Positions 1-64,000 of a DNA stretch of 64,000 nt are shown piece by piece (within the stretch, counting starts at the first letter, position 1; each line of letters starts with the position of its first letter). Location of the stretch: assembly GCA_016194585.1 (NCBI GenBank), contig JACQBG010000028.1, positions 1 through 64,000 on the forward strand, in the 5' to 3' direction. The notes below the pieces were generated by a model, which ran no database searches, was not told where the DNA came from, and saw only the letters and a program-made list of their open reading frames with translations. This DNA comes from Gemmatimonadota bacterium (GTDB lineage Bacteria; Gemmatimonadota; Gemmatimonadetes; Gemmatimonadales; Gemmatimonadaceae). Made by a program: the position numbers and the translations under genes.

Positions 1-1148
1 ACGACCTGCTGCGCGAGCTCGACCTGCTGGCCGAGGGGTTGGTGATGGTGCGGGAGCGGTTCGAGACCGACGAGCGGCGGGCCGAGGAGATGGCGCCGCT
101 GCTCAACGAGCTGCGCGGGGTGACGCGCCGCCTCGCCAATGCGGGGGACGCGCTGCGGAGCGCGCTGCGCCCGGGGCCCGCGGGGGCGGCGCGCGTGCGG
201 TGGATCGAGGGGCGGCGGGCGGGGCCGCGCGGACAGGGGCGCGACGGCGCCGGCGAGCGCGAGAGTGACGATGCGACGGGGGAGCGGAACGTCATCGTGA
301 CGTCGGTGCCGCTCGACCTCGCGCCGATCCTGCGCGAGGACCTGTTCCGCCGGGTCGAGACCTGCGTCGTGACGAGTGCGACGCTCGCCGTCGGCGACGG
401 CTTCGAATTCATCGCCGGTCGGCTCGGGCTCGACGAGGACGACGTCGAGCCGGTGACGGCGTCGCTGCCGTCACCGTTCGACTACGCGCGGCAGGCGGTG
501 CTCGCCATCCCCACCGACTTCCCCGCGCCGAACGAGGACGGGGCGTTGCACCTGCGCCGCACCGTGCAGGCGGGGGCCGACCTCGTCGACGCGGCGGGGG
601 GCGGGGTGTTCCTGCTGTTCACGAGCCATCGCGACGTGCGCGAGGCGGCGCAGGCGCTGCGGGCGCTCGGCATCGAGTCGCGACATCCGATGCTCGTGCA
701 CGGCGAGGACTCGCGCGACACGCTGTTGCGCCGGTTCCGCGAGCACGGCGACGCGGTGCTCGTCGGCACGGCGACGTTCTGGGAAGGGGTCGACGTTCCC
801 GGGCGCGCGCTCCGGGGGCTGCTATTGGCGAAGATCCCGTTCCGCGTGCCGTCGGAGCCCGTGACGGCGGCGCAATGCGAGGCGATCGAGGCGGCGGGGC
901 GGGACGCGTTCGCGGAGTACATGGTGCCGCACGCCGCGCTGCGGCTCAAGCAGGGGTTCGGCCGCCTCATCCGCACGGCGACCGACCGAGGCGCCGTCGT
1001 GATCTGTGACCCGCGGGTGCTGCGCAAGTCGTACGGGCGGGCGCTCCTGGCCGGGTTGCCGCCGGCGCGCCGGCTCGACGGGCCCTGGCCCGTGTTGCGG
1101 GACGAACTCGTACGTTTCTATTCGACCCATCCACACTCTTTGGGGTAG
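1..1148 (+). CDS. DinG/XPD-type ATP-dependent helicase, C-terminal part (left edge cut)
   Basis: The frame is open from the first base, so the N-terminal half with Walker A and the iron-sulfur region lies outside the window. What remains is the second motor domain of a DinG/XPD-like superfamily 2 DNA helicase. It has the hydrophobic strand LLFTSHRD, the motif V-like VGTATFWEGVDVPG, then AKIPFRVPSEP and the motif VI-like QGFGRLIRT with the arginine-finger region. These blocks are characteristic of helicase_C_2 domains. DinG-family enzymes unwind 5'-to-3' at D-loops, R-loops or recombination intermediates. Residues about 60-80 form a low-complexity Arg/Gly-rich insertion. The stop codon overlaps a possible promoter for the next gene. 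Family assignment is firm; the specific orthologue (DinG versus YoaA-like) is not decided. Confidence 0.85.
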   Translation, partial: DLLRELDLLAEGLVMVRERFETDERRAEEMAPLLNELRGVTRRLANAGDALRSALRPGPAGAARVRWIEGRRAGPRGQGRDGAGERESDDATGERNVIVTSVPLDLAPILREDLFRRVETCVVTSATLAVGDGFEFIAGRLGLDEDDVEPVTASLPSPFDYARQAVLAIPTDFPAPNEDGALHLRRTVQAGADLVDAAGGGVFLLFTSHRDVREAAQALRALGIESRHPMLVHGEDSRDTLLRRFREHGDAVLVGTATFWEGVDVPGRALRGLLLAKIPFRVPSEPVTAAQCEAIEAAGRDAFAEYMVPHAALRLKQGFGRLIRTATDRGAVVICDPRVLRKSYGRALLAGLPPARRLDGPWPVLRDELVRFYSTHPHSLG

Positions 1149-1151
1149 ATT
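1146..1151 (+). promoter_or_regulatory. Possible -10 box (TAGATT) of the FAH gene, leaderless geometry
   Basis: TAGATT overlaps the helicase stop codon and lies 5 bases before the ATG at 1157. If it is used, transcription would begin at or next to the start codon, giving a leaderless mRNA. No Shine-Dalgarno sequence is seen before 1157, which fits. The -35 region is weak (TTCGAC near 1121, spacing about 19). Confidence 0.3.
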
Positions 1152-1156
1152 CCGGC

Positions 1157-1774
1157 ATGGACCGTCCAGGGAAGATCGTCTGCGTGGGCCGCAATTATCT
1201 CGAGCACGCCAAGGAGCTGGGGAACGACGTCCCCTCCGAGCCGTTGCTCTTCCTCAAGCCGCCGTCGTCCGTCATCGACGCCGGCGTGGCGATCGAGCTC
1301 CCGCCCGACGCGGGGCGCGTCGATTTCGAGGGGGAGGTCGGCGTCGTGATCGGGAAGCGGTTGCGCAAGGCGAGTGCCGCCGAGGGGGCCGCGGCGGTGC
1401 GCGGCATCGTGGCGGCGAACGACGTGTCGGCGCGCGACTGGCAGAAGAACGACGGCCAGTGGGCGCGGGCGAAGGGGTCGGACACTTTCCTGCCGCTTGG
1501 CGACGAGTCGCGCGCGCCGTTCGACCTGGCGGCGCTCACCGTCGTGACGCGGTTGAACGGGGTGGAGAAGCAGCGCGCGAGCTCGGCCGAGATGGCCTTC
1601 TCGATCCCGTCGCTGCTCGCCTACATCTCGAAGTACATCACGCTCGAACCCGGCGACCTCGTGCTCACGGGGACGCCGGCGGGCGTATGTCCACTCTCGC
1701 CCGGCGACGTCGTCGAGGTGGAGATCGTCGGGCACTCGCGCGTGTCGAGTCCCGTGGTGTCCGGCCAGAGCTGA
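1157..1774 (+). CDS. Fumarylacetoacetate hydrolase (FAH) family protein
   Basis: A 205-residue single-domain FAH-fold protein. It opens with KIVCVGRNYLEHAKELGN, the signature of the short FahD1/YcgM-like acylpyruvase and oxaloacetate decarboxylase branch. Later come the metal-site region (VDFEGEVGVVIG), NDVSARDWQ, the KGSDTFLPLG segment and the C-terminal LTGTPAGVCPLSPGD block. Family members cleave C-C bonds of acylpyruvates or decarboxylate oxaloacetate in a divalent-metal-dependent reaction. The length is usual for the single-domain branch. It lies 8 bp after the helicase and 2 bp before the next gene, so the three may be co-transcribed. The exact substrate cannot be read from sequence. 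Confidence 0.9.
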   Translation: MDRPGKIVCVGRNYLEHAKELGNDVPSEPLLFLKPPSSVIDAGVAIELPPDAGRVDFEGEVGVVIGKRLRKASAAEGAAAVRGIVAANDVSARDWQKNDGQWARAKGSDTFLPLGDESRAPFDLAALTVVTRLNGVEKQRASSAEMAFSIPSLLAYISKYITLEPGDLVLTGTPAGVCPLSPGDVVEVEIVGHSRVSSPVVSGQS

Positions 1775-1776
1775 GC

Positions 1777-2664
1777 GTGGCGGCGCCGCGACCGATCATC
1801 AGCACTCCGGGTGACCGGAGGGATCCCGCGCGCCGTGGACCGGCCGGGGTGGTCGTGTCGCTCGTGCTGCATGCGATCGGCATCGTGATCCTCGTGCGCA
1901 TCGCCGTCGAGCCGACGGTGTGGAACCTGTTCCGCGTCGAGATGCAGCAGCCGCTGCAGGTGGAGCACATCGGCATGGTGGCGCTGCCGCGCCATGCCGT
2001 GCCGACGACGGAGCGGCCGAAGAGTGGCGGGAACGACCGCGCGGTGACGACGGGCGCGGTGATGGCGCCGCCGCCGATCGTCGCGCCGTCGACGGTGCCG
2101 ACCTCGCTGCCGCCGGTGCCGAAGGCGCCTGTCACGCGCGAGGCGGAAGGGGGGAGCGGGCCACTCGTCGGCGGGGGCGGGCCCACGAAGGGGGTGCGCC
2201 CGTCATACGGCGATCCGCGCGTCTGGATCCCGCCCGGCCCGACGGTGCGCGGCCCGAAGACCAACACCGAGCGGCTCGACAGCGCCGTCGCGGCGGGGGT
2301 GCAGCGCCTCGAGGATTCACTCGCGCTCGCGCCGGCGGGGCGCCAGGGCGGCGACTGGACGGTGACGCGCAACGGCAAGAAGTACGGGATCGACCAGAAG
2401 TACATCCACTTCGGCAACTTCTCGCTGCCGACGGCGATCCTCGGGCTGTTGCCGATCAACGCGGCGGCGAATCCGGTCGCGCTCGAGCGCGACCGCCGGC
2501 TCACGCAGATCCGCGGCGAGATCCAGGAGCAGGCGGCGCGCATGCAGCGCGACGACGATTTCCGCGCCGCGGTGAAGGAGCTTCGCCAGCGGAAGGAACG
2601 CGAGCGGGCGGAGAAGAAGGCGGCGCTCGACCCGAGCGCGGTGCCGGCCTCGGGCAAGCCGTAG
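1777..2664 (+). CDS. Hypothetical protein with one N-terminal membrane anchor and a Pro-rich linker
   Basis: A 295-residue protein starting at GTG, 2 bp after the FAH stop. The open frame extends further upstream, but that part lies antiphase over the FAH gene and was discarded. Residues about 25-42 (VVVSLVLHAIGIVILVRI) form one transmembrane helix, followed by a Pro/Ala/Thr linker (PPPIVAPSTVPTSLPPVP) and a hydrophilic C-terminal half. The last 60 residues are Glu/Arg/Lys-rich and probably helical. The anchor-plus-Pro-linker plan recalls TonB-like proteins, but no TonB C-terminal motif is visible. Function unknown. Confidence 0.7.
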   Translation: MAAPRPIISTPGDRRDPARRGPAGVVVSLVLHAIGIVILVRIAVEPTVWNLFRVEMQQPLQVEHIGMVALPRHAVPTTERPKSGGNDRAVTTGAVMAPPPIVAPSTVPTSLPPVPKAPVTREAEGGSGPLVGGGGPTKGVRPSYGDPRVWIPPGPTVRGPKTNTERLDSAVAAGVQRLEDSLALAPAGRQGGDWTVTRNGKKYGIDQKYIHFGNFSLPTAILGLLPINAAANPVALERDRRLTQIRGEIQEQAARMQRDDDFRAAVKELRQRKERERAEKKAALDPSAVPASGKP

Positions 2665-2701
2665 CGCCGGTCCGCGCGACGAACGGCCGCTCGCGAATCC
2701 C

Positions 2702-4669
2702 ATGGACGACCTCCACCCGCGCCGCGCCTGGCATCCGCTGACGGCGGCGTTCGTCGCGACGCTCCTCGCGCAGGTGGCCGGACTGTTCGCCCACTACTTC
2801 GGCACCGACGACGGCGGGCACCGCGTGTTCTCGTCGCCGCTCAACATGCTGATGATCGCGGTGCCGCTGTACGTCAGCTGGTGGTTCCTGATCGCTGCGG
2901 CGTTCGCGGTGCTGTGGATGGCGGTGCCGCGACTGCGCGCTGCGGTCACGGCGACGGGGTTGGCGCTGGCCTTCGCGCTGCTCTGGCTCGTGCCGGCCGA
3001 TTTCGCGATGCAGCACTTCCGCGGGGAACGACTCACGCTCGCCCAGATGCGCGACTACGGGCTCAGCGCTCTGTTCAACAGCGACGTCGCGGGGCCGGTG
3101 CTGCGGCATCCCTGGTATCCCGCCGTCACACTCGGGATCCCGCTGGCGGCGCTGCTGCTGTTCGCGTGGCTCTGGCGCGCGGCGCGCGGCCGCCTCGCGC
3201 ATCCGCCCTCGTGGCGCGGCGCTGGGGCGAGCGTCGTGATCGCTGCGGCATGCTACGCGCCCACGATGTTCGCGTACTACCACCAGCGCGACATGGCGCA
3301 GCCGCCGGAGGTGGACTGGGCGCTACAGCTGCTGCCGCGCGCGCCGGCCCCGGCGCCGGCCCAAGAGGCCGCCAGCCGGTCCGAGCTTCGCGGCTTCCTC
3401 GACCCACGTGGGACGGCGACATGGCTCAGCGACTCCTTCCCGCTCATCCGGTCGGGTGGAGGCGCCGGCGCGGCGCCCGTTGTGGAGCGGAGCGACCTCC
3501 CCGACATCGTCGTCTTCGTCGTCGAGTCGCTGCGGGGGCGGGACGTGGGCTACGGCCTATATCCGCCTGCGCCGGGCGCGTCGCCCACGCCCCGACTCGA
3601 CGCGCTCGCGCGGGAGTCGGTGGTCTTCCCGCGCTACATCGCCAACGGGGAGCCGACTCCGCGGGGATTCATCACGATCAACACGGGCGTGTGGGAGCAC
3701 CGGAGCGGGTTCATCACCGCCGACTTCCCCAATCTGCAGCTCGACGCACTGCCGAACCGCCTGCGGAAGCACGGTTATCACACGATCGCGCTGTGGGGCG
3801 CCAATCCGAGCTTCGATAACGAGCTCGCATGGGCGCGCCGCTGGTACGATGAGGTCGATTTCGAACTCCCGGGGAACGGCCTGTTCTACTTCCACACGCG
3901 CCCCGACACGCTCGTGATGGACCATCTGCTGCAACGTCTGCGGGCCCACGACGCCGCGGCGCCGGAGCAGCCGGTGTTCGCCTATGTCTCGACGAACGGC
4001 ACGCACACACCCTACCAGCCGGAGGACGGAAGCGCGCAGCCGGGCGATGGGCCGGCCGCGCGATATGCGCGCTGCCTGCGGCACATCGATGGCCAGATCG
4101 GACGCGTGCTCGACTTCCTCCAGACGCGCCGGCGGGCGGCGAACACCATCGTCGTCGTCATCGGCGACCACGGCGACCGCACCGACGAATCGTATGACGA
4201 GCGGTTTCGCGGGCTGCCCAACGACGCCGCGGTGTGGACGGCGGCGCTCGTGCACGGGCCGGCGCGATTCGTGGGCGCGCCGCGGCGCGAGCAGTTCACG
4301 GCCAGCCACGTCGACCTGTTCCCCACGGTGATGCGCTGGATCGGCGACACGGCGCCGCGCGTGACGTTCGGGCAGGACCTCTTCGCGCCGATCCCGGAGC
4401 ACGAGCGCGTCGCGGTCTCGATCAACAGTCGAGGCTACCGGCTCGATCGGGACGGCTACACGCTGCTCGTCGACCGCGGCGACCCGGCGCATGCGCTCGC
4501 GTTCCCCTCCTTCCCGCGAGGGCAACCGGCGCCGGTGCCACTCTCTCAGACCCCGTTCGCACCCGACGATGCGCAGCGACTCGTCGGGCGGATCGAGTAC
4601 TGGGCGGGACTGATCCAGCAGGATCGCGTCTGGCGCGACCGGTTCGACGGCGCGAGTCGACTCAGGTGA
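2702..4669 (+). CDS. Membrane-bound alkaline-phosphatase-superfamily (sulfatase/LtaS-like) transferase
   Basis: A 655-residue protein with about five N-terminal transmembrane helices (residues 12-200) and a large exported catalytic domain (about 260-610), like LtaS and phosphoethanolamine transferases. Catalytic landmarks are IVVFVVESLRG (first metal site), GEPTPRGF with a likely nucleophilic Thr, STNGTHTPYQP, and VVVIGDHGDR with metal-binding Asp and His. LtaS/EptA-type enzymes transfer phosphoglycerol or phosphoethanolamine from lipids to surface polymers. The gene is convergent with, and overlaps by 8 bp, the cytidylyltransferase of the phosphonate operon. Transfer of 2-aminoethylphosphonate from a lipid to a glycan is a reasonable but untested idea. 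A hydrolytic role cannot be excluded. Confidence 0.8.
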   Translation: MDDLHPRRAWHPLTAAFVATLLAQVAGLFAHYFGTDDGGHRVFSSPLNMLMIAVPLYVSWWFLIAAAFAVLWMAVPRLRAAVTATGLALAFALLWLVPADFAMQHFRGERLTLAQMRDYGLSALFNSDVAGPVLRHPWYPAVTLGIPLAALLLFAWLWRAARGRLAHPPSWRGAGASVVIAAACYAPTMFAYYHQRDMAQPPEVDWALQLLPRAPAPAPAQEAASRSELRGFLDPRGTATWLSDSFPLIRSGGGAGAAPVVERSDLPDIVVFVVESLRGRDVGYGLYPPAPGASPTPRLDALARESVVFPRYIANGEPTPRGFITINTGVWEHRSGFITADFPNLQLDALPNRLRKHGYHTIALWGANPSFDNELAWARRWYDEVDFELPGNGLFYFHTRPDTLVMDHLLQRLRAHDAAAPEQPVFAYVSTNGTHTPYQPEDGSAQPGDGPAARYARCLRHIDGQIGRVLDFLQTRRRAANTIVVVIGDHGDRTDESYDERFRGLPNDAAVWTAALVHGPARFVGAPRREQFTASHVDLFPTVMRWIGDTAPRVTFGQDLFAPIPEHERVAVSINSRGYRLDRDGYTLLVDRGDPAHALAFPSFPRGQPAPVPLSQTPFAPDDAQRLVGRIEYWAGLIQQDRVWRDRFDGASRLR

Positions 4670-5387
4670 TGGCGGCGCGCGCCAGCGCTTCGGCGCGCGC
4701 GACATCCTCGGGAAAATCGATCTCGACCCACGGCAGGCCGTCGGTGGGCACGGCGCGCACGTGCACGTCGGGCAGGAGCGACGCGAGCGCGTCCTCGTAT
4801 CCGCCGGACGTCGCTCCAGCCGCGACCTGACGATCCACGGCGGCGCGGAGTCGTGCCGTGGCGTCGGCCGCGAGGCGCGCGAAACCCACCCACTCGCCAG
4901 TCTCCTCGTGCCCCGACACGAGGGCGCGCCGCAGGGTGCGCACGCGGCCGGCGTCGAGCCCCGCCATGTATTCCTCGCCGGTGAACGACGAGCCGATGTC
5001 GACGAGGAGCACGTTCGGGTGCGGCGAACGCACGAGGCGCTGCAAGAGCGCCGGGTGGAAGAACACGTCGCCGTCGAGCAGCAGCAACGCGTCGTCCACG
5101 GCTCGCAGACCGACGGCGAGCGAGACGATGCTCCCCAGCTCGTACTCGTCGTTCACGAGCACGTCGCACGGCGCACGCGGCGCACGCGGCGCGGCGGCAC
5201 GCACGCACGCGCGCACAGCGTCGGCGCGGTAGCCGGCGACGACGGTGGTCGCGACGCCGAGCGCGTCGAACGTCGTGAGATACCGCTCGAGCAGCGTCAC
5301 GCCACCGATGGGCAGCAGGCACTTCGGCGGCTCGTGCACGGCGCGGAGGCGCGTCCCGCGCCCTGCCGCGAGGATGACCGCCCTCAC
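4662..5387 (-). CDS. LicC/PntC-like sugar- or phosphonate-nucleotidyltransferase (probable CTP:2-AEP cytidylyltransferase)
   Basis: A 241-residue nucleotidyltransferase with a complete signature: AVILAAGRGTRL, then PPKCLLPIGG, the nucleotide-binding region VNDEYELGSI and LLLLDGDVFF with the metal-binding Asp. The start is the GTG inside the TGA of the transaminase gene (GTGA overlap). The frame stays open much further upstream, but that part lies over the transaminase in another frame. LicC-type enzymes make CDP-choline; the related PntC enzymes make CMP-2-aminoethylphosphonate. Being the last gene of an operon that makes 2-AEP, and near a CDP-alcohol phosphotransferase, points to 2-AEP as substrate. 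The substrate is inferred from context. Confidence 0.8.
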   Translation of the reverse strand: MRAVILAAGRGTRLRAVHEPPKCLLPIGGVTLLERYLTTFDALGVATTVVAGYRADAVRACVRAAAPRAPRAPCDVLVNDEYELGSIVSLAVGLRAVDDALLLLDGDVFFHPALLQRLVRSPHPNVLLVDIGSSFTGEEYMAGLDAGRVRTLRRALVSGHEETGEWVGFARLAADATARLRAAVDRQVAAGATSGGYEDALASLLPDVHVRAVPTDGLPWVEIDFPEDVARAEALARAAIT

Positions 5388-6454
5388 GCGCGCAACCGGC
5401 GCTCGAGCGCGTCGAGGAAGCCGGTGACCTCGTCGAGGCCGAAGTGCCCGATGAGGCCCAGCCGGAATGCCCGCGCCTTGAGCGCGCCCTGCGCCGCGTA
5501 GATCACGTACTCGCGCGCCTTCAGGTCCCGGTGCAGCGAGGCGTAACTGTGCCCCTCGGGGAGATGGCAGGAGATGAGGGTCGATCCGTACGCGGCGCGG
5601 TCGAGCAGGAAGCGGATCCCCATGCCGTGGAGCCGTTCCTGCACCAGGCGCATGAGGGCGCGGTAGTGCGCGATGCGCGCTTCCACGGTCTCGTCGAGCG
5701 TCTCGCGCAGCGCTTCCCGCAGCGCGAACAGCGCGTGCACCGGCGGCGTGAACGGCGTCTCGCCCCGCTCCTCGGCGGCGAAGTGCTCGGCGAGATTCGA
5801 GTAGTGCGCGGCGCGCTGTCGCTGCGCGGACGCCAGGAAGGCGTCGCTCGCGATGACGAACGCGGCGCCGGGCACGCCGCGGATACACTTGTTGGCGCTG
5901 CCGACGATGGCGTCGAGCCGCCAGCCGGTCACGTCGACGCGTTCGCCGGCGATGCTGCTCACCGTGTCGGCGAGCACCATGCAGCCGCGCGCCTTGCCGA
6001 CGGCGGCGAGCCGCTCGAGGTCGTTCAGGCGCCCCGTCGCCGTCTCGTGATGGACGAGGTAGAGCGAGGCCGCGCCACTCTTGGCGAGCTGCTCGTCGAG
6101 CAGGGCGGGGTCGATCTCGTCGCCCCACGGCAGCGTCCATTCCCGCACCTCGGTGCCGTGGTGGCGTCCCATGGCCGCGGCGCGTTCGCCGTAGGGTCCG
6201 TTGGAGACGACGAGCATGGGGCCGAGCGGGCGCGCGGCCGCGGCGACGGCCTCGATGCCGACCGAGCCGGAACCACCGAGGACGACGGCGTGGTAGCCAT
6301 CGTCGGCGCCGAGGCCGGCGACGCGAAGCAAGTCGGCGCGCACGCCGGCGAGGAGTTCTGTGAACTCCTCGTCGCGGTGGCAGATGTCCGGCGCCAGCAG
6401 TGCCCGGCGCACGCGCTCGGAGATGTTGGAGGGGCCCGGCGAGAAGATGATCAC
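5384..6454 (-). CDS. phnW: 2-aminoethylphosphonate:pyruvate transaminase (AEPT, PhnW-like)
   Basis: A 356-residue class V, PLP-dependent aminotransferase. It begins IIFSPGPSN, has GGSGSVGIEA near residues 60-70, HHETATGRLND, and the PLP lysine at K189 inside SANKCIRGVPG, the PhnW-type signature. It interconverts phosphonoacetaldehyde and 2-aminoethylphosphonate. PhnW is often catabolic, but here it follows PEP mutase and phosphonopyruvate decarboxylase and no phosphonatase (PhnX) is present, so the biosynthetic direction is favoured. The GTG start overlaps the TGA of the decarboxylase gene, and its own TGA overlaps the GTG of the next gene. Both junctions suggest translational coupling and matched expression. 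Confidence 0.92.
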   Translation of the reverse strand: MIIFSPGPSNISERVRRALLAPDICHRDEEFTELLAGVRADLLRVAGLGADDGYHAVVLGGSGSVGIEAVAAAARPLGPMLVVSNGPYGERAAAMGRHHGTEVREWTLPWGDEIDPALLDEQLAKSGAASLYLVHHETATGRLNDLERLAAVGKARGCMVLADTVSSIAGERVDVTGWRLDAIVGSANKCIRGVPGAAFVIASDAFLASAQRQRAAHYSNLAEHFAAEERGETPFTPPVHALFALREALRETLDETVEARIAHYRALMRLVQERLHGMGIRFLLDRAAYGSTLISCHLPEGHSYASLHRDLKAREYVIYAAQGALKARAFRLGLIGHFGLDEVTGFLDALERRLRA

Positions 6455-7611
6455 CGTCGTGCGCTCCGGCGCGCGAGTTCGTCGCGAAAACGGCGGGCCA
6501 CGTCGGGAGGCGCCACCGCGGGCCGCCCGAGTGACGGGTCGGTGCTGGTGGCCACCGGCACGTGGATGAGGTGCGGGCCTCGCTCGCCGAGCGCGCGCTG
6601 CAGCGCCGCGCGCAGCGGCTCTGCTCCGGTGACCGAGCAGGCGCTCGCGTAGCCGCAGGCCGCGGCGATCTCGGGGAAGCGGACGGACGTCGAGACGGTC
6701 GCCTGTCCGCCGGTCGATTCGTAGGACGCGTTGTCGAGGATCACGTGGACGAGTCGCGGCGGCGCCTGGTCGCCGATGCTGGCCATCGCTTCGAGCCGCA
6801 TCAGGGCGGCGCCGTCGCCGTCGAGCACGACCACCGGCTGGTCGCTCTCCCGCGCGACGCCGAGGGCGAGACTCGAGGCGCACCCCATCGAACCCACCAC
6901 GTAGAAGTGCGACGGCCGGTCGCGGTACTCGAAGAGTTCGCGTCCGGTCTTCCCCGTGGTCGCGACGATCAGCGCCTCGCCGGCCTGCTCGGCGATGAGC
7001 GCGATGGCCTCGCCACGCGACAGCATCGGGCCGGACGAGACGGCGGCGACCAAGCGCCCCGGTGCGCGCGGCGACGCCGGTACGCGCGGCTGCGGTGCGT
7101 ACTCGGTGACGACGTTCTTGCGCAGCACGAAGGCGAACGGGAGTCCCGTGCGCTGCATGTGGTCGAGCGCGGCGTCGACCGCGGGCACCACGTCGCCGTC
7201 CCGCGATGGGAACCACGCGTGCTCCACCGCGAGCAGCCGCAGGAGATCGCCGGTGGCGCGGCCCATGAGTTCGTGCTGCGGCTCGTCGACCTTCCCCGGC
7301 TCGCCGCGCAGCGTGACGATGATCAGCACCGGGATCTTGAAGACGTAGTTCAGCGACGCCAGCGGGTTGACGAGGTTTCCGAGTCCCGAGTTCTGCAGCA
7401 TCACGACGGGGCGGCGCCCCGCCAGTTGGGCGCCGCTCGCGAGCGCGAGCGCCTCCCCTTCGTTCGTGGCGGCGACGTACGAGAGGTCGTCGCGGTCGAT
7501 CACGTAGTCGATGAACGGGCGGAGGAACGAACAGGGCACGCCGACGTACGGACCGAAGCCGCGCGCCGTGAGCGTGTCGACGAAGAGGCGCGACGAGACG
7601 CGGTCGCTCAT
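6451..7611 (-). CDS. ppd: Phosphonopyruvate decarboxylase
   Basis: A 386-residue thiamine-diphosphate-dependent decarboxylase. The N-terminal Pyr domain has GVPCSFLRPFID and the conserved NEGEALALASG (Glu near residue 51). The C-terminal PP domain has the ThDP/Mg motif, GDG at 265-267 with the paired Asn at 294 (ILDNASYEST). This pattern and length match Ppd/AepY rather than sulfopyruvate decarboxylase subunits. The reaction, phosphonopyruvate to phosphonoacetaldehyde plus CO2, makes the unfavourable PEP mutase step effectively irreversible. The ATG start shares ATGA with the PepM stop. It is the second gene of the operon. Confidence 0.93.
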   Translation of the reverse strand: MSDRVSSRLFVDTLTARGFGPYVGVPCSFLRPFIDYVIDRDDLSYVAATNEGEALALASGAQLAGRRPVVMLQNSGLGNLVNPLASLNYVFKIPVLIIVTLRGEPGKVDEPQHELMGRATGDLLRLLAVEHAWFPSRDGDVVPAVDAALDHMQRTGLPFAFVLRKNVVTEYAPQPRVPASPRAPGRLVAAVSSGPMLSRGEAIALIAEQAGEALIVATTGKTGRELFEYRDRPSHFYVVGSMGCASSLALGVARESDQPVVVLDGDGAALMRLEAMASIGDQAPPRLVHVILDNASYESTGGQATVSTSVRFPEIAAACGYASACSVTGAEPLRAALQRALGERGPHLIHVPVATSTDPSLGRPAVAPPDVARRFRDELARRSARR

Positions 7612-9287
7612 CGGGCCACCAGCCGGCAGGCGCGCTGGTAGTCGTCGAAGGAGTGGATCTCGAGCCACCCCGACGTGACTTCCACCGCGACGACGCTCGT
7701 GCCGTCGTCGATGAGCGCTTGCAGCAGGTCGGTGAGCGAGGCGCGCGCGAACGAGTCCGCTTCGTGCAGCGGGGCGTCCGGTGCGGCGGTCCGGCGCCGG
7801 TCGTATTGCGCCAGCAACGCGCGCCACCCGGCGGGGGAGAACAGGGCGAAGCCGGCGAACTCGCCGTGGGCGCCGTCGGCACCGATGCTCTTTCCGATCG
7901 CACTAACGACGGGGAGCACGCCGCTCCGCAGGAAGCGGCGGTCGGGCGCCGGCGCGCCGGCGAGATGCACGAGATCGCGCCGCTTGTCGTCGCTGTTGTC
8001 GCGGGCGACGTGGCCGCGATCCACGACGACGGCGACGTCGGCGTCGCTCCGCAGCAACGTGCGCACGAGGTCGGCGTCGAACATCAGGTCCCCGTAGAGG
8101 ACCAGGACGCGCGCCTCCCCGGCGGCTCCGCCGGCGGCGGGGACGGCCATCAACGACGCCGCCTCGCCCGTCGTCGCCCACTCGGCGTTGTGCACGACGG
8201 TGACGCCGTCGCAGGCGACGGCCTCGTGGCGATAACCCGTGACGACGGTTATGTCCCGCACGCCGGCGTGGGCGAGGGATTCCGCCTGGCGCTGGAGCAG
8301 CGACTTGCCGTTCACGTCGAGCGCGGCGAGGGGGATGTCGACGGCGAGCTGCCGCATCGACGGCGCATCGCGGTGGTCGCCCGCGCTCAGCACGATGGCG
8401 CGCACCGGCGGGCCGCTCACGCGCAGGTAGTCGCGCTCGGCACGCTCGAGCTCCGGCATCCCCTGCAGCTCGAACAGCTCGCGCATCGGCGCGATCGCCG
8501 ACTCGACGTTCGCCGTCGACCCGTCCGCGGCGATGCGGCGGAACGTGTCGTTCATGGCGGCGACCGCGGCCCGCAGCCCCTGGTTCGCGTAGATCACCAT
8601 CTTCACGCCGAGCGATTCGAGCTCGGCGGCGGTCACCTGCGGGTACGCGGTCGGCACGACGACCACCGGCACGCGCGCCGACCAGCGGGCGAGGAACTCG
8701 CGCAGGCCGGCGCCGGCCGGATCCTTGTCGTGCACGAGGATCGCGTCCGCGCCGGCCTGCACGTAGGCGTCGGCGCGCCGGAGCGCCTCGGCGACCGGCC
8801 ATCCCGCGATGAGCGCCTCGATCCGCGCGATGACGGTGAACTCCGCGGTGCGTTGCGCGTTCTTGGCGGCGAGGATCTTCCCGACGAACTCGGCGACCGA
8901 CGCGAGCTCCTGCCGGCCCGGCGTGAAGCTGTTCACTTTCGGGAAGAGCTTGTCCTCCATGCACACCGCGGCGATCCCCGCCGCCTCGAACTGCCGCACC
9001 ATGCGGATGACGTTGTTCGAGTTCCCGTAGCCGGTATCGCAGTCGGCCACCACGGGGATGTCGACCGCGTCGGCCATGCGCTGGGCGGCGGCGAGGTAAT
9101 CGGACATCGTGAGGATGCTCGCGTCGGGCACCCCGTGCGAGGTGGAGATCTCGAAGCCGCTCGACCACACCCCCTCGAAGCCGTGTCGCTCGGCGAGCTT
9201 GGCGCCCAGCGCGTCGTGCGCCCCGACGAGGCGGATCATGCCCGGGGCGGCGAAGAGCGAGCGAAGGCGGCGTGCGGAATCGCGCAT
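7608..9287 (-). CDS. pepM: Phosphoenolpyruvate mutase fused to a nucleotidyltransferase-like domain
   Basis: A 559-residue two-domain protein. Residues 1-290 are PEP mutase (isocitrate-lyase superfamily): GAHDALGAKLAE, the Mg-site DCDTGYGN (82-89) and the diagnostic EDK-x5-NS motif at 111-120 (EDKLFPKVNS), which separates true PEP mutases from their relatives. This enzyme forms the C-P bond, turning PEP into phosphonopyruvate. Residues about 295-559 have a nucleotidyltransferase fold (VRAIVLSAG, VLVLYGDLMFD), but the usual GxGTR loop is replaced by AGDHRDAP. That domain may be inactive or altered in specificity. The start is the ATG at residue 36 of the open frame, right before the conserved N-terminus. 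First gene of the coupled operon. Confidence 0.95.
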   Translation of the reverse strand: MRDSARRLRSLFAAPGMIRLVGAHDALGAKLAERHGFEGVWSSGFEISTSHGVPDASILTMSDYLAAAQRMADAVDIPVVADCDTGYGNSNNVIRMVRQFEAAGIAAVCMEDKLFPKVNSFTPGRQELASVAEFVGKILAAKNAQRTAEFTVIARIEALIAGWPVAEALRRADAYVQAGADAILVHDKDPAGAGLREFLARWSARVPVVVVPTAYPQVTAAELESLGVKMVIYANQGLRAAVAAMNDTFRRIAADGSTANVESAIAPMRELFELQGMPELERAERDYLRVSGPPVRAIVLSAGDHRDAPSMRQLAVDIPLAALDVNGKSLLQRQAESLAHAGVRDITVVTGYRHEAVACDGVTVVHNAEWATTGEAASLMAVPAAGGAAGEARVLVLYGDLMFDADLVRTLLRSDADVAVVVDRGHVARDNSDDKRRDLVHLAGAPAPDRRFLRSGVLPVVSAIGKSIGADGAHGEFAGFALFSPAGWRALLAQYDRRRTAAPDAPLHEADSFARASLTDLLQALIDDGTSVVAVEVTSGWLEIHSFDDYQRACRLVAR

Positions 9288-9361
9288 GCGGGCGGTCGTG
9301 GGTCGGGGAAGCACTCGGAGTTGCGACGCGCCGGAGCGCGCACGTCCGCGCCGGACGACGA

Positions 9362-9367
9362 AATGTA
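9362..9367 (-). promoter_or_regulatory. Candidate -10 (TACATT) for the phosphonate operon
   Basis: On the minus strand TACATT precedes the pepM ATG by about 75 bases in the 183-bp divergent region shared with the CDP-alcohol phosphotransferase. It resembles other -10 candidates in this window (TACAAT, TATACT). No convincing -35 is visible, so this is tentative. Confidence 0.3.
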
Positions 9368-9417
9368 GACGGCGCTCGCTCGCACGCGCCATGTAGCCGG
9401 ACCGTGTGTCGCCTCGC

Positions 9418-9423
9418 TATCCT
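9418..9423 (+). promoter_or_regulatory. Candidate -10 (TATCCT) for the CDP-alcohol phosphotransferase
   Basis: TATCCT sits 47 bases before the ATG at 9471 in the divergent intergenic region. The divergent layout would let a single regulator coordinate headgroup synthesis and headgroup transfer. The match is weak. Confidence 0.25.
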
Positions 9424-9470
9424 TCGATCATGCGCCCACCTGCCACCGTCTGCTCGCGCGTGACGAACTG

Positions 9471-10520
9471 ATGAGCGTGCCGACCCGTGAGCCGGCTGGC
9501 GACACCTCGTACAAGTTCACCGATCGTTCGCTCGCCCGTCCGGCGCTGACGCGGATCTGGTTCGAGCGGCTCTTCCCGCTGCTGCCACGCTGGATGGCGG
9601 CGAACGTCGTGACGCTGCTCTCCACCGGCGCGCTGCTGGCCGTGCTCCTCCTCTCGCTCGAGCCGGCCCGTTGGCCGCTGTCGCTGCTGGCGCTGGTGTA
9701 CTTCGGGGCGATGCAGGTCTATGTCGCGGGTGACCACCTCGACGGCATGCAGGCGAAGGCGAGCGGCACCACGTCGCCGCTGGGGGACTTCCTCGACCAC
9801 TATTGCGACCTCTGGGCGGGGTGCATCCTCGTCTTCGGCTTCTGGACGCTGCTCGTCACCTCGAGCCGCGGCACGCTGTTCTTCATGGAAGCGTTGCTGA
9901 TCCTCGGCTTCGGCGTGACGTACGCGGAACGGGAGGAGCGCCGCGCCCTCCACTTCACGCGCTACGGGACGCTCGAGGCGATCGTGGTGCTCACGTTCGT
10001 CTCGGCGTCATGGGTATTCGCCGGCGCCCGCGCGTGGTGGCACGCCGAGCTGGCGTGGGGGGTGCCGCGGTACGCGCTGATCGTGCTCACGGGCGCCGTC
10101 ATGGCCGCGGGCGCCATCGTCGTCATCCTGCGTCGCATGCGCGGCGTGCCGGCGCCGGTCGCGCTCTTCGGGGCCGCACTCGCGGTGCTGTGGATGCTGC
10201 TCGCCCGGCGCGCCGACGTGGGGCCGGTGGCGGGGTGGTTCCTCATGGCGGCGTACGGCGCCGTCTATGTGGCGCGTGTGATGCACGGCCATCTCGTGCC
10301 GGGCTCGCGCAGCTGGCCCGACCGGGCGGCGACGGTCGCCCTGTTCGCGCTCGCCATCTGGCTGTGGACGGCAGAGCCGGCGGCCGGCGACGCACGCACG
10401 GCGATCCTCTTGCTCGGCGCGTACCTGGCGGTCTCCGCCACGCTCGCGCTGCTGCGCGTCGTCGCCGGTCTGCGCCGCTACTGGGTGTGGGTCAACGCGA
10501 CCCGCGCCACAGAGCCCTGA
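9471..10520 (+). CDS. CDP-alcohol phosphotransferase, eukaryotic choline/ethanolamine-phosphotransferase type (candidate CMP-AEP:lipid transferase)
   Basis: A 349-residue polytopic membrane protein. The CDP-alcohol phosphotransferase signature is complete at residues 91-113: DG-x2-AK-x8-G-x3-D-x3-D, with Lys96 where Arg is usual. The segment SPLGDFLDHYCD resembles the SSPLG...DH.CD block of eukaryotic CPT1/EPT1/CEPT, which use diacylglycerol and CDP-choline or CDP-ethanolamine, rather than bacterial PgsA or PssA. About eight to ten hydrophobic helices follow. With a 2-AEP operon and a LicC/PntC-like cytidylyltransferase next door, the likely donor is CMP-2-aminoethylphosphonate and the acceptor diacylglycerol or ceramide. 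Family is certain, donor and acceptor are inferred. The 3' end overlaps the convergent oxygenase gene by 29 bp. Confidence 0.88.
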   Translation: MSVPTREPAGDTSYKFTDRSLARPALTRIWFERLFPLLPRWMAANVVTLLSTGALLAVLLLSLEPARWPLSLLALVYFGAMQVYVAGDHLDGMQAKASGTTSPLGDFLDHYCDLWAGCILVFGFWTLLVTSSRGTLFFMEALLILGFGVTYAEREERRALHFTRYGTLEAIVVLTFVSASWVFAGARAWWHAELAWGVPRYALIVLTGAVMAAGAIVVILRRMRGVPAPVALFGAALAVLWMLLARRADVGPVAGWFLMAAYGAVYVARVMHGHLVPGSRSWPDRAATVALFALAIWLWTAEPAAGDARTAILLLGAYLAVSATLALLRVVAGLRRYWVWVNATRATEP

Positions 10521-11244
10521 TCCCGAAGTAGGCGACGACGTCCTTCACGTTCGAGACGAGCCACGCGAACGTGCCCATGCGCTGGTCGGTGACGTACTCC
10601 ATGGAGAGCACGATGCGCCGTTCGCCGGCGCCGCTCGGCGTGACGGCGTGCCAGAGCGTGTCGCCGTTGAACAGCACGAGCGTGCCCGGCACGGTGTGCA
10701 CCGAGACCCGCTCGGTGGCCCGGGACGCGTCGCGCTTGTACAGGTCGCACACGAGCCGGCAGCTCGACTGCTCGACGAGGCCGAGCAGCACGGTGAACCG
10801 CTTCCCCTTGTAGAACGACGTGTCGTAGTGGAAGCCGATGTGGTCGCCGGGCTCCGTGTAATAGTAGAGCGCGCAGGCGTGCGGATCGCCGTCGGGGCAG
10901 GGGAGCAGCCGCTCGCGCGTGATGCGGCTCAGCAGGTCGATGAAAGCGGGCGAGCGATACAGCGCTACGATGGAGGGCGCCCGCTTGCGCAGGTCGAAGT
11001 AGCTGACGCTCCCGCCCTTCTTCACCCCGGGCACGTAATTGCGATTGATCGCCGCCTGCATCGCTTCCGCTTCGGCGACGAGCGGCTCGAGCGCAGCGCC
11101 TTCGAGGAATCGCTCGGCGACGACCATCTCGTCCTGCGCCCAATAGCGAGCGTGTCCCGTCGCGTCGTCGAAGTGCCACGGCGGTGCGGCCGCCGGCACT
11201 CCGGAGGCCGTTTCACTCATCGGGTCGCTCGTCGCGCCAGCCAT
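10492..11244 (-). CDS. Fe(II)/2-oxoglutarate-dependent oxygenase
   Basis: A 250-residue double-stranded beta-helix dioxygenase. The metal facial triad is visible: H139-x-D141 in GFHYDTSFYKGKRF and H199 in FNGDTLWHAV. The 2-oxoglutarate-binding Arg is R209 or R210 (ERRIVLSMEY). An alternative start at residue 9 (11220) is possible. These enzymes hydroxylate carbon centres using O2 and 2-oxoglutarate. Its place in the phosphonolipid neighbourhood suggests hydroxylation of the 2-AEP headgroup (giving 1-hydroxy-2-AEP) or of a sphingoid or fatty chain; the substrate is unknown. The C-terminus overlaps the convergent phosphotransferase gene by 29 bp. Confidence 0.85.
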   Translation of the reverse strand: MAGATSDPMSETASGVPAAAPPWHFDDATGHARYWAQDEMVVAERFLEGAALEPLVAEAEAMQAAINRNYVPGVKKGGSVSYFDLRKRAPSIVALYRSPAFIDLLSRITRERLLPCPDGDPHACALYYYTEPGDHIGFHYDTSFYKGKRFTVLLGLVEQSSCRLVCDLYKRDASRATERVSVHTVPGTLVLFNGDTLWHAVTPSGAGERRIVLSMEYVTDQRMGTFAWLVSNVKDVVAYFGIRALWRGSR

Positions 11245-11300
11245 TGGTCTTCGCTTGCACAGGTCGGAGGAGGGAAGGCTGTCGGCACCGCATCAACGGC

Positions 11301-11306
11301 AGTATA
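11301..11306 (-). promoter_or_regulatory. -10 box (TATACT) for the 2-OG oxygenase gene
   Basis: On the minus strand the sequence reads GGTATACTGCC, 57 bases before the ATG at 11244. It has the same hexamer as the M14 peptidase promoter at 21245, which supports its use by the housekeeping sigma factor. Confidence 0.45.
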
Positions 11307-11365
11307 CCGGAGTCGGGGGGAGTCGACCAGACGCTGGCATCCCACGGCCGGCGTGACCGCGCACA

Positions 11366-13402
11366 TCACGCACGCGCCGCCGGCGGTTGCGCGGTGTGGC
11401 GCGCACGGTACACCCACACCGTCGCGATCGCGAACGTGAGCAGGTACGTCCCCTGCTCGGCGAGCGGCCACATCGCTTCACCCGACGCACCCGCGAGGCG
11501 GACGATCCACACCGCGGCGAACCGGAGTCCGGTATAGGCGAACATCGCCGCGACGAAGGCGCGTGTTGGAGCGGTACGAGTGACCCACCAATTGAGCAGG
11601 AGCAGCAGCGGGAGCTTCAGCAGGATCATCGGGAGCATCCACCCCACCTTGAACTCGACGACGTCGGCCGGCAGCACGCTGTAGAGGAAGCCCCACTCCA
11701 GCCCGCCGTCGAGCCACACCGAGGTCAGGGTGAAGGCGCCCGAGATGACGAGCGCGTCGGTCCAGCGCGGGTCGGCATGGCGCCGGGCCAGCAGCACGGC
11801 GGCGAGGAAGAGGTCGATCCACGCGTATTCGAAGAGCGGCAGCCGCAGCGTGAAGTAGAGTACCACGTAGCCGAACGCGGCGATGGCCAGCGCGCGATCG
11901 ACATCGCTGCGGGCGAGGCGGTAGGCCGCCAGCGCGACGGCGATGGCGCCGAGGAAGACCCAGGGCGTGTCCCAGACGCGGAACTCGACGAGGCTGAGCG
12001 CGAGCGTCACCACGGCTGCGCGCACGGGGCGCTTCCACCCTGTGAGCGTCAGCACGAGGAACAGCTTCGCCACCGACCCGGCGGCGTAGAGCGGTGCGAG
12101 CTCGGCGCCGAGGAGCGGCACTCGAAGCAGCCCGCCATCGTGCGCGCCGTACACGAAGCGCGTGGCGAAATACGCGCCGATGAGCATCACCGCGGCGGCG
12201 CTGCGCCAGTGTCGCCGCGTCATCGTGGCCCCGGCGACGACGGCGAGGAACGGGAATGCCGACCACGACGCGTCGATGAGCCGCTGCGCGAGCAGCTCGG
12301 CGACGAACACCGCGGCGATGAGCCACCACACCGACGTCGCCGCTGGCATCGATCCGCCGTCGATGGCGAGCATGAGGATCACCGTGCCGGCGACGAGGAA
12401 GAGCGCGAAGAGCGCATAGTCGCGCAGGTCCCGGCTGGCGTGCGGTGGCGCGAGCGCCGCCGCGGCCTCGCGCGTCGGCGCGAGGGGCAGGAAGCGTGAA
12501 AGTTCGGCGACCTGATACGGAGCCTGGTGGAGTTCGAGGCCGAGCGCGTGGCTCAGGATCAGCCGGATGTTGGCGATCGGCAGGGGACGGAAGACGACTC
12601 CCGGCGTGACGTCGGGGCCGATGAACAGTCCGAAGGTCGGCACGGAGAGCCCCGTCTTGTGCTGCCCGGTCTCGCTCTGCCCGTGGTCGCCGAACACGAC
12701 GAGATAGTCGTCGGGCTTCCGGGCGGCCGCGAAGCGCCCGATGAGCGAATCGATGAATGCGTACTCCGCCGCGTACCGTGGCGCCCGTACGCCGACCTCG
12801 TGGCCGGTCCAGTCGCCGCCTTCGTAATGGCAGATGATGAGGTCGAAGCGCTCGCGCGCGTACGCGCTGAGCGCGATCTCCGGCCGCTCGCGATCGAGGG
12901 TGTACTGGTCCGCGCTCCCTTCCACGGGGAGGCGCGTCTCGAACACCGAGCCGAACTGCACGAACGGGTCGACGCCGACCACGAGCGACGACTTCCCGGC
13001 GCGGCGGAGGTCGAGGAACACCGACTCCACCGGCAGCGCCGTGAAGTGGAAATTCTCGATCGCGTTCATGAGCTGGGCTTCGGCCTTGCCGGAGAGTGCG
13101 GCGCGGATCGACGGGATCGAGAACCCCTCGAAGGCGCCGTCGACCTCCCCCGAGGCGCCCGTCGCGCGCAGACGCGCGAGGATCGGCATCATCTGCGCGT
13201 CGGTCGCCGTCTCGCGGCGGAGCCCGTCGATGAGCAGCACCAACACGCGGCTCCGCTTCGTCGTATCGACGCCGGTGAGCCCGCGCGCCACCCGGTCGGC
13301 GGGCCGGTTGACGGAATCCGCGACCGACAGGCACCCGATGGCCGTGGCGCCGCAGATGACGGTGAAGAGGACGCGCGAGCGGAGGAGTCTGTGGCGGAAC
13401 AC
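11366..13402 (-). CDS. Alkaline-phosphatase-fold protein with polytopic C-terminus, GPI-ethanolamine-phosphate-transferase-like layout
   Basis: A 678-residue protein: one N-terminal membrane segment or signal (residues about 10-28), an exported catalytic domain (about 50-330), then about ten transmembrane helices. Metal-site landmarks are VLVLLIDGLRRE, HYEGGDWTGHEVG and VVFGDHGQSETGQHK. The nucleophile position appears to hold Ser (EGFSIPSIRAALSG) rather than the usual Thr. A catalytic domain first and membrane helices after is the order seen in GPI-ethanolamine-phosphate transferases (PIG-N/PIG-O), and the reverse of LtaS/EptA. Moving an aminoethylphosphonate or phosphoethanolamine group from a lipid to a glycan would fit the context. 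A phosphodiesterase is the alternative. Confidence 0.75.
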   Translation of the reverse strand: MFRHRLLRSRVLFTVICGATAIGCLSVADSVNRPADRVARGLTGVDTTKRSRVLVLLIDGLRRETATDAQMMPILARLRATGASGEVDGAFEGFSIPSIRAALSGKAEAQLMNAIENFHFTALPVESVFLDLRRAGKSSLVVGVDPFVQFGSVFETRLPVEGSADQYTLDRERPEIALSAYARERFDLIICHYEGGDWTGHEVGVRAPRYAAEYAFIDSLIGRFAAARKPDDYLVVFGDHGQSETGQHKTGLSVPTFGLFIGPDVTPGVVFRPLPIANIRLILSHALGLELHQAPYQVAELSRFLPLAPTREAAAALAPPHASRDLRDYALFALFLVAGTVILMLAIDGGSMPAATSVWWLIAAVFVAELLAQRLIDASWSAFPFLAVVAGATMTRRHWRSAAAVMLIGAYFATRFVYGAHDGGLLRVPLLGAELAPLYAAGSVAKLFLVLTLTGWKRPVRAAVVTLALSLVEFRVWDTPWVFLGAIAVALAAYRLARSDVDRALAIAAFGYVVLYFTLRLPLFEYAWIDLFLAAVLLARRHADPRWTDALVISGAFTLTSVWLDGGLEWGFLYSVLPADVVEFKVGWMLPMILLKLPLLLLLNWWVTRTAPTRAFVAAMFAYTGLRFAAVWIVRLAGASGEAMWPLAEQGTYLLTFAIATVWVYRARHTAQPPAARA

Positions 13403-13561
13403 GCGGAGTGTCGGAGATCGGGTCGTCGCCGGCCGGGCTTCGAAAAGGTAATGGGTCGGTCACGCGAGCACCTTCGATCGGCGCCCCGAGCCTCGTCCAT
13501 GCCGGACGCCGATACCACGATGCGTCCACCGCTCGCCCGGTTCACGGCAGGGCTCGATGTG

Positions 13562-13567
13562 TATATT
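13562..13567 (+). promoter_or_regulatory. -10 box (TATATT) for the acyl-AMP ligase/SPT fusion gene
   Basis: The extended sequence TGTATATTGG lies 61 bases before the chosen start at 13628, in the 225-bp divergent gap. The gap otherwise holds no supported gene. No Shine-Dalgarno sequence is seen before either candidate start codon. Confidence 0.4.
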
Positions 13568-13627
13568 GGACGGCAGAGGCCACGGCCGGCGAAGGCTGTC
13601 GGTGCGCCGTTCATCGTCATTCCATGG

Positions 13628-16600
13628 ATGCCGTGGCACGTCATGCCCGTCCCGAACTCTGATCCCCAGCTCAAGCCCGACGACGCGCGACGCGCGGGCG
13701 TGCAGTCGCTGGTCGACGTGCTCGAGTACCGCGCCGCGACGCACCCCGACGACGTGATCTTCCGGTCGCTCCGCGGCGACGGCAGCGAGGGCGGTTCGAT
13801 CAGCTTCGCCGGGTTGCAGCGCCGCAGTCGCGCCGTCGCGGCGGAGCTGCGCGACTACGTCGTGCCGGGCGACCGGGTCGTGCTCCTCGTGCCGCCGGGC
13901 CTCGATTACGTCGCCGCCTTCTTCGGGTGCCAGTACGCGGGGGTGGTGGCGGTGCCGGCCTATCCGCCGAATCCGCGCCGGGTCGACGCGCGCGTGGCGC
14001 GCATCGTCCGCGACTGTGGCGCGCGCGTCGCGCTCGTCGCCCCGGACCTGATCGCCCGGCTCGACGAGTGGCTCGCCGTCACGCCCGAGCTGCGGGACGT
14101 GAGCTGGCTCGACATCACCCGCCTCGAGCAGGGCACGGGCGCGTGGCGCCATCCCGGCATCACGGCGGCGTCCCTCGCGATGCTCCAGTACACGTCCGGC
14201 TCCACGGCCGAGCCGCGCGGCGTGATGATCTCGCAGGGGAACCTGCTCCACAATCTCGCCGTGATCCATCGCGTCACGGCGCACCGCGAGGGCGATCGCG
14301 CGGTGTTCTGGCTGCCGCCGTTCCACGACATGGGACTCATCGGCGGCATCCTCGAGCCGATCTATGCGAACATCCCGACCGCCCTGATGTCGCCCGCGTC
14401 GTTCATGCAGCGCCCCGTCCGGTGGCTCGAGGCGATCGCGCGGTACGGCGCGACCACCACCGGCGCGCCCAACTTCGCGTACGACCTCTGCGTCGATCGC
14501 ATCGCCGCCGGGGAATGCGACGGCCTCGATCTCTCGTCGCTGCGGACCTCGTTCAACGGCGCCGAACCCGTCCGCGCCGACACGATGACGCGCTTCATCG
14601 ACCGGTTCGCGCCCTACGGCCTGCGTGCCGACGTGATGCTCCCCTGCTTCGGGCTCGCCGAGGCCACGCTGTTCGTCTCCGGCGGCCCCTCCCGCCGCCC
14701 GCTCTCGGTGGTGAGCGCCGACCGCGACGCCCTGCAGGCGGCGTCGCTGCGCTTCGGCGACGAGCCCGACTCCGACGTGCCGCTCGTGCCCTCCGGCGAG
14801 CCGGATCGCGAGTTGCAGGTCGTGATCGTCGACCCCGACACCCGCGTGCCGTGCAGCGCCGGCCAGGTCGGCGAGATCTGGATCGCCGGCGACAGTGTGG
14901 CGACGGGCTACTGGAACCGCCCCGCGCTCACCGAGGCGACGTTCGGCGCACGGCTCGCCGGCTCGGAGACCCGCTTCCTGCGTTCGGGCGACCTCGGCGT
15001 GTTCACCGGCCGCGAGCTGCTCGTCACCGGACGGCTCAAGGACCTGATCCTCATCGAGGGGCGCAACTATTACCCGCAGGACATCGAGGTGAGCGCCGGG
15101 CGGTCTCATCCGGCGCTGCGTGCGGGCTACATCGCGGCGTTCGGCGTGCCGGGCGCGAAACGGGAGCGCCTCGTCATCGCCGCCGAGGTCGGGCGCCATC
15201 ACGACGCGTCGCAGAACGGGCGCCTGTTCGACGCGCTGCGCACCGCCGTCGCCTCGGACGTCGGCGTCGTGCCGGACGAGATCGTGCTGCTCGACGCGCA
15301 CTCCATCCCGCGCACGTCGAGCGGCAAGATCCAGCGCCGCGCCTGCCGCCTGGCCTACTTCGAGGGGACGCTCGAACGCGTCGGCCAGTGGACGGCGCCG
15401 GGGAGCGACGTCGCGCCCCCCGCCGAAGCGGTCGCCGCGTTCATCCTCGATTGGATCGCTCGTGAATTGCCCGCCGACCCGGTGCGGCTGCACGCCGGCG
15501 CATCGCCGCGCGATCTCGGCCTCGATTCGCTCTCCGTGACGCTGCTCACCGTGGTGCTCGAGGAACGGCTGCACCGCAAGGTAACGCCGGCGGAGGTCTG
15601 GGAGCAGCCCGACATCCGCTCCCTCGCGCGTCACCTCACGCAGCCCTATCCGCTCGGCGACGCGCCGGCGCCGCGCCGCCGCTACGGGGCGCCCACCGCG
15701 GCGAGCACCGACGTCACGGACTGGGCGGAATACCGGGAGCTGCAGCGCCGGCGCGCCGACGTCGCCTCGGTGGACGGCACGCTGCCGTTCTTCCGGGCGC
15801 ACGAGGGGATGCCGGGGCGCCTCGCGGTGGTCGACGGTCGCGAGGTGCTCAACTTCTCGAGTTACAACTACCTCGGACTCGCCGGCCATCCCGGCGTGAT
15901 CGCCGCCACGCAGGAGGCGGTCGCTTCGCTCGGAACGTCGGTCTCGGCGAGCCGCGTCGTGTCCGGTGAGCGCAGCGTGCACGTTTCGCTCGAGCGGGAG
16001 ATCGCGGCCTTCCTCGGCGTCGACGCGGCCGTGGCGTACGTCGGGGGGCATCAGGCGAACACGGGCACCATCTCCCACCTCGTCGGCGCCGACGACGTGG
16101 TGCTCTGCGACGCCTGGTTGCACAACAGCGCCATGCAAGGTGCCGCGTTCTCCGGCGCGCGCCGCCTCGTGTTCCCGCACAACGACTGGCGCGCGCTCGA
16201 CGCGTTGCTGGCCCGCGTGCGCGAGGAGCACCGTCGCGCGCTCGTGCTCATCGAGGGCGTCTACAGCGCCGACGGCGACGTCCCCGACCTCGCGCGCTTC
16301 GTCGAGGTCAAGGCGCGCCACCATGCGCTGCTCATGGTCGACGAGGCGCACTCGATGGGCGTCCTCGGCGCCACGGGGCGGGGGATCGCCGAGCACGCCG
16401 GCGTGGATCCGCACGACGTGGACGTATGGATGGGCACGCTGAGCAAGTCGCTCGCCAGTTGCGGTGGCTATATCGCCGGGAGCGCCGCGCTGGTCGAATA
16501 CCTCAAGTTCACCGCGCCGGCGTTCGTGTTCAGCGCGGGGATGACGCCGGCGAACGCCGCCGCGGCGCTCGCGGCGCTGCGGATCCTGCGATGCGAGCCC

Positions 16601-16924
16601 GAGCGCGTGACGCGCCTGCGAGCGGTGGCGCGCGAGTTCGCGAACGAGGCGACGGCGGCCGGCCTCGACATCGGGTCGAGTGCCGGGACTCCGGTGGTGC
16701 CCGTACTGCTCGGCGACTCGGCGCTGGCGATCCATCTGTCCGGGCGGCTGCTCGACGCGGGAATCAGCGTCGCGCCGATGGTCGCGCCCGCGGTGCCGGA
16801 GCACCTCGCGCGCCTGCGATTCTTCATCACCAGCGAGCACACGTCGGCGGATGTCCGGCACGCGGTCCACGCCGTCCGCGACGCGCTCGAGGCCGCGGGG
16901 CGGCCGGTCGGGGTCGCGCGATGA
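13628..16924 (+). CDS. Fatty acyl-AMP ligase - acyl carrier protein - serine-palmitoyltransferase-like (alpha-oxoamine synthase) fusion
   Basis: A 1,098-residue fusion (ATG at 13643 is an alternative start). Residues about 25-590 are a fatty acyl-AMP ligase: SLVDVLEYRAATHPDD, the P-loop YTSGSTAEPRG, WLPPFHDMGLIGG and RSGDLGVFTGRELLVTGR. Residues about 600-680 are an acyl carrier protein with the phosphopantetheine serine at S634 in LGLDSLSV. Residues about 695-1085 are a PLP-dependent alpha-oxoamine synthase: NFSSYNYLGLAG, GGHQANTG, VDEAHSMGVLG and the PLP lysine K940 in GTLSKSLASCGGY. The three steps can run in cis: activate a free fatty acid, load it on the ACP, then condense it with an amino acid (serine in sphingolipid synthesis) to a 3-keto base. 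BioF/Kbl-like activity is less likely given the fused loader. Shares ATGA with the next gene. Confidence 0.9.
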   Translation: MPWHVMPVPNSDPQLKPDDARRAGVQSLVDVLEYRAATHPDDVIFRSLRGDGSEGGSISFAGLQRRSRAVAAELRDYVVPGDRVVLLVPPGLDYVAAFFGCQYAGVVAVPAYPPNPRRVDARVARIVRDCGARVALVAPDLIARLDEWLAVTPELRDVSWLDITRLEQGTGAWRHPGITAASLAMLQYTSGSTAEPRGVMISQGNLLHNLAVIHRVTAHREGDRAVFWLPPFHDMGLIGGILEPIYANIPTALMSPASFMQRPVRWLEAIARYGATTTGAPNFAYDLCVDRIAAGECDGLDLSSLRTSFNGAEPVRADTMTRFIDRFAPYGLRADVMLPCFGLAEATLFVSGGPSRRPLSVVSADRDALQAASLRFGDEPDSDVPLVPSGEPDRELQVVIVDPDTRVPCSAGQVGEIWIAGDSVATGYWNRPALTEATFGARLAGSETRFLRSGDLGVFTGRELLVTGRLKDLILIEGRNYYPQDIEVSAGRSHPALRAGYIAAFGVPGAKRERLVIAAEVGRHHDASQNGRLFDALRTAVASDVGVVPDEIVLLDAHSIPRTSSGKIQRRACRLAYFEGTLERVGQWTAPGSDVAPPAEAVAAFILDWIARELPADPVRLHAGASPRDLGLDSLSVTLLTVVLEERLHRKVTPAEVWEQPDIRSLARHLTQPYPLGDAPAPRRRYGAPTAASTDVTDWAEYRELQRRRADVASVDGTLPFFRAHEGMPGRLAVVDGREVLNFSSYNYLGLAGHPGVIAATQEAVASLGTSVSASRVVSGERSVHVSLEREIAAFLGVDAAVAYVGGHQANTGTISHLVGADDVVLCDAWLHNSAMQGAAFSGARRLVFPHNDWRALDALLARVREEHRRALVLIEGVYSADGDVPDLARFVEVKARHHALLMVDEAHSMGVLGATGRGIAEHAGVDPHDVDVWMGTLSKSLASCGGYIAGSAALVEYLKFTAPAFVFSAGMTPANAAAALAALRILRCEPERVTRLRAVAREFANEATAAGLDIGSSAGTPVVPVLLGDSALAIHLSGRLLDAGISVAPMVAPAVPEHLARLRFFITSEHTSADVRHAVHAVRDALEAAGRPVGVAR

Positions 16925-18063
16925 GCGCGCCGGTGCTCGTCCGGCGCGTGGCGTCGGCGCGCGATCTGCGCACGTTCATCGACGTCCCGTTCCGCCTCTT
17001 TCCCGCGGACCGGTACCCCAATTGGGTGCCTCCCCTGCGGATGTCCGTGGCCGACGCGCTCGACGAGCGGAAGAACCCGTTCTATCGCGACGCGGCGCGC
17101 GAACTGTTCCTCGCGTACGCCGGGGATCGCGTCGTGGGACGCATCGCGGCCATCGAGAACCGTGCGCACAACCGGTTCCACGAGGATCGCACCGGGTTCT
17201 TCGGCTTCTTCGAGTGCGTCGACGACGCGGCGGTGGCGCGCGCCCTGCTCGATGCCGCCGCGGCGTGGCTGGCGGCGCGGGACCTCCACGCGATGTGGGG
17301 CCCGATGAATCCGAGCACGAACCAGGAGTGCGGACTGCTCGTGCGCGGCTTCGAGAATCGCCCCACCTTCATGACCACGTGGAACCCGCCGTACTACGAC
17401 GCCCTCTGCGCCGCGGCCGGACTCACGAAGGCCAAGGACCTGCTCGGGTTCTGGTTCTCGGTGGAGGGCGAAACGTACGCGCCGCCGGCGTTCGTCGCCC
17501 GTCAGGCGGAGCGCGCGTTGAAAGGCGGCCGGATGACGTTCCGCGACATCAGCTTGCGCGATTTCGCGACCGACGTGGCGATCTGCTGGGAGATCTACAA
17601 CGACGCGTGGGAGCGCAACTGGGGCTTCGTGCCGATGACGCACGACGAGTTCCAGCACGCCGCCAAGGACCTGAAGATGCTGCTCCGCCCGGAATGGTCG
17701 TTCATCGCCTACGTCGACGGCATTCCGGCGGGCTTCATGCTGGCCGCGCCCGACTACAACGAAGCGCTGCGGTTCAATCGCAACGGCCGGCTCTTCCCGC
17801 TCGGGCTGGCCCGCATGCTGTGGTACAAGCGGCGCGCCAAGTCGGCGCGCGTCTTCGCGCTGGGCACGAAAGCCGCCTTCCGCTCGCGCAGCATCCTCGC
17901 GCTCTTCGCGCACGAGATCATGCGCCGCGGCCGCGCGCTCGGCGGGACCGGCGCCGAGGCGTCGTGGCTGCTCGAGGACAACACGCTCATCGTGAAGCCG
18001 ATGCTGGCGATGGGCGCCACCGAGCGGATGGCCTGGCGCATCTACCAGCGGTCGCTGCGCTGA
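16921..18063 (+). CDS. GNAT-like acyltransferase family protein (candidate N-acyltransferase / bacterial ceramide synthase type)
   Basis: A 380-residue soluble protein whose ATG lies in the stop codon of the fusion enzyme (ATGA), so the two are probably made together. Conserved-looking blocks are FRLFPADRYPNWVPPL near the N-terminus, GFFGFFECVDD, WGPMNPSTNQECGLL, TTWNPPYYDAL and NDAWERNWGFVP. The last blocks and the overall pattern recall GNAT-fold proteins, including the family to which the proposed Caulobacter ceramide synthase belongs; I could not align it. N-acylation of the 3-keto base made by the upstream fusion is the natural guess. Substrate and membership are inferred. Confidence 0.7.
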   Translation: MSAPVLVRRVASARDLRTFIDVPFRLFPADRYPNWVPPLRMSVADALDERKNPFYRDAARELFLAYAGDRVVGRIAAIENRAHNRFHEDRTGFFGFFECVDDAAVARALLDAAAAWLAARDLHAMWGPMNPSTNQECGLLVRGFENRPTFMTTWNPPYYDALCAAAGLTKAKDLLGFWFSVEGETYAPPAFVARQAERALKGGRMTFRDISLRDFATDVAICWEIYNDAWERNWGFVPMTHDEFQHAAKDLKMLLRPEWSFIAYVDGIPAGFMLAAPDYNEALRFNRNGRLFPLGLARMLWYKRRAKSARVFALGTKAAFRSRSILALFAHEIMRRGRALGGTGAEASWLLEDNTLIVKPMLAMGATERMAWRIYQRSLR

Positions 18064-18080
18064 GCGCGCACCCGTAGCCG

Positions 18081-19979
18081 ATGGCCCTCCTCGGCCTGCA
18101 GGACGTCCGCATCGCCTTCGGCGGGGCTCCGCTGCTCGACGGCGCGCGCTTCGCCATCGAGCGCGGTGAGCGCGTGTGCCTGCTCGGCCGCAACGGCGCC
18201 GGCAAGAGCACCGTCATGAAGCTCCTCGACGGCACCCTCCAGCCCGACGCGGGTGAGGTGGTGCGGCAGACGGGCGTGACCGTGACGCGCCTCGAGCAGG
18301 AGGTGCCCGCCGGGGTCGATGGCACGACGTTCGACGTCGTCGCCGAGGGACTCGGTGAGGCGGGGCGGCTCCTCGCGCGCTATCACCTGGTGAGTCACGA
18401 CGTCGCCGCGCATCCGAGCGACGCCGCGCTGCGGGAGCTCGACCGCCTGCATCACGCTCTCGACGCCGCCGGCGCGTGGGAGATGAACTCTCGCGTCGAG
18501 ACGGTGCTCGAGCACCTGCGCCTCGACGCCGACCTGCCGTTCGCGTCGGCCTCAGGGGGGCGCAAGCGGCAGACGCTGCTCGCCCGGGCCCTCGTCCGGC
18601 AGCCCGACGTGCTCCTGCTCGACGAGCCCACGAACCATCTCGACGTCGACGCCGTGGAGTGGATGGAAGAGTTCCTCGTCGACCGCGGCGTGACGCTGCT
18701 GTTCGTGACGCACGACCGCGCGTTCCTGCGGCGCGTCGCGACGCGCATCGTCGAGCTCGACCGCGGCACGTTGGCGGACTGGGGGGGCGACTACGACACC
18801 TACCTCCGGCGCAAGGACGCAGCGCTCGCGGTCGAAGCGAAGGAGTGGGCGGAGTTCGACAAGAAGCTCGCCAAGGAGGAGGTCTGGATCCGCACCGGCA
18901 TCCAGGCGCGGCGCACGCGCAACGAGGGACGCGTGCGGTCGCTCGAGGCCCTGCGCGTCGAGCGCAGCGCGCGCCGCGAGCGCGCGGGAGCGGTGCGGCT
19001 GCAGGCGTCGGAGGCGGAGCGCAGCGGACGGCTCGTCGTCGAAGCGCGCGGCGTCGGCTTCTCGCGCGGCGAACGGGCGATCGTGCGCGACCTCACCACC
19101 ACCATCACGCGCGGCGACCGCGTCGGGCTGGTCGGGCCGAACGGCTCGGGCAAGACCACGCTCATCCGGCTCCTCCTCGGCGAACTCGCCCCCGACACGG
19201 GCACCATCAAGCTCGGCACCGGACTCGAGGTCGCGTACTTCGATCAGTTGCGCGAGCAGCTCGACGACGAGCGCAGCGTGTTCGACAACATCGCCGACGG
19301 CGCCGACTGGGTCGACGTCGGCGGCACGCGCAAGCACGTGACGGGCTACCTCCAGGACTTCCTCTTCTCCCCCGACCGCTCGCGCACGCCGGTGAAGGCG
19401 CTGTCGGGGGGCGAGCGGAACCGCCTCCTCCTCGCGCGGCTCTTCACGCGGACGTTCAACCTGCTCGTGCTCGACGAGCCGACCAACGACCTCGACATCG
19501 AGACGCTCGACCTGCTCGAGGAACTCCTGCTCGACTTCTCGGGCACGCTCATCGTCGTGAGCCACGACCGCGCGTTCCTCGACCACGTCGTCACGAGCAC
19601 GCTCGTGTTCGAGGGGGCAGGGCAGGTGAAGGAGTACGCCGGGGGCTACTCCGACTGGGCGCGCCAGCGCGACGCGGCCGCCGCCGCGAGGGCCGCGGCC
19701 GCTCCGGCGCGGAGAGCGATGCCCGCCGCACCACGCGCCGCGCCGAAGCCACGCAAGCTCACCTGGAAGGAGAGCGCCGAGTTGGACGCGCTCCCCGCGC
19801 GCATCGACGCCCTCGAAAGTGAGCGCGACGCCGTATGCGCGTCGCTGGCCGACCCCGCGCTGCTGCGCGACGGCCAGGCCGTCACTCGCGAGCGGGCGCG
19901 CCTCGCGGTGCTCGAGGTGGAGATCCGCGCGGCGACGGCGCGCTGGGAGGAACTCGAGGCGGTGGCCTCGGCGGGGTGA
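18081..19979 (+). CDS. uup: ABC-F family ATPase (Uup-like)
   Basis: A 632-residue soluble protein with two ABC domains and no membrane segment. Walker A motifs are GRNGAGKST (N-terminal) and GPNGSGKTT (second). Walker B/signature regions are VLLLDEPTNHLDVDA and LSGGERNRLL...LVLDEPTNDLDIET. The first signature is degenerate (SASGGRKRQ). An Ala-rich linker and a C-terminal helical segment (residues about 555-632, KLTWKESAELDALPARID) match the Uup coiled-coil domain. ABC-F proteins act on ribosomes or, for Uup, on branched DNA. It starts 17 bp after the GNAT-like gene, so it may share its transcript, but no lipid link is implied. Confidence 0.9.
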   Translation: MALLGLQDVRIAFGGAPLLDGARFAIERGERVCLLGRNGAGKSTVMKLLDGTLQPDAGEVVRQTGVTVTRLEQEVPAGVDGTTFDVVAEGLGEAGRLLARYHLVSHDVAAHPSDAALRELDRLHHALDAAGAWEMNSRVETVLEHLRLDADLPFASASGGRKRQTLLARALVRQPDVLLLDEPTNHLDVDAVEWMEEFLVDRGVTLLFVTHDRAFLRRVATRIVELDRGTLADWGGDYDTYLRRKDAALAVEAKEWAEFDKKLAKEEVWIRTGIQARRTRNEGRVRSLEALRVERSARRERAGAVRLQASEAERSGRLVVEARGVGFSRGERAIVRDLTTTITRGDRVGLVGPNGSGKTTLIRLLLGELAPDTGTIKLGTGLEVAYFDQLREQLDDERSVFDNIADGADWVDVGGTRKHVTGYLQDFLFSPDRSRTPVKALSGGERNRLLLARLFTRTFNLLVLDEPTNDLDIETLDLLEELLLDFSGTLIVVSHDRAFLDHVVTSTLVFEGAGQVKEYAGGYSDWARQRDAAAAARAAAAPARRAMPAAPRAAPKPRKLTWKESAELDALPARIDALESERDAVCASLADPALLRDGQAVTRERARLAVLEVEIRAATARWEELEAVASAG

Positions 19980-20020
19980 TCCGGCGTCGCCGCACCTTTC
20001 GCGCGAGCGACGCCCCGCGC

Positions 20021-20689
20021 TCAGGGACGTCGGCCGAGGATCAGCGCATGTCGTGGTCCGCCGCGCGCATGCGCGCTCACCATGGCCACGTCGACCGTGA
20101 GCCCCGCGCGGCGCAGCGCCTCGGCGAACGCGCGGTCGTCGTTCGCGCTCCAGTACGCGAGCACCCCCTCGGGGCGGAGGGCAGCCACCGCGGTCCGGAT
20201 CCCCTCGGCACGGTACAGTGCCGCGTTGGCCGCCGTGGTGAGCGCGTCGGCGCCGTTGTCGACGTCGAGCAGGATGGCGTCGAACCCGCCGGCGCGCGAG
20301 CGCAGCACGTCGGCGACGTCGCCATGCACGAGTTCGACGCGAGGATCCCGGAGCGCGTCCGCGGCGAGCGGGTACTGCACATTGCGGTTCCAGTCGATCA
20401 CCGCCTCGACGATCTCCACCACCACCACGTGGGCGTCGGTGGGGAGCAGGTGGAGCGCCGCGTTGAGCGTGAAGCCGAGTCCGAGTCCGCCGATGAGCAC
20501 CGCGGCGCCGGGGCGCGTCCGCACGGGACCGCAGGCCAGCTCGGCGAGCATGTCCTCGGAGCGGTGCCGGCGTGTCGACATCAGCTCGACCCCGTTCACC
20601 CGGATCGTGTAATCGCCGTCGTGTTCGAACAGCGACAGCACGCTGCCGTCGGGGGCCGAGGCGTCGCCGAGCCGCCGGAACGGCTTCAT
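20021..20689 (-). CDS. Spermidine-synthase-like methyltransferase-fold protein
   Basis: A 222-residue Rossmann-fold protein of the spermine/spermidine synthase type: AVLIGGLGLGFTLNAAL (nucleotide-binding Gly loop), VVVVEIVEAVIDW (acidic residue after strand 2), VELVHGDVADVL and FDAILLDVDNG. The short N-terminal domain ends in MSTRRHRSEDMLAEL, like the region around the decarboxy-SAM site. The family makes polyamines, but many short relatives have unknown substrates. The start is the ATG before KPFRRLGD; an upstream extension of 17 residues is less convincing. Divergent from the hotdog gene. Confidence 0.75.
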   Translation of the reverse strand: MKPFRRLGDASAPDGSVLSLFEHDGDYTIRVNGVELMSTRRHRSEDMLAELACGPVRTRPGAAVLIGGLGLGFTLNAALHLLPTDAHVVVVEIVEAVIDWNRNVQYPLAADALRDPRVELVHGDVADVLRSRAGGFDAILLDVDNGADALTTAANAALYRAEGIRTAVAALRPEGVLAYWSANDDRAFAEALRRAGLTVDVAMVSAHARGGPRHALILGRRP

Positions 20690-20714
20690 GGTGTCGGGTG
20701 CGGGCGCATGGATG

Positions 20715-20720
20715 TACAAT
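20715..20720 (+). promoter_or_regulatory. -10 box (TACAAT) for the hotdog thioesterase gene
   Basis: GATGTACAATAG lies 43 bases before the ATG at 20764. The hexamer equals the candidate -10 at 63742. No clear -35. Confidence 0.4.
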
Positions 20721-20763
20721 AGTAGCCCCGGAAGGAACACTCGCTCGTGGGAGTGACCCGCAC

Positions 20764-21174
20764 ATGAGTCTATGGACGAACGTCATCGTCGGCCTGCAGG
20801 GCGAGGCGCGCGAGGTCGTCACGCCGGAACGCACCGTCGGCTTCCGTCACCCGCCGATGCCCATGGTGTACAGCACGCCATCCATGCTCTTCCTCATGGA
20901 GACGGCGGCCGGCGACGCCATCCAGCCCTTCCTGCCGGAGGGTTGGGTGTCGGTCGGCGTCGACGTGCATATCCGGCACCTCGCGGCGACGCCCGTCGGC
21001 GCGACGGTCACGGCGTGGGCCAAGGTGACGGCGGTGGGCGAGAAGCTCGTCACCTTCGACGTCGAAGCCCACGACGGCACCAACGTCATCGGGCGTGGGT
21101 CGCACACACGCGCGCCGATCGAGCTGGCGCGGTTCCAGCGCGCCATGACCGCCCGGCTCGAGCAAAGGCCGTGA
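20764..21174 (+). CDS. Hotdog-fold thioesterase family protein
   Basis: A 136-residue single-domain protein. MVYSTPSMLFLMETAAGDA is the central hotdog helix region with a conserved acidic residue; VGVDVHIRHLAATPVGATV and FDVEAHDGTNVIGRGSHTR are the following strands. The pattern is closest to the fluoroacetyl-CoA thioesterase-like branch (FlK/YbgC-related). It probably hydrolyses small acyl-CoAs; the substrate is unknown. The frame is open for another 64 residues upstream, but that part overlaps the promoter and the antisense gene and was not used. Confidence 0.85.
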   Translation: MSLWTNVIVGLQGEAREVVTPERTVGFRHPPMPMVYSTPSMLFLMETAAGDAIQPFLPEGWVSVGVDVHIRHLAATPVGATVTAWAKVTAVGEKLVTFDVEAHDGTNVIGRGSHTRAPIELARFQRAMTARLEQRP

Positions 21175-21244
21175 TCGTGGACCGCCGCCGGAGGGCCGCG
21201 ACGGTGCCGCAGCCCGTCAGCCAGCGGCCCATCCCACTCGCACG

Positions 21245-21250
21245 TATACT
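21245..21250 (+). promoter_or_regulatory. -10 box (TATACT) for the M14 peptidase gene
   Basis: CACGTATACTCTG lies 41 bases before the ATG at 21292 (17 before an alternative GTG at 21268). A good -10 match; the -35 is unclear. Confidence 0.45.
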
Positions 21251-21291
21251 CTGACGTCGTTCTCCACGTGAACCTCCACCCTCCGGTGCGC

Positions 21292-24200
21292 ATGTCCGCC
21301 ACTCCTTCCGCCGCCCGGGCGTTCCGCGCGCTTCGCGCGTTCCCGCGCGCGGTGCCGCTCCTCGGATCGCTCCTCCTCGCCGCCTCGCAGCTTTCAGCGC
21401 AACAGTTCACCGTCGAGACGCGCGATCCCAAGCAGAAGCAGGACGCCGGGTTCGAAAAGGACTACAAGGCGTGGCTCGCCAACCCCCGGCACGGCAGTCC
21501 GCTCGTCGACCACCTGCCGCTCGTCGACGGCATCCCGACGCCGAAGGACGTGCTCGGCCACCACATCGGCGCACCGAAGACGCTCACCTACTACGCCGAC
21601 CAGCTGAAGTACTACCGCGCCCTCGCCGCGGCGACGCCGCGCGTGAAGCTCGAGACGATCGGCCGCTCCGACGAAGGACGCGAGCTCGTGGTGGTGTGGG
21701 TGTCGTCGGACGCGAACATGGCGAAGCTCGCGCAGAACCGCGCCAACCTCGCCAAGCTCGCCGATCCGCGCGGCATGACCGAGGAGCAGGTGCACGACCT
21801 CATCGCGGTCACGAAACCGCACTATCACCTCATGGGCGGACTGCACTCCGGCGAGACGGGCCCGTCGGAGATGCTGATGGAGTTGGTGTACCGTCTCGCC
21901 ACCGAGACGTCGCCGATCATCACGCAGATCCGCAACAACGTGTACGTGTCGGTCACGCCGGTGGCAGACGCCGACGGGCGCGACCGCAACGTCGATTGGT
22001 TCTACAAGGGTCTCGAGTTCGCCGCCGCGAACCCGACGCCGCCCGCCCCGGCGGCGCCCGCGGCGCCCGGCGCCGCCGGCGAACCGGGCGCGGGCGGTCC
22101 GGGAGGCCCCGGCGGCCGCGCCGGCGGCCCGGCGATCGGCGCCGTGCCGGATTGGGGCAAGTACGTCTACCACGACAACAACCGCGACATCAACATCGCG
22201 CTGCAGCAGATGCGCGCCATCGTCGACTGGTACTTCACGGCGCATCCGCCGATCATGCACGACCTGCACGAGGCGCAGCCGCTGCTCTACACCTACAGCG
22301 GCGGCATGCCGCAGAACCCGAATCTCGATCCGCTCCTTTTCGCCGAGCTCCCGTGGTTCGCGAACTACGAGATGGCGCAGATGACGAAGTGGGGGATGCC
22401 GGGCGTCTACACGAACGCCTTCATGGACGGCTGGTCGCCGGGCTACCTCGGCTCGGTGGCGTACAATCACAATGGCCTCATGAAGATGTACGAGACGCAG
22501 TCGGGACGTGACGTGGAACCGCCGGGCCCGACGGTCGCGCGCGCCGACAGCGCCGCGGAGGCCGCCCGTGCCGGCGGACGCGACAGCACCGCGGCCGGTG
22601 GACGTGGCGGACGCGGGGCCGGTGGCCGCGGCGGTCGCGCCGGCGGGGCGGGTCCCGCCGTCGGCACCGGTGCGCCGGCGGGAAGCGCCGGCGGCACCGC
22701 GGGCGGCGGTCGCGGTGGCTACTCCATCCCCACCGGCCGCGGCGGTGCGCAGGACCGCGAATGGTATCGCGGCATCCAGTACACGCAGGACGACATCAAC
22801 ACCTTCACGCGCCGCTCCAACACGAACTACATGGAGACGGGCGTCCTCTCGGCGCTGCAGCTCACCTCGATGTTCCCGGCGACGGTGCTCGAGAACTTCT
22901 ACATCAAGACGCGCAACGCGATCGAGGAAGGGAAGCACAAGGCGCCGTTCGGCTTCGTCATCCCCGTGCAGCGCGACATGACCAAGGTCGCCGAACTCGT
23001 CAACATCCTCCGCATCCAGCGCATCGAGATCGGGCGCGCGACGTCGGCGTTCAAGGCGGGCACAATGACGTATCCCGCCGGTTCGTTCGTCATCAAGCGC
23101 GACCAGCCGTACGGCCGCCTCGCCAAGAACCTCCTCGAGAAGCAGCAGTACCCCGACGCGCGCATCAACACGTACGACGACAGCGGCTGGTCGATGGGGA
23201 TGGCGATGATGGTCGACGTCGCCGAGATCGCCGACTCGGCGATCCTCCACGTCGCGACGACGCCGGTGACGACGGTCACGCCGAAGGGAAGCGTCGCCGG
23301 CGCGGGCGCCGCCGGCATCGCCGTCGCCCACCTCGGCTCGAACAACATGATCACCTTCCGCTACCGGCTGAAGGACGTGCCGATGAGGATCGCCGAGCAG
23401 CCCTTCACGGCCGACAGCGTCGAATTCCCGGCCGGCTCGTTCGTCATCACCGACCGTTCGAAGGCGGCGAAGGTGCGCGCCGCCGTCGAGGAACTCGGCC
23501 TCACCGCGGCGTCGCTCGCCACGGTGCCCGCCGTGCCGATGCACGACGCCGACGTGCCACGCGTCGCCATCTACTCCGCCTGGACCGCCACGCAGAACCT
23601 GGGCTGGTACCGCCTCACGTTCGAACGCTTCGGTGTGCCGTACGACCTCATCTACAAGGAGCAGGTGAAGCAGGGGAACCTGCGTGCGAAGTACGACGTC
23701 ATCCTGATAGCCGAGCAGAACCTCGGCCGCCAGGCGACGCTCGCCGCGCCGGCCGCGAAACCGCAGAGCTACCAGAAGAGCGACAAGTACAAGTTCCTCG
23801 GCATGTACGGCGAGACGGCCGACATGTCCGGCGGCCTGGGTCAGGACGGCGTCGACGCGATCGGCGCCTTCCTCGACGGCGGCGGCACGCTCATCGCCGT
23901 GGGAGAGGCCGCGCGGCTCCCCATCGAGTTCGGCTTCGCGCACACGGTCGACAAGGTCGTCGTCCCCGGACTCACCTCGCAGCGTCCGCTCGTGCAGGGG
24001 GAGATCGTGCGCCCCGAGCATCCGGTGTTCTACGGCTACGCGAACAAGACGATCCCCGTGAAGTACGTCGGCGGCACGCCGTTCAAGGTCGGCGTCGCCG
24101 ACGAGGGGAACGTGCTGGCGCGCTACGTCGGCGGCGAGGCGTCGGTGCTCTCCGGTCTCATGGTCGGCGCCGACTCGCTCAAGGCGCGCCCCTTCGCCGT

Positions 24201-24390
24201 CGACGTGCCGATGGCGTACAAGGGACACGGCCGCGTGATCATGTTCTCGAACAACCCCATCTACCGGTGGCAGAACCACGGCGAGTTCAACATGGTCTTC
24301 AATTCCGTGCTGAACTGGAACGACTACGTCGCCGCGCCGGCGCCGAAGGCGGTGACGGCGCCGGCGTCGCCGCCGGCACGGGCGCCGTGA
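21292..24390 (+). CDS. Exported M14-family zinc carboxypeptidase
   Basis: A 1,032-residue secreted protein with an N-terminal signal ending SQLSAQQ. An alternative GTG start 8 codons upstream is possible. The M14 zinc site is visible as GGLHSGETGPSE (His-x2-Glu), after the substrate-domain segments TIGRSDEGREL and KPHYHLMG; KYVYHDNNRDINIA follows. Two Gly/Ala/Pro-rich insertions (about residues 250-280 and 410-485, many GRGG repeats) interrupt the domain. The C-terminal half has a glutamine-amidotransferase-like or accessory fold (MYGETADMSGGLGQDG). It likely degrades peptides outside the cell or in the periplasm. Overlaps the next gene by one base (TGATG). Confidence 0.88.
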   Translation: MSATPSAARAFRALRAFPRAVPLLGSLLLAASQLSAQQFTVETRDPKQKQDAGFEKDYKAWLANPRHGSPLVDHLPLVDGIPTPKDVLGHHIGAPKTLTYYADQLKYYRALAAATPRVKLETIGRSDEGRELVVVWVSSDANMAKLAQNRANLAKLADPRGMTEEQVHDLIAVTKPHYHLMGGLHSGETGPSEMLMELVYRLATETSPIITQIRNNVYVSVTPVADADGRDRNVDWFYKGLEFAAANPTPPAPAAPAAPGAAGEPGAGGPGGPGGRAGGPAIGAVPDWGKYVYHDNNRDINIALQQMRAIVDWYFTAHPPIMHDLHEAQPLLYTYSGGMPQNPNLDPLLFAELPWFANYEMAQMTKWGMPGVYTNAFMDGWSPGYLGSVAYNHNGLMKMYETQSGRDVEPPGPTVARADSAAEAARAGGRDSTAAGGRGGRGAGGRGGRAGGAGPAVGTGAPAGSAGGTAGGGRGGYSIPTGRGGAQDREWYRGIQYTQDDINTFTRRSNTNYMETGVLSALQLTSMFPATVLENFYIKTRNAIEEGKHKAPFGFVIPVQRDMTKVAELVNILRIQRIEIGRATSAFKAGTMTYPAGSFVIKRDQPYGRLAKNLLEKQQYPDARINTYDDSGWSMGMAMMVDVAEIADSAILHVATTPVTTVTPKGSVAGAGAAGIAVAHLGSNNMITFRYRLKDVPMRIAEQPFTADSVEFPAGSFVITDRSKAAKVRAAVEELGLTAASLATVPAVPMHDADVPRVAIYSAWTATQNLGWYRLTFERFGVPYDLIYKEQVKQGNLRAKYDVILIAEQNLGRQATLAAPAAKPQSYQKSDKYKFLGMYGETADMSGGLGQDGVDAIGAFLDGGGTLIAVGEAARLPIEFGFAHTVDKVVVPGLTSQRPLVQGEIVRPEHPVFYGYANKTIPVKYVGGTPFKVGVADEGNVLARYVGGEASVLSGLMVGADSLKARPFAVDVPMAYKGHGRVIMFSNNPIYRWQNHGEFNMVFNSVLNWNDYVAAPAPKAVTAPASPPARAP

Positions 24391-25166
24391 TGGCCTTGCC
24401 CCGGATGCGCGCGCTGGCGGCCGTGCTCGCGCTGCTGCTGGCGCGTCACGCGCTCGCACAAGGCGCGACCGTCGACACGCCGCGCGGTGCGAAGGTGGCC
24501 GTGTTCGCGGACCTTCCCGCGGGACGCGGGCCGTTCGCCGCGGTCGTCCTCGGGCCGGGTGCGGAATACCCGATGCACGCGCCAGTGCTCGAGGCGACCA
24601 CGAAGGAACTCGTCGCGCGCGGCATCGCCGTGTACCGCTTCGATTGGGCGTACTACACCGCCGACCCCAAGGCGGGACGTGCCTCGCCTGGCCTGAAGAA
24701 CGAGGTCGAGGACATGACGTCGGTGGTGGCCTACGCGCGCCGCGACGCGCGTGTCGCCGGCGACCGCCTCTTCGCCGCCGGCAAGTCGCTCGGATCGCTG
24801 GTAGCGTGGCGCGTGCTCGAGGCCGATACCACGTTGCGCGGTGGGTTGCTCCTCACCCCCGTGTGCAGCCGGACGCGCGATGGCATCATCACGGCGGTGG
24901 CCGACCAGAACTACCCCGGCATCGCGTCGGAGCGACGCCCCCTCGCCTTCATCGCCGGCGAGCAGGATCCGCTCTGCGCCTCCCCGGTGCTGTACGGATT
25001 TGCGGCGCGCGCTGGCGGCCCGGCACGGGTGGCGGTGGTCGGGGGCAACCACACGTTCGAGGAGCCGTCGCTACCGGCCGACGCGCGCCTCACGGCGCTG
25101 CAACGGAACGTCGATCTCGCCGGCCGGTTCGCCGCGGACTTCGTGGCCCGGAACGCGCGACCATAA
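24390..25166 (+). CDS. Exported alpha/beta-hydrolase family protein
   Basis: A 258-residue protein with a signal peptide (MALPRMRALAAVLALLLARHALAQ) and an alpha/beta-hydrolase core. The nucleophile elbow is GKSLGS, the acid is probably in AFIAGEQDPLC and the catalytic His is in VVGGNHTFEEP. The plan matches the dienelactone-hydrolase/KANL3-Tex30-like group. The start ATG shares its A with the peptidase stop, so the two exported enzymes are co-translated. Substrate unknown. Confidence 0.8.
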   Translation: MALPRMRALAAVLALLLARHALAQGATVDTPRGAKVAVFADLPAGRGPFAAVVLGPGAEYPMHAPVLEATTKELVARGIAVYRFDWAYYTADPKAGRASPGLKNEVEDMTSVVAYARRDARVAGDRLFAAGKSLGSLVAWRVLEADTTLRGGLLLTPVCSRTRDGIITAVADQNYPGIASERRPLAFIAGEQDPLCASPVLYGFAARAGGPARVAVVGGNHTFEEPSLPADARLTALQRNVDLAGRFAADFVARNARP

Positions 25167-25263
25167 CGCACCCGCTCGCTGTTGCGGCGACGGCCCGGTG
25201 TTCGCACATTCGAGTGCGACGCCGGGCCGATGTTTCATCCATAACGCCGCCGAGGGACACGCG

Positions 25264-25974
25264 ATGACGCCGCTGCTTCCCGTTGCCACTCCTCCCTGCG
25301 CGGCGCTCGTCGCGCTCTTCGCGCTGGTCACTGCCACGGCGAACGCGCAGCAGGCCGGCACGCACGTCGTCGTCGATCCGCCCGCCGGCCCGATCACCGC
25401 CATCGCCGGCAAGGCCGTCGCCTTCAACGCGAGCGGTTCGACACCAGGCACCGCGGGACGCCCACTCGTGTTCCAGTGGAACTTCGGCGACGGGACGACC
25501 GCCAGCGGGCCCACCGTACAACACGTCTATGCCGCGAACGGGAGCTATGCGGCGGGATTGACCGTGGTCGAGGCGGGGCGTGGCACGGCGGTGCGCTGGT
25601 CGGTCACCGTGCGACCGGGCGTCGCGGCCGCGGCCGGCGCCGCGCCGCAAGTCGCGAATCCGGCGCTCGCCGCCGCGGCCAGCGCGCGCGCGGTACCGAC
25701 GGCCATCATCAAAGGACCGATGGGGATCGCGGTGGATTCGCTCGCCACCTTCGACGGCACGGGGTCGACGTCCGTTCCCGCGGGACGAGCACTCGCGTTC
25801 CATTGGGATTTCGGCGACGGCACCACCGCCGCCGGCGCGACCGTAGGCCACCGGTACAAGACCGTCAGCGAGTTCACGGTGACGCTCGTCGTCACCGACG
25901 GCGTGCTGCGGAGCGCGCCCGTCACGAGGACGATCCGCGTCGTCGTGCCGAACCCCGGGGCGAAGCACCCGTAG
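25264..25974 (+). CDS. Exported protein with two PKD domains
   Basis: A 236-residue protein with a signal peptide ending TANAQQ and two PKD (polycystic kidney disease) repeats. The cores are FQWNFGDGTTASGPTVQHVY (about residues 70-90) and FHWDFGDGTTAAGATVGHRY (about 180-200). PKD domains are beta-sandwich adhesion or scaffold modules in surface proteins and enzymes. There is no catalytic domain. GAGGGA lies before the ATG as a Shine-Dalgarno. The two repeats are alike enough to suggest internal duplication. Confidence 0.88.
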   Translation: MTPLLPVATPPCAALVALFALVTATANAQQAGTHVVVDPPAGPITAIAGKAVAFNASGSTPGTAGRPLVFQWNFGDGTTASGPTVQHVYAANGSYAAGLTVVEAGRGTAVRWSVTVRPGVAAAAGAAPQVANPALAAAASARAVPTAIIKGPMGIAVDSLATFDGTGSTSVPAGRALAFHWDFGDGTTAAGATVGHRYKTVSEFTVTLVVTDGVLRSAPVTRTIRVVVPNPGAKHP

Positions 25975-26049
25975 ACGGTCCCCCAATCGCTCCACGCGCG
26001 CCCGCGCCGGGCGCGGATCACTCCACGACCACCACGTAAGGATCACGAC

Positions 26050-26883
26050 ATGTCACGCAGAACGACCTTGCTGCTCAGCGCGCTCTTCCTGGGCCTCGGC
26101 GCCGTGCCCGCGACGGCGCAGAAGCCCGACGCCGCCAACTGCAAGGACCACGCGCTCATCAGCCGCATCCCCGACTACTGGATCGAGTCGTGCACGCTCA
26201 AGCAGTTCGACGCGTACGACTTCGCCTCGGGCAAGGGGAAGGCGCACGTCGAGGGCGCGTTCACGAACCTCCGCTACCAGCCGCCGGCCGGCCTCAACCC
26301 CAAGCCAAGCACGCTGCAGGTGCTGCGCAACGTCGAGAACGCCATCAAGAAGGTCGGCGGCAAGGTGATGGCCACCGACGCCAGCAAGGAGACGCTCACC
26401 CTCACCAAGGATGGCAAGGAACTGTGGGTCGAGGTGTGGGCCGACTACACCGGCAAGTACATCCTCACCATCGTCGAGAAGGCGGCGATGGAACAGCAGC
26501 TCGTCGCCAACGCCGACGCCTTCGCCGACGGCCTCAAGACGACGGGGCACATCGCGGTGGAGGGGATCCTCTTCGAGACGGGCAAGGCCGACCTCAAGCC
26601 CGAATCGAACGCCGCCATCGCCGAGGTCGCGAAGCTGCTGAAGAACGACGCCGCGCTGAAGCTCTACGTCGTTGGCCACACCGACAACGTCGGCGCGCTC
26701 GACGGGAACATGAAGCTCTCCCAGGACCGCGCGGCGGCCGTCGTGCAGGCGCTCGTGAAGACGCACGGCATCGCGGCGACCCGGCTGAAGGCGTTCGGCA
26801 ACGGCCCCTACGCGCCGGTCGCATCGAACGACGCCGAGGAAGGACGCGCGAAGAACCGTCGCGTCGAGCTGGTGAAGCAGTAG
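26050..26883 (+). CDS. OmpA-family outer-membrane/peptidoglycan-binding protein
   Basis: A 277-residue protein with a signal peptide (ending PATAQK) and a C-terminal OmpA domain (about 165-277): ILFETGKADLKPES, VVGHTDNVGAL (diaminopimelate-binding Asp) and EGRAKNRRVEL (conserved Arg). The N-terminal 160 residues have no clear beta-barrel and include CKDHALISRIPDYWIESC, so this is probably a periplasmic or lipid-linked cell-wall anchor rather than a porin. An AAGGA Shine-Dalgarno is visible upstream. A terminator follows at 26924. Confidence 0.9.
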   Translation: MSRRTTLLLSALFLGLGAVPATAQKPDAANCKDHALISRIPDYWIESCTLKQFDAYDFASGKGKAHVEGAFTNLRYQPPAGLNPKPSTLQVLRNVENAIKKVGGKVMATDASKETLTLTKDGKELWVEVWADYTGKYILTIVEKAAMEQQLVANADAFADGLKTTGHIAVEGILFETGKADLKPESNAAIAEVAKLLKNDAALKLYVVGHTDNVGALDGNMKLSQDRAAAVVQALVKTHGIAATRLKAFGNGPYAPVASNDAEEGRAKNRRVELVKQ

Positions 26884-26923
26884 AGCAGTAACCGGCTGAC
26901 CCCGTACTTTTGGTCTGAATCAC

Positions 26924-26958
26924 GCCCGACCGGCGGTTGCCGGTCGGGCCATTTCTTG
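26924..26958 (+). terminator. Hairpin terminator after the OmpA-family gene
   Basis: A perfect 11-bp stem (GCCCGACCGGC / GCCGGTCGGGC, 26924-26934 and 26939-26949) with a GGTT loop, followed by CATTTCTTG. Short T-rich tail; position between two plus-strand genes supports termination. Confidence 0.75.
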
Positions 26959-26999
26959 CGAACTTCCCGCGGTTCACCACCCACCACCGAGGCCACTCG

Positions 27000-27629
27000 A
27001 TGCTTCGACCCGCGTTGCTCCTCGCCGTCCTCGCCACACCGCTGGCCGCGCAGTCGTTCGAAGGCGCCATCGCCATGACCGTCACCTCCGACAACGGCAA
27101 GGCGAACGCGCTCGATTATCTCGTGAAGGGCAGCAAGCTCCGCATGGAGATGGCCGGCGGGCGCGGCGGGCCGATGGTCGTCATCTTCGACATGGCCGAG
27201 CGCAAGATGCTGATGATGATGGACGCGCAGAAGATGTACATGGAGCAGTCGATCCCCGACCCGGCGCCGATCGCCGAGAAGGCGAAGCCGGCGAAGATCG
27301 CGCGCACCGGCAAGACCGAGACCATCGCCGGCTACACCTGCGAGCACGTCATCGTCACCGAGGCCGACGCCTCGACCAGCGACGTCTGCGTCGCGAAGGG
27401 GCTCGGCACCTGGCGGATGCCCGGCGGCGGCCGCGGCGGCCCGCCGAAGGAACCGGAGTGGCAGTCCGGGCTCGGCGACGGCGGCTTCCCGCTCAAGGTG
27501 CAGAAGGGCGACAAGGTGATGGTCGAGGTGACGAAGGTCGACAAGAAGACGCTCGACGCCGCGCTCTTCGCTCCCCCCGCGGGATATCAGAAGTTCGACA
27601 TGGGCGCCATGATGCGGAAACGCCCGTGA
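27000..27629 (+). CDS. Exported DUF4412-like protein
   Basis: A 209-residue protein with a short signal (ending PLAAQS). The body, FEGAIAMTVTSDNGKANAL, LVKGSKLRMEMAG, then MVVIFDMAERKMLMMM and TETIAGYTCEHVIV, matches the DUF4412 / LolA-like lipoprotein-carrier-resembling family of secreted beta-rich proteins. A Gly-rich loop (GGGRGGPPKEPE) interrupts it near residue 140. The start ATG follows a GAGG sequence. Function unknown; lipid or apolar ligand binding is only a family-level guess. Confidence 0.75.
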   Translation: MLRPALLLAVLATPLAAQSFEGAIAMTVTSDNGKANALDYLVKGSKLRMEMAGGRGGPMVVIFDMAERKMLMMMDAQKMYMEQSIPDPAPIAEKAKPAKIARTGKTETIAGYTCEHVIVTEADASTSDVCVAKGLGTWRMPGGGRGGPPKEPEWQSGLGDGGFPLKVQKGDKVMVEVTKVDKKTLDAALFAPPAGYQKFDMGAMMRKRP

Positions 27630-27655
27630 CCGCCCGCACTTCGCACGGAAGGCTC

Positions 27656-28528
27656 ATGCTCCGATCCACCATGCGTGCGCTGCTCGTGCTCGCCTGCGCC
27701 GGCTCCGTCGCGCAGGCGCAGCTCGGCGGCCTCATCAAGCGAGCGATCGAGAAGAAGGTCGAGAAGAAGGCCGTGCCCGAGGAGACGCAGGGACCGCCGC
27801 TCGCCGGCGATCCAGTCGACGCGTCGACGCTCGACGCCCTGCTCAAGGGGCTCTCCGCCGAGATGGACGCGCGCGCGGCCACCGCGGCGAAGCACGACGT
27901 TCTGCTCGCGAAGCAGGACGAGTGGCGCGCCGCCGACAACGCCTCGCGCCCGGAATCCGACAAGTGGCACGCCGCGAACTCGAAGATCATGGACTGCGTG
28001 GAGCGCTCGCTGCGGAAGTCCGAGGAGGCGTTCCAGGAGGCGGCCGCGCAGAAGATGTCGAACCTCGGCGGCGACGCGAAGAGTCAGGAGTTCATCAAGC
28101 AGTACGTCGCGCTCAGCCAGCAGTTGGCGCAGGCCGTGCAGAAGAAGGACACGGCGGCGGTGCGCCGGCTGACGCGCCAGGTCGGGACCCTCATGGGCTC
28201 CGATCCGGCGGCCGACTCCGCGGCGGCGTACAAGGTGTGCGGCAAACCGCCCGCGCAGACCCCGGCGATGATCCGCACGGCGAAGCTTCGCGCCGAAGCC
28301 GACAGCCTGCAGGAGGAGTTCCGCAAGGCGGAGAGCGGCGGCGCCGATCGCGCCGTCGCCGCGTCGGGCATGCCGAAGGAGAAGTACTTCGTCGCGCGCG
28401 AACGGCTGCTCACCTGGAACTCGCAGCGCGTCGCGAACGAGGGGATGCGGTCGGTGACGAAGGATGAGGACGCGCTCTTCAAGTCGCGGCTCGCCGAGAT
28501 CAAGAAGGTCGAAGCCGCGTTGAGATGA
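27656..28528 (+). CDS. Hypothetical exported helical protein
   Basis: A 290-residue protein with a signal peptide (cleavage near AQAQ) and then mostly charged helices with Lys/Glu/Ala repeats (KRAIEKKVEKKA, KSQEFIKQYVALSQQLAQAV). Two Cys residues (in IMDCVERS and YKVCGKP) could form a disulfide. No known domain recognised. GGAAGG before the ATG is a good Shine-Dalgarno, and the stop overlaps the next ATG (ATGA). Confidence 0.65.
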   Translation: MLRSTMRALLVLACAGSVAQAQLGGLIKRAIEKKVEKKAVPEETQGPPLAGDPVDASTLDALLKGLSAEMDARAATAAKHDVLLAKQDEWRAADNASRPESDKWHAANSKIMDCVERSLRKSEEAFQEAAAQKMSNLGGDAKSQEFIKQYVALSQQLAQAVQKKDTAAVRRLTRQVGTLMGSDPAADSAAAYKVCGKPPAQTPAMIRTAKLRAEADSLQEEFRKAESGGADRAVAASGMPKEKYFVARERLLTWNSQRVANEGMRSVTKDEDALFKSRLAEIKKVEAALR

Positions 28529-29436
28529 ACCTGCTCGTGCTCGGACGCGCCGCGCTCGCCGCGGCGTGCGTCGTGACGAACGGCGGCAGCGCTCCGCTGC
28601 CGCCGTCTTCGTTGTCGGTGCGCGTGGCGGACGGCTGGCGCGAGTGGTGGCGGTCGGAACGCGCGCCCTCGCGCTACGCGCTCGGGGCACACGCGCTCGG
28701 CGCGCGACTGCACTGGCGCGACGGCGCCGCCGGGGTCGCGTGGGGGGAACTCGAGCTCTCCGGCACCGGCGAGGCCTGGCGCACGAGACTCGTCGTCGCC
28801 CGCGTCGATCCCCGGCTGGTGCGTCTGGAGCTCGACACCGCCTTCGCCGGGAGCGACGCCGCGTGGACGCTCGACCGCGCGGGCCCGGCGGCGGTCCTCG
28901 CCGTGAACGCGGGACAGTTCGTGCGCTCCCTCCCGTGGGGGTGGGTGCTGCTCGACGGCGCGCAGTTCCTGCGGCCGTCGCTCGCGCCGCTCGTCTCGAC
29001 GTTCACCGTCGCGCGGAGCGGGGTGGTGCGCCTCACGCACGCCACGATGCCCGACACGGCCGGCGTGCGATGGGGCTTTCAGTCGTATCCGACGCTCCTC
29101 GCGGCTGGCACCGTGCCCGATCCGCTGCGCACCGCCGGCTGCGGCGTGGACGTCGCGCACCGCGACGCGCGGCTCGCCCTCGGGCTCGACGCCGAGGGAC
29201 GCATGATCATCGCGCTCACGCGGTTCGACGCGATGGGGGCCGCCTTCGACCGCGTCCCCTTCGGCCTCACGACGCCGGAGATGGCGGCCGTGATGGGCGA
29301 ACTCGGCGCGGTCGACGCCGTGCTGCTCGACGGCGGCATCTCGGCGCAGCTCCTGGTGCGCGATGCGCAGGGCGCGGCGCATGCGTGGCCCGGCGTCCGG
29401 CGGGTGCCGCTGGCGCTGGTGGCGCACGCCCGTTGA
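28525..29436 (+). CDS. Phosphodiester-glycosidase (NAGPA/DUF2233)-like protein
   Basis: A 303-residue protein with a weak N-terminal hydrophobic segment. The core resembles the phosphodiester glycosidase family related to the mammalian uncovering enzyme: AVLAVNAGQF (in place of N.GFF), TAGCGVDVAHRD, and the C-terminal DAVLLDGGISAQL, which matches the D-GG-S signature. Family members hydrolyse sugar phosphodiesters such as GlcNAc-1-P diesters. Translation is coupled to the gene before. The signature is partial, so function is tentative. Confidence 0.65.
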   Translation: MNLLVLGRAALAAACVVTNGGSAPLPPSSLSVRVADGWREWWRSERAPSRYALGAHALGARLHWRDGAAGVAWGELELSGTGEAWRTRLVVARVDPRLVRLELDTAFAGSDAAWTLDRAGPAAVLAVNAGQFVRSLPWGWVLLDGAQFLRPSLAPLVSTFTVARSGVVRLTHATMPDTAGVRWGFQSYPTLLAAGTVPDPLRTAGCGVDVAHRDARLALGLDAEGRMIIALTRFDAMGAAFDRVPFGLTTPEMAAVMGELGAVDAVLLDGGISAQLLVRDAQGAAHAWPGVRRVPLALVAHAR

Positions 29437-29460
29437 GCGGCGCGCGCCAGAAGGCACGCG

Positions 29461-30642
29461 TCAGGGCGTGAGCGAGACCTTGTAGAACGGGAAGGGCTTG
29501 AGCGCCCACTCGTGCTCGCCGCCCACGTAGTACCCCCACGCCATGATTGTGCCGTCGGCCTTCAGCGCGAACGCGCTGTTGCTCGCGTACCAGCTCGCGA
29601 GCACCGGGCCGAGCCCGATCGGCGGGTGCGGTGTCGGCGTGACCTTGTCGATGAACCCGTCGCCGAGCGAGCCGAACATGCCGGAGCCCCAGCCGAGCAT
29701 CGTGCCGTCCTTGAGGCGCACCATCGATCCGCCGGCCGACATCGCCGCGACCGCGTTCGTGATCCCCGGCATCTTCCTCGGCGTGGTCTGCTTCACGCTC
29801 TTCGCGACGCCGGGGCCGAGGTGACCGTTGATGTTGCCGCCGCACACCCACACCGTGCCGTCGGCGCGCACGAACACCGGGGCGTCGCTCGCCGCGACGT
29901 CGACGACGTCCGCGAGTCCCTGCACCTGGGCCGGCCGCGTGCGCGTCTCGGTGGTGCCGTCGCACAACTCACCGTCCTTGTTGTGCCCCCACGCCCACAC
30001 GGTGCCGTCGGCCTTGAGCGCGTACATCTGCTGGTTGCCGATCACGACCTTCTTCACCCCCGTCAGTCCCTGCACGGGCGTCGGCTTGGGCTCGCAGTCC
30101 ATGTGCTTGGGCTCGGGGCCGTTGCCGAAGTATCCCGCGTCGTGCGAGCCCCACACGCGCACCGTACCGTCGTTGAGCACCGCGACCGAGAAATCCTCCC
30201 CGGCGGCGACCTGCACGGCGTCAAGCACGCCGGCCATCACGATCGGCGCGAGGCGCTTGCGGTCATCGGTCACCGTCAGCTCGCACGCGTCGTTGCGCCC
30301 CCAGCCGAGCACGGTGCCGTCGCGCTTGAGCACGAGCGCGTGCCGCGGGCCGACCGACGCGTCGATGATGTCGGTGAGCCCGGGGATGAGGGCGGGTGTC
30401 TTCCGCTCGTTCTCCGTGCCGTCGCCGAGGTAGGTCGCCTCGCCGCCCGGCGAGCCCCACGACATCACCGTGCCGTCGACGTTCACGATCAGGTTCATCC
30501 CCATCGCGCCGGCGATGACCGGGAGGCGCGGCGCGCGCTGGCCATCGACGACCGTGGGGCGCGCCCCGAGGCTCGCGACGAGGAGGGCCGCGACGAGGGG
30601 CGCGGCACGGTGACGGGACACCCGCGAAGAAGCGTCGTGCAT
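29461..30642 (-). CDS. Exported RCC1-repeat (beta-propeller) protein
   Basis: A 393-residue protein with a signal peptide and at least seven RCC1-type blades, each with a hydrophobic core, DGTV and a WG pair: NVDGTVMSWGSPGG, KRDGTVLGWGRND, NDGTVRVWGSHDAG, KADGTVWAWGHNKDG, RADGTVWVCGGNINGHLG, KDGTMLGWGSGMFGSLG and KADGTIMAWGYY. The repeats build a beta-propeller used for binding, not catalysis. Immediately upstream on the same strand is a CsgG-like gene, so both may be secreted together. Confidence 0.9.
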   Translation of the reverse strand: MHDASSRVSRHRAAPLVAALLVASLGARPTVVDGQRAPRLPVIAGAMGMNLIVNVDGTVMSWGSPGGEATYLGDGTENERKTPALIPGLTDIIDASVGPRHALVLKRDGTVLGWGRNDACELTVTDDRKRLAPIVMAGVLDAVQVAAGEDFSVAVLNDGTVRVWGSHDAGYFGNGPEPKHMDCEPKPTPVQGLTGVKKVVIGNQQMYALKADGTVWAWGHNKDGELCDGTTETRTRPAQVQGLADVVDVAASDAPVFVRADGTVWVCGGNINGHLGPGVAKSVKQTTPRKMPGITNAVAAMSAGGSMVRLKDGTMLGWGSGMFGSLGDGFIDKVTPTPHPPIGLGPVLASWYASNSAFALKADGTIMAWGYYVGGEHEWALKPFPFYKVSLTP

Positions 30643-30668
30643 CGTTCGCTTCGTGCGACGGGCGTCGA

Positions 30669-31664
30669 TCAGGGCGTCGCGAACCGCAGCACGTGTCCGC
30701 GCGTGATCCCATCCCCCTTGGTGATCTTCGCGGTGCTGAACTTCTCGAGCACCGTGTCGATCACGATCGTGCCCACCTGGCGCTCGGGCGCGCCGAGCGA
30801 CTTCCCGGTCTCGGGATCGACGAGCGGCGGCTGCTGCTCGAAGACGAGCAGTTCGAGGCCAGGCTTCATGCCGTCGGCCGCCGTCGCGTTCACGTACACG
30901 ACGCCGTCGCGCACGTCGATCACGCGCCCCGTCCAGGCGATCTTCGGCATCCCGGCGATGAGCGCCTTCACCGCTTCGGCGAGCGCGTCGCGCGACGCCT
31001 GCCCGAGCGGCGTCGCCGTGGTGCCGCCGGCGCTCCACGCCTTGTCGTCGCGCGTGAGATCGGCGGCGACTCCCGTCTGGCTCGCCTTGCCGGTGCCCTT
31101 CGACGACCAGATCAGTTCGCTCGTCGACGGATCGATGAGCCGCAGGTCGATGATCACCTCAGCGGTCACGCGGTCGCTCGACACGCTGAGCCCCGGGATC
31201 ATGTTCGACACCTTGCCGCCGATGCTCGATTTCGAGTACGAGAAGCCGGTGATGTCGCCCGTGATCAGGGCCTGTGCGCCGAGCATCGCGCCGGTGCGCG
31301 CCCCGGTCTCCTTGGTGGTCTTGCCGGCGGCGGCGAGCGCCTGCTCCTGATCCATCTGCTGCTGCGCGGCGCGCTCGAGCACCGTGAAACGCCCGGTCTT
31401 CACGAGCACGGTACCGAGCATCTCGGTGAGTCCGCGCGCGAACTCAGCGGGGGCCGGGATCGCCACGGAGGTCGTCGTCTGCACTCCTGTGGGCATGCCG
31501 CCCGGCATCCCGCCGATGCCGGTCTGCGAGGTCTGCATCTTGAGCGCGGAGCCGGAAAGGTCCATCACGGCGACGCGCAGCTTCTGCGACGCCGGTTGCT
31601 GGGCCGACGCGACGGCGGCAAAGCTGGCCGACGCGACGGCGAGCAGGAGACGGCGATGGGGCAT
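30669..31664 (-). CDS. CsgG/HfaB-like exported protein (no lipobox)
   Basis: A 331-residue exported protein. Residues about 27-230 match the CsgG/curli-assembly fold: RVAVMDLSGSAL, FARGLTEMLGTVLVKTGRFTVLERAA and AMLGAQALITGDITGF, followed by AEVIIDLRLIDPSTSELIWSS. CsgG forms an outer-membrane secretion channel as a lipoprotein. Here the signal ends AVASAQQ and no lipobox Cys is seen, so it may be a soluble periplasmic relative. The Gly/Met-rich loop (GIGGMPGGMPTGV) after residue 45 is unusual. Confidence 0.8.
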   Translation of the reverse strand: MPHRRLLLAVASASFAAVASAQQPASQKLRVAVMDLSGSALKMQTSQTGIGGMPGGMPTGVQTTTSVAIPAPAEFARGLTEMLGTVLVKTGRFTVLERAAQQQMDQEQALAAAGKTTKETGARTGAMLGAQALITGDITGFSYSKSSIGGKVSNMIPGLSVSSDRVTAEVIIDLRLIDPSTSELIWSSKGTGKASQTGVAADLTRDDKAWSAGGTTATPLGQASRDALAEAVKALIAGMPKIAWTGRVIDVRDGVVYVNATAADGMKPGLELLVFEQQPPLVDPETGKSLGAPERQVGTIVIDTVLEKFSTAKITKGDGITRGHVLRFATP

Positions 31665-31692
31665 GGGGTCGTTCCTCGAGGTGCGTCGGACG

Positions 31693-32127
31693 TCAGGGCT
31701 TCTTGGTGAGCGGCGCGACCAGCTTCTTCTCGATCGGCGGCACGTACGTCACCGTCGTCGACGGGCCGCGCTTCCCTTCGGCGTCGACGACCTGCACGCG
31801 GTACTGCACCGATTCGCGCGTCGTCTTCCACTCCCCGTCGAAGAACGCGTTCGACTTGCCGGTCGGCAGGTTCCCGATCAGCTCTTCCTTGCCGTTGGGG
31901 AGGGGAGTGCGCCACAAGAGGTAGCCCGTCGCGCCATCGACGACCGCCCAATTGAGCTGGATGCCGTCGTTCATGCGCGCGGCGGTGAAGGTCGCGGGGG
32001 CCGCGATCGGTGCGGCGGGCGCTTTCCGTATCCCGCGTCCGACCGTTTGCGCGGCGAGCGGCGTCGCGACGAGTGATGCGGCGATGACGACGATGAACGC
32101 ACGGGATCGCGGATCGAAGGAGCGCAT
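31693..32127 (-). CDS. Exported Fn3-like protein
   Basis: A 144-residue protein with a signal peptide (cleavage near AAQ) and one fibronectin-type-III-like sandwich: FTAARMNDGIQLNWAVVDGA, GYLLWRTPLPNGKEEL, QYRVQVVDAEGKRGPST. Fn3 domains are structural or adhesion modules. It lies 29 bp upstream of the CsgG-like gene on the same strand and probably shares its transcript, forming a small secreted-protein group with the RCC1 protein. Function unknown. Confidence 0.75.
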   Translation of the reverse strand: MRSFDPRSRAFIVVIAASLVATPLAAQTVGRGIRKAPAAPIAAPATFTAARMNDGIQLNWAVVDGATGYLLWRTPLPNGKEELIGNLPTGKSNAFFDGEWKTTRESVQYRVQVVDAEGKRGPSTTVTYVPPIEKKLVAPLTKKP

Positions 32128-32265
32128 GCGACCTCAAGTCAGAAGGATGGGCCCGCATGGCTGCGCGGCACAGTCACGCGGCATGCCGAGTATGCGCAGC
32201 GAGAGCGGCGGACGCAAGCCGCGGGAGCGGCCGAGACACCGGTGCGCCCGGTTGTGCCTGCGGCG

Positions 32266-32883
32266 TCAGGTCGCGGGCGGCGCGGCCGCCGCTCGCACCA
32301 CCCCCGCCATCACGCCGAGCACGACGTAATCGTCGCCAGGCCCGAGCTCGAGATCCTCGCCCGCGTCGGGCGCGTCGAGCACGAGCGTCCCGCCGCGGCG
32401 CCGCATCGTGCGCACGAGCACCGCGCCCCCGACGCGCACCGCCACCGCGTCGCCGTCACGCGCGCGCTGCGACGGATGCACGATCACGAAGTCGTTCTCC
32501 AGCACGCCGAAGCGGGGCGCGTGCCCCGGGAAGGCGCGCACGAGGAACGCCTCCGCCGACGGCACGAGCGTGCGATCGAGCGTGAGGTGGCCATCCGGCG
32601 CCATCTCCGCCGCGCCGGCGACAGGGCGCAGCACGGGCACGGGCATCGTACCCGTGCCTCCCGTGTAGCCCACGAGCGTCACGCCGCGCGAGCGGCCGGG
32701 GTGCCGCTTCACGTATCCCTTCCGCTCGAGCGACGCCAGCAAGTCGGTCACCGACTTCGTGCTCGGGATGCGCAACGCCGCGCCGATGTCGCGCACGCTC
32801 GGCTGGAACGTGTGCTCCGCGAGGAAGTCGAGCAGGTAATGCCACACCTGCTGCTCGATCGGCGTGAGTGGCACGCGCGTCAC
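32266..32883 (-). CDS. LexA-like repressor lacking the catalytic Ser/Lys dyad
   Basis: A 205-residue LexA-family protein. The GTG start sits in the gltX stop (GTGA). Residues 1-72 are the winged helix (LTPIEQQVWHYL, QPSVRDIGAALRIPSTKSV, LERKGYVKRH). Residues about 80-205 are the S24-like domain. The Ala89-Gly90 pair is at the usual cleavage site. An ungapped alignment with E. coli LexA puts His121 at the nucleophilic Ser (S119), Ala122 at the following Met and Arg158 at the catalytic Lys (K156). So it should bind DNA and dimerise but not self-cleave in response to RecA. It may be a constitutive repressor, a paralogue under other control, or cleaved by a partner. Confidence 0.85.
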   Translation of the reverse strand: MTRVPLTPIEQQVWHYLLDFLAEHTFQPSVRDIGAALRIPSTKSVTDLLASLERKGYVKRHPGRSRGVTLVGYTGGTGTMPVPVLRPVAGAAEMAPDGHLTLDRTLVPSAEAFLVRAFPGHAPRFGVLENDFVIVHPSQRARDGDAVAVRVGGAVLVRTMRRRGGTLVLDAPDAGEDLELGPGDDYVVLGVMAGVVRAAAAPPAT

Positions 32884-34331
32884 GCGGAGGCCCCCGCGAG
32901 GTACGCCCGCGCCTGGTCGAGGCGCGCCACCGCTTCGTCCTTGCCGAGGATGTGCAGCACCTCGCTGATCCCCGGGCTCGACGCGCTGCCGGTGAGCGCC
33001 ATCCGCACGGGACCGAGCACCTTGCCTACGCCGAGAGCCCGCGACTCGGCGACGGCGCGGAGCGCCGCTTCGATCGCCGGCGGATCCCACGGCTGCGTCG
33101 CGACGAGCTCACGCGCCTGGGCGACGATCTCCGCCGCGGCCGCCGCGTCGGGCCACGCCTTCCGCACGACGGCGGGATCGTACACGAGGCGCAGATACGT
33201 GGGGAGCTGGCTCGCGAGTTCGTTCAGCGACCGCACGCGCGTGCGGAGCGCGTCGAGGGCGCGGAGATACCGGTCGTGACGCGCGTCGAGCTCGGCGGCG
33301 GTCGCCAGCCCGTCGGCGACGAGCCGCGCCGTGATGTCCGGGGCGAGCGCGTCGAGCGGCATCATCGCGAGGTGCTGGCCGTTCATCCACTCGAGCTTCT
33401 TCGTGTCGAACACCGACGCCTTCTTGAGCAGCCCCGTCTCGCTGAAGAGGGCGATCATCTCCGCCATCGTCATCACTTCGCGGTCGCCCCCCGGGCTCCA
33501 CCCCATGAGCGCGAGGAAGTTGCACATCGCCTGCGGGAGGATGCCGAGGTGCTGGTAATCGCCGACCGCGGTCGCGCCGTGGCGCTTCGAGAGCTTCTTG
33601 CCGTCCATCCCGTGGATCATCGGGAAATGGGCGAACACGGGGAGCGGTGCGCCGAGCGCCTGGTAGAGCAGGATCTGCTTCGGCGTGTTCGAGATGTGGT
33701 CGTCGCCGCGCATCACGTGGGTGATGCGCATCGCGATGTCGTCGCTCACCACGGCCAGGTTGTAGATCGGCGTGCCGTCGGAGCGGAGGATGACGAAGTC
33801 CTCGATGTCCTTGTTCGGGAACGCGATGTCGTCGTGCACGAGGTCGCGCCACCCGGTGCTTCCCTCGGGCACGCGGAACCGGATCGTGTGCGGCTCCCCC
33901 GCGGCGACGCGGCGCGCGACCTCGTCCGCCGCGAGGCGGTCGCACCGGCGGTCGTAGCGGAAGCTCTCCTTGCGCGACTCGGCCGCGGCGCGCCGCTCGT
34001 TGAGCTCCGTCGCCGTGCAGAAGCAGCGGTACGCCTTGCCCGCGTCGAGGATCGCGCGCGCGTCGCGCTGGTGGCGCGCCAGGTTCTCGTCGGCGCCCTG
34101 GTAGACGACCGGCTCGTCCCAGTCGAGGCCGAGCCAGCGCAGCCCGTCGAAGATCGCGCGCGTGCTCTCCTCCGTGCTGCGCGCCTTGTCGGTGTCCTCG
34201 ATGCGGAGCAGGAACACGCCGCCGTGCTGGCGGGCGAACAGCCAGTTGAACAGCGCCGTGCGCGCGCCGCCCACGTGCAGGTAGCCGGTGGGGGAGGGGG
34301 CGAAGCGGACGCGGACGGGAGTGGCGGTCAT
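32880..34331 (-). CDS. gltX: Glutamyl-tRNA synthetase
   Basis: A 483-residue class I aminoacyl-tRNA synthetase. The HIGH motif is HVGG in APSPTGYLHVGGAR (H19) and the KMSKS motif is KKLSKRH. The catalytic insert has the Glu-tRNA block FCTATELNERRA and the C-terminal helical anticodon domain is present. Length is normal for the discriminating or non-discriminating bacterial enzyme; which cannot be told here. It charges tRNA-Glu (and perhaps tRNA-Gln). Its stop overlaps the GTG of the LexA-like gene, an unusual coupling. Upstream is a tRNA-Ser with a terminator. Confidence 0.97.
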   Translation of the reverse strand: MTATPVRVRFAPSPTGYLHVGGARTALFNWLFARQHGGVFLLRIEDTDKARSTEESTRAIFDGLRWLGLDWDEPVVYQGADENLARHQRDARAILDAGKAYRCFCTATELNERRAAAESRKESFRYDRRCDRLAADEVARRVAAGEPHTIRFRVPEGSTGWRDLVHDDIAFPNKDIEDFVILRSDGTPIYNLAVVSDDIAMRITHVMRGDDHISNTPKQILLYQALGAPLPVFAHFPMIHGMDGKKLSKRHGATAVGDYQHLGILPQAMCNFLALMGWSPGGDREVMTMAEMIALFSETGLLKKASVFDTKKLEWMNGQHLAMMPLDALAPDITARLVADGLATAAELDARHDRYLRALDALRTRVRSLNELASQLPTYLRLVYDPAVVRKAWPDAAAAAEIVAQARELVATQPWDPPAIEAALRAVAESRALGVGKVLGPVRMALTGSASSPGISEVLHILGKDEAVARLDQARAYLAGASA

Positions 34332-34358
34332 TGCGGGAACGAAGGTCTCAAACGGAGC

Positions 34359-34389
34359 GCGGGCCCGCCATCACAGACGGCGGGCCCGC
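34359..34389 (-). terminator. Hairpin terminator between tRNA-Ser and gltX
   Basis: Perfect 11-bp inverted repeat (GCGGGCCCGCC at 34359-34369, GGCGGGCCCGC at 34379-34389) with a 9-nt loop, 5 bases past the tRNA-Ser 3' end on the minus strand. The tail (GCGCTCCGTTTGAG) has few U residues. Confidence 0.6.
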
Positions 34390-34393
34390 AGAA

Positions 34394-34484
34394 CGGAGAC
34401 GGAGGGATTCGAACCCTCGATACAGGTGTAAGCCCGTATAACGGTTTAGCAAACCGCCGCCTTCAGCCTCTCGGCCACGTCTCC
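34394..34484 (-). tRNA. tRNA-Ser (anticodon GCU)
   Basis: Minus-strand 91-nt class II tRNA. The acceptor stem is GGAGACG paired with CGTCTCC and the discriminator is G. The anticodon loop TTTGCTAA gives anticodon GCU for AGC/AGU. It has a long serine-type variable arm and the T-loop GGTTCGAATCC. The CCA end is not encoded. Confidence 0.95.
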
Positions 34485-34555
34485 AACTCCACGCGCGACC
34501 AGCGCGCAGAACAGGAAAGATGGCCGCCGGGCGGTGGTGTGTAAAGTCGCGTTCG

Positions 34556-36049
34556 CTACTTCCGCGGCGGGGGCGTGTGCCCCCGGATCGTCACCGACCA
34601 GAGGAAGTCGGTCTTGAGCAGCGGCACCCGCCCTTTCTGCCCCGGGAACGGCTGCGTGAAGATCTCCGGATCGGCGGGGTTCACCAGTCCGGCCGGCCCG
34701 TACAGCTGCGGCACGGGAAGCGTATCGACCGGTCCCGACCACGCGATCGCGGCGCGCCGGTGGCACGACATGCAGTTCGTGGTCACCCCCGTCCAGGCGA
34801 GCGAGTCCTTCCCGGCCGGGATCTTCCCGGCGAGGCTCGTCTCGAGGTACGGATTGTACGCCACCAGCGGCGCGCCGGTCGGCGTCGTCATCGAGTAGGC
34901 CACCGTCATGTTGTAGTGGTTCCACGGCGCCTTGATCGACGCCGGCCGGTCGGCGCCGAACCGCGGGTCCTTCGGATCGTAGCCCCACCAGAACGACTGC
35001 CACGTCCAGTTCGGCATCTCCTTGCCCGTCACGTGCATCGCCATGAGGAGGCCGATGTTGCCGGGGCGCGCCGCGTTCAGCACCGCCTGCAGGCTCGTGT
35101 CGTTGGCGACGCCGATGAGGTCGCCGTTCAGGGCGCCGAACTGCGTGAAGTTGATCGAGTCGTCGACGGTGAGCTTCACCCAATAGAAGGCCGAGAGCGG
35201 CACGACCTTCATCCACATCGGTCCGGCGTTGTTCACCGGCAGGAACACGGAGTCGCCGGGGTGCAGCTTGCCCGTCGGATCGACGGCCACCGCCCGGTTC
35301 CAGGTCGAGGGGATCGGGTTCGCCGAGTCGGTCGACGCGCGGCTGTCGTCTCCCGACCAGTACGGCACGGCGGTCACCTCCGTGCCGGAGATGAACTGGA
35401 ACACCGGCTTGAGCACGAACGACGCCGAGTCGGTGGAGTCGGCCGACGTGAGGATGGCGCGCGAGATCAGTGGAGTGCCACGCCGCGTGAACGCGTCGTT
35501 CGTGTCGCGCAGCACCTTCCCCTGATTGAGGCCGTTCTTCCAGATGAATTCCGCGGTCGACTGCGTGAACCGGTTGAACGCGAACACGCGCTCCGACGGG
35601 TCGGACGGGATGCCCCCGTTGGCCGAGCGCCGGAGCCCCGGGCGATGGCCGAACCCCGGACGCACCTCGAACTCGACGAGGCCGTGGCGCCCGCGGACGC
35701 GCGCCCGCGTCTCCCCGCTCTCCTCGAAGATCTCGTGCCCGGAGTACCACGTCTGCCAGGCCGGGATGCCGTAGGTCGTCATCGACGTGATCGATTCCCA
35801 GATGTCCCAGCCGTGCTGACGGATGGCGACGGTGTCGTTGGCGGCGATCCATCGCTGCAGCGTCGCGTTCGACGACGGATAGGTGCGGACCTTGGGTGGC
35901 CCCACGTACTCGTACTTGCCCGGGTGCGTGCTGTCGGCCGAGGCGGCGCCGCCTCCACCGCCGCGCTCGCACCCGACGACGGCCGCGGCGACGAGCAGCA
36001 GGGCGGGGATCACGCTGGTCCGTCGCCGGACGGGATTCACGAGACGCAT
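34556..36049 (-). CDS. Lipoprotein with one c-type haem site, unknown role
   Basis: A 497-residue predicted lipoprotein: signal segment with lipobox VVGC near residue 27, then a Gly/Ala/Ser linker. Near the C-terminus CMSCH at residues 426-430 is a single c-type haem-binding motif, supported by YGPAGLVNPADPEIF further on. The middle contains TTYGIPAWQTWYSGHEIF and no catalytic fold that I recognise. The large N-terminal region of over 400 residues with one C-terminal haem suggests an oxidoreductase-like or electron-transfer surface protein, exposed to the periplasm or the outer membrane. Function unknown. The gene stands between tRNA-Ser and the kinase operon. Confidence 0.8.
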   Translation of the reverse strand: MRLVNPVRRRTSVIPALLLVAAAVVGCERGGGGGAASADSTHPGKYEYVGPPKVRTYPSSNATLQRWIAANDTVAIRQHGWDIWESITSMTTYGIPAWQTWYSGHEIFEESGETRARVRGRHGLVEFEVRPGFGHRPGLRRSANGGIPSDPSERVFAFNRFTQSTAEFIWKNGLNQGKVLRDTNDAFTRRGTPLISRAILTSADSTDSASFVLKPVFQFISGTEVTAVPYWSGDDSRASTDSANPIPSTWNRAVAVDPTGKLHPGDSVFLPVNNAGPMWMKVVPLSAFYWVKLTVDDSINFTQFGALNGDLIGVANDTSLQAVLNAARPGNIGLLMAMHVTGKEMPNWTWQSFWWGYDPKDPRFGADRPASIKAPWNHYNMTVAYSMTTPTGAPLVAYNPYLETSLAGKIPAGKDSLAWTGVTTNCMSCHRRAAIAWSGPVDTLPVPQLYGPAGLVNPADPEIFTQPFPGQKGRVPLLKTDFLWSVTIRGHTPPPRK

Positions 36050-36079
36050 GGACGCACTCCGTGTGTAGTGGGGGGACGC

Positions 36080-38443
36080 CTACTCGAGCCCGACCGCCTT
36101 CACCAACCGTTGGAACCGCGGATCGCCGCGCGCGTGCGTGAAGGTGCCGGGCCAGTTGAGCTGGGTGAGCTGCCCCTCGTGCGCGGCCATCGCGCGGTCG
36201 AGGAACACGAACGCGCGCTCGGTGTCGCCGAGGCGGTCGAGGATGCGCGCCACGTGCAGGTTCGAGATGGTGCGCGTCGCCGAGAGCGAATCGAGCTTCG
36301 CCACGACGGTCAGCGCGGCCGCGCGGTCGCCGGTGAGCGCGTACACCTCGCCCAGGAAACCGAGCACGAGCGTGTTGGCGGGGTTGAGCGCGACGGCGCG
36401 GCGCGCCTCGGCCACCGCCTCCGCGCCCCCACCCGCGCGGGCCAGCGCGAGGCCGAGCCACGCGTGGGCGAAATAGTACTTCGGGGCGAGCGCGACCGCG
36501 GCGCGGAGCGGCGCGACCGCCGCCGCGAAGTTGCCGTCGCTGACGCGCACGATCCCCGTACCCTGCGCGAGCGGCGGCGAGAGCGGGTCGAGCGTCTCGG
36601 CGAGCAGCGCCTCCCGTTCGGCGCGCGCCGAGTCGCGCGTCGCGAGGTAGAGCGCGTAGAAATAGTGCGCCGGGGGGTACGTCGAGTCGAGCGCGATGGC
36701 GCGGTCGTACGACGCCTGCGCGCCGGCGTAGTCGCGGTCGTACAGGAAGCGCACGGTGCCGAGCGACGTGTGCGCCTCGGCGAGCGTCGAATCGAGCGCG
36801 AGCGCGCGCAGCGCCGCCGCCTTCCCCTTGGGCATCGCCACGTCGGGCGCCGCGTAGAGGTTGAGCGCCTGCACGATGTAGACGTCGGCGAGCCCCGACC
36901 ACGCCCGGGCGTACCGCGGGTCGCGCTCCACCGCCTTGCCGAACCACGAGGTGGCCTCCTCGAGCGACTCGGCCGTGCGCGTATCCCAGGCGTGGCGCCC
37001 CTTGAGGTACATCTCGTACGCCTGCAGATCCTCCGTGGGACGTTGCACGACCGCCGCCGCGTCGCCCACCTCGAGCTTCACCGCCTCGACGATCGCCGTC
37101 GTGATCTGCTGCTGCAGTGCGAACACGTCGCTCACTCGCCGTTCGTACGTGTCGTTCCACACCACGTAGCCGTCTTCGGCATTCACCAACTCGGCCGTCA
37201 CGCGCACCCGGTCGCCGGAGCGATCCACGGTGCCCTCGAGCACGGCCTCGACGTTGAGCTTGCGGCCGATGTAGATGGGCGTCGACGCGTGGTCGCGCAG
37301 CGCGTACGACGACGCGCGCGCCGCCACGCGGAGCCGCTTCACCTTCGAGAGCGCGCCGATCAGCTCGTCGGTCATCCCCGAACTGAAGTACTCCTGGGCC
37401 TTGTCGCCGCTCGCGTTCACGAACGGGAGCACGGCGATCGAGCGCGGGCGATGCGCCGCCGCCAGTACCGCCGTGGCGGGGCGGCGCGCGAGCGCGACCG
37501 CGCCCGCCGCGACGAGCAGCGTGCCGACGACGGCCGCCGCCACGCGCCGCGACGTCCATCGGCTGCCGCGCGCCGGCGCTCGGTCGAGCCGCGCATCGCT
37601 CCCCGCGGCGAGCGTCAGCGCCTCGATGAACTCGTCGCCCGTGGCATACCGGTCGACCGCGTTGCGGGCGAGCGCCTTGGCGATCACGTCGTCCACCGCC
37701 GCGGGGATCGCGCCACGCAGCCGGCGCGCGCTGGGTATCGGGTCGGTGAGCGACTTCGCGATGATCGCCTGCGCCGTCTTCCCGACGTACGGCGGCTCGC
37801 CGGTGAGCATCTCGTAGAGCATGCAGCCGAGGCTGTAGATGTCACTGCGCCCGTCGACGGCCTCGGAGCCCGTCGCCTGCTCCGGACTCATATAGTACGG
37901 CGTCCCGACGCTCATCCCCGTGAGCGTCAGCGCGTCGGAACCGCTCGCGGCGATGCCCTTCGCCAGCCCGAAGTCGGCGACCGTGGCCACGCCACCGCTG
38001 AGCAGCACGTTCTCCGGCTTGATGTCGCGGTGCACCACGTCGTGCGCGTGGGCGTACGACAGCGCCGAAGCGACTTCGCGCGCGATGCGCACCGCCTCGG
38101 CGAGCGGGAGCTGCGGCTCGCGATCGAGCCGCGCCCGCAGCGATTGCCCTTCGAGCACGGGCATCGCGAACCAGAGCACGCCGTCGGTCTCTCCCGAGTC
38201 GAGCAGCGGCACGATGTGCGGATGGGTGAGCTTGGCCGCGACCGACACCTCGCGCAGGAAGCGCTCGGCGGCCATCCCCTGCGAGATCTCGGGGGAGAGC
38301 ACCTTGATCGCGACCTCCCGCTCGTAGCGCACGTCGGCGGCGAGATATACCGTCGCCATGCCGCCGTGCCCGAGTTCGCGCACCATGCGATAGCGGTCGG
38401 ACACCCTCGGGAAGGCGCGCCCCCCGGCGTCGCCGGACGTCAC
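36080..38443 (-). CDS. Transmembrane Ser/Thr protein kinase with TolB-like and TPR regions
   Basis: A 787-residue PknB-type kinase. The kinase domain spans about 14-275: ELGHGGMATVYLA (Gly loop), VAIKVLS (Lys), HRDIKPENVLL (catalytic loop), VADFGLAKG (DFG), GTPYYMSPEQ. A transmembrane helix follows at about 300-320 (AAAVVGTLLVAAGAVALA), then a TolB-N-like domain (about 335-460: SIAVLPFVNASGD, YFSSGMTDELIGALSK) and six or more TPR-like repeats (about 470-787). It probably phosphorylates cytoplasmic targets under control of the other domains. The GTG start overlaps the stop of the small upstream gene. It has all active-site residues. Confidence 0.92.
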   Translation of the reverse strand: MTSGDAGGRAFPRVSDRYRMVRELGHGGMATVYLAADVRYEREVAIKVLSPEISQGMAAERFLREVSVAAKLTHPHIVPLLDSGETDGVLWFAMPVLEGQSLRARLDREPQLPLAEAVRIAREVASALSYAHAHDVVHRDIKPENVLLSGGVATVADFGLAKGIAASGSDALTLTGMSVGTPYYMSPEQATGSEAVDGRSDIYSLGCMLYEMLTGEPPYVGKTAQAIIAKSLTDPIPSARRLRGAIPAAVDDVIAKALARNAVDRYATGDEFIEALTLAAGSDARLDRAPARGSRWTSRRVAAAVVGTLLVAAGAVALARRPATAVLAAAHRPRSIAVLPFVNASGDKAQEYFSSGMTDELIGALSKVKRLRVAARASSYALRDHASTPIYIGRKLNVEAVLEGTVDRSGDRVRVTAELVNAEDGYVVWNDTYERRVSDVFALQQQITTAIVEAVKLEVGDAAAVVQRPTEDLQAYEMYLKGRHAWDTRTAESLEEATSWFGKAVERDPRYARAWSGLADVYIVQALNLYAAPDVAMPKGKAAALRALALDSTLAEAHTSLGTVRFLYDRDYAGAQASYDRAIALDSTYPPAHYFYALYLATRDSARAEREALLAETLDPLSPPLAQGTGIVRVSDGNFAAAVAPLRAAVALAPKYYFAHAWLGLALARAGGGAEAVAEARRAVALNPANTLVLGFLGEVYALTGDRAAALTVVAKLDSLSATRTISNLHVARILDRLGDTERAFVFLDRAMAAHEGQLTQLNWPGTFTHARGDPRFQRLVKAVGLE

Positions 38444-38901
38444 GAGATATCCGTCCCCAAGGAGTAGCCGTGGATCTCGACCTGCCCCTGGTTGCCCGGG
38501 GACGGGAGGTCGTTCAGGTGGAGCGAGACGGTGATGGCGCCGCTGGCCGACGGCGGCAGCCAGAACGCCTGGGAGTTGCACACCACGCCGCGTCCCGACG
38601 GGTCGCCGGCGACGAGGAGCGAGAACCAGTCCTGCGATCCATCGGGGAGTGTCGAGGCGACGTGCCAATACGCGAGCGAGGGATTCTTTCCGGCGAGCGA
38701 CGCCCACGCGAAGAGCAGGAGCCCGCTGGCGCCGGCCGGGACCACCGACGCCGGCAGCGGGAACGAGACGCTGCCTTGCGTCATGGGCAGGTTGCCGAGG
38801 ATCGCCGCGGGGGTGGTGCTCGGTTCGACGGCGACCCAAGGGGCGACTCGACTCACGCGGGCCTCGGGCACATGGGTGATGCGGACACGCTCCGGCGTCA
38901 C
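38440..38901 (-). CDS. Hypothetical protein translationally coupled to the kinase
   Basis: A 153-residue protein starting GTG (MTPERVRI). No signal or membrane segment is visible. It is rich in Ser, Pro and aromatic residues, with blocks like GNLPMTQGSVSFPLPASVV, AYWHVASTLPDGSQDW and AITVSLHLNDLPSPG, which suggest a beta-sandwich. No family recognised. Its stop codon overlaps the kinase GTG, so the two are made in a fixed ratio, which makes it a possible partner or regulator of the kinase. Confidence 0.6.
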   Translation of the reverse strand: MTPERVRITHVPEARVSRVAPWVAVEPSTTPAAILGNLPMTQGSVSFPLPASVVPAGASGLLLFAWASLAGKNPSLAYWHVASTLPDGSQDWFSLLVAGDPSGRGVVCNSQAFWLPPSASGAITVSLHLNDLPSPGNQGQVEIHGYSLGTDIS

Positions 38902-39009
38902 GCGGGAGCGCGTGCGAGCGAAGTAACCCTATAATGTGGTGTTGACCCGCTTCTCGCCATCGTCAGTAACCGGTCGCGATGACCGGCTCGCGTACGGCGG
39001 ATGTTACGA

Positions 39010-39094
39010 CGGAGGGCGTGGGACTCGAACCCACATGTCCTTGCGGACGGCGGTTTTCAAGACCGCTGCCTTAGCCAATTCGGCGCAGCCCTCC
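39010..39094 (-). tRNA. tRNA-Ser (anticodon UGA)
   Basis: Minus-strand 85-nt class II tRNA. Acceptor GGAGGGC pairs with GCCCTCC, discriminator G. The anticodon loop CTTGAAAA gives UGA for UCA and UCG. A long variable arm and T-loop GGTTCGAGTCC are present. CCA not encoded. Confidence 0.95.
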
Positions 39095-39119
39095 CGGCTG
39101 TGCTACCCCTGAAAGGTAG

Positions 39120-40322
39120 CTAACGGCGGTGCATCATCCACTGCGTCGCCCAGATGGTGAATCCCGACTCCACCATCGGGTTGGCGACGAACTGGCCCTG
39201 AGCGGCCTCGCAGCCGAGCTCCGCCAGCAGGTTCCAGTCGGGGCGCTTCGCCACGCCGAGGGCGACCGACGTCAGCTTCAGGCTGCGCGCCAGGGCGAGC
39301 CCAGCCTCGACCACCGCCCGCTTGCTCGCCGTCTCCGAGCACCCGTCGACGAACGTGCCGTCGAGCTTCAACTCGTTGAACGGGATCTTGAGCAGCTCGT
39401 CGACCGCCGAATGGCGGCCGGTGAAGTCGTCGAGCGCGATGCGGAACCCCTTGATGCGGAGCCGAGCCGCCACGTCGAGCACCGGCGCGAGGTCGTCGGT
39501 GAGCGTCGACTCGGCGACCTCCACCGTGACGTTCGATGCGAGCACGTTCTGCTCCACGGTCACCCGTTCGATCATCTCGGGGAAGTCGAGCTGGCTCAGG
39601 ACGCGCGGCGACAGGTTCACCGCCACTCGCAGGTCGTGCCCGGATGACTGCCACCGGGCGCAGGTGGCGATCGCCTCGCGCAACGTGAAGGTCGTGAACT
39701 GTGCGAGGTGCTCTGGCGCGCGCTCGACGATCGGCAGCAGGGTGGACGAGGTCAGCTGTCCGTGGCGGGGATGGTTCCACCGCACCATCGCCTCGGCGGC
39801 GAGGCACTCGCCGCTCCCCATTTGGATCTGCGGCTGGAAGTACACCTCGAACTGGCGGGTCGCGAACGCGTCGGCGAGCTCGCTCACGTCGATGTCTGGG
39901 GCGACGGGCATCTTCGGCGTGACGACCTCGCGCGCCCGCTGCAGCACGGGCTCGAGCTTCTCCACGGTGAGCGGCTTCGGGATCATCCCGACGAGGTTGA
40001 GGCCGCCGAGCGTCGCGAGCATGCCGGCCGTCTCGATCACGCGCTCGTCTTCGACGCTCAGGATGGCGACAGCCGCATGCAAGCCCATGCTCGCCATGGT
40101 ACGGATCGTCTCGATCCCGTCCATGTCGGGCATGCGCAGGTCGCAGAGGATCAGGTCGAACGCGGCCCCGGGCTCCGTCACCGCCTGCAGCGCGCTCCGG
40201 CCGTCTTTCGCTTCGCTCACGCGTTCCACGCCGAGCGTGCCGAGCACGCCGCGCACCCACTGGCGCACGTGCTGCTGGTCGTCGACGACGAGGACGTTGA
40301 GGGACGAGTAGTCTTGGTCCAT
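39120..40322 (-). CDS. Response regulator with EAL domain, degenerate active site
   Basis: A 400-residue two-domain protein. Receiver at about 10-125: LVVDDQQHVRQW, phosphoacceptor Asp in ILCDLRMPDMDG, and a KP pair in IPKPLTVEKL. EAL domain at about 150-395: AEAMVRWNHP, VAVNLSPRVL, DDFTGRHS and LKLDGTFVDG. The usual AEGVE block reads ALGVAKRP, so the key Glu is Leu, and EAL itself reads EAM. Cyclic-di-GMP hydrolysis is probably lost; binding may remain. Last gene of the three-gene operon. Confidence 0.9.
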   Translation of the reverse strand: MDQDYSSLNVLVVDDQQHVRQWVRGVLGTLGVERVSEAKDGRSALQAVTEPGAAFDLILCDLRMPDMDGIETIRTMASMGLHAAVAILSVEDERVIETAGMLATLGGLNLVGMIPKPLTVEKLEPVLQRAREVVTPKMPVAPDIDVSELADAFATRQFEVYFQPQIQMGSGECLAAEAMVRWNHPRHGQLTSSTLLPIVERAPEHLAQFTTFTLREAIATCARWQSSGHDLRVAVNLSPRVLSQLDFPEMIERVTVEQNVLASNVTVEVAESTLTDDLAPVLDVAARLRIKGFRIALDDFTGRHSAVDELLKIPFNELKLDGTFVDGCSETASKRAVVEAGLALARSLKLTSVALGVAKRPDWNLLAELGCEAAQGQFVANPMVESGFTIWATQWMMHRR

Positions 40323-40349
40323 GGTATCGGATACCGTGCGCCGCGGCGC

Positions 40350-41957
40350 TCAGCTCGTCGCGACGGGCGACGATGGGTAGAGAATCTCGAAGATCTTCGC
40401 GACGAGTTCGGTCATCGTGAACGGCTTGGCGACGAATGGATAACGCTGTGACGCGGTCTCGGGGTCGGCGAGTGCCGACTCGCCGAATCCGGACGTGATC
40501 AGCACACGCATGCCCGGGCGCGCGCGCTGCAGCCGCTCCGCGAGCTCGAGGCCGTTCGCGTCCGGGAGCTCGACGTCGGTGAGGAGCAGGTCGATCGGGC
40601 CGTCGTGTTCGTCTGCCATGCGTCGCGCGTCTCCACCCGAGGCTACGGCGAGCACGGAGAAGCCGTTGAGCTGCAAGAGCGTCACGACAGCCGGCCGCAG
40701 CTCCTCGCTGTCCTCGACGAGGAGCACCGTGGCCGGCCGGGTGCCGGGGGGCACGACGGGCCGTTCGATCGGCGGGCGCGGGCGTTCCCGCACGCGGCGT
40801 AGTCGCACCGTGACGGTCGTCCCGTGGCCTTCGGTGCTCTCGACTGAGACCGAGCCGCCCAACTGGTCGACCATCGCGCGCACCGTCGCGAGACCGAGGC
40901 CGGTGCCGCGGTCGGGGGGCTTGGTGCTGAAGAGCGGCTCGAAGAGCCGCGCCTGCGTTCGCGCGTCCATGCCGAGGCCGGTGTCGTCGACGCGGAGGAT
41001 CACGAAGTCCCCGGAGGGCTGTCGCCCGGCCGCCGGCGCGCCCGCCGCCGGCGCATTCGACGTCTCGATGCGCAGTCGTCCGCCGGCCGGCATCGCGTCG
41101 ATCGCATTTGTGATCAGGTTCATGAGCACCTGCTCGAGTTGTCCCGGGTCGGCGAGCGTCAGCCAGAGCGTCTCGTCGAGGGCGAGCTCCTTCGCGATGT
41201 TCGGAGGGAGCAGCCGGTCGAGCATCCCGCCGATCGCCCGCACGAGGAGGTTCAGGTCGACCGGGCCGACCGCGCCCGTGTTGCGGCGGCTGATGGTAAG
41301 AAGCTGCTTCGAGAGCTGCCCCGCTGCCTCGGCGGCGGAGCGGATCGCCTCGAGACGCTTCGCGCGCTTGTCGGCATCCGACGAATCGCGCAGCAGGAGG
41401 TCGCTGTACCCCTGGATGACGGTGAGCAGGTTGTTGAAGTCGTGGGCGACGACCCCCGCGAGGCGCCCCACCGCTTCGTGTTTCTGCGACTGCCAATATT
41501 GCTCGACCAGCAACATCACGTCGCTGACGTCGGCGCACACGCAGCAGGCGCCAAGCAGGGTGCCGTCCTTCCCGTGCACGGCGAAGATCGTCGCACGCCA
41601 GTGCCGCGGGCGCGCGCCGGCGGCCGGCGTCGCCTCGACGAGCGATGCGTCGACCGGCGACCGGTCCTTCTGCAGCACCTCACGGAGATGGTCCTCGATC
41701 GTGGGGCGTCCCGAGGGGAGCAGATCCCCCATGCGGCGTCCGACGGCCTCCGCCGCGCGATGACCGCTCAGAGCGGTGAACGCGGCATTCACCCAGAGGC
41801 AGCGCAGGTCGGTGTCGACGAACGCCACACCCATCGGCGCGTCGAGCAGCGTCGGCGCGAGGAACGCGCCCAGGTATTCGAGGGCCCGCGCATCGGCTCG
41901 TTGCGTGTCGGGGGCCGGTCCGCCGCCGGTGGGGTCGACGCTCGGCGCGCCGCTCAC
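40350..41957 (-). CDS. PAS-containing hybrid histidine kinase with receiver
   Basis: A 535-residue soluble hybrid kinase. PAS at about 30-150 (APMGVAFVDTDLRCLWVN), H-box at about 165 (GRLAGVVAHDFNNLLTVIQG), HATPase at about 265-400 (LMNLITNAIDAMPAGG, DTGLGMDA, RGTGLGLATV) and a receiver at about 415-535 (VLLVEDSEELRP, LLTDVELPDANG, VAKPFT). It is cytosolic. The GTG start overlaps the preceding EAL gene's stop (GTGA). It probably signals to the two flanking receiver-EAL proteins. Confidence 0.92.
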   Translation of the reverse strand: MSGAPSVDPTGGGPAPDTQRADARALEYLGAFLAPTLLDAPMGVAFVDTDLRCLWVNAAFTALSGHRAAEAVGRRMGDLLPSGRPTIEDHLREVLQKDRSPVDASLVEATPAAGARPRHWRATIFAVHGKDGTLLGACCVCADVSDVMLLVEQYWQSQKHEAVGRLAGVVAHDFNNLLTVIQGYSDLLLRDSSDADKRAKRLEAIRSAAEAAGQLSKQLLTISRRNTGAVGPVDLNLLVRAIGGMLDRLLPPNIAKELALDETLWLTLADPGQLEQVLMNLITNAIDAMPAGGRLRIETSNAPAAGAPAAGRQPSGDFVILRVDDTGLGMDARTQARLFEPLFSTKPPDRGTGLGLATVRAMVDQLGGSVSVESTEGHGTTVTVRLRRVRERPRPPIERPVVPPGTRPATVLLVEDSEELRPAVVTLLQLNGFSVLAVASGGDARRMADEHDGPIDLLLTDVELPDANGLELAERLQRARPGMRVLITSGFGESALADPETASQRYPFVAKPFTMTELVAKIFEILYPSSPVATS

Positions 41958-43159
41958 GGATACCGCTGCGACCAGATCATGCGCCACGTCTCGAGACCTT
42001 CGGAGCTCATCGGCTTCGCCACGAAGTATCCCTGCGCCACGTCGCACTTGAGCTCGGCGAGCACGGCGAGGTCGTCCTCGTTCTGCACTCCCTCGGCGAC
42101 CGAGGTCATCTTGAGCGTGCGCGCCAGCGCGACGCTCGCCTCGACGACCGAGCGCTTCACGGTGGAGTGCGCGCACCCGTCGACGAACTGGCGGTCGATC
42201 TTGAGTTCGGTGAACGGCACCTTCTGCAACTGGGCGAGCCCCGATTGCCCCGTGCCGAAGTCGTCGACGGAGAGATGGAACCCCTTGAGCCGGAGCCGCA
42301 TCGCCACGTCGAGCAGACGGATGGTGTCGCGGGCGACCTGCGTCTCGGTGATCTCGAGCGTGACGTGATCGGTCGGTACCTTGGCTTCGAGCGTCATCGT
42401 CTCGATGCGCTCGGGGAGGTCGAGCCGGTCGAACGCTTTCGCCGACAGGTTGATCGCGACCGGCAGGTCGCGGCCGGAGAGGCGCCACCGTCCCGCGCAG
42501 GCGATCGCCTCGCGCAACGAGAACTCGGTGAGCAGCGCCGTGTAGTCGTCGGAACTCTCGAGCGCCGGCATGAACGCGGAGGGTTGGAAGAGGCCGAGGG
42601 TCGGATGCTTCCAGCGGACCAGCGCCTCCACGCCCGCGAAGCGCAGCGTGGCCACCTCCACCTTCGGCTGGTACTGCAGCTCGAGCTCGTGCCGGCCGAA
42701 GGCGTCGCGCAAATCGCTCTCCGGCGCCGACCGCGGTCCTCCGTCCTCGACGGGCGCCGTGAGGCCGATGCGGTCGAGGATCGGCTGGAGCTTCTGCGCG
42801 GTGACCGGCTTGGCGATCGTGCCGAGCATGCGCAGCCCCTGCAGGCTCGCGAGCGTGCCGGCGAGTTCGATGACGCGGTCGTCCTCGACGCTCATGATGG
42901 CCACGGCCGACTCGATGCCGAGCGCGGCGAGCGCGCGGATCGTCTCGATGCCGTCGCGCTCGGGCATGCGCAGGTCGCAGAGGATGAGGTCGAACGCCGC
43001 GCCGGGGGCGGTGGCGAGGGCCAGCGCCTCGCGACCGTTCCCCGCCTCCACCACCGCGCCGACGCCGAGGTCGAGGAGCACGTCGCACACCCACGATCGC
43101 ACGGCGGGCTGGTCGTCGATGACGAGGACGGAGAGGTCGCGCGTATCGTTCGTGCCCAA
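41954..43159 (-). CDS. Response regulator with EAL domain, mostly intact active site
   Basis: A 401-residue paralogue of the protein at 39120. The receiver (about 10-125) has VLVIDDQPAVRSW, ILCDLRMPERDG and IAKPVTAQKL. The EAL domain (about 150-395) keeps EALVRWKHP, INLSAKAF, EITET, DDFGTGQSG, KIDRQFVDG and AEGVQN, so catalytic metal residues are present and cyclic-di-GMP phosphodiesterase activity is likely. The start is TTG at 43159 with no clear Shine-Dalgarno. It is followed by the hybrid kinase via GTGA, so this operon is receiver-EAL, kinase, receiver-EAL. Confidence 0.9.
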   Translation of the reverse strand: MGTNDTRDLSVLVIDDQPAVRSWVCDVLLDLGVGAVVEAGNGREALALATAPGAAFDLILCDLRMPERDGIETIRALAALGIESAVAIMSVEDDRVIELAGTLASLQGLRMLGTIAKPVTAQKLQPILDRIGLTAPVEDGGPRSAPESDLRDAFGRHELELQYQPKVEVATLRFAGVEALVRWKHPTLGLFQPSAFMPALESSDDYTALLTEFSLREAIACAGRWRLSGRDLPVAINLSAKAFDRLDLPERIETMTLEAKVPTDHVTLEITETQVARDTIRLLDVAMRLRLKGFHLSVDDFGTGQSGLAQLQKVPFTELKIDRQFVDGCAHSTVKRSVVEASVALARTLKMTSVAEGVQNEDDLAVLAELKCDVAQGYFVAKPMSSEGLETWRMIWSQRYP

Positions 43160-43217
43160 GGAACCCTCGTCGGTGTCGTCGGAGCGTACGGTGATACGGA
43201 GCGCCGGACCCGTGAGA

Positions 43218-43232
43218 CGAACAATATGTTCG
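43218..43232. repeat. 15-bp palindrome CGAACAATATGTTCG, possible operator
   Basis: Perfect inverted repeat of 6-bp arms around ATA, in the divergent gap upstream of the receiver-EAL operon (about 60 bp before its start). It overlaps an AT-rich -10-like segment. It resembles the GAAC-N4-GTTC class of LexA boxes but with a 5-base spacer. Confidence 0.5.
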
Positions 43233-43422
43233 AACGGCGCGGGGCGTGCAGTGTAGGTGTCTCAATCACGCACGTCTCGTGTGCCGCCGCCTCCGTGACT
43301 CTCGGTGAGCATTGTCAGGGGAACACTGACGGCCCGCTCGTCACCCCCCGACGCGACTGACTGGCGCCTCAGGTTACGTTCAAGGAATGTCCGTACCGAA
43401 CCACGGCGAGCGGAGGAGTCGC

Positions 43423-44952
43423 ATGGCACGCGTCCTCGTCATCGATGATGAGCAGCCTGTCCGTGACGTGATGGTCGCGCTGTTGGCGCAGGACGGCCAC
43501 GACGCCGCGAGCGCCCCTTCGGCGCGGGCCGCGCTCGCGTACGCGGCGGGACATCCGGTCGACGTCGTCATCACCGACATGTTCATGCCCGAGCAGGACG
43601 GATTCGACACGCTCGCCGAGTTCCGGCAGCGCTTCCCGAAGACCGCGCTGGTCGCGATGTCTGGTGGCGGACGGATGGGGCAGAAGGCGGTGCTCGAGAT
43701 CGCGCGCTGCCTCGGCGCCGCGACGCTCGAGAAGCCGATCTCGCTCGCCGCGCTCCACGCGGTGCTCGAGGAGGTGCTCGCCCCCGCGCCGGCGCCGGCA
43801 CGTGAGCGCCCGTTCCTTCCCGCCGAACTCGCCTCGCCCGCCGACGTGCAGGCGATGCACGCGCGGTTGATGGCCACGCCGATGCTCGTCGAGATGCTCG
43901 ACGCGTTGCCGGGGCTGGTGGTCCTCCTCAACCGGCAGCGGCAGGCGGTGTTCGTGAATCGCGCGGCGCTCAGGCGGTTCGGGTTCGGGAGCGAGGGCGA
44001 GGTGGTGGGACTCCGGCCGGGTGTGCTGCTGCAGTGTGCTCACGCGGGCGACAATCTGTGCGGCACGACGGAGTATTGCCGCTACTGCGGTGCGGGGCGG
44101 GCGCTGGCGGCTTCGCTGAAGGGCAAACAGTCGGAGCTCGAGTGCCGGATCGCGACGATCGTGGCTGGTGACGAGTTGGACCTCCGCGTGGCGGCCAGCC
44201 CGATCACGGTGGGAGGTGACGAGTTGCTCCTGCTCGCCGTCACCGACATCGCCGATGAGAAACGGCGCGAGGCGCTCGAGGCGATGTTCTTCCATGACGT
44301 GCTCAACACCGCCGGGGGGATCCAGGGACTCTCGCACCTGATACGCACCGCCGACACCGGCGAGGTGCCGGCCATGCAGAGCGCGCTCGAGCGGCTCTCC
44401 GACGCGCTCGTCGACGAGATCCAGATGCAACGCGGACTGGTGCTCGCCGAGCGCGGCGAACTGCCGCTGCTGCCGGCCCCGCTCGACGCGCGCGAGGTGC
44501 TCGAGGCCGTCGCGGCGCGGTACAGCGGACATGAGGTCGCGAAGGGGCGGGACATCGCCGTCGAGCCGGTGGAGGGGACGATCGCTTTCTCGGCCGACCC
44601 CACGATCCTCGGTCGCGTGCTCGGCAACATGGTGAAGAACGCGCTGGAGGCGGTGCCGGTGGGAGCGACGGTGCGGTTGCGCGCGACGCGCGAGCCCTCG
44701 ACCGTGCGCTTCGAGGTGCAGAACGCGGGCGAGATGCCGGAGGCCGCCCAGAAGCAGGTGTTCCAGCGGTCGTTCTCCACGAAGGGCGCGGCCCGCGGCC
44801 TCGGGACGTACGGCATGCGGTTGCTCACCGAGCGCTATCTCGGCGGGCACGTGTGGTTCGAGAGCGACGCAGGGCGCGGCACGCGCTTCGTCGCGGAGGT
44901 ACCGGCCACCGTCCCGGCGCCGGGTTCGAAGCCGGGTCGCGGGGCGGAGTGA
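43423..44952 (+). CDS. Receiver-PAS-histidine kinase with four-Cys motif
   Basis: A 509-residue protein. The ATG at 43423 follows GGAGGAG, a strong Shine-Dalgarno, so the upstream ATG at 43387 was rejected. Receiver about 1-115 (VLVIDDEQPVRD, VITDMFMPEQDG); PAS about 150-270; kinase about 280-500 with FFHDVLNTAGGIQG (H-box), MVKNALEAVP and GLGTYGMRLL. In the PAS, Cys205, Cys213, Cys219 and Cys222 form QCAHAGDNLCGTTEYCRYCG, suggesting metal or redox sensing. Its stop overlaps the GTG of the large kinase gene downstream. Confidence 0.9.
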   Translation: MARVLVIDDEQPVRDVMVALLAQDGHDAASAPSARAALAYAAGHPVDVVITDMFMPEQDGFDTLAEFRQRFPKTALVAMSGGGRMGQKAVLEIARCLGAATLEKPISLAALHAVLEEVLAPAPAPARERPFLPAELASPADVQAMHARLMATPMLVEMLDALPGLVVLLNRQRQAVFVNRAALRRFGFGSEGEVVGLRPGVLLQCAHAGDNLCGTTEYCRYCGAGRALAASLKGKQSELECRIATIVAGDELDLRVAASPITVGGDELLLLAVTDIADEKRREALEAMFFHDVLNTAGGIQGLSHLIRTADTGEVPAMQSALERLSDALVDEIQMQRGLVLAERGELPLLPAPLDAREVLEAVAARYSGHEVAKGRDIAVEPVEGTIAFSADPTILGRVLGNMVKNALEAVPVGATVRLRATREPSTVRFEVQNAGEMPEAAQKQVFQRSFSTKGAARGLGTYGMRLLTERYLGGHVWFESDAGRGTRFVAEVPATVPAPGSKPGRGAE

Positions 44953-47900
44953 AGCCGGAGGTCATACTCGCCGGCGCAACGCCGCGCCCGGACGCCCTCG
45001 CGGCGCGCGCCGTGGCGTGGTGCTGCGCGGGCGCCTCGCTGATCGCGTTGGCGGGGCTCGTCGGCTTCTTCACCGATGTCAGGGTGCTCGAGGCGCTGCG
45101 GTCGGATTACACGCCGATGGCACCGAGCACGGCGCTCTCGCTGCTCATCCTGGCCATTGCGCTGGTGCGACTCTCCCGTGTGAAGGCGGTTGACACCGCC
45201 CCGCGGCTCACGTTGACCGCCGCCGCGGTGGCCCTCGTGCTGCTGTTCGCGCTGCTGAGCCTCGTCGGTGACCTCACCTCGATCGATCTCACGTACGAGG
45301 ATCACTTCACGACGTGGTGGGCATCGTTGCGGCACACCCGGCCGAGCGGGATGTCGCCCGTCTCCGCCGTCGCGTGCATGATGGCGGCGACGGGCACGTT
45401 CCTGCTCGCGCTCCGGCGTTCGATGCCGGAGCGCGCGGCTCGGCTGGAGCGGGCGGCATCCAGGCACGGCGCCGTGACGGCACTCATCGCGATGACCGTC
45501 ATGCTCAGCTACGGCCTCGGCAAGCCGTTGCTGTACGGGCGGATCGCCGTACCGATGGCGCTCACGGCATCGGTCGCGTTCCTGCTGCTCGGCGTCGCGA
45601 TCGCCGGGTCGGTGCGGGCGGAGAACGTCGCGTGGCGGATGTTGCTCGGCCGATCGAGCGTGGCGCGCATGTCGCGGGTGTTCCTGCCCTTCGTGGCGGC
45701 GGTCGTGCTCGTGCAGGGGGTGCTCTGGCACACGACGCTGCCGGCGTTCGTCGGGAGCGACGTGTTGCTCGTCGCGGCATCGATCATGGCCTTCACGGCG
45801 TTCACGGCGATCGTCGTCGCGCGCGTCGCGCAGTCGTTCGGCCGCCGGCTCGACGAGTATGTCACCGCGCTGCACGTGGCGGAGGAGCACAGCCGCGCGA
45901 TCACGCAATCCGCGCACGACGCGATCGTGACGCTCGACCGCGACGGCCGGATCGTGAGTTGGAACGGGGGGGCGCAGCGGATCTACGGCTACACCGAGTC
46001 GGAGATCGTCGGGCAGTCCATCGAGCGGTTGGTGCTGATGGCCCAGCGTGGCGACGCCCGCGATGCCGTCAGGCGGCTCATCGGCGAGGCGGGCGCGCCG
46101 TTCACGGGACTCACCGTGGAGGATCGCGGCGTCCGCCGCGACGGACGGGAGTTCCCGCTTGAACTGTCCATCTCGCGGTGGACCGCGGGCGACCGCACGT
46201 ATTTCACGCTCATCATCCGCGACATCACGGAGCGCGAGCGCGCCGACCTGGCGCTCCGCGAGGCGGTGCAAGAGGCGCGGCGCTTCCGGGAGGCGCTCGA
46301 CAAGGTGCCGGTGCACGTCTACATGAAGGACGCGCAGCGTCGGTACACGTACGGCAACCGTCCGACGCTGGAGCTGTTCGGCCGCACGGCGGAAGCGCTC
46401 GTGGGCCGCGCCGACGACGAGTTCTTCCCGCCGCAGTCAGTCGAGCAGCTGCGGACCGTCGACGAACGCGTGCTCAAGGGCGAGCACACGATGGAGACGA
46501 TCACTATCCCAGCGGTTACGGACGGCACACCACTCACCTTTCTCGATGCCAAGACGCCGCTCTTCAGTGGTCCGGAGGGGAGCGCGCCGACGGGGCTGCT
46601 GGGCATCTCGGTGGACATCACCGAGCGCGAGCGCGCGAACGCGCGCATGCGGCGGCTGAGCGACTACTACGCCGCGCTCGCGCACTGCAACGAGGCGATC
46701 GCGCGGGCGGCGAGCGTGTCGCAATTGTTCGCCGACGTCTGCCGCGCCGCGGTGACGTACGGTGGGATCAAGATGGCGTGGGTCGGCCTCACCGACGACG
46801 CGAGCGGGCTCATCGTACCCGTCGCGTCGTACGGCGACGACCATGGCTACCTCGCCGGCATCACGATCTCCGTCCGCGCCAACGAGACTTCCAGTCAGGG
46901 ACCTACCGGGCGCTCGGTGCGCGAAGGCCAAGCGGTGTGGGTGGAGGACTTCCTGCACGATCCGCGCACGGCGCCGTGGCACGAACGAGCGAAGGCGAGC
47001 GGCTGGCGGTCGTCGGCGGCGCTGCCGATCGCCCGCGGCGGAAGAGTCGTCGGCGCGATCACGTTCTACACCATCGAATCGCAGGACTTCGACGAGGAAG
47101 TGCGCCGTCTGCTCACCGACATGGTCGCCGACATCAGCTTCGCCTTGGACGGCTTCGCCAAGGACGAGGCAGCGCGGAGAGCGGAGGCGGAGCTGCGCGA
47201 GAGCGAGCAAAGGTTCCGCACGGTGTTCGAGGAGGCGCCCCTCGGCGTGGCCCTCATCGACTCGCACAGCGGCAGGTTCCTCGAGCTGAATCAGAAGTTC
47301 GCGTTCATCGCGGGGCGCACGATCCCCGAGATGCTCGCCCTCGACTGGATGAGCATCACGCATCCGGACGACCTGCAGAAGGACCTCGAGAACATGGCCC
47401 GGATGAACGCCGGGGAGATCCCCGGGTTCACCTTGGAGAAACGCTATCGGCACTCCGACGGCTCGTGGGTGTGGATCAACATGAGGATCGCGCCGATCGC
47501 CGTCGGCGAGGAACGGCACGTCCGGCATCTCTGCATGATCGAGGACATCTCGGCGCGCATCGCGTCCGACGCGGCGCTCCGCGAGCGCGACGAGCGCCAC
47601 CGGGCGGTGCTGGCGACGGCGATGGACGGGTTCTGTGCCCTCGACGCGCAGGGGCGCGTGCTCGAGGTGAACGAGACGCTCTGCCGCATGACCGGGTACC
47701 GCGAGGCGGAACTCCTGCGCATGGAGATCGCCGACCTCGAGGTCCTCGAGACCCCGGCCGCCATCGCGACGCGCGGCCGGCGCGTGATCGCGATGGGGGA
47801 GGATCGCTTCGAGACAGTGCACCGGCGCAAGGACGGAAGCACCTTCGCCGCCGAAGTGAGTGTGCAGTACCGCCCCATCGAGGGCGGGCGGATGCTGGCG

Positions 47901-49850
47901 TTCGTGCGCGACATCACGGAGCGGAAGCGAGCCGAGACGGCGTTGCGCACCTCCGAGGAGCGGCTGCGCGTCGGGCTCAAGACGGCGCGCGTGGCCCTCT
48001 TCAACCAGGACCTCGACCTGCGCTACGTGTGGATGTACCAGCCGCAGCTCGGCTACACGGTCGACGACGTCGTCGGTCATACGGACGCGGAGTTGCTGCC
48101 GGCGGCGGCGGCGGCGCAGGTCACGGCGCTCAAGCGGAGCGTGCTCGAGACGGGGCAGCCGGCGCGCGGCGAGCTCGCCATGACCGTCGGCGGACGCGAG
48201 GCCATCTTCGACGTCACCGTCGAGCCGTTGCGCGACGCCGACGGCCGCATCGTCGGCGTCACGGGGTCGACGCTCGATATCACCGAGCACCGGGCGGCCG
48301 AGCGTGAGCTGCGGCTCGAGAGCGCCGCGCTCGCGGCGGCGGCGAACGCCATCGTCATCACGAACCGCGACGGCGTGATCGAGTGGGCGAACGCCGCGTT
48401 CAGCACGTTGAGCGGCTTCGCGCCCGAAGAGGCGATCGGCAAGAACCCGAACGCGCTCGTCAAGTCCGGGGCGCAGGAACGCGAGTTCTACGAGCACCTC
48501 TGGAACACGATCCTGGCCGGCCAGGTGTGGCACGGCGAGATCGTGAACCGGCGCAAGGACGGCCGGCTCTACACGGAAGACATGATGATCACGCCGCTGA
48601 CGAACCCCGACGGCGAGATCACGCACTTCATCGCGGTGAAGCAGGACATCACCGACCGGAAGATGCTCGAGGAGCGATTCCGGCAGGCGCAGAAGATGGA
48701 ATCGGTCGGCCGTCTCGCCGGCGGCGTCGCCCACGATTTCAACAACATGCTGAGCGTGATCCTCGGCCGCACGGAGCTCGCGCTGCTCCAGACCGACGAG
48801 CACGCGCCGATCCGCTCGGGACTGCTCGAGATCCAGGCGGCGGCCACGCGATCGGCCGGCCTCACGCGGCAACTGCTGGCGTTCGCCCGCAAGCAGACGG
48901 TGTCGCCGACGGTCTTCGACGTGAACGCCGAGGTGACGAACTCGCTCAAGATGCTCCACCGCCTGATCGGTGAGGACATCACGCTCGCCTGGAAGCCCGC
49001 CGAGTCGGTGTGGCCGGTGTACATGGACCCGTCGCAACTCGACCAGATCCTCGCGAACCTTTGCGTCAACGCTCGCGACGCGATCACGGGGGTCGGCGCG
49101 CTTCGCGGAGGCACCCCGACCGGCTTGGGTATCATCACCATCGCGACGGCCGACTGCTCGCTCGACGCCCCCTTCTGCGCGACGCACGACGATGCGGTGC
49201 CGGGCGAGTACGTCCGGCTCGCGGTGAGCGACGACGGGTGCGGCATCCCGCCCGAAGTGCTCTCGAAGATCTTCGAGCCGTTCTTCACCACCAAGCCGCT
49301 CGGCGAGGGGACGGGACTTGGGCTGGCCACCGTCTACGGCGCCGTGAAGCAGGCCAACGGCATCCTCGCCGTCTCGAGCGAGGTGGGGAAGGGGACGACG
49401 TTCGAGATCTACCTGCCGCGACACGAGGGGCCGCACGAGGCGGCCTCGCGCGCCGAGCCGGCGGCGGAACACGCTCGCGGGCACGAGACGATCCTGCTCG
49501 TGGAGGACGACGCGATGGTCCTGCGACTCGCGACGCTGGCGTTGCAGGAATTGGGTTACACTGTATTGGGGGCAGCGACCCCCTCCGAAGCCCTGCGGAT
49601 CGCGGTCGAACAAAACGGTGACATCGACCTCCTGCTGACCGACGTGATCATGCCGGGGATGAACGGCCGCCAGCTGGCGGACGCGCTTGCCGCGACGCGC
49701 CCGGCGCTCAAGCGGCTGTACATGTCCGGATACCCGGTCAGCGTAATGACCGGGCAGGGGATCCTCGAAGATGAGCGAGACTTCCTGAACAAGCCGTTCC
49801 CGCTGCATGCGCTCGGGACGAAGGTGCGGGCGGTGCTGGACCGGAAGTAG
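44949..49850 (+). CDS. Large membrane hybrid histidine kinase with PAS/GAF sensors and receiver
   Basis: A 1,633-residue sensor kinase starting at GTG inside the previous stop (GTGA). About eight N-terminal transmembrane helices (residues 10-290) are followed by PAS domains near 310-430 and 430-560, a GAF domain (about 560-740) and four more PAS domains (about 745-1240). The kinase core (about 1250-1490) has GRLAGGVAHDFNNMLSVILG, ILANLCVNARDAI, DGCGIPPEV and EGTGLGLATVYGA. A C-terminal receiver (about 1514-1633: ILLVEDDAMVLRL, LLTDVIMPGMNG) makes it a CckA-like hybrid. It probably relays phosphate through an Hpt protein, and an orphan Hpt is encoded at 52497. Confidence 0.92.
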   Translation: MKPEVILAGATPRPDALAARAVAWCCAGASLIALAGLVGFFTDVRVLEALRSDYTPMAPSTALSLLILAIALVRLSRVKAVDTAPRLTLTAAAVALVLLFALLSLVGDLTSIDLTYEDHFTTWWASLRHTRPSGMSPVSAVACMMAATGTFLLALRRSMPERAARLERAASRHGAVTALIAMTVMLSYGLGKPLLYGRIAVPMALTASVAFLLLGVAIAGSVRAENVAWRMLLGRSSVARMSRVFLPFVAAVVLVQGVLWHTTLPAFVGSDVLLVAASIMAFTAFTAIVVARVAQSFGRRLDEYVTALHVAEEHSRAITQSAHDAIVTLDRDGRIVSWNGGAQRIYGYTESEIVGQSIERLVLMAQRGDARDAVRRLIGEAGAPFTGLTVEDRGVRRDGREFPLELSISRWTAGDRTYFTLIIRDITERERADLALREAVQEARRFREALDKVPVHVYMKDAQRRYTYGNRPTLELFGRTAEALVGRADDEFFPPQSVEQLRTVDERVLKGEHTMETITIPAVTDGTPLTFLDAKTPLFSGPEGSAPTGLLGISVDITERERANARMRRLSDYYAALAHCNEAIARAASVSQLFADVCRAAVTYGGIKMAWVGLTDDASGLIVPVASYGDDHGYLAGITISVRANETSSQGPTGRSVREGQAVWVEDFLHDPRTAPWHERAKASGWRSSAALPIARGGRVVGAITFYTIESQDFDEEVRRLLTDMVADISFALDGFAKDEAARRAEAELRESEQRFRTVFEEAPLGVALIDSHSGRFLELNQKFAFIAGRTIPEMLALDWMSITHPDDLQKDLENMARMNAGEIPGFTLEKRYRHSDGSWVWINMRIAPIAVGEERHVRHLCMIEDISARIASDAALRERDERHRAVLATAMDGFCALDAQGRVLEVNETLCRMTGYREAELLRMEIADLEVLETPAAIATRGRRVIAMGEDRFETVHRRKDGSTFAAEVSVQYRPIEGGRMLAFVRDITERKRAETALRTSEERLRVGLKTARVALFNQDLDLRYVWMYQPQLGYTVDDVVGHTDAELLPAAAAAQVTALKRSVLETGQPARGELAMTVGGREAIFDVTVEPLRDADGRIVGVTGSTLDITEHRAAERELRLESAALAAAANAIVITNRDGVIEWANAAFSTLSGFAPEEAIGKNPNALVKSGAQEREFYEHLWNTILAGQVWHGEIVNRRKDGRLYTEDMMITPLTNPDGEITHFIAVKQDITDRKMLEERFRQAQKMESVGRLAGGVAHDFNNMLSVILGRTELALLQTDEHAPIRSGLLEIQAAATRSAGLTRQLLAFARKQTVSPTVFDVNAEVTNSLKMLHRLIGEDITLAWKPAESVWPVYMDPSQLDQILANLCVNARDAITGVGALRGGTPTGLGIITIATADCSLDAPFCATHDDAVPGEYVRLAVSDDGCGIPPEVLSKIFEPFFTTKPLGEGTGLGLATVYGAVKQANGILAVSSEVGKGTTFEIYLPRHEGPHEAASRAEPAAEHARGHETILLVEDDAMVLRLATLALQELGYTVLGAATPSEALRIAVEQNGDIDLLLTDVIMPGMNGRQLADALAATRPALKRLYMSGYPVSVMTGQGILEDERDFLNKPFPLHALGTKVRAVLDRK

Positions 49851-49957
49851 AGAGGGCGATGCCTTCGCCCTGACGACGGCGTTGCGCGCGACGAGGCGTG
49901 GCATCGCGTAGCAGTACCCACTCAGAACGGCGCGTGATGGCCGAGTGCGGAGCAGGC

Positions 49958-50326
49958 ATGGCGCGGATCCTCCTCGTCGACGACGAGACGGCGGTACGAC
50001 AACTGTTCGCGGACGTGCTCGAGATCGACGCGCACGCGGTGACGCAAGCGGGTGACGGCAACGGCGCGCTCGCCGCGCTCGAGCACGGGGCATTCGATCT
50101 CGTGGTGACCGACCTCGTGATGCCCGACAAGGAAGGGATCGAGACGATCATCGAGATGCGGAAGCGGTGGCCGACGCTCCCGGTCGTCGCGATGTCCGGT
50201 GGGGGGCGAGGCAGCGCGGCCGACTACCTCGAGCTGGCCGCGCAACTGGGAGCCGTGGCGACGCTGCAGAAGCCGTTCGCCACGCAAGTGCTGCTCGACA
50301 CGGTGCGCAAGGTACTCGATCGCTAA
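49958..50326 (+). CDS. Single-domain response regulator
   Basis: A 122-residue receiver domain alone: ILLVDDETAVRQLF, phosphoacceptor in LVVTDLVMPDKEG, VVAMSGGGRGS and LQKPFATQ. The ATG at 49958 follows GGAG with good spacing, so earlier in-frame starts were not used. It closely resembles the receiver of the protein at 43423. It overlaps the convergent PilB-like gene by 4 bp. Probably a phosphorelay intermediate or sink. Confidence 0.88.
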   Translation: MARILLVDDETAVRQLFADVLEIDAHAVTQAGDGNGALAALEHGAFDLVVTDLVMPDKEGIETIIEMRKRWPTLPVVAMSGGGRGSAADYLELAAQLGAVATLQKPFATQVLLDTVRKVLDR

Positions 50327-52419
50327 CGCATGCGCGTCCGCCGCAGCACGGCGCGGATGCGCGCCGTGAACCGCGCCGGCTCGAGCGGCTTGCGCAGGTA
50401 GTCGTCGGCCCCCTCGTCCATGAGCTCGGCCTCGAGCGACTCGTCCTCGCTCGCCGTGAGGATGAGCACGGGGAGACGCTGCGTGGCGGGCGCGGAGCGC
50501 AGCTTCGCCAGCACGTGCCGGCCGTCGAGCTTCGGCATGTTGATGTCGAGGATCACGACGTCGGGGGGCGTCGCCGACGACGCGCGCGCGAGGGCGGACT
50601 CGCCGTCGGCGACCTGCTCCACCTCGTACCCCTCATCCTCGAGCACGCGGGCGGCGATGGCGCGGATCACCGGGTCGTCGTCGGCGATGAGCACCTTCGT
50701 GCGCGCGAGCGCCGCGACGCGCTCCGAGATGCCGATCACGCGCTCGGCCTCGTCGAGCGTCGTGAGGCCCTGCGCCACCAGGTCGATCGCGACGTCCGGG
50801 AGCGTCCGCATCCCCTCGGCGTGCGCCCGCGCGGCGATCACCGTCGCCGGCTGGTCGGTGGCGATCAGCGGCTCGATCGCGGTCGACACCATGAACACTT
50901 CGGCCACCGGCAGCCGTCCGAAGTAGCCCGTCTGGGCGCACTTGTCGCACCCGCGAACCCGCTTCACCGGGCGCACGCCGGTAAGCGTCGACAGCCGTGC
51001 TTCTTCGGGGGTGAGCTCCCCGGTGACGGATGCCGCGCAGTCGCACAGCTTTCGCAGGAGGCGCTGGGCCACGACGCCGCGCAGCGACGTCGCGATCGTC
51101 GCCCGGTCGAGCCCCAGGTCGGCGAGGCGGGCGATGACGCCGATCGCGTCATTCGTATGCAGCGTCGAGAGGACGAGGTGTCCCGTGAGCGCGGCGTGTG
51201 CCGCGGTGGTCGCCGTCTCGCCGTCGCGGATCTCGCCGACGAATACGATATCGGGGTCCTGCCGCAGCACGGCGCGCAGCGCGCTCGCGAAGGTCACGCC
51301 GCGCTTGGTCTCGACCTGGATCTGCGTGATGCCCGGCACCTCGTATTCGACCGGGTCCTCGATGGTCATGATGTTCACCTGGCCGTCGCACAGCTCACGG
51401 ATGGCGCCATAGAGCGTCGTCGTCTTGCCCGACCCGGTCGGTCCCGTGAGGAGCACGATCCCGTCGCGGTGCGCGATGAGCCGCCGGAGGCGGGCGAGCG
51501 CGTCGGCGCTCAGCCCGGCGTCGGCCAGCGTGCGCGAGGACGACGAATCAAGGAGGCGGATCACCGCCTTCTCGCTCTCGCGGGTGGGGACGGTCGAGAG
51601 GCGGAGGTCGATGGCGTGGCCATCGGGGAGGAGGATGCGGGCGCGGCCGTCCTGCGGGCGCATGCGGTCGGCGATGTCGAGGCCGCCCATCACCTTGATG
51701 CGCGAGACGACGCGGTTGAACACCGGCATCGCCAGCTGGAGGTACTCGCGCATCACGCCATCGACGCGGAAGCGCACGTGCCCGGACTGGCGTCCCGGCT
51801 CGATGTGGATGTCGCTCGCCCGGCTCGCCACGCCGTCGCGGAGGATGAGGTTGGCGAGCGCGACGACGGGGGCCGCGGCGGCCTCCTCGGCCTTCACGGC
51901 CTCGGGGGCGGCCTGCTCGGCGACGCGGACGGCGTTCTCGAGGTCGGCGCCGGCCGCCTGCACGAGGGTGTTCGCCGTCAGCAGCCCGGCGTACCCCGCT
52001 TCGATGGACGTCGCGATGGCATGGGGCGTCGCGACGACGAACAGTGGTTTGCGTCCCGAAGAGAATCCGATCTCCTGCTCGGCCGCCATGTCGTTGGGGT
52101 CGGACGTGGCGACGTAGATCGTGCGGTAGTCCTCGCGCAACGGAAACACGTGGTGCCGCCGCGCGAGCCTCTCCGGCACGAGCTTGGTGGCCTGCGGCTC
52201 GACGGTGTCCCACCGGGCCGGCTGGAGCCGGTAGCTTTTCGCGAGCTCCGCCACGAGCTGATCGTCGCTCACGCCGCAGGTCCGCGTGACGGCCGCCCAC
52301 ACGTCCGCGATCCCCGTCGCCTGCGGCACGGTGATCGCTTCAGCGTTCGCCCACTTGGCACGCGTCGCCAAACGGGCCAGCCAGTGCGTGCTGGTGGCGC
52401 CGCCGAGTGCGTCGGTCAT
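50323..52419 (-). CDS. PilB/GspE-type secretion ATPase with C-terminal receiver domain
   Basis: A 698-residue fusion. N-terminal MshEN/T2SSE-N-like region (about 1-150), then the hexameric ATPase (about 155-540): Walker A LLTGPTGSGKTTTLYG, the Asp box IMTIEDPVEYEVPGI, and the His box region ALTGHLVLSTLHTND. Cys residues CDC and CDKC (about 460-510) mark the zinc-binding C-domain. Residues about 575-698 are a receiver (VLIADDDPVIRAI, VVILDINMPKLDG, YLRKPLE). This ATPase powers type IV pilus extension or type II secretion. A built-in receiver is unusual and would allow phosphorelay control. No other pilus genes are in the window. Confidence 0.92.
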   Translation of the reverse strand: MTDALGGATSTHWLARLATRAKWANAEAITVPQATGIADVWAAVTRTCGVSDDQLVAELAKSYRLQPARWDTVEPQATKLVPERLARRHHVFPLREDYRTIYVATSDPNDMAAEQEIGFSSGRKPLFVVATPHAIATSIEAGYAGLLTANTLVQAAGADLENAVRVAEQAAPEAVKAEEAAAAPVVALANLILRDGVASRASDIHIEPGRQSGHVRFRVDGVMREYLQLAMPVFNRVVSRIKVMGGLDIADRMRPQDGRARILLPDGHAIDLRLSTVPTRESEKAVIRLLDSSSSRTLADAGLSADALARLRRLIAHRDGIVLLTGPTGSGKTTTLYGAIRELCDGQVNIMTIEDPVEYEVPGITQIQVETKRGVTFASALRAVLRQDPDIVFVGEIRDGETATTAAHAALTGHLVLSTLHTNDAIGVIARLADLGLDRATIATSLRGVVAQRLLRKLCDCAASVTGELTPEEARLSTLTGVRPVKRVRGCDKCAQTGYFGRLPVAEVFMVSTAIEPLIATDQPATVIAARAHAEGMRTLPDVAIDLVAQGLTTLDEAERVIGISERVAALARTKVLIADDDPVIRAIAARVLEDEGYEVEQVADGESALARASSATPPDVVILDINMPKLDGRHVLAKLRSAPATQRLPVLILTASEDESLEAELMDEGADDYLRKPLEPARFTARIRAVLRRTRMR

Positions 52420-52496
52420 AAGTTATTAACCTACGCACGCGGCGCGCCGCTCGCACGGTCGCCGGTTAGTCCAGCCCTTCCCAGCCGGGGTCGTTC

Positions 52497-52847
52497 ATGT
52501 CGCAGGTTCCCGAAGACGCGAAGCCAGCACTCGACCTGCTCAAGAGCGTCGGTGGCGACGAGATGGTCTCGATGATGATGCAGACCTTCATCCAGTTCGC
52601 CGAGGAACGGCTCGCGAAGCTGGTCGAGGAAGCCGGCAACCGCCGCATCTCCGAGGTGGCGAGCATCGCGCACTCGCTCAAGTCGAGTGCGCGGCAGCTG
52701 GGCGCGCTCGCGATGGGTGAGGCGTGCGCGGTGACGGAGATCGCCGGGAAGAGTGGCGACATGGACGGCGCGCTGGATGGCGTGACCGCCATCCAGCGCG
52801 AGTATGCCGCCGCGAAGCCCTGGATGCAGGCGCTCGCGAACTCCTAG
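52497..52847 (+). CDS. Orphan histidine phosphotransfer (Hpt) protein
   Basis: A 116-residue helical protein with the Hpt phospho-accepting motif SIAHSLKSSARQLGA (His near residue 61). It is divergent from the PilB-receiver gene across 78 bp and overlaps the convergent DUF2723 gene by 4 bp. It can shuttle phosphate between a hybrid kinase receiver (such as the 1,633-residue protein) and a downstream receiver, for instance that on PilB. Confidence 0.88.
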   Translation: MSQVPEDAKPALDLLKSVGGDEMVSMMMQTFIQFAEERLAKLVEEAGNRRISEVASIAHSLKSSARQLGALAMGEACAVTEIAGKSGDMDGALDGVTAIQREYAAAKPWMQALANS

Positions 52848-55117
52848 TTCTTCTTGACCGGCGCCGGCACCGGGGTGCGGCGCGCCGAGTCGGTGGGGAC
52901 CGCGGCGGGCGGCGCTTCATCCGCCCCGAACAACTCCTTGTCGAGCTGGGTCGCCTTCGCGATCGCCTTCGCCTGAGCCAGTGCCTGCGCGGAACCGGCG
53001 ACGTTCCCCTGCATGCGGTACGCCTCCGACAGCAGGTAGTCGGTGGACACATAGAGGTAGGGGATCCCCACCGACGGCCGGTCGACCCACTCGTTCTTGG
53101 CGATGAGCGACGCCGGCGCCTTGAGATCCTTCACGAGCGCCGCGGTGCGCGGCACGTCGACCCACCCTTCCGGCGACACCTTGATGGTGTCACGGCCGGC
53201 GACGATGCTGTCGCGCATCAGCTTGCGGGCGAGCCCCTGGGTGAGCAGGTAGTCCTGCAGTCCGAGCTCGGCGCCGTACCCGCCACTGGTGCGGCTGAGG
53301 TAGATCGGGCGCACGTTGTCCTTGATCATCTGCAGCACGAAGATGTCGGCGCGGGCGAGGAAGCGCGGCTGCACCACCGCGCGGATGTTGCCGGCGGTGA
53401 AGAGCTGCGGCTGCGTGATCTCCTGGCCGATCGGCACCGCGTCGGCCTCGTCGAGCGTCATGTGCATCGGCGGCCCCGACGGCTTCACCCACTTCTGCCC
53501 GCGGTACGCGGCCGGGCCGTTCTTCTCGTCGTAGTCGTACACGGGGCGCCGGAGGAGCTGGCGCGTGTACCAGTCGGTGTTGAGCAGCGACGTGTTCGCG
53601 ATGAGCACGTCCTTGCGCACGCCGAGCACCTCCTGCGCGTACCAGAGCGGGAAGGTGTCGTTGTCGCCCACCGTCACGAGCACGCCGTACGGCTCCACCG
53701 AGTTGAGCATGTCGATGGCGAAGTCGGCGGTGTCGGTCTGGCCATGCCGCGAGGCCGCGGTCCAGTTCGAGAAGAGCGGCACGATGGCGAGGAGGAGCAC
53801 CGGCGACGTGATGGCCCAGGCCCGCCGGGTCGGCAGGATCACCGTCTCGGTGCCGAGGCGTTCCGTCTCGTGGCCGAGCAGGGCGGCGAGCGACTCCCAC
53901 AGGTAGACGAGGCCGAGCGCGGCCCACACGCTGAAGGCCGAGAAGCTCCACAGGTAGAAATAGTCACGGTCGCGCACCTCGCGCTGCACCGTGTCGCCGA
54001 GGTCGGGGTCCTGGCTCGCGCCGTACTTGAAGTTCAGGTAGTAGATGAGCAGCAGCGACAGCGTGAACATGAGCGGCCCGAAGAACGCGAAGCTCCGCGG
54101 GTCGCGCTTCCAGTGCACCCAGCCGCCGATGAGGCCGAGCGCGAGGAACACCATCGCGAGGGCGCCCTGCAGCCCGGGGTGCTCGTTGTGCGCGTCGCGC
54201 ACCCACTGCCACTTGAAGTACAGCCACCACATCCCGATCTGTGCGCTGAACGGCGCCTGCCGCTCGGCGAGGTCGGGCTTGCCGTACTGGCCGCGGTTGA
54301 AGTTGTACATGAACGCGTCGTACGTGCCCTTCGAGAACGTGCAGCCCGCCTTGAGGCCGTCGCGGCAGGCGGTGGGCTCCCCTTCGTTGAGCGCGGGGAA
54401 TTGGGCCGCGCGGATCGGCTGGGTGGCGAACGACGAGCCGCCGAAGAACAGCGCGGCGACGCAGGCGAGGATGAGCTGCCAGCGGAGCACCGTCTTCGGC
54501 CGGTGGATGAGCACGGCGAGGCCGGCGGCGGGCGCCGCCAGCATGCCGGCCATGTGCACGGCGTAGCCGAGCCCGAGGATGTAGGCGATGAGCACGAGCG
54601 TGCGGTCGGCCTTGGGGCCGTCCGGCTCGTCGCACCAGCGCACGGTGAGCCAGGCGATGATCGCCAGCCCCGCGAGCGACACCGTGTACACCTTCTCGTT
54701 CACCACCGACTGCGACCACACGGTGAACGCCGTGCCGCCGATGAGCACGGCGAGGGCGCCGCCGGCGACGCGCTGCCAGCGCTCGACGAACCAGCCGACG
54801 AGCACGCGCTCGGTGATGAGGAACCACATCGCCGCCGCGACCGCGCTCGAGAGCGCGGCGAGCACGTTCACGCGCATCGCCACCGTCGGCGCGATGGGGA
54901 GCAGCGAGAAAACGCGTCCCAGCAGCACGAAGAACGGGTTCCCCGGCGGATGCGGGATGCCCAGCGTGTAGGCGGCGGTGATGTACTCGCTCGTGTCCCA
55001 CATCGCCGTCTCGGGCGAGAGGGTGAGGATGTACAGGATCATCACCAGCCCCGCCGCGACGGCGGCCGCGAGATAGGAGGGGCGGTAGTCGAGTTCGGTG
55101 CGCTCGGAGGAAGCCAT
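52844..55117 (-). CDS. DUF2723 (GT117-like) polytopic membrane protein
   Basis: A 757-residue protein with about ten transmembrane helices in its first 420 residues and an exported C-terminal domain. The N-terminal TLSPETAMWDTSEYITA and IPHPPGNPFFVLLGRV motifs are typical of DUF2723, a GT-C glycosyltransferase-like family implicated in protein O-glycosylation in Bacteroidetes. The conserved Asp/Glu of WDTSEYI is present. AAGG before the ATG is a Shine-Dalgarno. Function in this phylum is not established. Confidence 0.88.
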   Translation of the reverse strand: MASSERTELDYRPSYLAAAVAAGLVMILYILTLSPETAMWDTSEYITAAYTLGIPHPPGNPFFVLLGRVFSLLPIAPTVAMRVNVLAALSSAVAAAMWFLITERVLVGWFVERWQRVAGGALAVLIGGTAFTVWSQSVVNEKVYTVSLAGLAIIAWLTVRWCDEPDGPKADRTLVLIAYILGLGYAVHMAGMLAAPAAGLAVLIHRPKTVLRWQLILACVAALFFGGSSFATQPIRAAQFPALNEGEPTACRDGLKAGCTFSKGTYDAFMYNFNRGQYGKPDLAERQAPFSAQIGMWWLYFKWQWVRDAHNEHPGLQGALAMVFLALGLIGGWVHWKRDPRSFAFFGPLMFTLSLLLIYYLNFKYGASQDPDLGDTVQREVRDRDYFYLWSFSAFSVWAALGLVYLWESLAALLGHETERLGTETVILPTRRAWAITSPVLLLAIVPLFSNWTAASRHGQTDTADFAIDMLNSVEPYGVLVTVGDNDTFPLWYAQEVLGVRKDVLIANTSLLNTDWYTRQLLRRPVYDYDEKNGPAAYRGQKWVKPSGPPMHMTLDEADAVPIGQEITQPQLFTAGNIRAVVQPRFLARADIFVLQMIKDNVRPIYLSRTSGGYGAELGLQDYLLTQGLARKLMRDSIVAGRDTIKVSPEGWVDVPRTAALVKDLKAPASLIAKNEWVDRPSVGIPYLYVSTDYLLSEAYRMQGNVAGSAQALAQAKAIAKATQLDKELFGADEAPPAAVPTDSARRTPVPAPVKKN

Positions 55118-55180
55118 GTGCCTTCGGTCGGGAGATGCGGTTGCCGGAACAACCCTGAAATGTCGCTGGCGGTCACATCC

Positions 55181-55218
55181 GGCGCAAAGCGCGGGGCGCG
55201 CGCCTCGCGCTTTGCGCC
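55181..55218 (-). terminator. Hairpin downstream of purH
   Basis: Perfect 13-bp inverted repeat (GGCGCAAAGCGCG / CGCGCTTTGCGCC) with a 12-nt loop, starting 7 bases past the purH stop. No U-tract follows, so efficiency as an intrinsic terminator is uncertain. Confidence 0.6.
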
Positions 55219-55225
55219 GCCCCGG

Positions 55226-56779
55226 CTAGTGCCGGAAGGTGCGCCGCCCCGTGAATACCATCGCCATGCCGTGTTCGTTCGCCGCGGCGATGACGTCGGC
55301 GTCGCGCACCGACCCGCCGGGCTGCACGATGGCCGTGACCCCCGCCTCGGCGGCCTGGTCGATGCCGTCGCGGAACGGGAAGAAGGCGTCGGAGCCGAGC
55401 GCCGCGCCGGCCGTGGCGTGACCGGCGGCCTGGGCCTTGTGCCGGGCGAGGAAGGCGGCGTCGACGCGCGACATCTGCCCCGCGCCGATGCCGATCGTCG
55501 CGCCGTCGCGCGCCAGCACGATGGCGTTCGACTTGACGCTCGCCACGGCGCGCCACGCGAACAGCAGGTCGCGGTACTCGTCCGCCGTCGGCTGCCGGTG
55601 GCTCACCACCTGCCACGCCGCGTCGTCGAGGCGCGCGCTCGCGCGCTCCTGCACGAGCAGCCCGCCGCGCACCGTCTTCATGTCGAGCGCGCCCGGCGCC
55701 GGCGGCGCCGACCCCTCGAGCACGCGGAGGTTCTTCTTCTCGAGCAGGATCGCCAGCGCCTCGGGTGCGTACGCGGGGGCGACCACGCACTCGACGAACA
55801 GCGACGCGACGGCCTTCGCCGCCTCGTCGTCGACGGGGACGGTGAAGGCGATGATCGACCCGAACGCGCTCGCCGGGTCGCAGGCGAGCGCCTTGCGGTA
55901 CGCCTCCACCGCCGTCGCGCCGGTGGCGAGTCCGCAGGGCGTCGTGTGCTTCACGATCGCGCACGCCGTCTCGCCCGCGAACGGGTCGGCGGCGAGGAGG
56001 GCTCCCTCGAGGTCGAGCAGGTTGTTGAACGAGAGCTCCTTGCCGCCATGCTGGCGGAGCGCGCCGAGGCCGGCGCCGGGCTCCTCCACGTAGAAGGCGG
56101 CCAGCTGCCCGGGGTTCTCGCCGTAACGCAGCGACTGCTGCCGCTCGAAGGCGAGGGCGAGGCGCTCGGGGAACCGGTCGCCGCGCTGCGCCGCGAACCA
56201 CGCCGCGATCATCGCGTCGTACGCCGCGGTGTGCTCGAACACCTTGGCGGCGAGCGTGCGCCGCAGCTCGAGCGCGTCGTCGCCGCCGGTGATCGCGGCG
56301 CCGGCGCCGCGGATGGCGGCGATCACGTCCTCGTAGTCGGCGGGATCGACGACGACGTACACCGACGCGAAGTTCTTCGCCGCCGAGCGGATCATCGACG
56401 GGCCGCCGATGTCGATCTGCTCGATCACGTCCTCCGGCGTCACGCCGGCGCGGCGCGAGGTGGAACGGAACGGGTAGAGGTTCACGCAGACGAGGTCGAT
56501 CGGTGCGATGCCGTGCGCGCCGATCGCGGCCATGTGCTCGGGCAGGTCGCGGCGAGCGAGGAGCCCGCCGTGCACCGCCGGATGCAGCGTCTTCACGCGC
56601 CCGTCGAGCATCTCGGGGAACTGCGTCACCTCGCTCACGTCGCGGCAGGGGAGCCCGGCGTCGCGGATCGCCTTGGCGGTGCCGCCGGTGGAGACCAGTT
56701 CCCAGCCGAGGGCGTGGAGGGAGCGGGCGAACTCGGGGAGGCCGGATTTGTCGGAGAGGGAGAGAAGAGCGCGGGGCAT
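55226..56779 (-). CDS. purH: Bifunctional AICAR formyltransferase / IMP cyclohydrolase
   Basis: A 517-residue enzyme for the last two steps of de novo IMP synthesis. The N-terminal cyclohydrolase (about 1-195) has [36 protein letters not shown] and [13 protein letters not shown]. The C-terminal formyltransferase has [19 protein letters not shown] and [10 protein letters not shown]. Length is normal. The ATG at 56779 matches the family start; the open frame upstream is over a G-rich repeat. Last gene of the valS-to-purH operon. Confidence 0.97.
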
Positions 56780-56787
56780 GCGGCGAG

Positions 56788-56859
56788 TGGGAGTGGGAGG
56801 CGAAGGGGGAGGGGGAGGGGCAGGGGGAGGGGGAGGGGAGTGGGAGTGGGAGTGGGAGA
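56788..56859. repeat. G-tract simple repeat between purN and purH
   Basis: About 72 bp of GGGAGT and GGGGGA/GGGGAG units on the plus strand (G-runs of 3-5 separated by 1-4 bases), so C-rich in the purH mRNA leader. It fits the G-quadruplex rule (four G-runs with short loops) on the template strand. It is the only clear simple-sequence repeat I saw in the window. Confidence 0.85.
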
Positions 56860-56895
56860 TCCCTCGATGCCCTCGACGATCCCTCGTCTGCCGCC

Positions 56896-57483
56896 CTACT
56901 GGGCGCGCGCGGACAGGCGCGCCGCGAGTTGGAGGATGGTGAGCGGGTACAGTTCGTGCTCGGCCGCGAGGACGCGCGCCGAGAGCGTGGCGACCGTGTC
57001 GCCCGGCTCGACGGCGACACGCTGCTGCGCGAGGATCGCGCCGCGGTCGTATTCCTCCGACACGAGATGGACCGTCGCCCCGCTCTCGCGCGCGCCCGAG
57101 GCGAGGACGGCCGCATGCACGCGCTGCCCGTACATCCCCGGTCCGCCGAACGCCGGGAGGAGCGCCGGGTGGATGTTCACGATCGCGCCGTCGAACCGTT
57201 CGACGACCTGACGGGGCACGAGCTTGAGGTAGCCGGCGAGCACGACGAGCTCGACCCCGTGCCCGGCGAGGAGCGCATCGAGGGCGGCGCCGTCGGCCGG
57301 ATCGGCGAGGACGGCGGTGGCGATGCCTCGGCGGCGCGCGCGATCGAGCGCGCCGGCGCCGGCGCGGTCGCTCGCGACGAGCACGACGCGGGCGGGCGCC
57401 GACGTCCCGAGCGCGTCGATGGCGTCGAGCAGCGCCTGCAGGTTCGACCCGCCCCCCGACGCGAGCACCGCGATGCGCGTCAT
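56896..57483 (-). CDS. purN: Phosphoribosylglycinamide formyltransferase
   Basis: A 195-residue GART enzyme: IAVLASGGGSNLQALLDAI (substrate loop), LAGYLKLV, IVNIHPALLPAF with the catalytic Asn/His, and SGATVHLVSEEYDRG with the catalytic Asp region. It transfers a formyl group from 10-formyl-THF to GAR. The ATG shares ATGA with the gmhB-like stop. It is separated from purH only by the G-rich repeat and about 35 extra bases. Confidence 0.96.
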   Translation of the reverse strand: MTRIAVLASGGGSNLQALLDAIDALGTSAPARVVLVASDRAGAGALDRARRRGIATAVLADPADGAALDALLAGHGVELVVLAGYLKLVPRQVVERFDGAIVNIHPALLPAFGGPGMYGQRVHAAVLASGARESGATVHLVSEEYDRGAILAQQRVAVEPGDTVATLSARVLAAEHELYPLTILQLAARLSARAQ

Positions 57484-58127
57484 ACGTGCAGCACGCGGTG
57501 CACCGCATCGAGCAGCGACCCGACGACGGCGATCCCGTGCTCCTTCGATCTCGCGATCTCGTCCTTGGGGGTGCGCTCGGCCGGCACGAGGATGCCGCGG
57601 CCGCCGAAGGCGAGCGACGGGGCGACGTCGCGCCAGCGGTCGCCGATCCACACCGATTCGGCGAGCCCCAGCGCGTGCTCCGCCGCGGCGAGTTCGTAGA
57701 GGTGCGTTCCCGGCTTCCGGCACTCGCACGGTCCCGTGAAGTCGGGGTGGTGCGGGCAGTGGTAGTGCGCCTCGATGTAGGCGCCGCGCTCGGCGAACAG
57801 GTCGTCGACGCGCGCCTTCACGGCGAGGTAGTCCTGCTCGGTGAGCAGCCCGCGCGCGATCCCCGACTGGTTGGTGACGATGACCGCCGCCCACAACGCG
57901 TAGTTGAAGGCGCGCACGACGCTCGCCGCATCGGGCACGAGCTCGACGAGGTCGGGTTCCTTGATGTAGCCGACGTCGCGGATGAGCGTGCCGTCGCGGT
58001 CGAAGAACACCGCCGGACGCACCTCGCGGAGCCCCATCTGGTGCTCGCCGGTGACGGCGACCTGCGTGCGGGAGCGGCGCGGCGACGCGCGCGGGCCGGT
58101 CGGCGGTTCGTCGATCGGTCCCGTCAT
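57480..58127 (-). CDS. gmhB: HAD-family heptose-bisphosphate phosphatase (GmhB-like)
   Basis: A 215-residue HAD phosphatase: FFDRDGTLI (nucleophile), VTNQSGIARG, and the zinc-binding CPHHPDFTGPCECRKPG (Cys/His set of GmhB and HisB-N enzymes), then WIGDRWRDV (motif IV). It removes a phosphate from D,D-heptose-1,7-bisphosphate for LPS core, or acts on histidinol phosphate. Which substrate cannot be decided. The first about 30 residues are a Pro/Arg-rich extension. ATGA overlap with selA. Confidence 0.85.
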   Translation of the reverse strand: MTGPIDEPPTGPRASPRRSRTQVAVTGEHQMGLREVRPAVFFDRDGTLIRDVGYIKEPDLVELVPDAASVVRAFNYALWAAVIVTNQSGIARGLLTEQDYLAVKARVDDLFAERGAYIEAHYHCPHHPDFTGPCECRKPGTHLYELAAAEHALGLAESVWIGDRWRDVAPSLAFGGRGILVPAERTPKDEIARSKEHGIAVVGSLLDAVHRVLHV

Positions 58128-59470
58128 CGCGCGTCCACGGCGAGCGCAGCCAGCAGTTCGTCCTCGCCCGGCGCGACGGCGCGCAGGTCGAGCAGCAGCC
58201 GTCCGTCGGCGACGCGGCCCACCACCGGCACACGGCCGTGGCGGAGGCGCGGTTCGATCGCGGGGTCGAGCGCCACGGCGGCCGACGGGATGACCGCCGT
58301 CGGGAACGCGCCGCCTCCGACGGTGGCCTCGCTCGCGACCGCGCGGGCGTCCATCCCGGCCGCCTGCAGCGACGCGGCCAGTCGCTCGGCGCGCGCGCGG
58401 AGGAGTTCGACGGGGGCGGTGATCATCGCGAGCGCCGGGATCTCGCGCACGGCGCGCGCCGGGTCGCGATAGAGCGCCAGCGTGGCGTGCAGCGCGGCGA
58501 GCGTCAACTTGTCGACGCGCAGGGCGCGGGCGAGCGGGTTGCGCCGCAGCGCGCCGACGAGCGTGCGCGTGCCGACGATGAGCCCGGCCTGCGGTCCGCC
58601 GAGGAGCTTGTCGCCGCTCATCAGCACGAGCGACGCGCCGGCGCGCACCGCCTCGCGTGCCGTCGGCTCGCCGGTGAGCCCCCACGGCGCGAGGTCGACC
58701 ATCAACCCGCTGCCGAAGTCGTGCAGCAACGGCACGCCTCCCTCGGCGGCGATCGGCACGAGCTCGCGCACCGGCACCGAGGCGACGAACCCCTCGAGCG
58801 CGAAGTTGCTGCGGTGCACGGCCACGATCGCCCCGGTCGCGCTCGAGAGGGCGCGCCGGTAGTCGTCGGGATGGGTGCGGTTCGTCGTGCCCACCTCGAC
58901 GAGTCGCGCGCCGCTCTTCGCCATGATGTCGGGCACGCGGAAGCTGCCGCCGATCTCGACCAGTTCGCCGCGCGAGATGATCGCGTGGCGGCCGTCGGCG
59001 AGCGTGTTGAGGGCGAGCACGAGGGCCGCCGCGCAGTTGTTCACCACCAGCGCGTCCTCCGCGCCGGTGAGCTCGGCGAGCAGCGCCGCGCAGTGCGCGT
59101 GGCGCGACCCGCGCGCGCCGGCCTCGGCGTCGTACTCGAGCGTGGAGAAGCCGGCTGCGATGTCGGCGATGGCGTCGATCGCGGCCTGCGCGAGCGGGGC
59201 ACGGCCGAGGTTCGTGTGCAGCACGACGCCGGTGGCGTTGATGACGCGGCGCAACGAGGGGCGCTGCCGCGCCTCGAGGTGACGCGCGACGGCGCCGGTC
59301 CACCCTTCATCCGTGGCCGGCGCGAGCGCCGGGTCGCGCCGCACCGCCTCCACCGCGTCGCGCGCCGCGTCGGCGACGAGCGGCCGCGGCGCGCTCGCGA
59401 GCAGCGCGCGCACCCCCTCGAGTTCGAGGAGCGTGCCCACCGCGGGGAGCGCACGGCGCGGGTCGTTCAT
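58124..59470 (-). CDS. selA: L-seryl-tRNA(Sec) selenium transferase
   Basis: A 448-residue PLP enzyme, the normal SelA length. Landmarks: RRVINATGVVLHTNLGRAP, NNCAAALVLALNTLA, RGELVEIGGSFRVPDIM, VGTTNRTH and the PLP lysine K288 in SGDKLLGGPQAG. It converts Ser-tRNA(Sec) to Sec-tRNA(Sec) using selenophosphate, so the genome should encode selB, selC and selD elsewhere; none is in this window. No in-frame UGA that could be a selenocysteine was found in the genes here. ATGA overlap with the lipoprotein gene before it. Confidence 0.95.
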   Translation of the reverse strand: MNDPRRALPAVGTLLELEGVRALLASAPRPLVADAARDAVEAVRRDPALAPATDEGWTGAVARHLEARQRPSLRRVINATGVVLHTNLGRAPLAQAAIDAIADIAAGFSTLEYDAEAGARGSRHAHCAALLAELTGAEDALVVNNCAAALVLALNTLADGRHAIISRGELVEIGGSFRVPDIMAKSGARLVEVGTTNRTHPDDYRRALSSATGAIVAVHRSNFALEGFVASVPVRELVPIAAEGGVPLLHDFGSGLMVDLAPWGLTGEPTAREAVRAGASLVLMSGDKLLGGPQAGLIVGTRTLVGALRRNPLARALRVDKLTLAALHATLALYRDPARAVREIPALAMITAPVELLRARAERLAASLQAAGMDARAVASEATVGGGAFPTAVIPSAAVALDPAIEPRLRHGRVPVVGRVADGRLLLDLRAVAPGEDELLAALAVDAR

Positions 59471-60927
59471 CGCGTGGCGCGACGGGGCTTCTTCACGGGC
59501 AGGCTGTCGCCGGGCGCCGGCTTCTTCGCGGGCACGCTGTCGGCGGCGGTCGGCTTCCTGGCGGGGAGGGTGTCGGTCGCGGGACGCAGCTCGGCCGGCG
59601 GCTTGGCGGCGCCCGGCGGTGCCACGCCCGGCGGAGCAGCGCCCGGGCGCGGCGCGCCGGATTTCGTCGCGGTCGAGTCCTTCTTCGGCGGCGGCGGCTT
59701 GGGACCGCGCACCGTGCGCTCGAGCGGCCGCTGGGCGACGCCGTCGAGCGAGACGAGGCCGCGCACCTCGAGGCGCACGATCTCGTCGGTGTGCAGCGGC
59801 GCGCCGAACACGAGCACGTACTCCGAGAGCGGGGCGGGGCGCGACGGCTTGGGCGGCGGCTCGCGCTTCACCGTGTCCTTCGCCGCCTTGATCGCCGCGA
59901 TCTGCGCCGCCGACGTCGAGTCGCTCTTCCTCTTGGCCGCCAGCGAATCGGCCCGCGCGCGCGCCGCACGCCCGGCCTTCGTGGTATCGGCCTTCGCCAC
60001 CGAGTCGTCGTACGCCTGTTTGCGTTTCGTGGCGAGCGAGTCGAACTCGCCGGCCCGATAGAGCGCCTTCACGGGACGTTCCGTCGAGTCGCGATTGCGG
60101 AGCGTGATGTTGGACAGGTCGAACGGCGTCGCCGGGTTCAGCGGCCGGTCGAACTTCAGTCGCAGCGCCGTCGAATCGATGAGCGCGAGTTCCGTCGCCA
60201 GCCGCGGCGCGACGGAGTCGTGCGCGAAGAGGTAGAAGTCACGCCGCGCCGAGTCGGCGAGGGGGACGCTCATCGAGTCCCACAGCTCGCGCCGGTCGAG
60301 CAGGCGGTTGCTGTTGGCGTCGGCGAACACGCGCAGGCGCAGGTCGGGCGAGGGTGGCACGTGCGTGAGGGCGAACCGTCCGAGCGAGTCGGCGGCGGCG
60401 AGCCATCGCAGCACCGTGTCCTTGCCGACCGTGCCCTCGATGCGGGCGAACGGCACCGGCTTCTGCGCCACCCAGTCGAAGACCGCGCCGCGCACGACGG
60501 CCGACGGGATCACGTCCCCGGTCGAGAAGACGGTCTCGATGGGCTTCGTCAGCGAATTGCCGCTCAGGTCGGCGAGCCCCGGGAGGAGCGTCACGACGTA
60601 CGCGGTGTTGGCGCGCCACCCCTTCTTCGGATGGACGGTGAGGCGGTTGCGGTGCCAGTCGACGACCGCCGGCGATTCGGCCGGCGAGATCATGACGATG
60701 CCGTCGAGCGTCGCCGCCCCTTTCGGGCGCTCGCTGACGATCTCGTCGAAGGTGAACACGACGTCCTTCGCCTTCACGCGGCGCGCGTTCGTGTCGGGGG
60801 TGAGCGAGAGGAGCACCGGCGGCTTCTTGTCGACGGGGCCGCCGGGGGGCAATCCGGCGGCGGCGCAGCCGAGCGCCACGGCGCTGAGCGCCGCGTAGGT
60901 GAACGGGAGCGCGCGGCGCGCCCTCAC
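59467..60927 (-). CDS. Ig-like-domain lipoprotein with a Pro/Ala-rich tail
   Basis: A 486-residue probable lipoprotein. GTG start in the valS stop (GTGA), signal VRARRALPFTYAALSAVALG with lipobox-like ALGC near residue 21, then an SbsA/bacterial Ig-like domain (about 30-130: PPVLLSLTPDTNARRVKAKD, VFTFDEIVSERP, ANTAYVVTLLPGLADLSGNS). The middle has further beta-sandwich repeats (FADANSNRLLDRREL). The last about 150 residues are Lys/Ala/Pro-rich and disordered. An exported surface or cell-envelope protein in an operon of housekeeping enzymes; function unknown. Confidence 0.8.
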   Translation of the reverse strand: MRARRALPFTYAALSAVALGCAAAGLPPGGPVDKKPPVLLSLTPDTNARRVKAKDVVFTFDEIVSERPKGAATLDGIVMISPAESPAVVDWHRNRLTVHPKKGWRANTAYVVTLLPGLADLSGNSLTKPIETVFSTGDVIPSAVVRGAVFDWVAQKPVPFARIEGTVGKDTVLRWLAAADSLGRFALTHVPPSPDLRLRVFADANSNRLLDRRELWDSMSVPLADSARRDFYLFAHDSVAPRLATELALIDSTALRLKFDRPLNPATPFDLSNITLRNRDSTERPVKALYRAGEFDSLATKRKQAYDDSVAKADTTKAGRAARARADSLAAKRKSDSTSAAQIAAIKAAKDTVKREPPPKPSRPAPLSEYVLVFGAPLHTDEIVRLEVRGLVSLDGVAQRPLERTVRGPKPPPPKKDSTATKSGAPRPGAAPPGVAPPGAAKPPAELRPATDTLPARKPTAADSVPAKKPAPGDSLPVKKPRRATR

Positions 60928-63683
60928 GCGCCGCCCAACGATCGCACCTTCGCGTCGAGCTGGTCGCGGCGGGTGGTCCAGTCGCGCTCCTTCGCGCGCT
61001 CGGCTTCGACGAGCTCCGCCGGCGCCTTCGCCGTGAACTTCTCGTTCGCCAGCCGGCCGCGCAGCGCGACGAGCTGCTTCTCGAGGTTCTCGCGCTCGCC
61101 ACGCAGCTTCGCGATCTCCTTGTCGAGATCGACGAGGCCGGCGAGCGGGAGCACGAGCTCGACGCCGTTCGGGAGCACGGCGTGTGCCGCCGCGCCGGCG
61201 GGCGGGGCCTCCGCCGAGAGCGTGCACTTCGAGAGGCGCGTGATGAACGCCGCCTCGCCGTGCACGAGCGCGCGGCGCGCGGCGTCGGCGGTGACGACGT
61301 GTGCCGTGAGCTGCTGGCCGGGCGGGATGGCGTAGTCCGAGCGCAGTTGCCGGATGCCGGTGATCACCTGCCGCGCGGCATCGAAGGCGTCGTCACCGCT
61401 GCGGCTCGCCGTGGCCACCGGCCACGCCGCCGTCGCCAGGAACGTTCCCGGCACGTACGTCGGCAGTCGCCGCCAGAGCGACTCGGTGATGAACGGCATC
61501 GCCGGGTGCAGCAGCCGCAGCGCCTGGTCGAACACATGCGTCAGCACGGCGCGCGCCACCTCGCGGTCGTCGCCCGGCTGCTGCAGGCGTCCCTTCGTCG
61601 CTTCGACGTACCAGTCGGCGAGGTCGTTCCACACGAACCGGCGCGCCGACTCGGCGTACGCGTCGAGCCGCATCCCCGCGTTGCGCTGCGATTCCGGCCA
61701 CGTCGCGCCGGCGGGGCGCGCCGGGCCGATGGCGGCGTCGCAGTCGCCGATCGCCCCGTTCAGACGGTTGAGGATCCACCGGTCGGCGCTCGCGAGTGAG
61801 GACTCCGGCACGTCGCCGATCGCCCGCACGGGCTCGCTCCCCACGCTCATCAGCAGGAAGCGGCCGATGTTCCAGAGCTTCGTGGCGAAGTTGCGCCCCG
61901 GCGCGAACGACTTCTCGAGGTCGGTCGGGTCGAGCATCACGTCGACGCCGAGTCCCATCCCCTGCAGCAGCGTGTAGCGCAGCGCGTCGGCGCCGAACGT
62001 CGCCACCACGTCGAGCGGATCGATGCCGTTGCCGAGCGACTTGCTCATCTTGCGATGCTGCATGTCGCGCACCGTGCCCGTGAGGTACACGGTGTGGAAG
62101 GGCGCACGCCCCACGCAGTAGTAGCCCGCCATGATCATGCGGGCCACCCAGAAGAACAGGATCTCCGGCGCCGTGACGAGCGCGTCGGTGGGGTAGAAGG
62201 CTCGCAGGTCGGCGGGGTCCTTGGCGAGCCAGCCGAGCGTCGAGAACGGCCAGAGCCACGACGAGAACCAGGTGTCGAGCACGTCCGTCTCCTGCGCGAC
62301 CGCCCCGCCGCACTTCTCGCAGGCGGTGGGATCGTCACGGTACGCCTTCTCGAAGCCGCACGCCTCGCAGTGCCACACCGGCACGCGATGCCCCCACCAG
62401 ATCTGGCGGGAGATGTTCCAGTCGCGGATCCCCTCCATCCAGTTCACGTACACCGCTTCCCACCGCTCGGGGAGCACGCGGATGGTGCCGTCGCGCACCG
62501 CCTGCAGGGCGGGGGCGGCGAGCGGCGCCATCTTCACGAACCACTGGTCGGAGAGGCGCGGCTCGACGACGGTGTCGCACCGGTAGCAGTGACGCACGGC
62601 GTGCTGGTGCTGCTCGCGCTTCACGAGGTGGCCGCGCGCGTCGAGCAGCTTCACGATGGCCTTGCGCCCCTTCTCGCGGTCCATCCCCACGAACTCGGCC
62701 GGCGTGCGCGGCCCGTCGGGCGAGGGATCGTCCTTGAGGAACGCGTCGGGGGTGAGGATCACCGGCATCGGCAGCGCATGGCGCTTGCCGACGTCGAAGT
62801 CGTTGGCGTCGTGCGCCGGGGTGATCTTGAGCGCGCCGGTGCCGAACGCGCGATCGACGTACGTGTCGGCGATCACGGGGATCGGCAGGCCGTTGAGTGG
62901 GTGCACGAGGAACTTGCCCACGAGGTCGGCGTAGCGTTCGTCGTCGGGGTGCACGGCGACGGCGACGTCCCCCGGGAGCGTCTCGGGGCGCGTGGTGGCG
63001 ACGGTCACGGACCTCGCCGGGTCGCCGGCCACGGGGTACGCGACGTGATAGAGTGCGCCGGTCTCGTCGTGGAACTCCGCTTCCTCGTCGGAGAGCGACG
63101 TGAGGCAGCGCGGGCACCAGTGGATCACGCGGTGGCCGCGGTAGATGAGCCCGTCGTCGTAGAGCCGCACGAACACCTCGCGCACGGCGCGCGAGAGTTC
63201 GGGGCTGAACGTGTATGCGGTGCGTTCCCAGTCGCAGCTCGCGCCGATGGCGCGCAGCTGCTGCAGGATGACCCCGCCGGTCTTCTCGACGTGTTCCTTC
63301 ACGCGCTCGACGAACGCCTCGCGGCCGAGGGCCTCGCGCGAGGTGCCTTCCCTGGCGAGCTGCTTCTCGACGACGTTCTGGGTGGCGATGCCGGCGTGGT
63401 CGGTGCCGGGCACCCAGAGGGCCTCGTCGCCGGCCATGCGCCGCCAGCGGATGAGGACGTCCTGCGCGGTGTTGTTGAGGCCATGCCCCATATGCAGCAC
63501 CCCCGTCACGTTCGGCGGGGGGATCACGATCGTGTAGGGCTCGCGGTCGCCGCCCGTGCGGCGCGAGCGGGCCGGGTCGGCGCGGAACACCCCCGCCGCC
63601 TCCCACTCGGCGTACAGGGCGCCCTCGGTCGCCCCCGCGTCGTACAGCGGGGGGATCTCGGCCGGGTTCTCGGGATTGGTCAT
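60924..63683 (-). CDS. valS: Valyl-tRNA synthetase
   Basis: A 919-residue class Ia synthetase. HIGH motif HMGH in PPPNVTGVLHMGHGL, the editing domain (about 190-350) with TTRPETLPGDVAVAVHP, KMSKS in HRKMSKSLGN, a zinc-binding Cys set (WHCEACGFEK, CEKCGGAV) and the C-terminal coiled coil (LDKEIAKLRGERENLEKQL). ATG at 63683 begins the family N-terminus MTNPENPAEIPPLYD. It is the first gene of the valS-lipoprotein-selA-gmhB-purN-purH chain. I see no T-box in the leader. Confidence 0.97.
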   Translation of the reverse strand: MTNPENPAEIPPLYDAGATEGALYAEWEAAGVFRADPARSRRTGGDREPYTIVIPPPNVTGVLHMGHGLNNTAQDVLIRWRRMAGDEALWVPGTDHAGIATQNVVEKQLAREGTSREALGREAFVERVKEHVEKTGGVILQQLRAIGASCDWERTAYTFSPELSRAVREVFVRLYDDGLIYRGHRVIHWCPRCLTSLSDEEAEFHDETGALYHVAYPVAGDPARSVTVATTRPETLPGDVAVAVHPDDERYADLVGKFLVHPLNGLPIPVIADTYVDRAFGTGALKITPAHDANDFDVGKRHALPMPVILTPDAFLKDDPSPDGPRTPAEFVGMDREKGRKAIVKLLDARGHLVKREQHQHAVRHCYRCDTVVEPRLSDQWFVKMAPLAAPALQAVRDGTIRVLPERWEAVYVNWMEGIRDWNISRQIWWGHRVPVWHCEACGFEKAYRDDPTACEKCGGAVAQETDVLDTWFSSWLWPFSTLGWLAKDPADLRAFYPTDALVTAPEILFFWVARMIMAGYYCVGRAPFHTVYLTGTVRDMQHRKMSKSLGNGIDPLDVVATFGADALRYTLLQGMGLGVDVMLDPTDLEKSFAPGRNFATKLWNIGRFLLMSVGSEPVRAIGDVPESSLASADRWILNRLNGAIGDCDAAIGPARPAGATWPESQRNAGMRLDAYAESARRFVWNDLADWYVEATKGRLQQPGDDREVARAVLTHVFDQALRLLHPAMPFITESLWRRLPTYVPGTFLATAAWPVATASRSGDDAFDAARQVITGIRQLRSDYAIPPGQQLTAHVVTADAARRALVHGEAAFITRLSKCTLSAEAPPAGAAAHAVLPNGVELVLPLAGLVDLDKEIAKLRGERENLEKQLVALRGRLANEKFTAKAPAELVEAERAKERDWTTRRDQLDAKVRSLGGA

Positions 63684-63741
63684 TTGGGTGAAAACTAGTC
63701 GTCGGCGAGGGCCCCAGTCTATGGTATGCGGCGGCGTGGCG

Positions 63742-63747
63742 TACAAT
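63742..63747 (+). promoter_or_regulatory. -10 box (TACAAT) for the small membrane protein/thrS operon
   Basis: GCGTACAATGAG lies 49 bases before the GTG at 63796, in the 112-bp gap shared divergently with valS. Same hexamer as at 20715. Confidence 0.45.
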
Positions 63748-63795
63748 GAGACGCGCTGGTTAAGTTGCAGCATCCCCGCACGCCGGAGCGCAGCC

Positions 63796-63942
63796 GTGGC
63801 CGAACCGACCCGCCCGATCAACGACGCCCAGGAACTGGCGCTGTGGATGGCGCTGACGGCCCTCCTCGCCGCCGGCCTCGTGCTGTACTTCCGCTTCGCG
63901 GACCGCATCGCTCCACTGCTCGACGTGGTGACCGACAAATGA
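63796..63942 (+). CDS. Small single-helix membrane protein
   Basis: A 48-residue protein starting GTG (VAEPTRPINDAQELALWMAL). Residues about 16-36 (LWMALTALLAAGLVLYF) form one transmembrane helix; the tail is polar (RFADRIAPLLDVVTDK). The open frame is longer upstream but would begin inside the valS coding region. Its TGA overlaps the ATG of the next gene, so it is co-translated with the probable thrS. No family recognised. Confidence 0.6.
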   Translation: MAEPTRPINDAQELALWMALTALLAAGLVLYFRFADRIAPLLDVVTDK

Positions 63943-64000
63943 CCGTTTCGACCGCCGATGGCGCCCAGATGCTGACCCTGGTCCTTCCCGACGGGGCCAC
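63939..64000 (+). CDS. thrS: Probable threonyl-tRNA synthetase N-terminus (TGS domain), right edge cut
   Basis: Only 20 codons are in the window, starting ATG in ATGA: MTVSTADGAQMLTLVLPDGA. The LTLVLPDGA segment matches the beginning of the TGS domain that opens ThrS (and RelA/Obg-type TGS proteins). ThrS is the more likely given the position next to valS. The identity rests on a very short piece. Confidence 0.55.
   Translation, partial: MTVSTADGAQMLTLVLPDGA

Follow-up and report, generated by a model that had tools for sequence, protein, structure and literature searches.

We identified a locus in a Gemmatimonadota genome that, on our reading and with moderate confidence, encodes a phosphonosphingolipid pathway whose product would be ceramide aminoethylphosphonate. 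On chemical evidence, phosphonosphingolipids have been recognized in Bacteriovorax since 1973, and they are also known from molluscs and Trypanosoma cruzi. The locus provides candidate genes for a membrane lipid that is otherwise on record in shellfish, some protozoa, and a single predatory bacterium. More tentatively, the genome may encode every step toward a sphingosine-type ceramide (1-hydroxy-)aminoethylphosphonate, with a eukaryote-type CDP-alcohol phosphotransferase (CPT) serving as a CMP-AEP:ceramide transferase in the last of them; we found no gene assigned to that activity in any organism in the literature consulted.

Results

The stretch of DNA that we analyzed (64,000 nucleotides, referred to here as the window) comes from a soil-type bacterium of the Gemmatimonadota. 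The genes for phosphoenolpyruvate mutase (PepM), phosphonopyruvate decarboxylase (Ppd), 2-aminoethylphosphonate transaminase (AEPT), and a LicC/PntC-like cytidylyltransferase (LicC) form a single operon joined by 4-base overlaps (ATGA, GTGA, and GTGA), and the CPT gene starts 183 bp from PepM in divergent orientation (Table 1); the coordinates, strand, overlaps, and spacing given in an initial annotation of this DNA were all correct on re-check. PepM carries the EDK-x5-NS motif named in that annotation (EDKLFPKVNS) and scores 306 bits against TIGR02320 (cut-off, 320), and the identity proposed for Ppd held against its curated cut-off. The AEPT assignment stood with respect to the SANKC lysine and the match to the PhnW-AepZ family TIGR03301, but the score of 293 bits lies under the curated equivalog cut-off of 361; the protein is 39% identical to the AEPT of Mycetohabitans. 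The head group made by these genes is probably 2-aminoethylphosphonate (AEP).

Table 1. Features of the phosphonate and ceramide locus in the window
Feature	Position	Strand	Evidence
Sulfatase/LTA-synthase-like membrane protein, possibly accessory	2702-4669	+	PF00884, 8.6e-32
LicC/PntC-like cytidylyltransferase, predicted CTP:AEP cytidylyltransferase	4662-5387	-	PntC relation; intact NTP-transferase motif
AEPT	5384-6454	-	TIGR03301, 3e-87; SANKC lysine present
Ppd	6451-7611	-	TIGR03297, 405.7 bits (curated cut-off, 312.5)
PepM, fused at its C terminus to a degenerate MobA-like NTP-transferase domain	7608-9287	-	PF13714, 1.6e-60; PF12804, 8.5e-13
Eukaryote-type CPT/EPT-like CDP-alcohol phosphotransferase, predicted CMP-AEP:ceramide transferase	9471-10520	+	Fold; motif; CEPT1/CPT1 match
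2OG-Fe(II) oxygenase, phosphonolipid-cluster type, predicted head-group (or lipid) hydroxylase	10492-11244	-	Mycetohabitans match
Membrane protein with alkaline-phosphatase/type I phosphodiesterase domain	11366-13402	-	PF01663, 4.2e-13
Fatty acyl-AMP ligase/ACP/serine-palmitoyltransferase-like fusion	13643-16924	+	PF00501, PF00550, PF00155
Bacterial ceramide synthase homolog (YghO-like N-acyltransferase)	16921-18063	+	Match to E. coli BL21 YghO

The NTP-transferase signature is intact in the stand-alone cytidylyltransferase (LAAGRGTRL...PKCL), and the nearest solved relative of its family profile is the T. denticola PntC-AEPT protein (6pd1/6pd2; full length, 61.5 bits), with the solved LicC protein matching the same profile at 32.9 bits in the N-terminal half. 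T. denticola PntC activates AEP to CMP-AEP, and two of its residues are discussed by Rice 2019 (PMC6697681). Because this nearest solved relative makes CMP-AEP, we regard the window enzyme as the putative AEP activator; at the positions of the amine-contacting E104 and E196 of T. denticola PntC it has a LicC-like aspartate (D105) and a glutamate (E198). The NTP-transferase domain fused to PepM, which the initial annotation did not mention, was also considered for the role of main AEP activator and rejected, because its LAAGxGxRL...PK motif is lost in 4 of 4 main-clade Gemmatimonadota operons aligned while the stand-alone enzyme keeps its own.

PF01066 matches the CPT at 22.8 in a protein search (cut-off, 22) and at 27.9 in a genome search, and sequence comparison with solved structures gave credible matches to CEPT1/CPT1 alone (best, 9.7e-10). 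The AlphaFold model (pLDDT, 80.8) has a predicted 10-TM fold that aligns over its full length with the choline/ethanolamine phosphotransferases of human, frog, and yeast (Z, 23.2 to 26.1 over 313 to 319 residues), whereas bacterial and archaeal 6-TM CDP-APs match about half its length (Z, 9.4 to 11.6 over 173 to 189 residues). By modeled fold and, with two substitutions, by motif, the CPT is therefore eukaryote-type, as first annotated. Its motif reads D88xxDGxxAK...GDxxDHxxD, against a eukaryotic reference of D1xxD2GxxAR...GExxD3HxxD4 with a Glu-His dyad (Glu129/His133 in CHPT1 [PMC10182977]); the five main-clade CPTs keep the four aspartates and the histidine, with AK for the eukaryotic AR and Asp for the Glu, and a sixth, divergent CPT (genome G319) keeps GExxDHxxD but has AK.

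The ceramide genes, which the initial annotation had overlooked, stand 3 to 7.5 kb from the CPT/AEP genes, accompanied by a GT2 glycosyltransferase gene, and an ATGA overlap joins the fusion to the ceramide synthase homolog. For the AOS domain of the fusion the best solved match is SPT 3a2b; this SPT-like domain is 36% identical to BL21 SPT and has the GTLSKS lysine loop, with a score below the curated NCBIfam SPT cut-offs (323 versus 640). The ceramide synthase homolog is 33% identical over 381 residues to BL21 YghO (2.8e-64), the gene of which stands beside spt/acp/FAAL/epimerase. On another contig, the genome holds a CerR-type (ceramide-reductase-like) epimerase (L063, 9137 to 10159; 26%, 6e-25 to the BL21 epimerase) and a Lipid_DES sphingolipid delta-4 desaturase (PF08557).

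Among the remaining neighbors, the 2OG oxygenase is 49% identical (1.7e-72) to that of the Mycetohabitans PepM cluster. It lies in the loci of three genomes (G000, G246, and G247) and, by genome-wide search, elsewhere in the genome in two more (G154 and G229); 5 genomes have both the oxygenase and the CPT (with the window left out, p is about 8e-8). The idea of this oxygenase as an alternative to a fatty-acid hydroxylase was dropped, given its occurrence elsewhere in G154 and G229. The phosphodiesterase-like protein, whose structure prediction (pLDDT, 55) was of too low confidence for a fold search, has the CPT or ceramide genes as linked neighbors in all five main-clade CPT genomes and stands beside the 2OG oxygenase in two further genomes. 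A relative of the sulfatase/LTA-synthase-like protein lies within the ceramide cluster of G246 (L064). The initial annotation had fitted the route from PEP to lipid into about 6 kb; the system is larger, because the 2OG oxygenase and the ceramide block belong with the AEP-CPT genes.

The CPT is rare, with 6 carriers among 395 genomes of the phylum, all of one family and several of them draft MAGs, which limits their independence. PepM/Ppd are found in 5 of the 6 carriers versus 5 of 246 class genomes with Ppd over the cut-off (p about 4e-7 for co-occurrence without the window, kinship ignored). A scan of the whole collection with the CPT alignment found four loci only, all in Gemmatimonadota, with clade-specific patterns that distant homologs could escape, and a search of plasmids for the CPT found no match. 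PepM-Ppd-AEPT is present in 4 of 5 main-clade carriers, and in all five a ceramide synthase lies 3 to 12 kb from the CPT or from a LicC beside it. The initial annotation had proposed a survey for conserved linkage; the five-gene unit (AEP operon plus CPT) recurs at two loci (L044 and L045) and in rearranged form at a third (L074), which argues that the arrangement is more than chance.

Discussion

From gene identities, the predicted fold, motifs, linkage, and co-occurrence, we infer the following substrates and reactions. PepM, Ppd, and AEPT would convert phosphoenolpyruvate to AEP, the PntC-like enzyme would turn AEP into CMP-AEP, and the 10-TM CPT would move AEP to the 1-hydroxyl of ceramide with release of CMP; as proposed for CHPT1, four aspartates would hold CDP together with two Mg ions, and the acceptor would lose its proton to His110 acting with Asp106. 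Next door, the acyl-AMP ligase/ACP/SPT fusion would work with the YghO-like N-acyltransferase to supply ceramide, and the ceramide reductase and delta-4 desaturase would act from elsewhere in the genome. The adjacent 2OG oxygenase probably hydroxylates the head group (to 1-hydroxy-AEP) or the lipid, and the ceramide aminoethylphosphonate is perhaps 1-hydroxylated in this way. The comparative data support AEP synthesis, PntC-like activation, and CPT/EPT-type transfer to a lipid as the favored reading of these sequences, and of the acceptors first suggested, diacylglycerol or ceramide, they point to ceramide as the likely one, because in all five main-clade genomes the CPT has ceramide genes no more than about 12 kb away.

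This tight linkage weighs against transfer of AEP from CMP-AEP to diacylglycerol, with the ceramide genes neighbors for another reason such as a sugar-headed ceramide made via the GT2 enzyme, a reading that we consider unlikely. CPT1/CEPT1, the nearest solved folds, do use diacylglycerol, the GT2 gene is in place, and in G319 the CPT sits inside the AEP operon near acyltransferase and PAP2-like genes with no match for the ceramide synthase in that genome, so that the acceptor there is probably diacylglycerol. Against this for the window, its genome has an ordinary PssA (TIGR00473, 122 bits; cut-off, 107), and none of 14 searched congeners has a CPT.

It is considerably less probable that LicC and the CPT join phosphoethanolamine or phosphocholine to ceramide, with AEP made for another purpose. 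The D105 of the cytidylyltransferase is as in LicC, and G229 keeps CPT, LicC, 2OG oxygenase, and ceramide genes with no PepM or Ppd over the cut-off, and therefore the LicC-CPT pair in that genome may serve another head group, or AEP may be salvaged. However, three genomes have LicC behind PepM-Ppd-AEPT in a single operon, the nearest solved relative is PntC rather than LicC, a search for PF01633 choline/ethanolamine kinases, the only kinase family searched, found no match in the five main-clade genomes, and a phosphonate-cluster 2OG oxygenase travels with the CPT. Least probable of all, in our judgment, is decoration of a surface glycan or protein by AEP, as in capsule clusters, with the CPT acting independently: Bacteroides is known to have glycans that carry AEP (PMC6697681), and G056 has an AEP operon among polysaccharide-type genes without a CPT, but a LicD-type transferase was not seen among the neighbors of the window operon, and four genomes have the CPT next to the AEP operon or within it.

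The window locus and its relatives provide a concrete candidate gene set and a testable transferase for AEP-ceramide attachment. If ceramide aminoethylphosphonate is the product, the bacterium would be building a eukaryote-like lipid by means of SPT, a delta-4-desaturase-like enzyme, and head-group transfer of the CPT type, and one that contains a C-P bond, which ordinary phosphatases cannot cut. A 10-TM CPT beside PntC may also serve as a marker separating lipid-directed from glycan-directed phosphonate clusters.

Clusters of this class have been proposed before, though we did not find a gene link to ceramide synthesis and a eukaryote-type transferase described in the literature consulted. 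The predicted product falls in the same class as the sphingophosphonolipids of Bacteriovorax stolpii and the AEP-ceramide of Trypanosoma cruzi, known as lipids (PMC6148460 and PMC5648825), for which we found no genes of AEP head-group attachment named in these sources. According to PMC5987646 (after Yu et al. 2013), PepM/Ppd/AEPT/NTP-transferase/CDP-alcohol phosphotransferase “phosphonolipid” clusters have been proposed for Nostoc and Burkholderia, and these resemble the window in the PepM-NTP fusion, Ppd, AEPT, stand-alone cytidylyltransferase, and CDP-alcohol phosphotransferase. The layout is also present in Mycetohabitans, Cupriavidus, and Roseomonas, the first two with a 2OG oxygenase as well. 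Unlike the window, such clusters have a CDP-alcohol phosphotransferase of 200 to 231 aa whose alignment with the window CPT is confined to the motif; no ceramide genes were seen in two annotated clusters, and the annotated clusters carry an LPG-synthase-TM/HpnL-like protein, of which none was seen beside the window operon. In the T. denticola Pnt pathway (PMC6697681), AEP is likewise made and then PntC-activated, and PepM-fused and separate nucleotidyltransferases coexist, but glycan machinery (LicD-like or glycosyl transferases) is found there in place of the CPT-type membrane transferase. The ceramide pathway of C. crescentus and E. coli BL21 (PMC9386255) shares homologs of the acyl-AMP ligase, ACP, SPT, epimerase, and N-acyltransferase; the window differs in fusing the first three in one protein, and its genome adds the Lipid_DES desaturase and phosphonate head-group genes. 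Finally, the window CPT shares with eukaryotic CPT1/CEPT1 the 10-TM fold over its entire length, the CDP-AP motif, and the catalytic-dyad histidine, and differs in its low identity (about 15 to 17% in structural alignment), in AK for AR and Asp for Glu129, and in its predicted acceptor, ceramide.

Organization of the AEP operon and its CDP-alcohol phosphotransferase

Re-derived genes and family matches bore out the arrangement described in the initial annotation, in which a four-gene operon for 2-aminoethylphosphonate (AEP) synthesis, joined by successive ATGA, GTGA, and GTGA overlaps, diverges from a CDP-alcohol phosphotransferase (CPT) across a gap of 183 bp (table). That account did not include a second, NTP-transferase-like domain on PepM. 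In an alignment of four Gemmatimonadota operons from genomes with close CPTs (the main clade), this domain carries LSAGDHRD.../L-HAG... and PL, and because LAAGxGxRL and PK are replaced it is probably non-working as a nucleotidyltransferase; the full motif is intact in the stand-alone LicC/PntC-like enzyme, whose residues at the PntC specificity positions are mixed (E198, D105). Fused and separate nucleotidyltransferases coexist in other phosphonate clusters (PMC6697681). A comparable operon lacking CPT lies amid polysaccharide-type genes in another genome (G056), where the phosphonate is likely directed to glycan.

The sole credible solved relatives of CPT by sequence are the human, frog, and yeast choline/ethanolamine phosphotransferases (best match, 9.7e-10). 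A structure model (pLDDT 80.8) derived from five homologues aligned with these enzymes over 313 to 319 residues (Z 23.2 to 26.1), whereas about half aligned with bacterial and archaeal 6-TM CDP-alcohol transferases (Z 9.4 to 11.6). All five main-clade CPTs share the motif DxxDGxxAK...GDxxDHxxD. CHPT1 uses a Glu-His pair within GExxDHxxD that most bacterial enzymes lack (PMC10182977); CPT retains the His, but the Glu is Asp in the main clade and Glu in the divergent protein of G319, the sixth carrier. The eukaryotic-type fold match and the motif support a predicted role for CPT in moving head groups linked to CDP or CMP onto some lipid alcohol, without pointing to a particular one.

Features of the window and of compared loci (L numbers)
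Feature	Locus	Position	Strand	Evidence or remark
Sulfatase/LTA-synthase-like membrane protein	Window	2702-4669		
LicC/PntC-like cytidylyltransferase	Window	4662-5387	-	NTP_transf_3 6.7e-17
AEP transaminase (AEPT)	Window	5384-6454	-	PhnW-AepZ 3e-87, but below equivalog cut-off
Ppd	Window	6451-7611	-	Above curated cut-off
PepM	Window	7608-9287	-	PEP_mutase 1.6e-60; EDKLFPKVNS
CPT	Window	9471-10520	+	CDP-OH_P_transf just above cut-off
2OG-Fe(II) oxygenase (2OG)	Window	10492-11244	-	
Phosphodiesterase-like membrane protein	Window	11366-13402		
Acyl-AMP ligase/ACP/serine-palmitoyltransferase (SPT)-like fusion	Window	13643-16924		
N-acyltransferase (ceramide synthase homologue)	Window	16921-18063	+	ATGA overlap with fusion
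Hybrid histidine kinase	Window	44853-49850		Long, multi-PAS/GAF, 1665 aa
Lipid_DES or FA_hydroxylase genes	L063; L046; L039; L040	8156-9127; 202-1278; 18875-19579; 13533-14255		
Beta-ketoacyl synthase	L044; L046	2527-3804; 5736-7022		
Sulfatase/LTA-synthase-like relative	L064 (G246)	6260-8167		Within ceramide cluster
CPT inside AEP operon	L074 (G319)	6592-12268		
Operon without CPT	L043 (G056)	7856-12692		PepM-NTP, Ppd, AEPT, PntC-like

Ceramide genes and their linkage to CPT

Past CPT, the window carries 2OG, the phosphodiesterase-like membrane protein, and then ceramide genes. The N-acyltransferase aligns over its whole length with Escherichia coli BL21 YghO (33%, 2.8e-64), whose neighbours are an acyl-AMP ligase, epimerase, ACP, and spt; with the N-acyltransferase, whose role is presumptive, these form a described dihydroceramide set (PMC9386255). 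The SPT-like domain contains the lysine loop GTLSKS, and SPT is its best solved alpha-oxoamine-synthase match, although its score falls below curated SPT cut-offs. Elsewhere in the genome, an epimerase 50% identical to the clustered epimerase of G229 adjoins a desaturase with FA_desaturase and Lipid_DES (sphingolipid delta-4 desaturase) domains, both above cut-off. Ceramide tailoring seems to follow one of two alternatives: G000, G246, and G247 have Lipid_DES genes, whereas G154 and G229 have FA_hydroxylase genes. Two genomes place a beta-ketoacyl synthase immediately behind the ceramide synthase, and this enzyme may determine how long the acyl chain is.

Two membrane proteins were also observed. 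The phosphodiesterase-like protein and its relatives (L039, L046, L047, L064, L091, and L092) have a TM at the N terminus, a domain of the alkaline-phosphatase/phosphodiesterase kind, and several more TMs in the C-terminal half, a topology reminiscent of GPI ethanolamine-phosphate transferases, and travel with CPT/2OG/ceramide genes. The sulfatase/LTA-synthase-like protein could transfer a head group onto another surface molecule.

CPT was found in 6 of 395 phylum genomes and in none of the 14 congeneric genomes. In the five main-clade genomes, LicC adjoins CPT or ends the divergent AEP operon at its far side, and a distance of 3 to 12 kb separates the ceramide synthase from CPT or else from the operon end where LicC lies (the remaining ceramide block of G246 is on a separate contig). 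Since this gene is frequent in the class (147 of 246 genomes), its presence says little, and close linkage is what counts. PepM is present in four main-clade genomes, and in three of these the AEP operon and CPT diverge; G247 has LicC-CPT beside ceramide genes and PepM-Ppd-AEPT on another contig. Two genomes depart from the pattern, each in the opposite sense to the other. A search of G229 recovered no PepM, which may reflect salvage or an assembly gap. In G319, located by a CPT-only search, a 33% identical CPT sits inside the single-strand order PntC-AEPT-CPT-PepM-Ppd. No ceramide synthase match was found there, and the acceptor may be diacylglycerol, or the assembly may have a gap; the locus is a candidate glycerophosphonolipid pathway for comparison. 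With the window left out, Ppd or PepM occurs in 4 of 5 CPT carriers versus 4 of 245 genomes in the class (binomial, ~4e-7, kinship ignored).

Proposed pathway and comparison with known systems

Our best reading of these genes is that PEP would be converted to AEP, AEP to CMP-AEP, and AEP then passed from CMP-AEP to form ceramide-AEP, possibly with 1-hydroxylation as an extra step. No choline kinase family members were found in the five main-clade genomes, and the window's genome carries its own PssA. Ceramide is plausible as the acceptor because insect ceramide phosphoethanolamine synthase is likewise a CDP-alcohol transferase. The sphingolipid head group of Bacteriovorax stolpii is 1-hydroxy-AEP. 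This bacterium produces sphingolipids whose phosphonate linkage is at base C1 (PMC6148460), and AEP-ceramide is produced by T. cruzi (PMC5648825).

Nostoc and Burkholderia clusters encoding pepM, ppd, AEPT, an NTP transferase, a 2OG oxygenase, and a CDP-alcohol phosphatidyltransferase have been proposed as phosphonolipid makers (PMC5987646), and we found this layout on replicons of Mycetohabitans and Cupriavidus and, lacking 2OG, on a Roseomonas plasmid. The window 2OG is 49% identical to that of Mycetohabitans (1.7e-72). Within the phylum it occurs in 7 of 395 genomes, including all five main-clade CPT carriers (8e-8 with the window left out); in the two others it lies beside the phosphodiesterase-like gene and sphingolipid-type genes. 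Because 2OG is shared, and the small CDP-alcohol transferases of the compared clusters match the window CPT only in the motif region, the window is a variant of these published clusters in which the transferase differs, being eukaryote-type, and ceramide genes are added.
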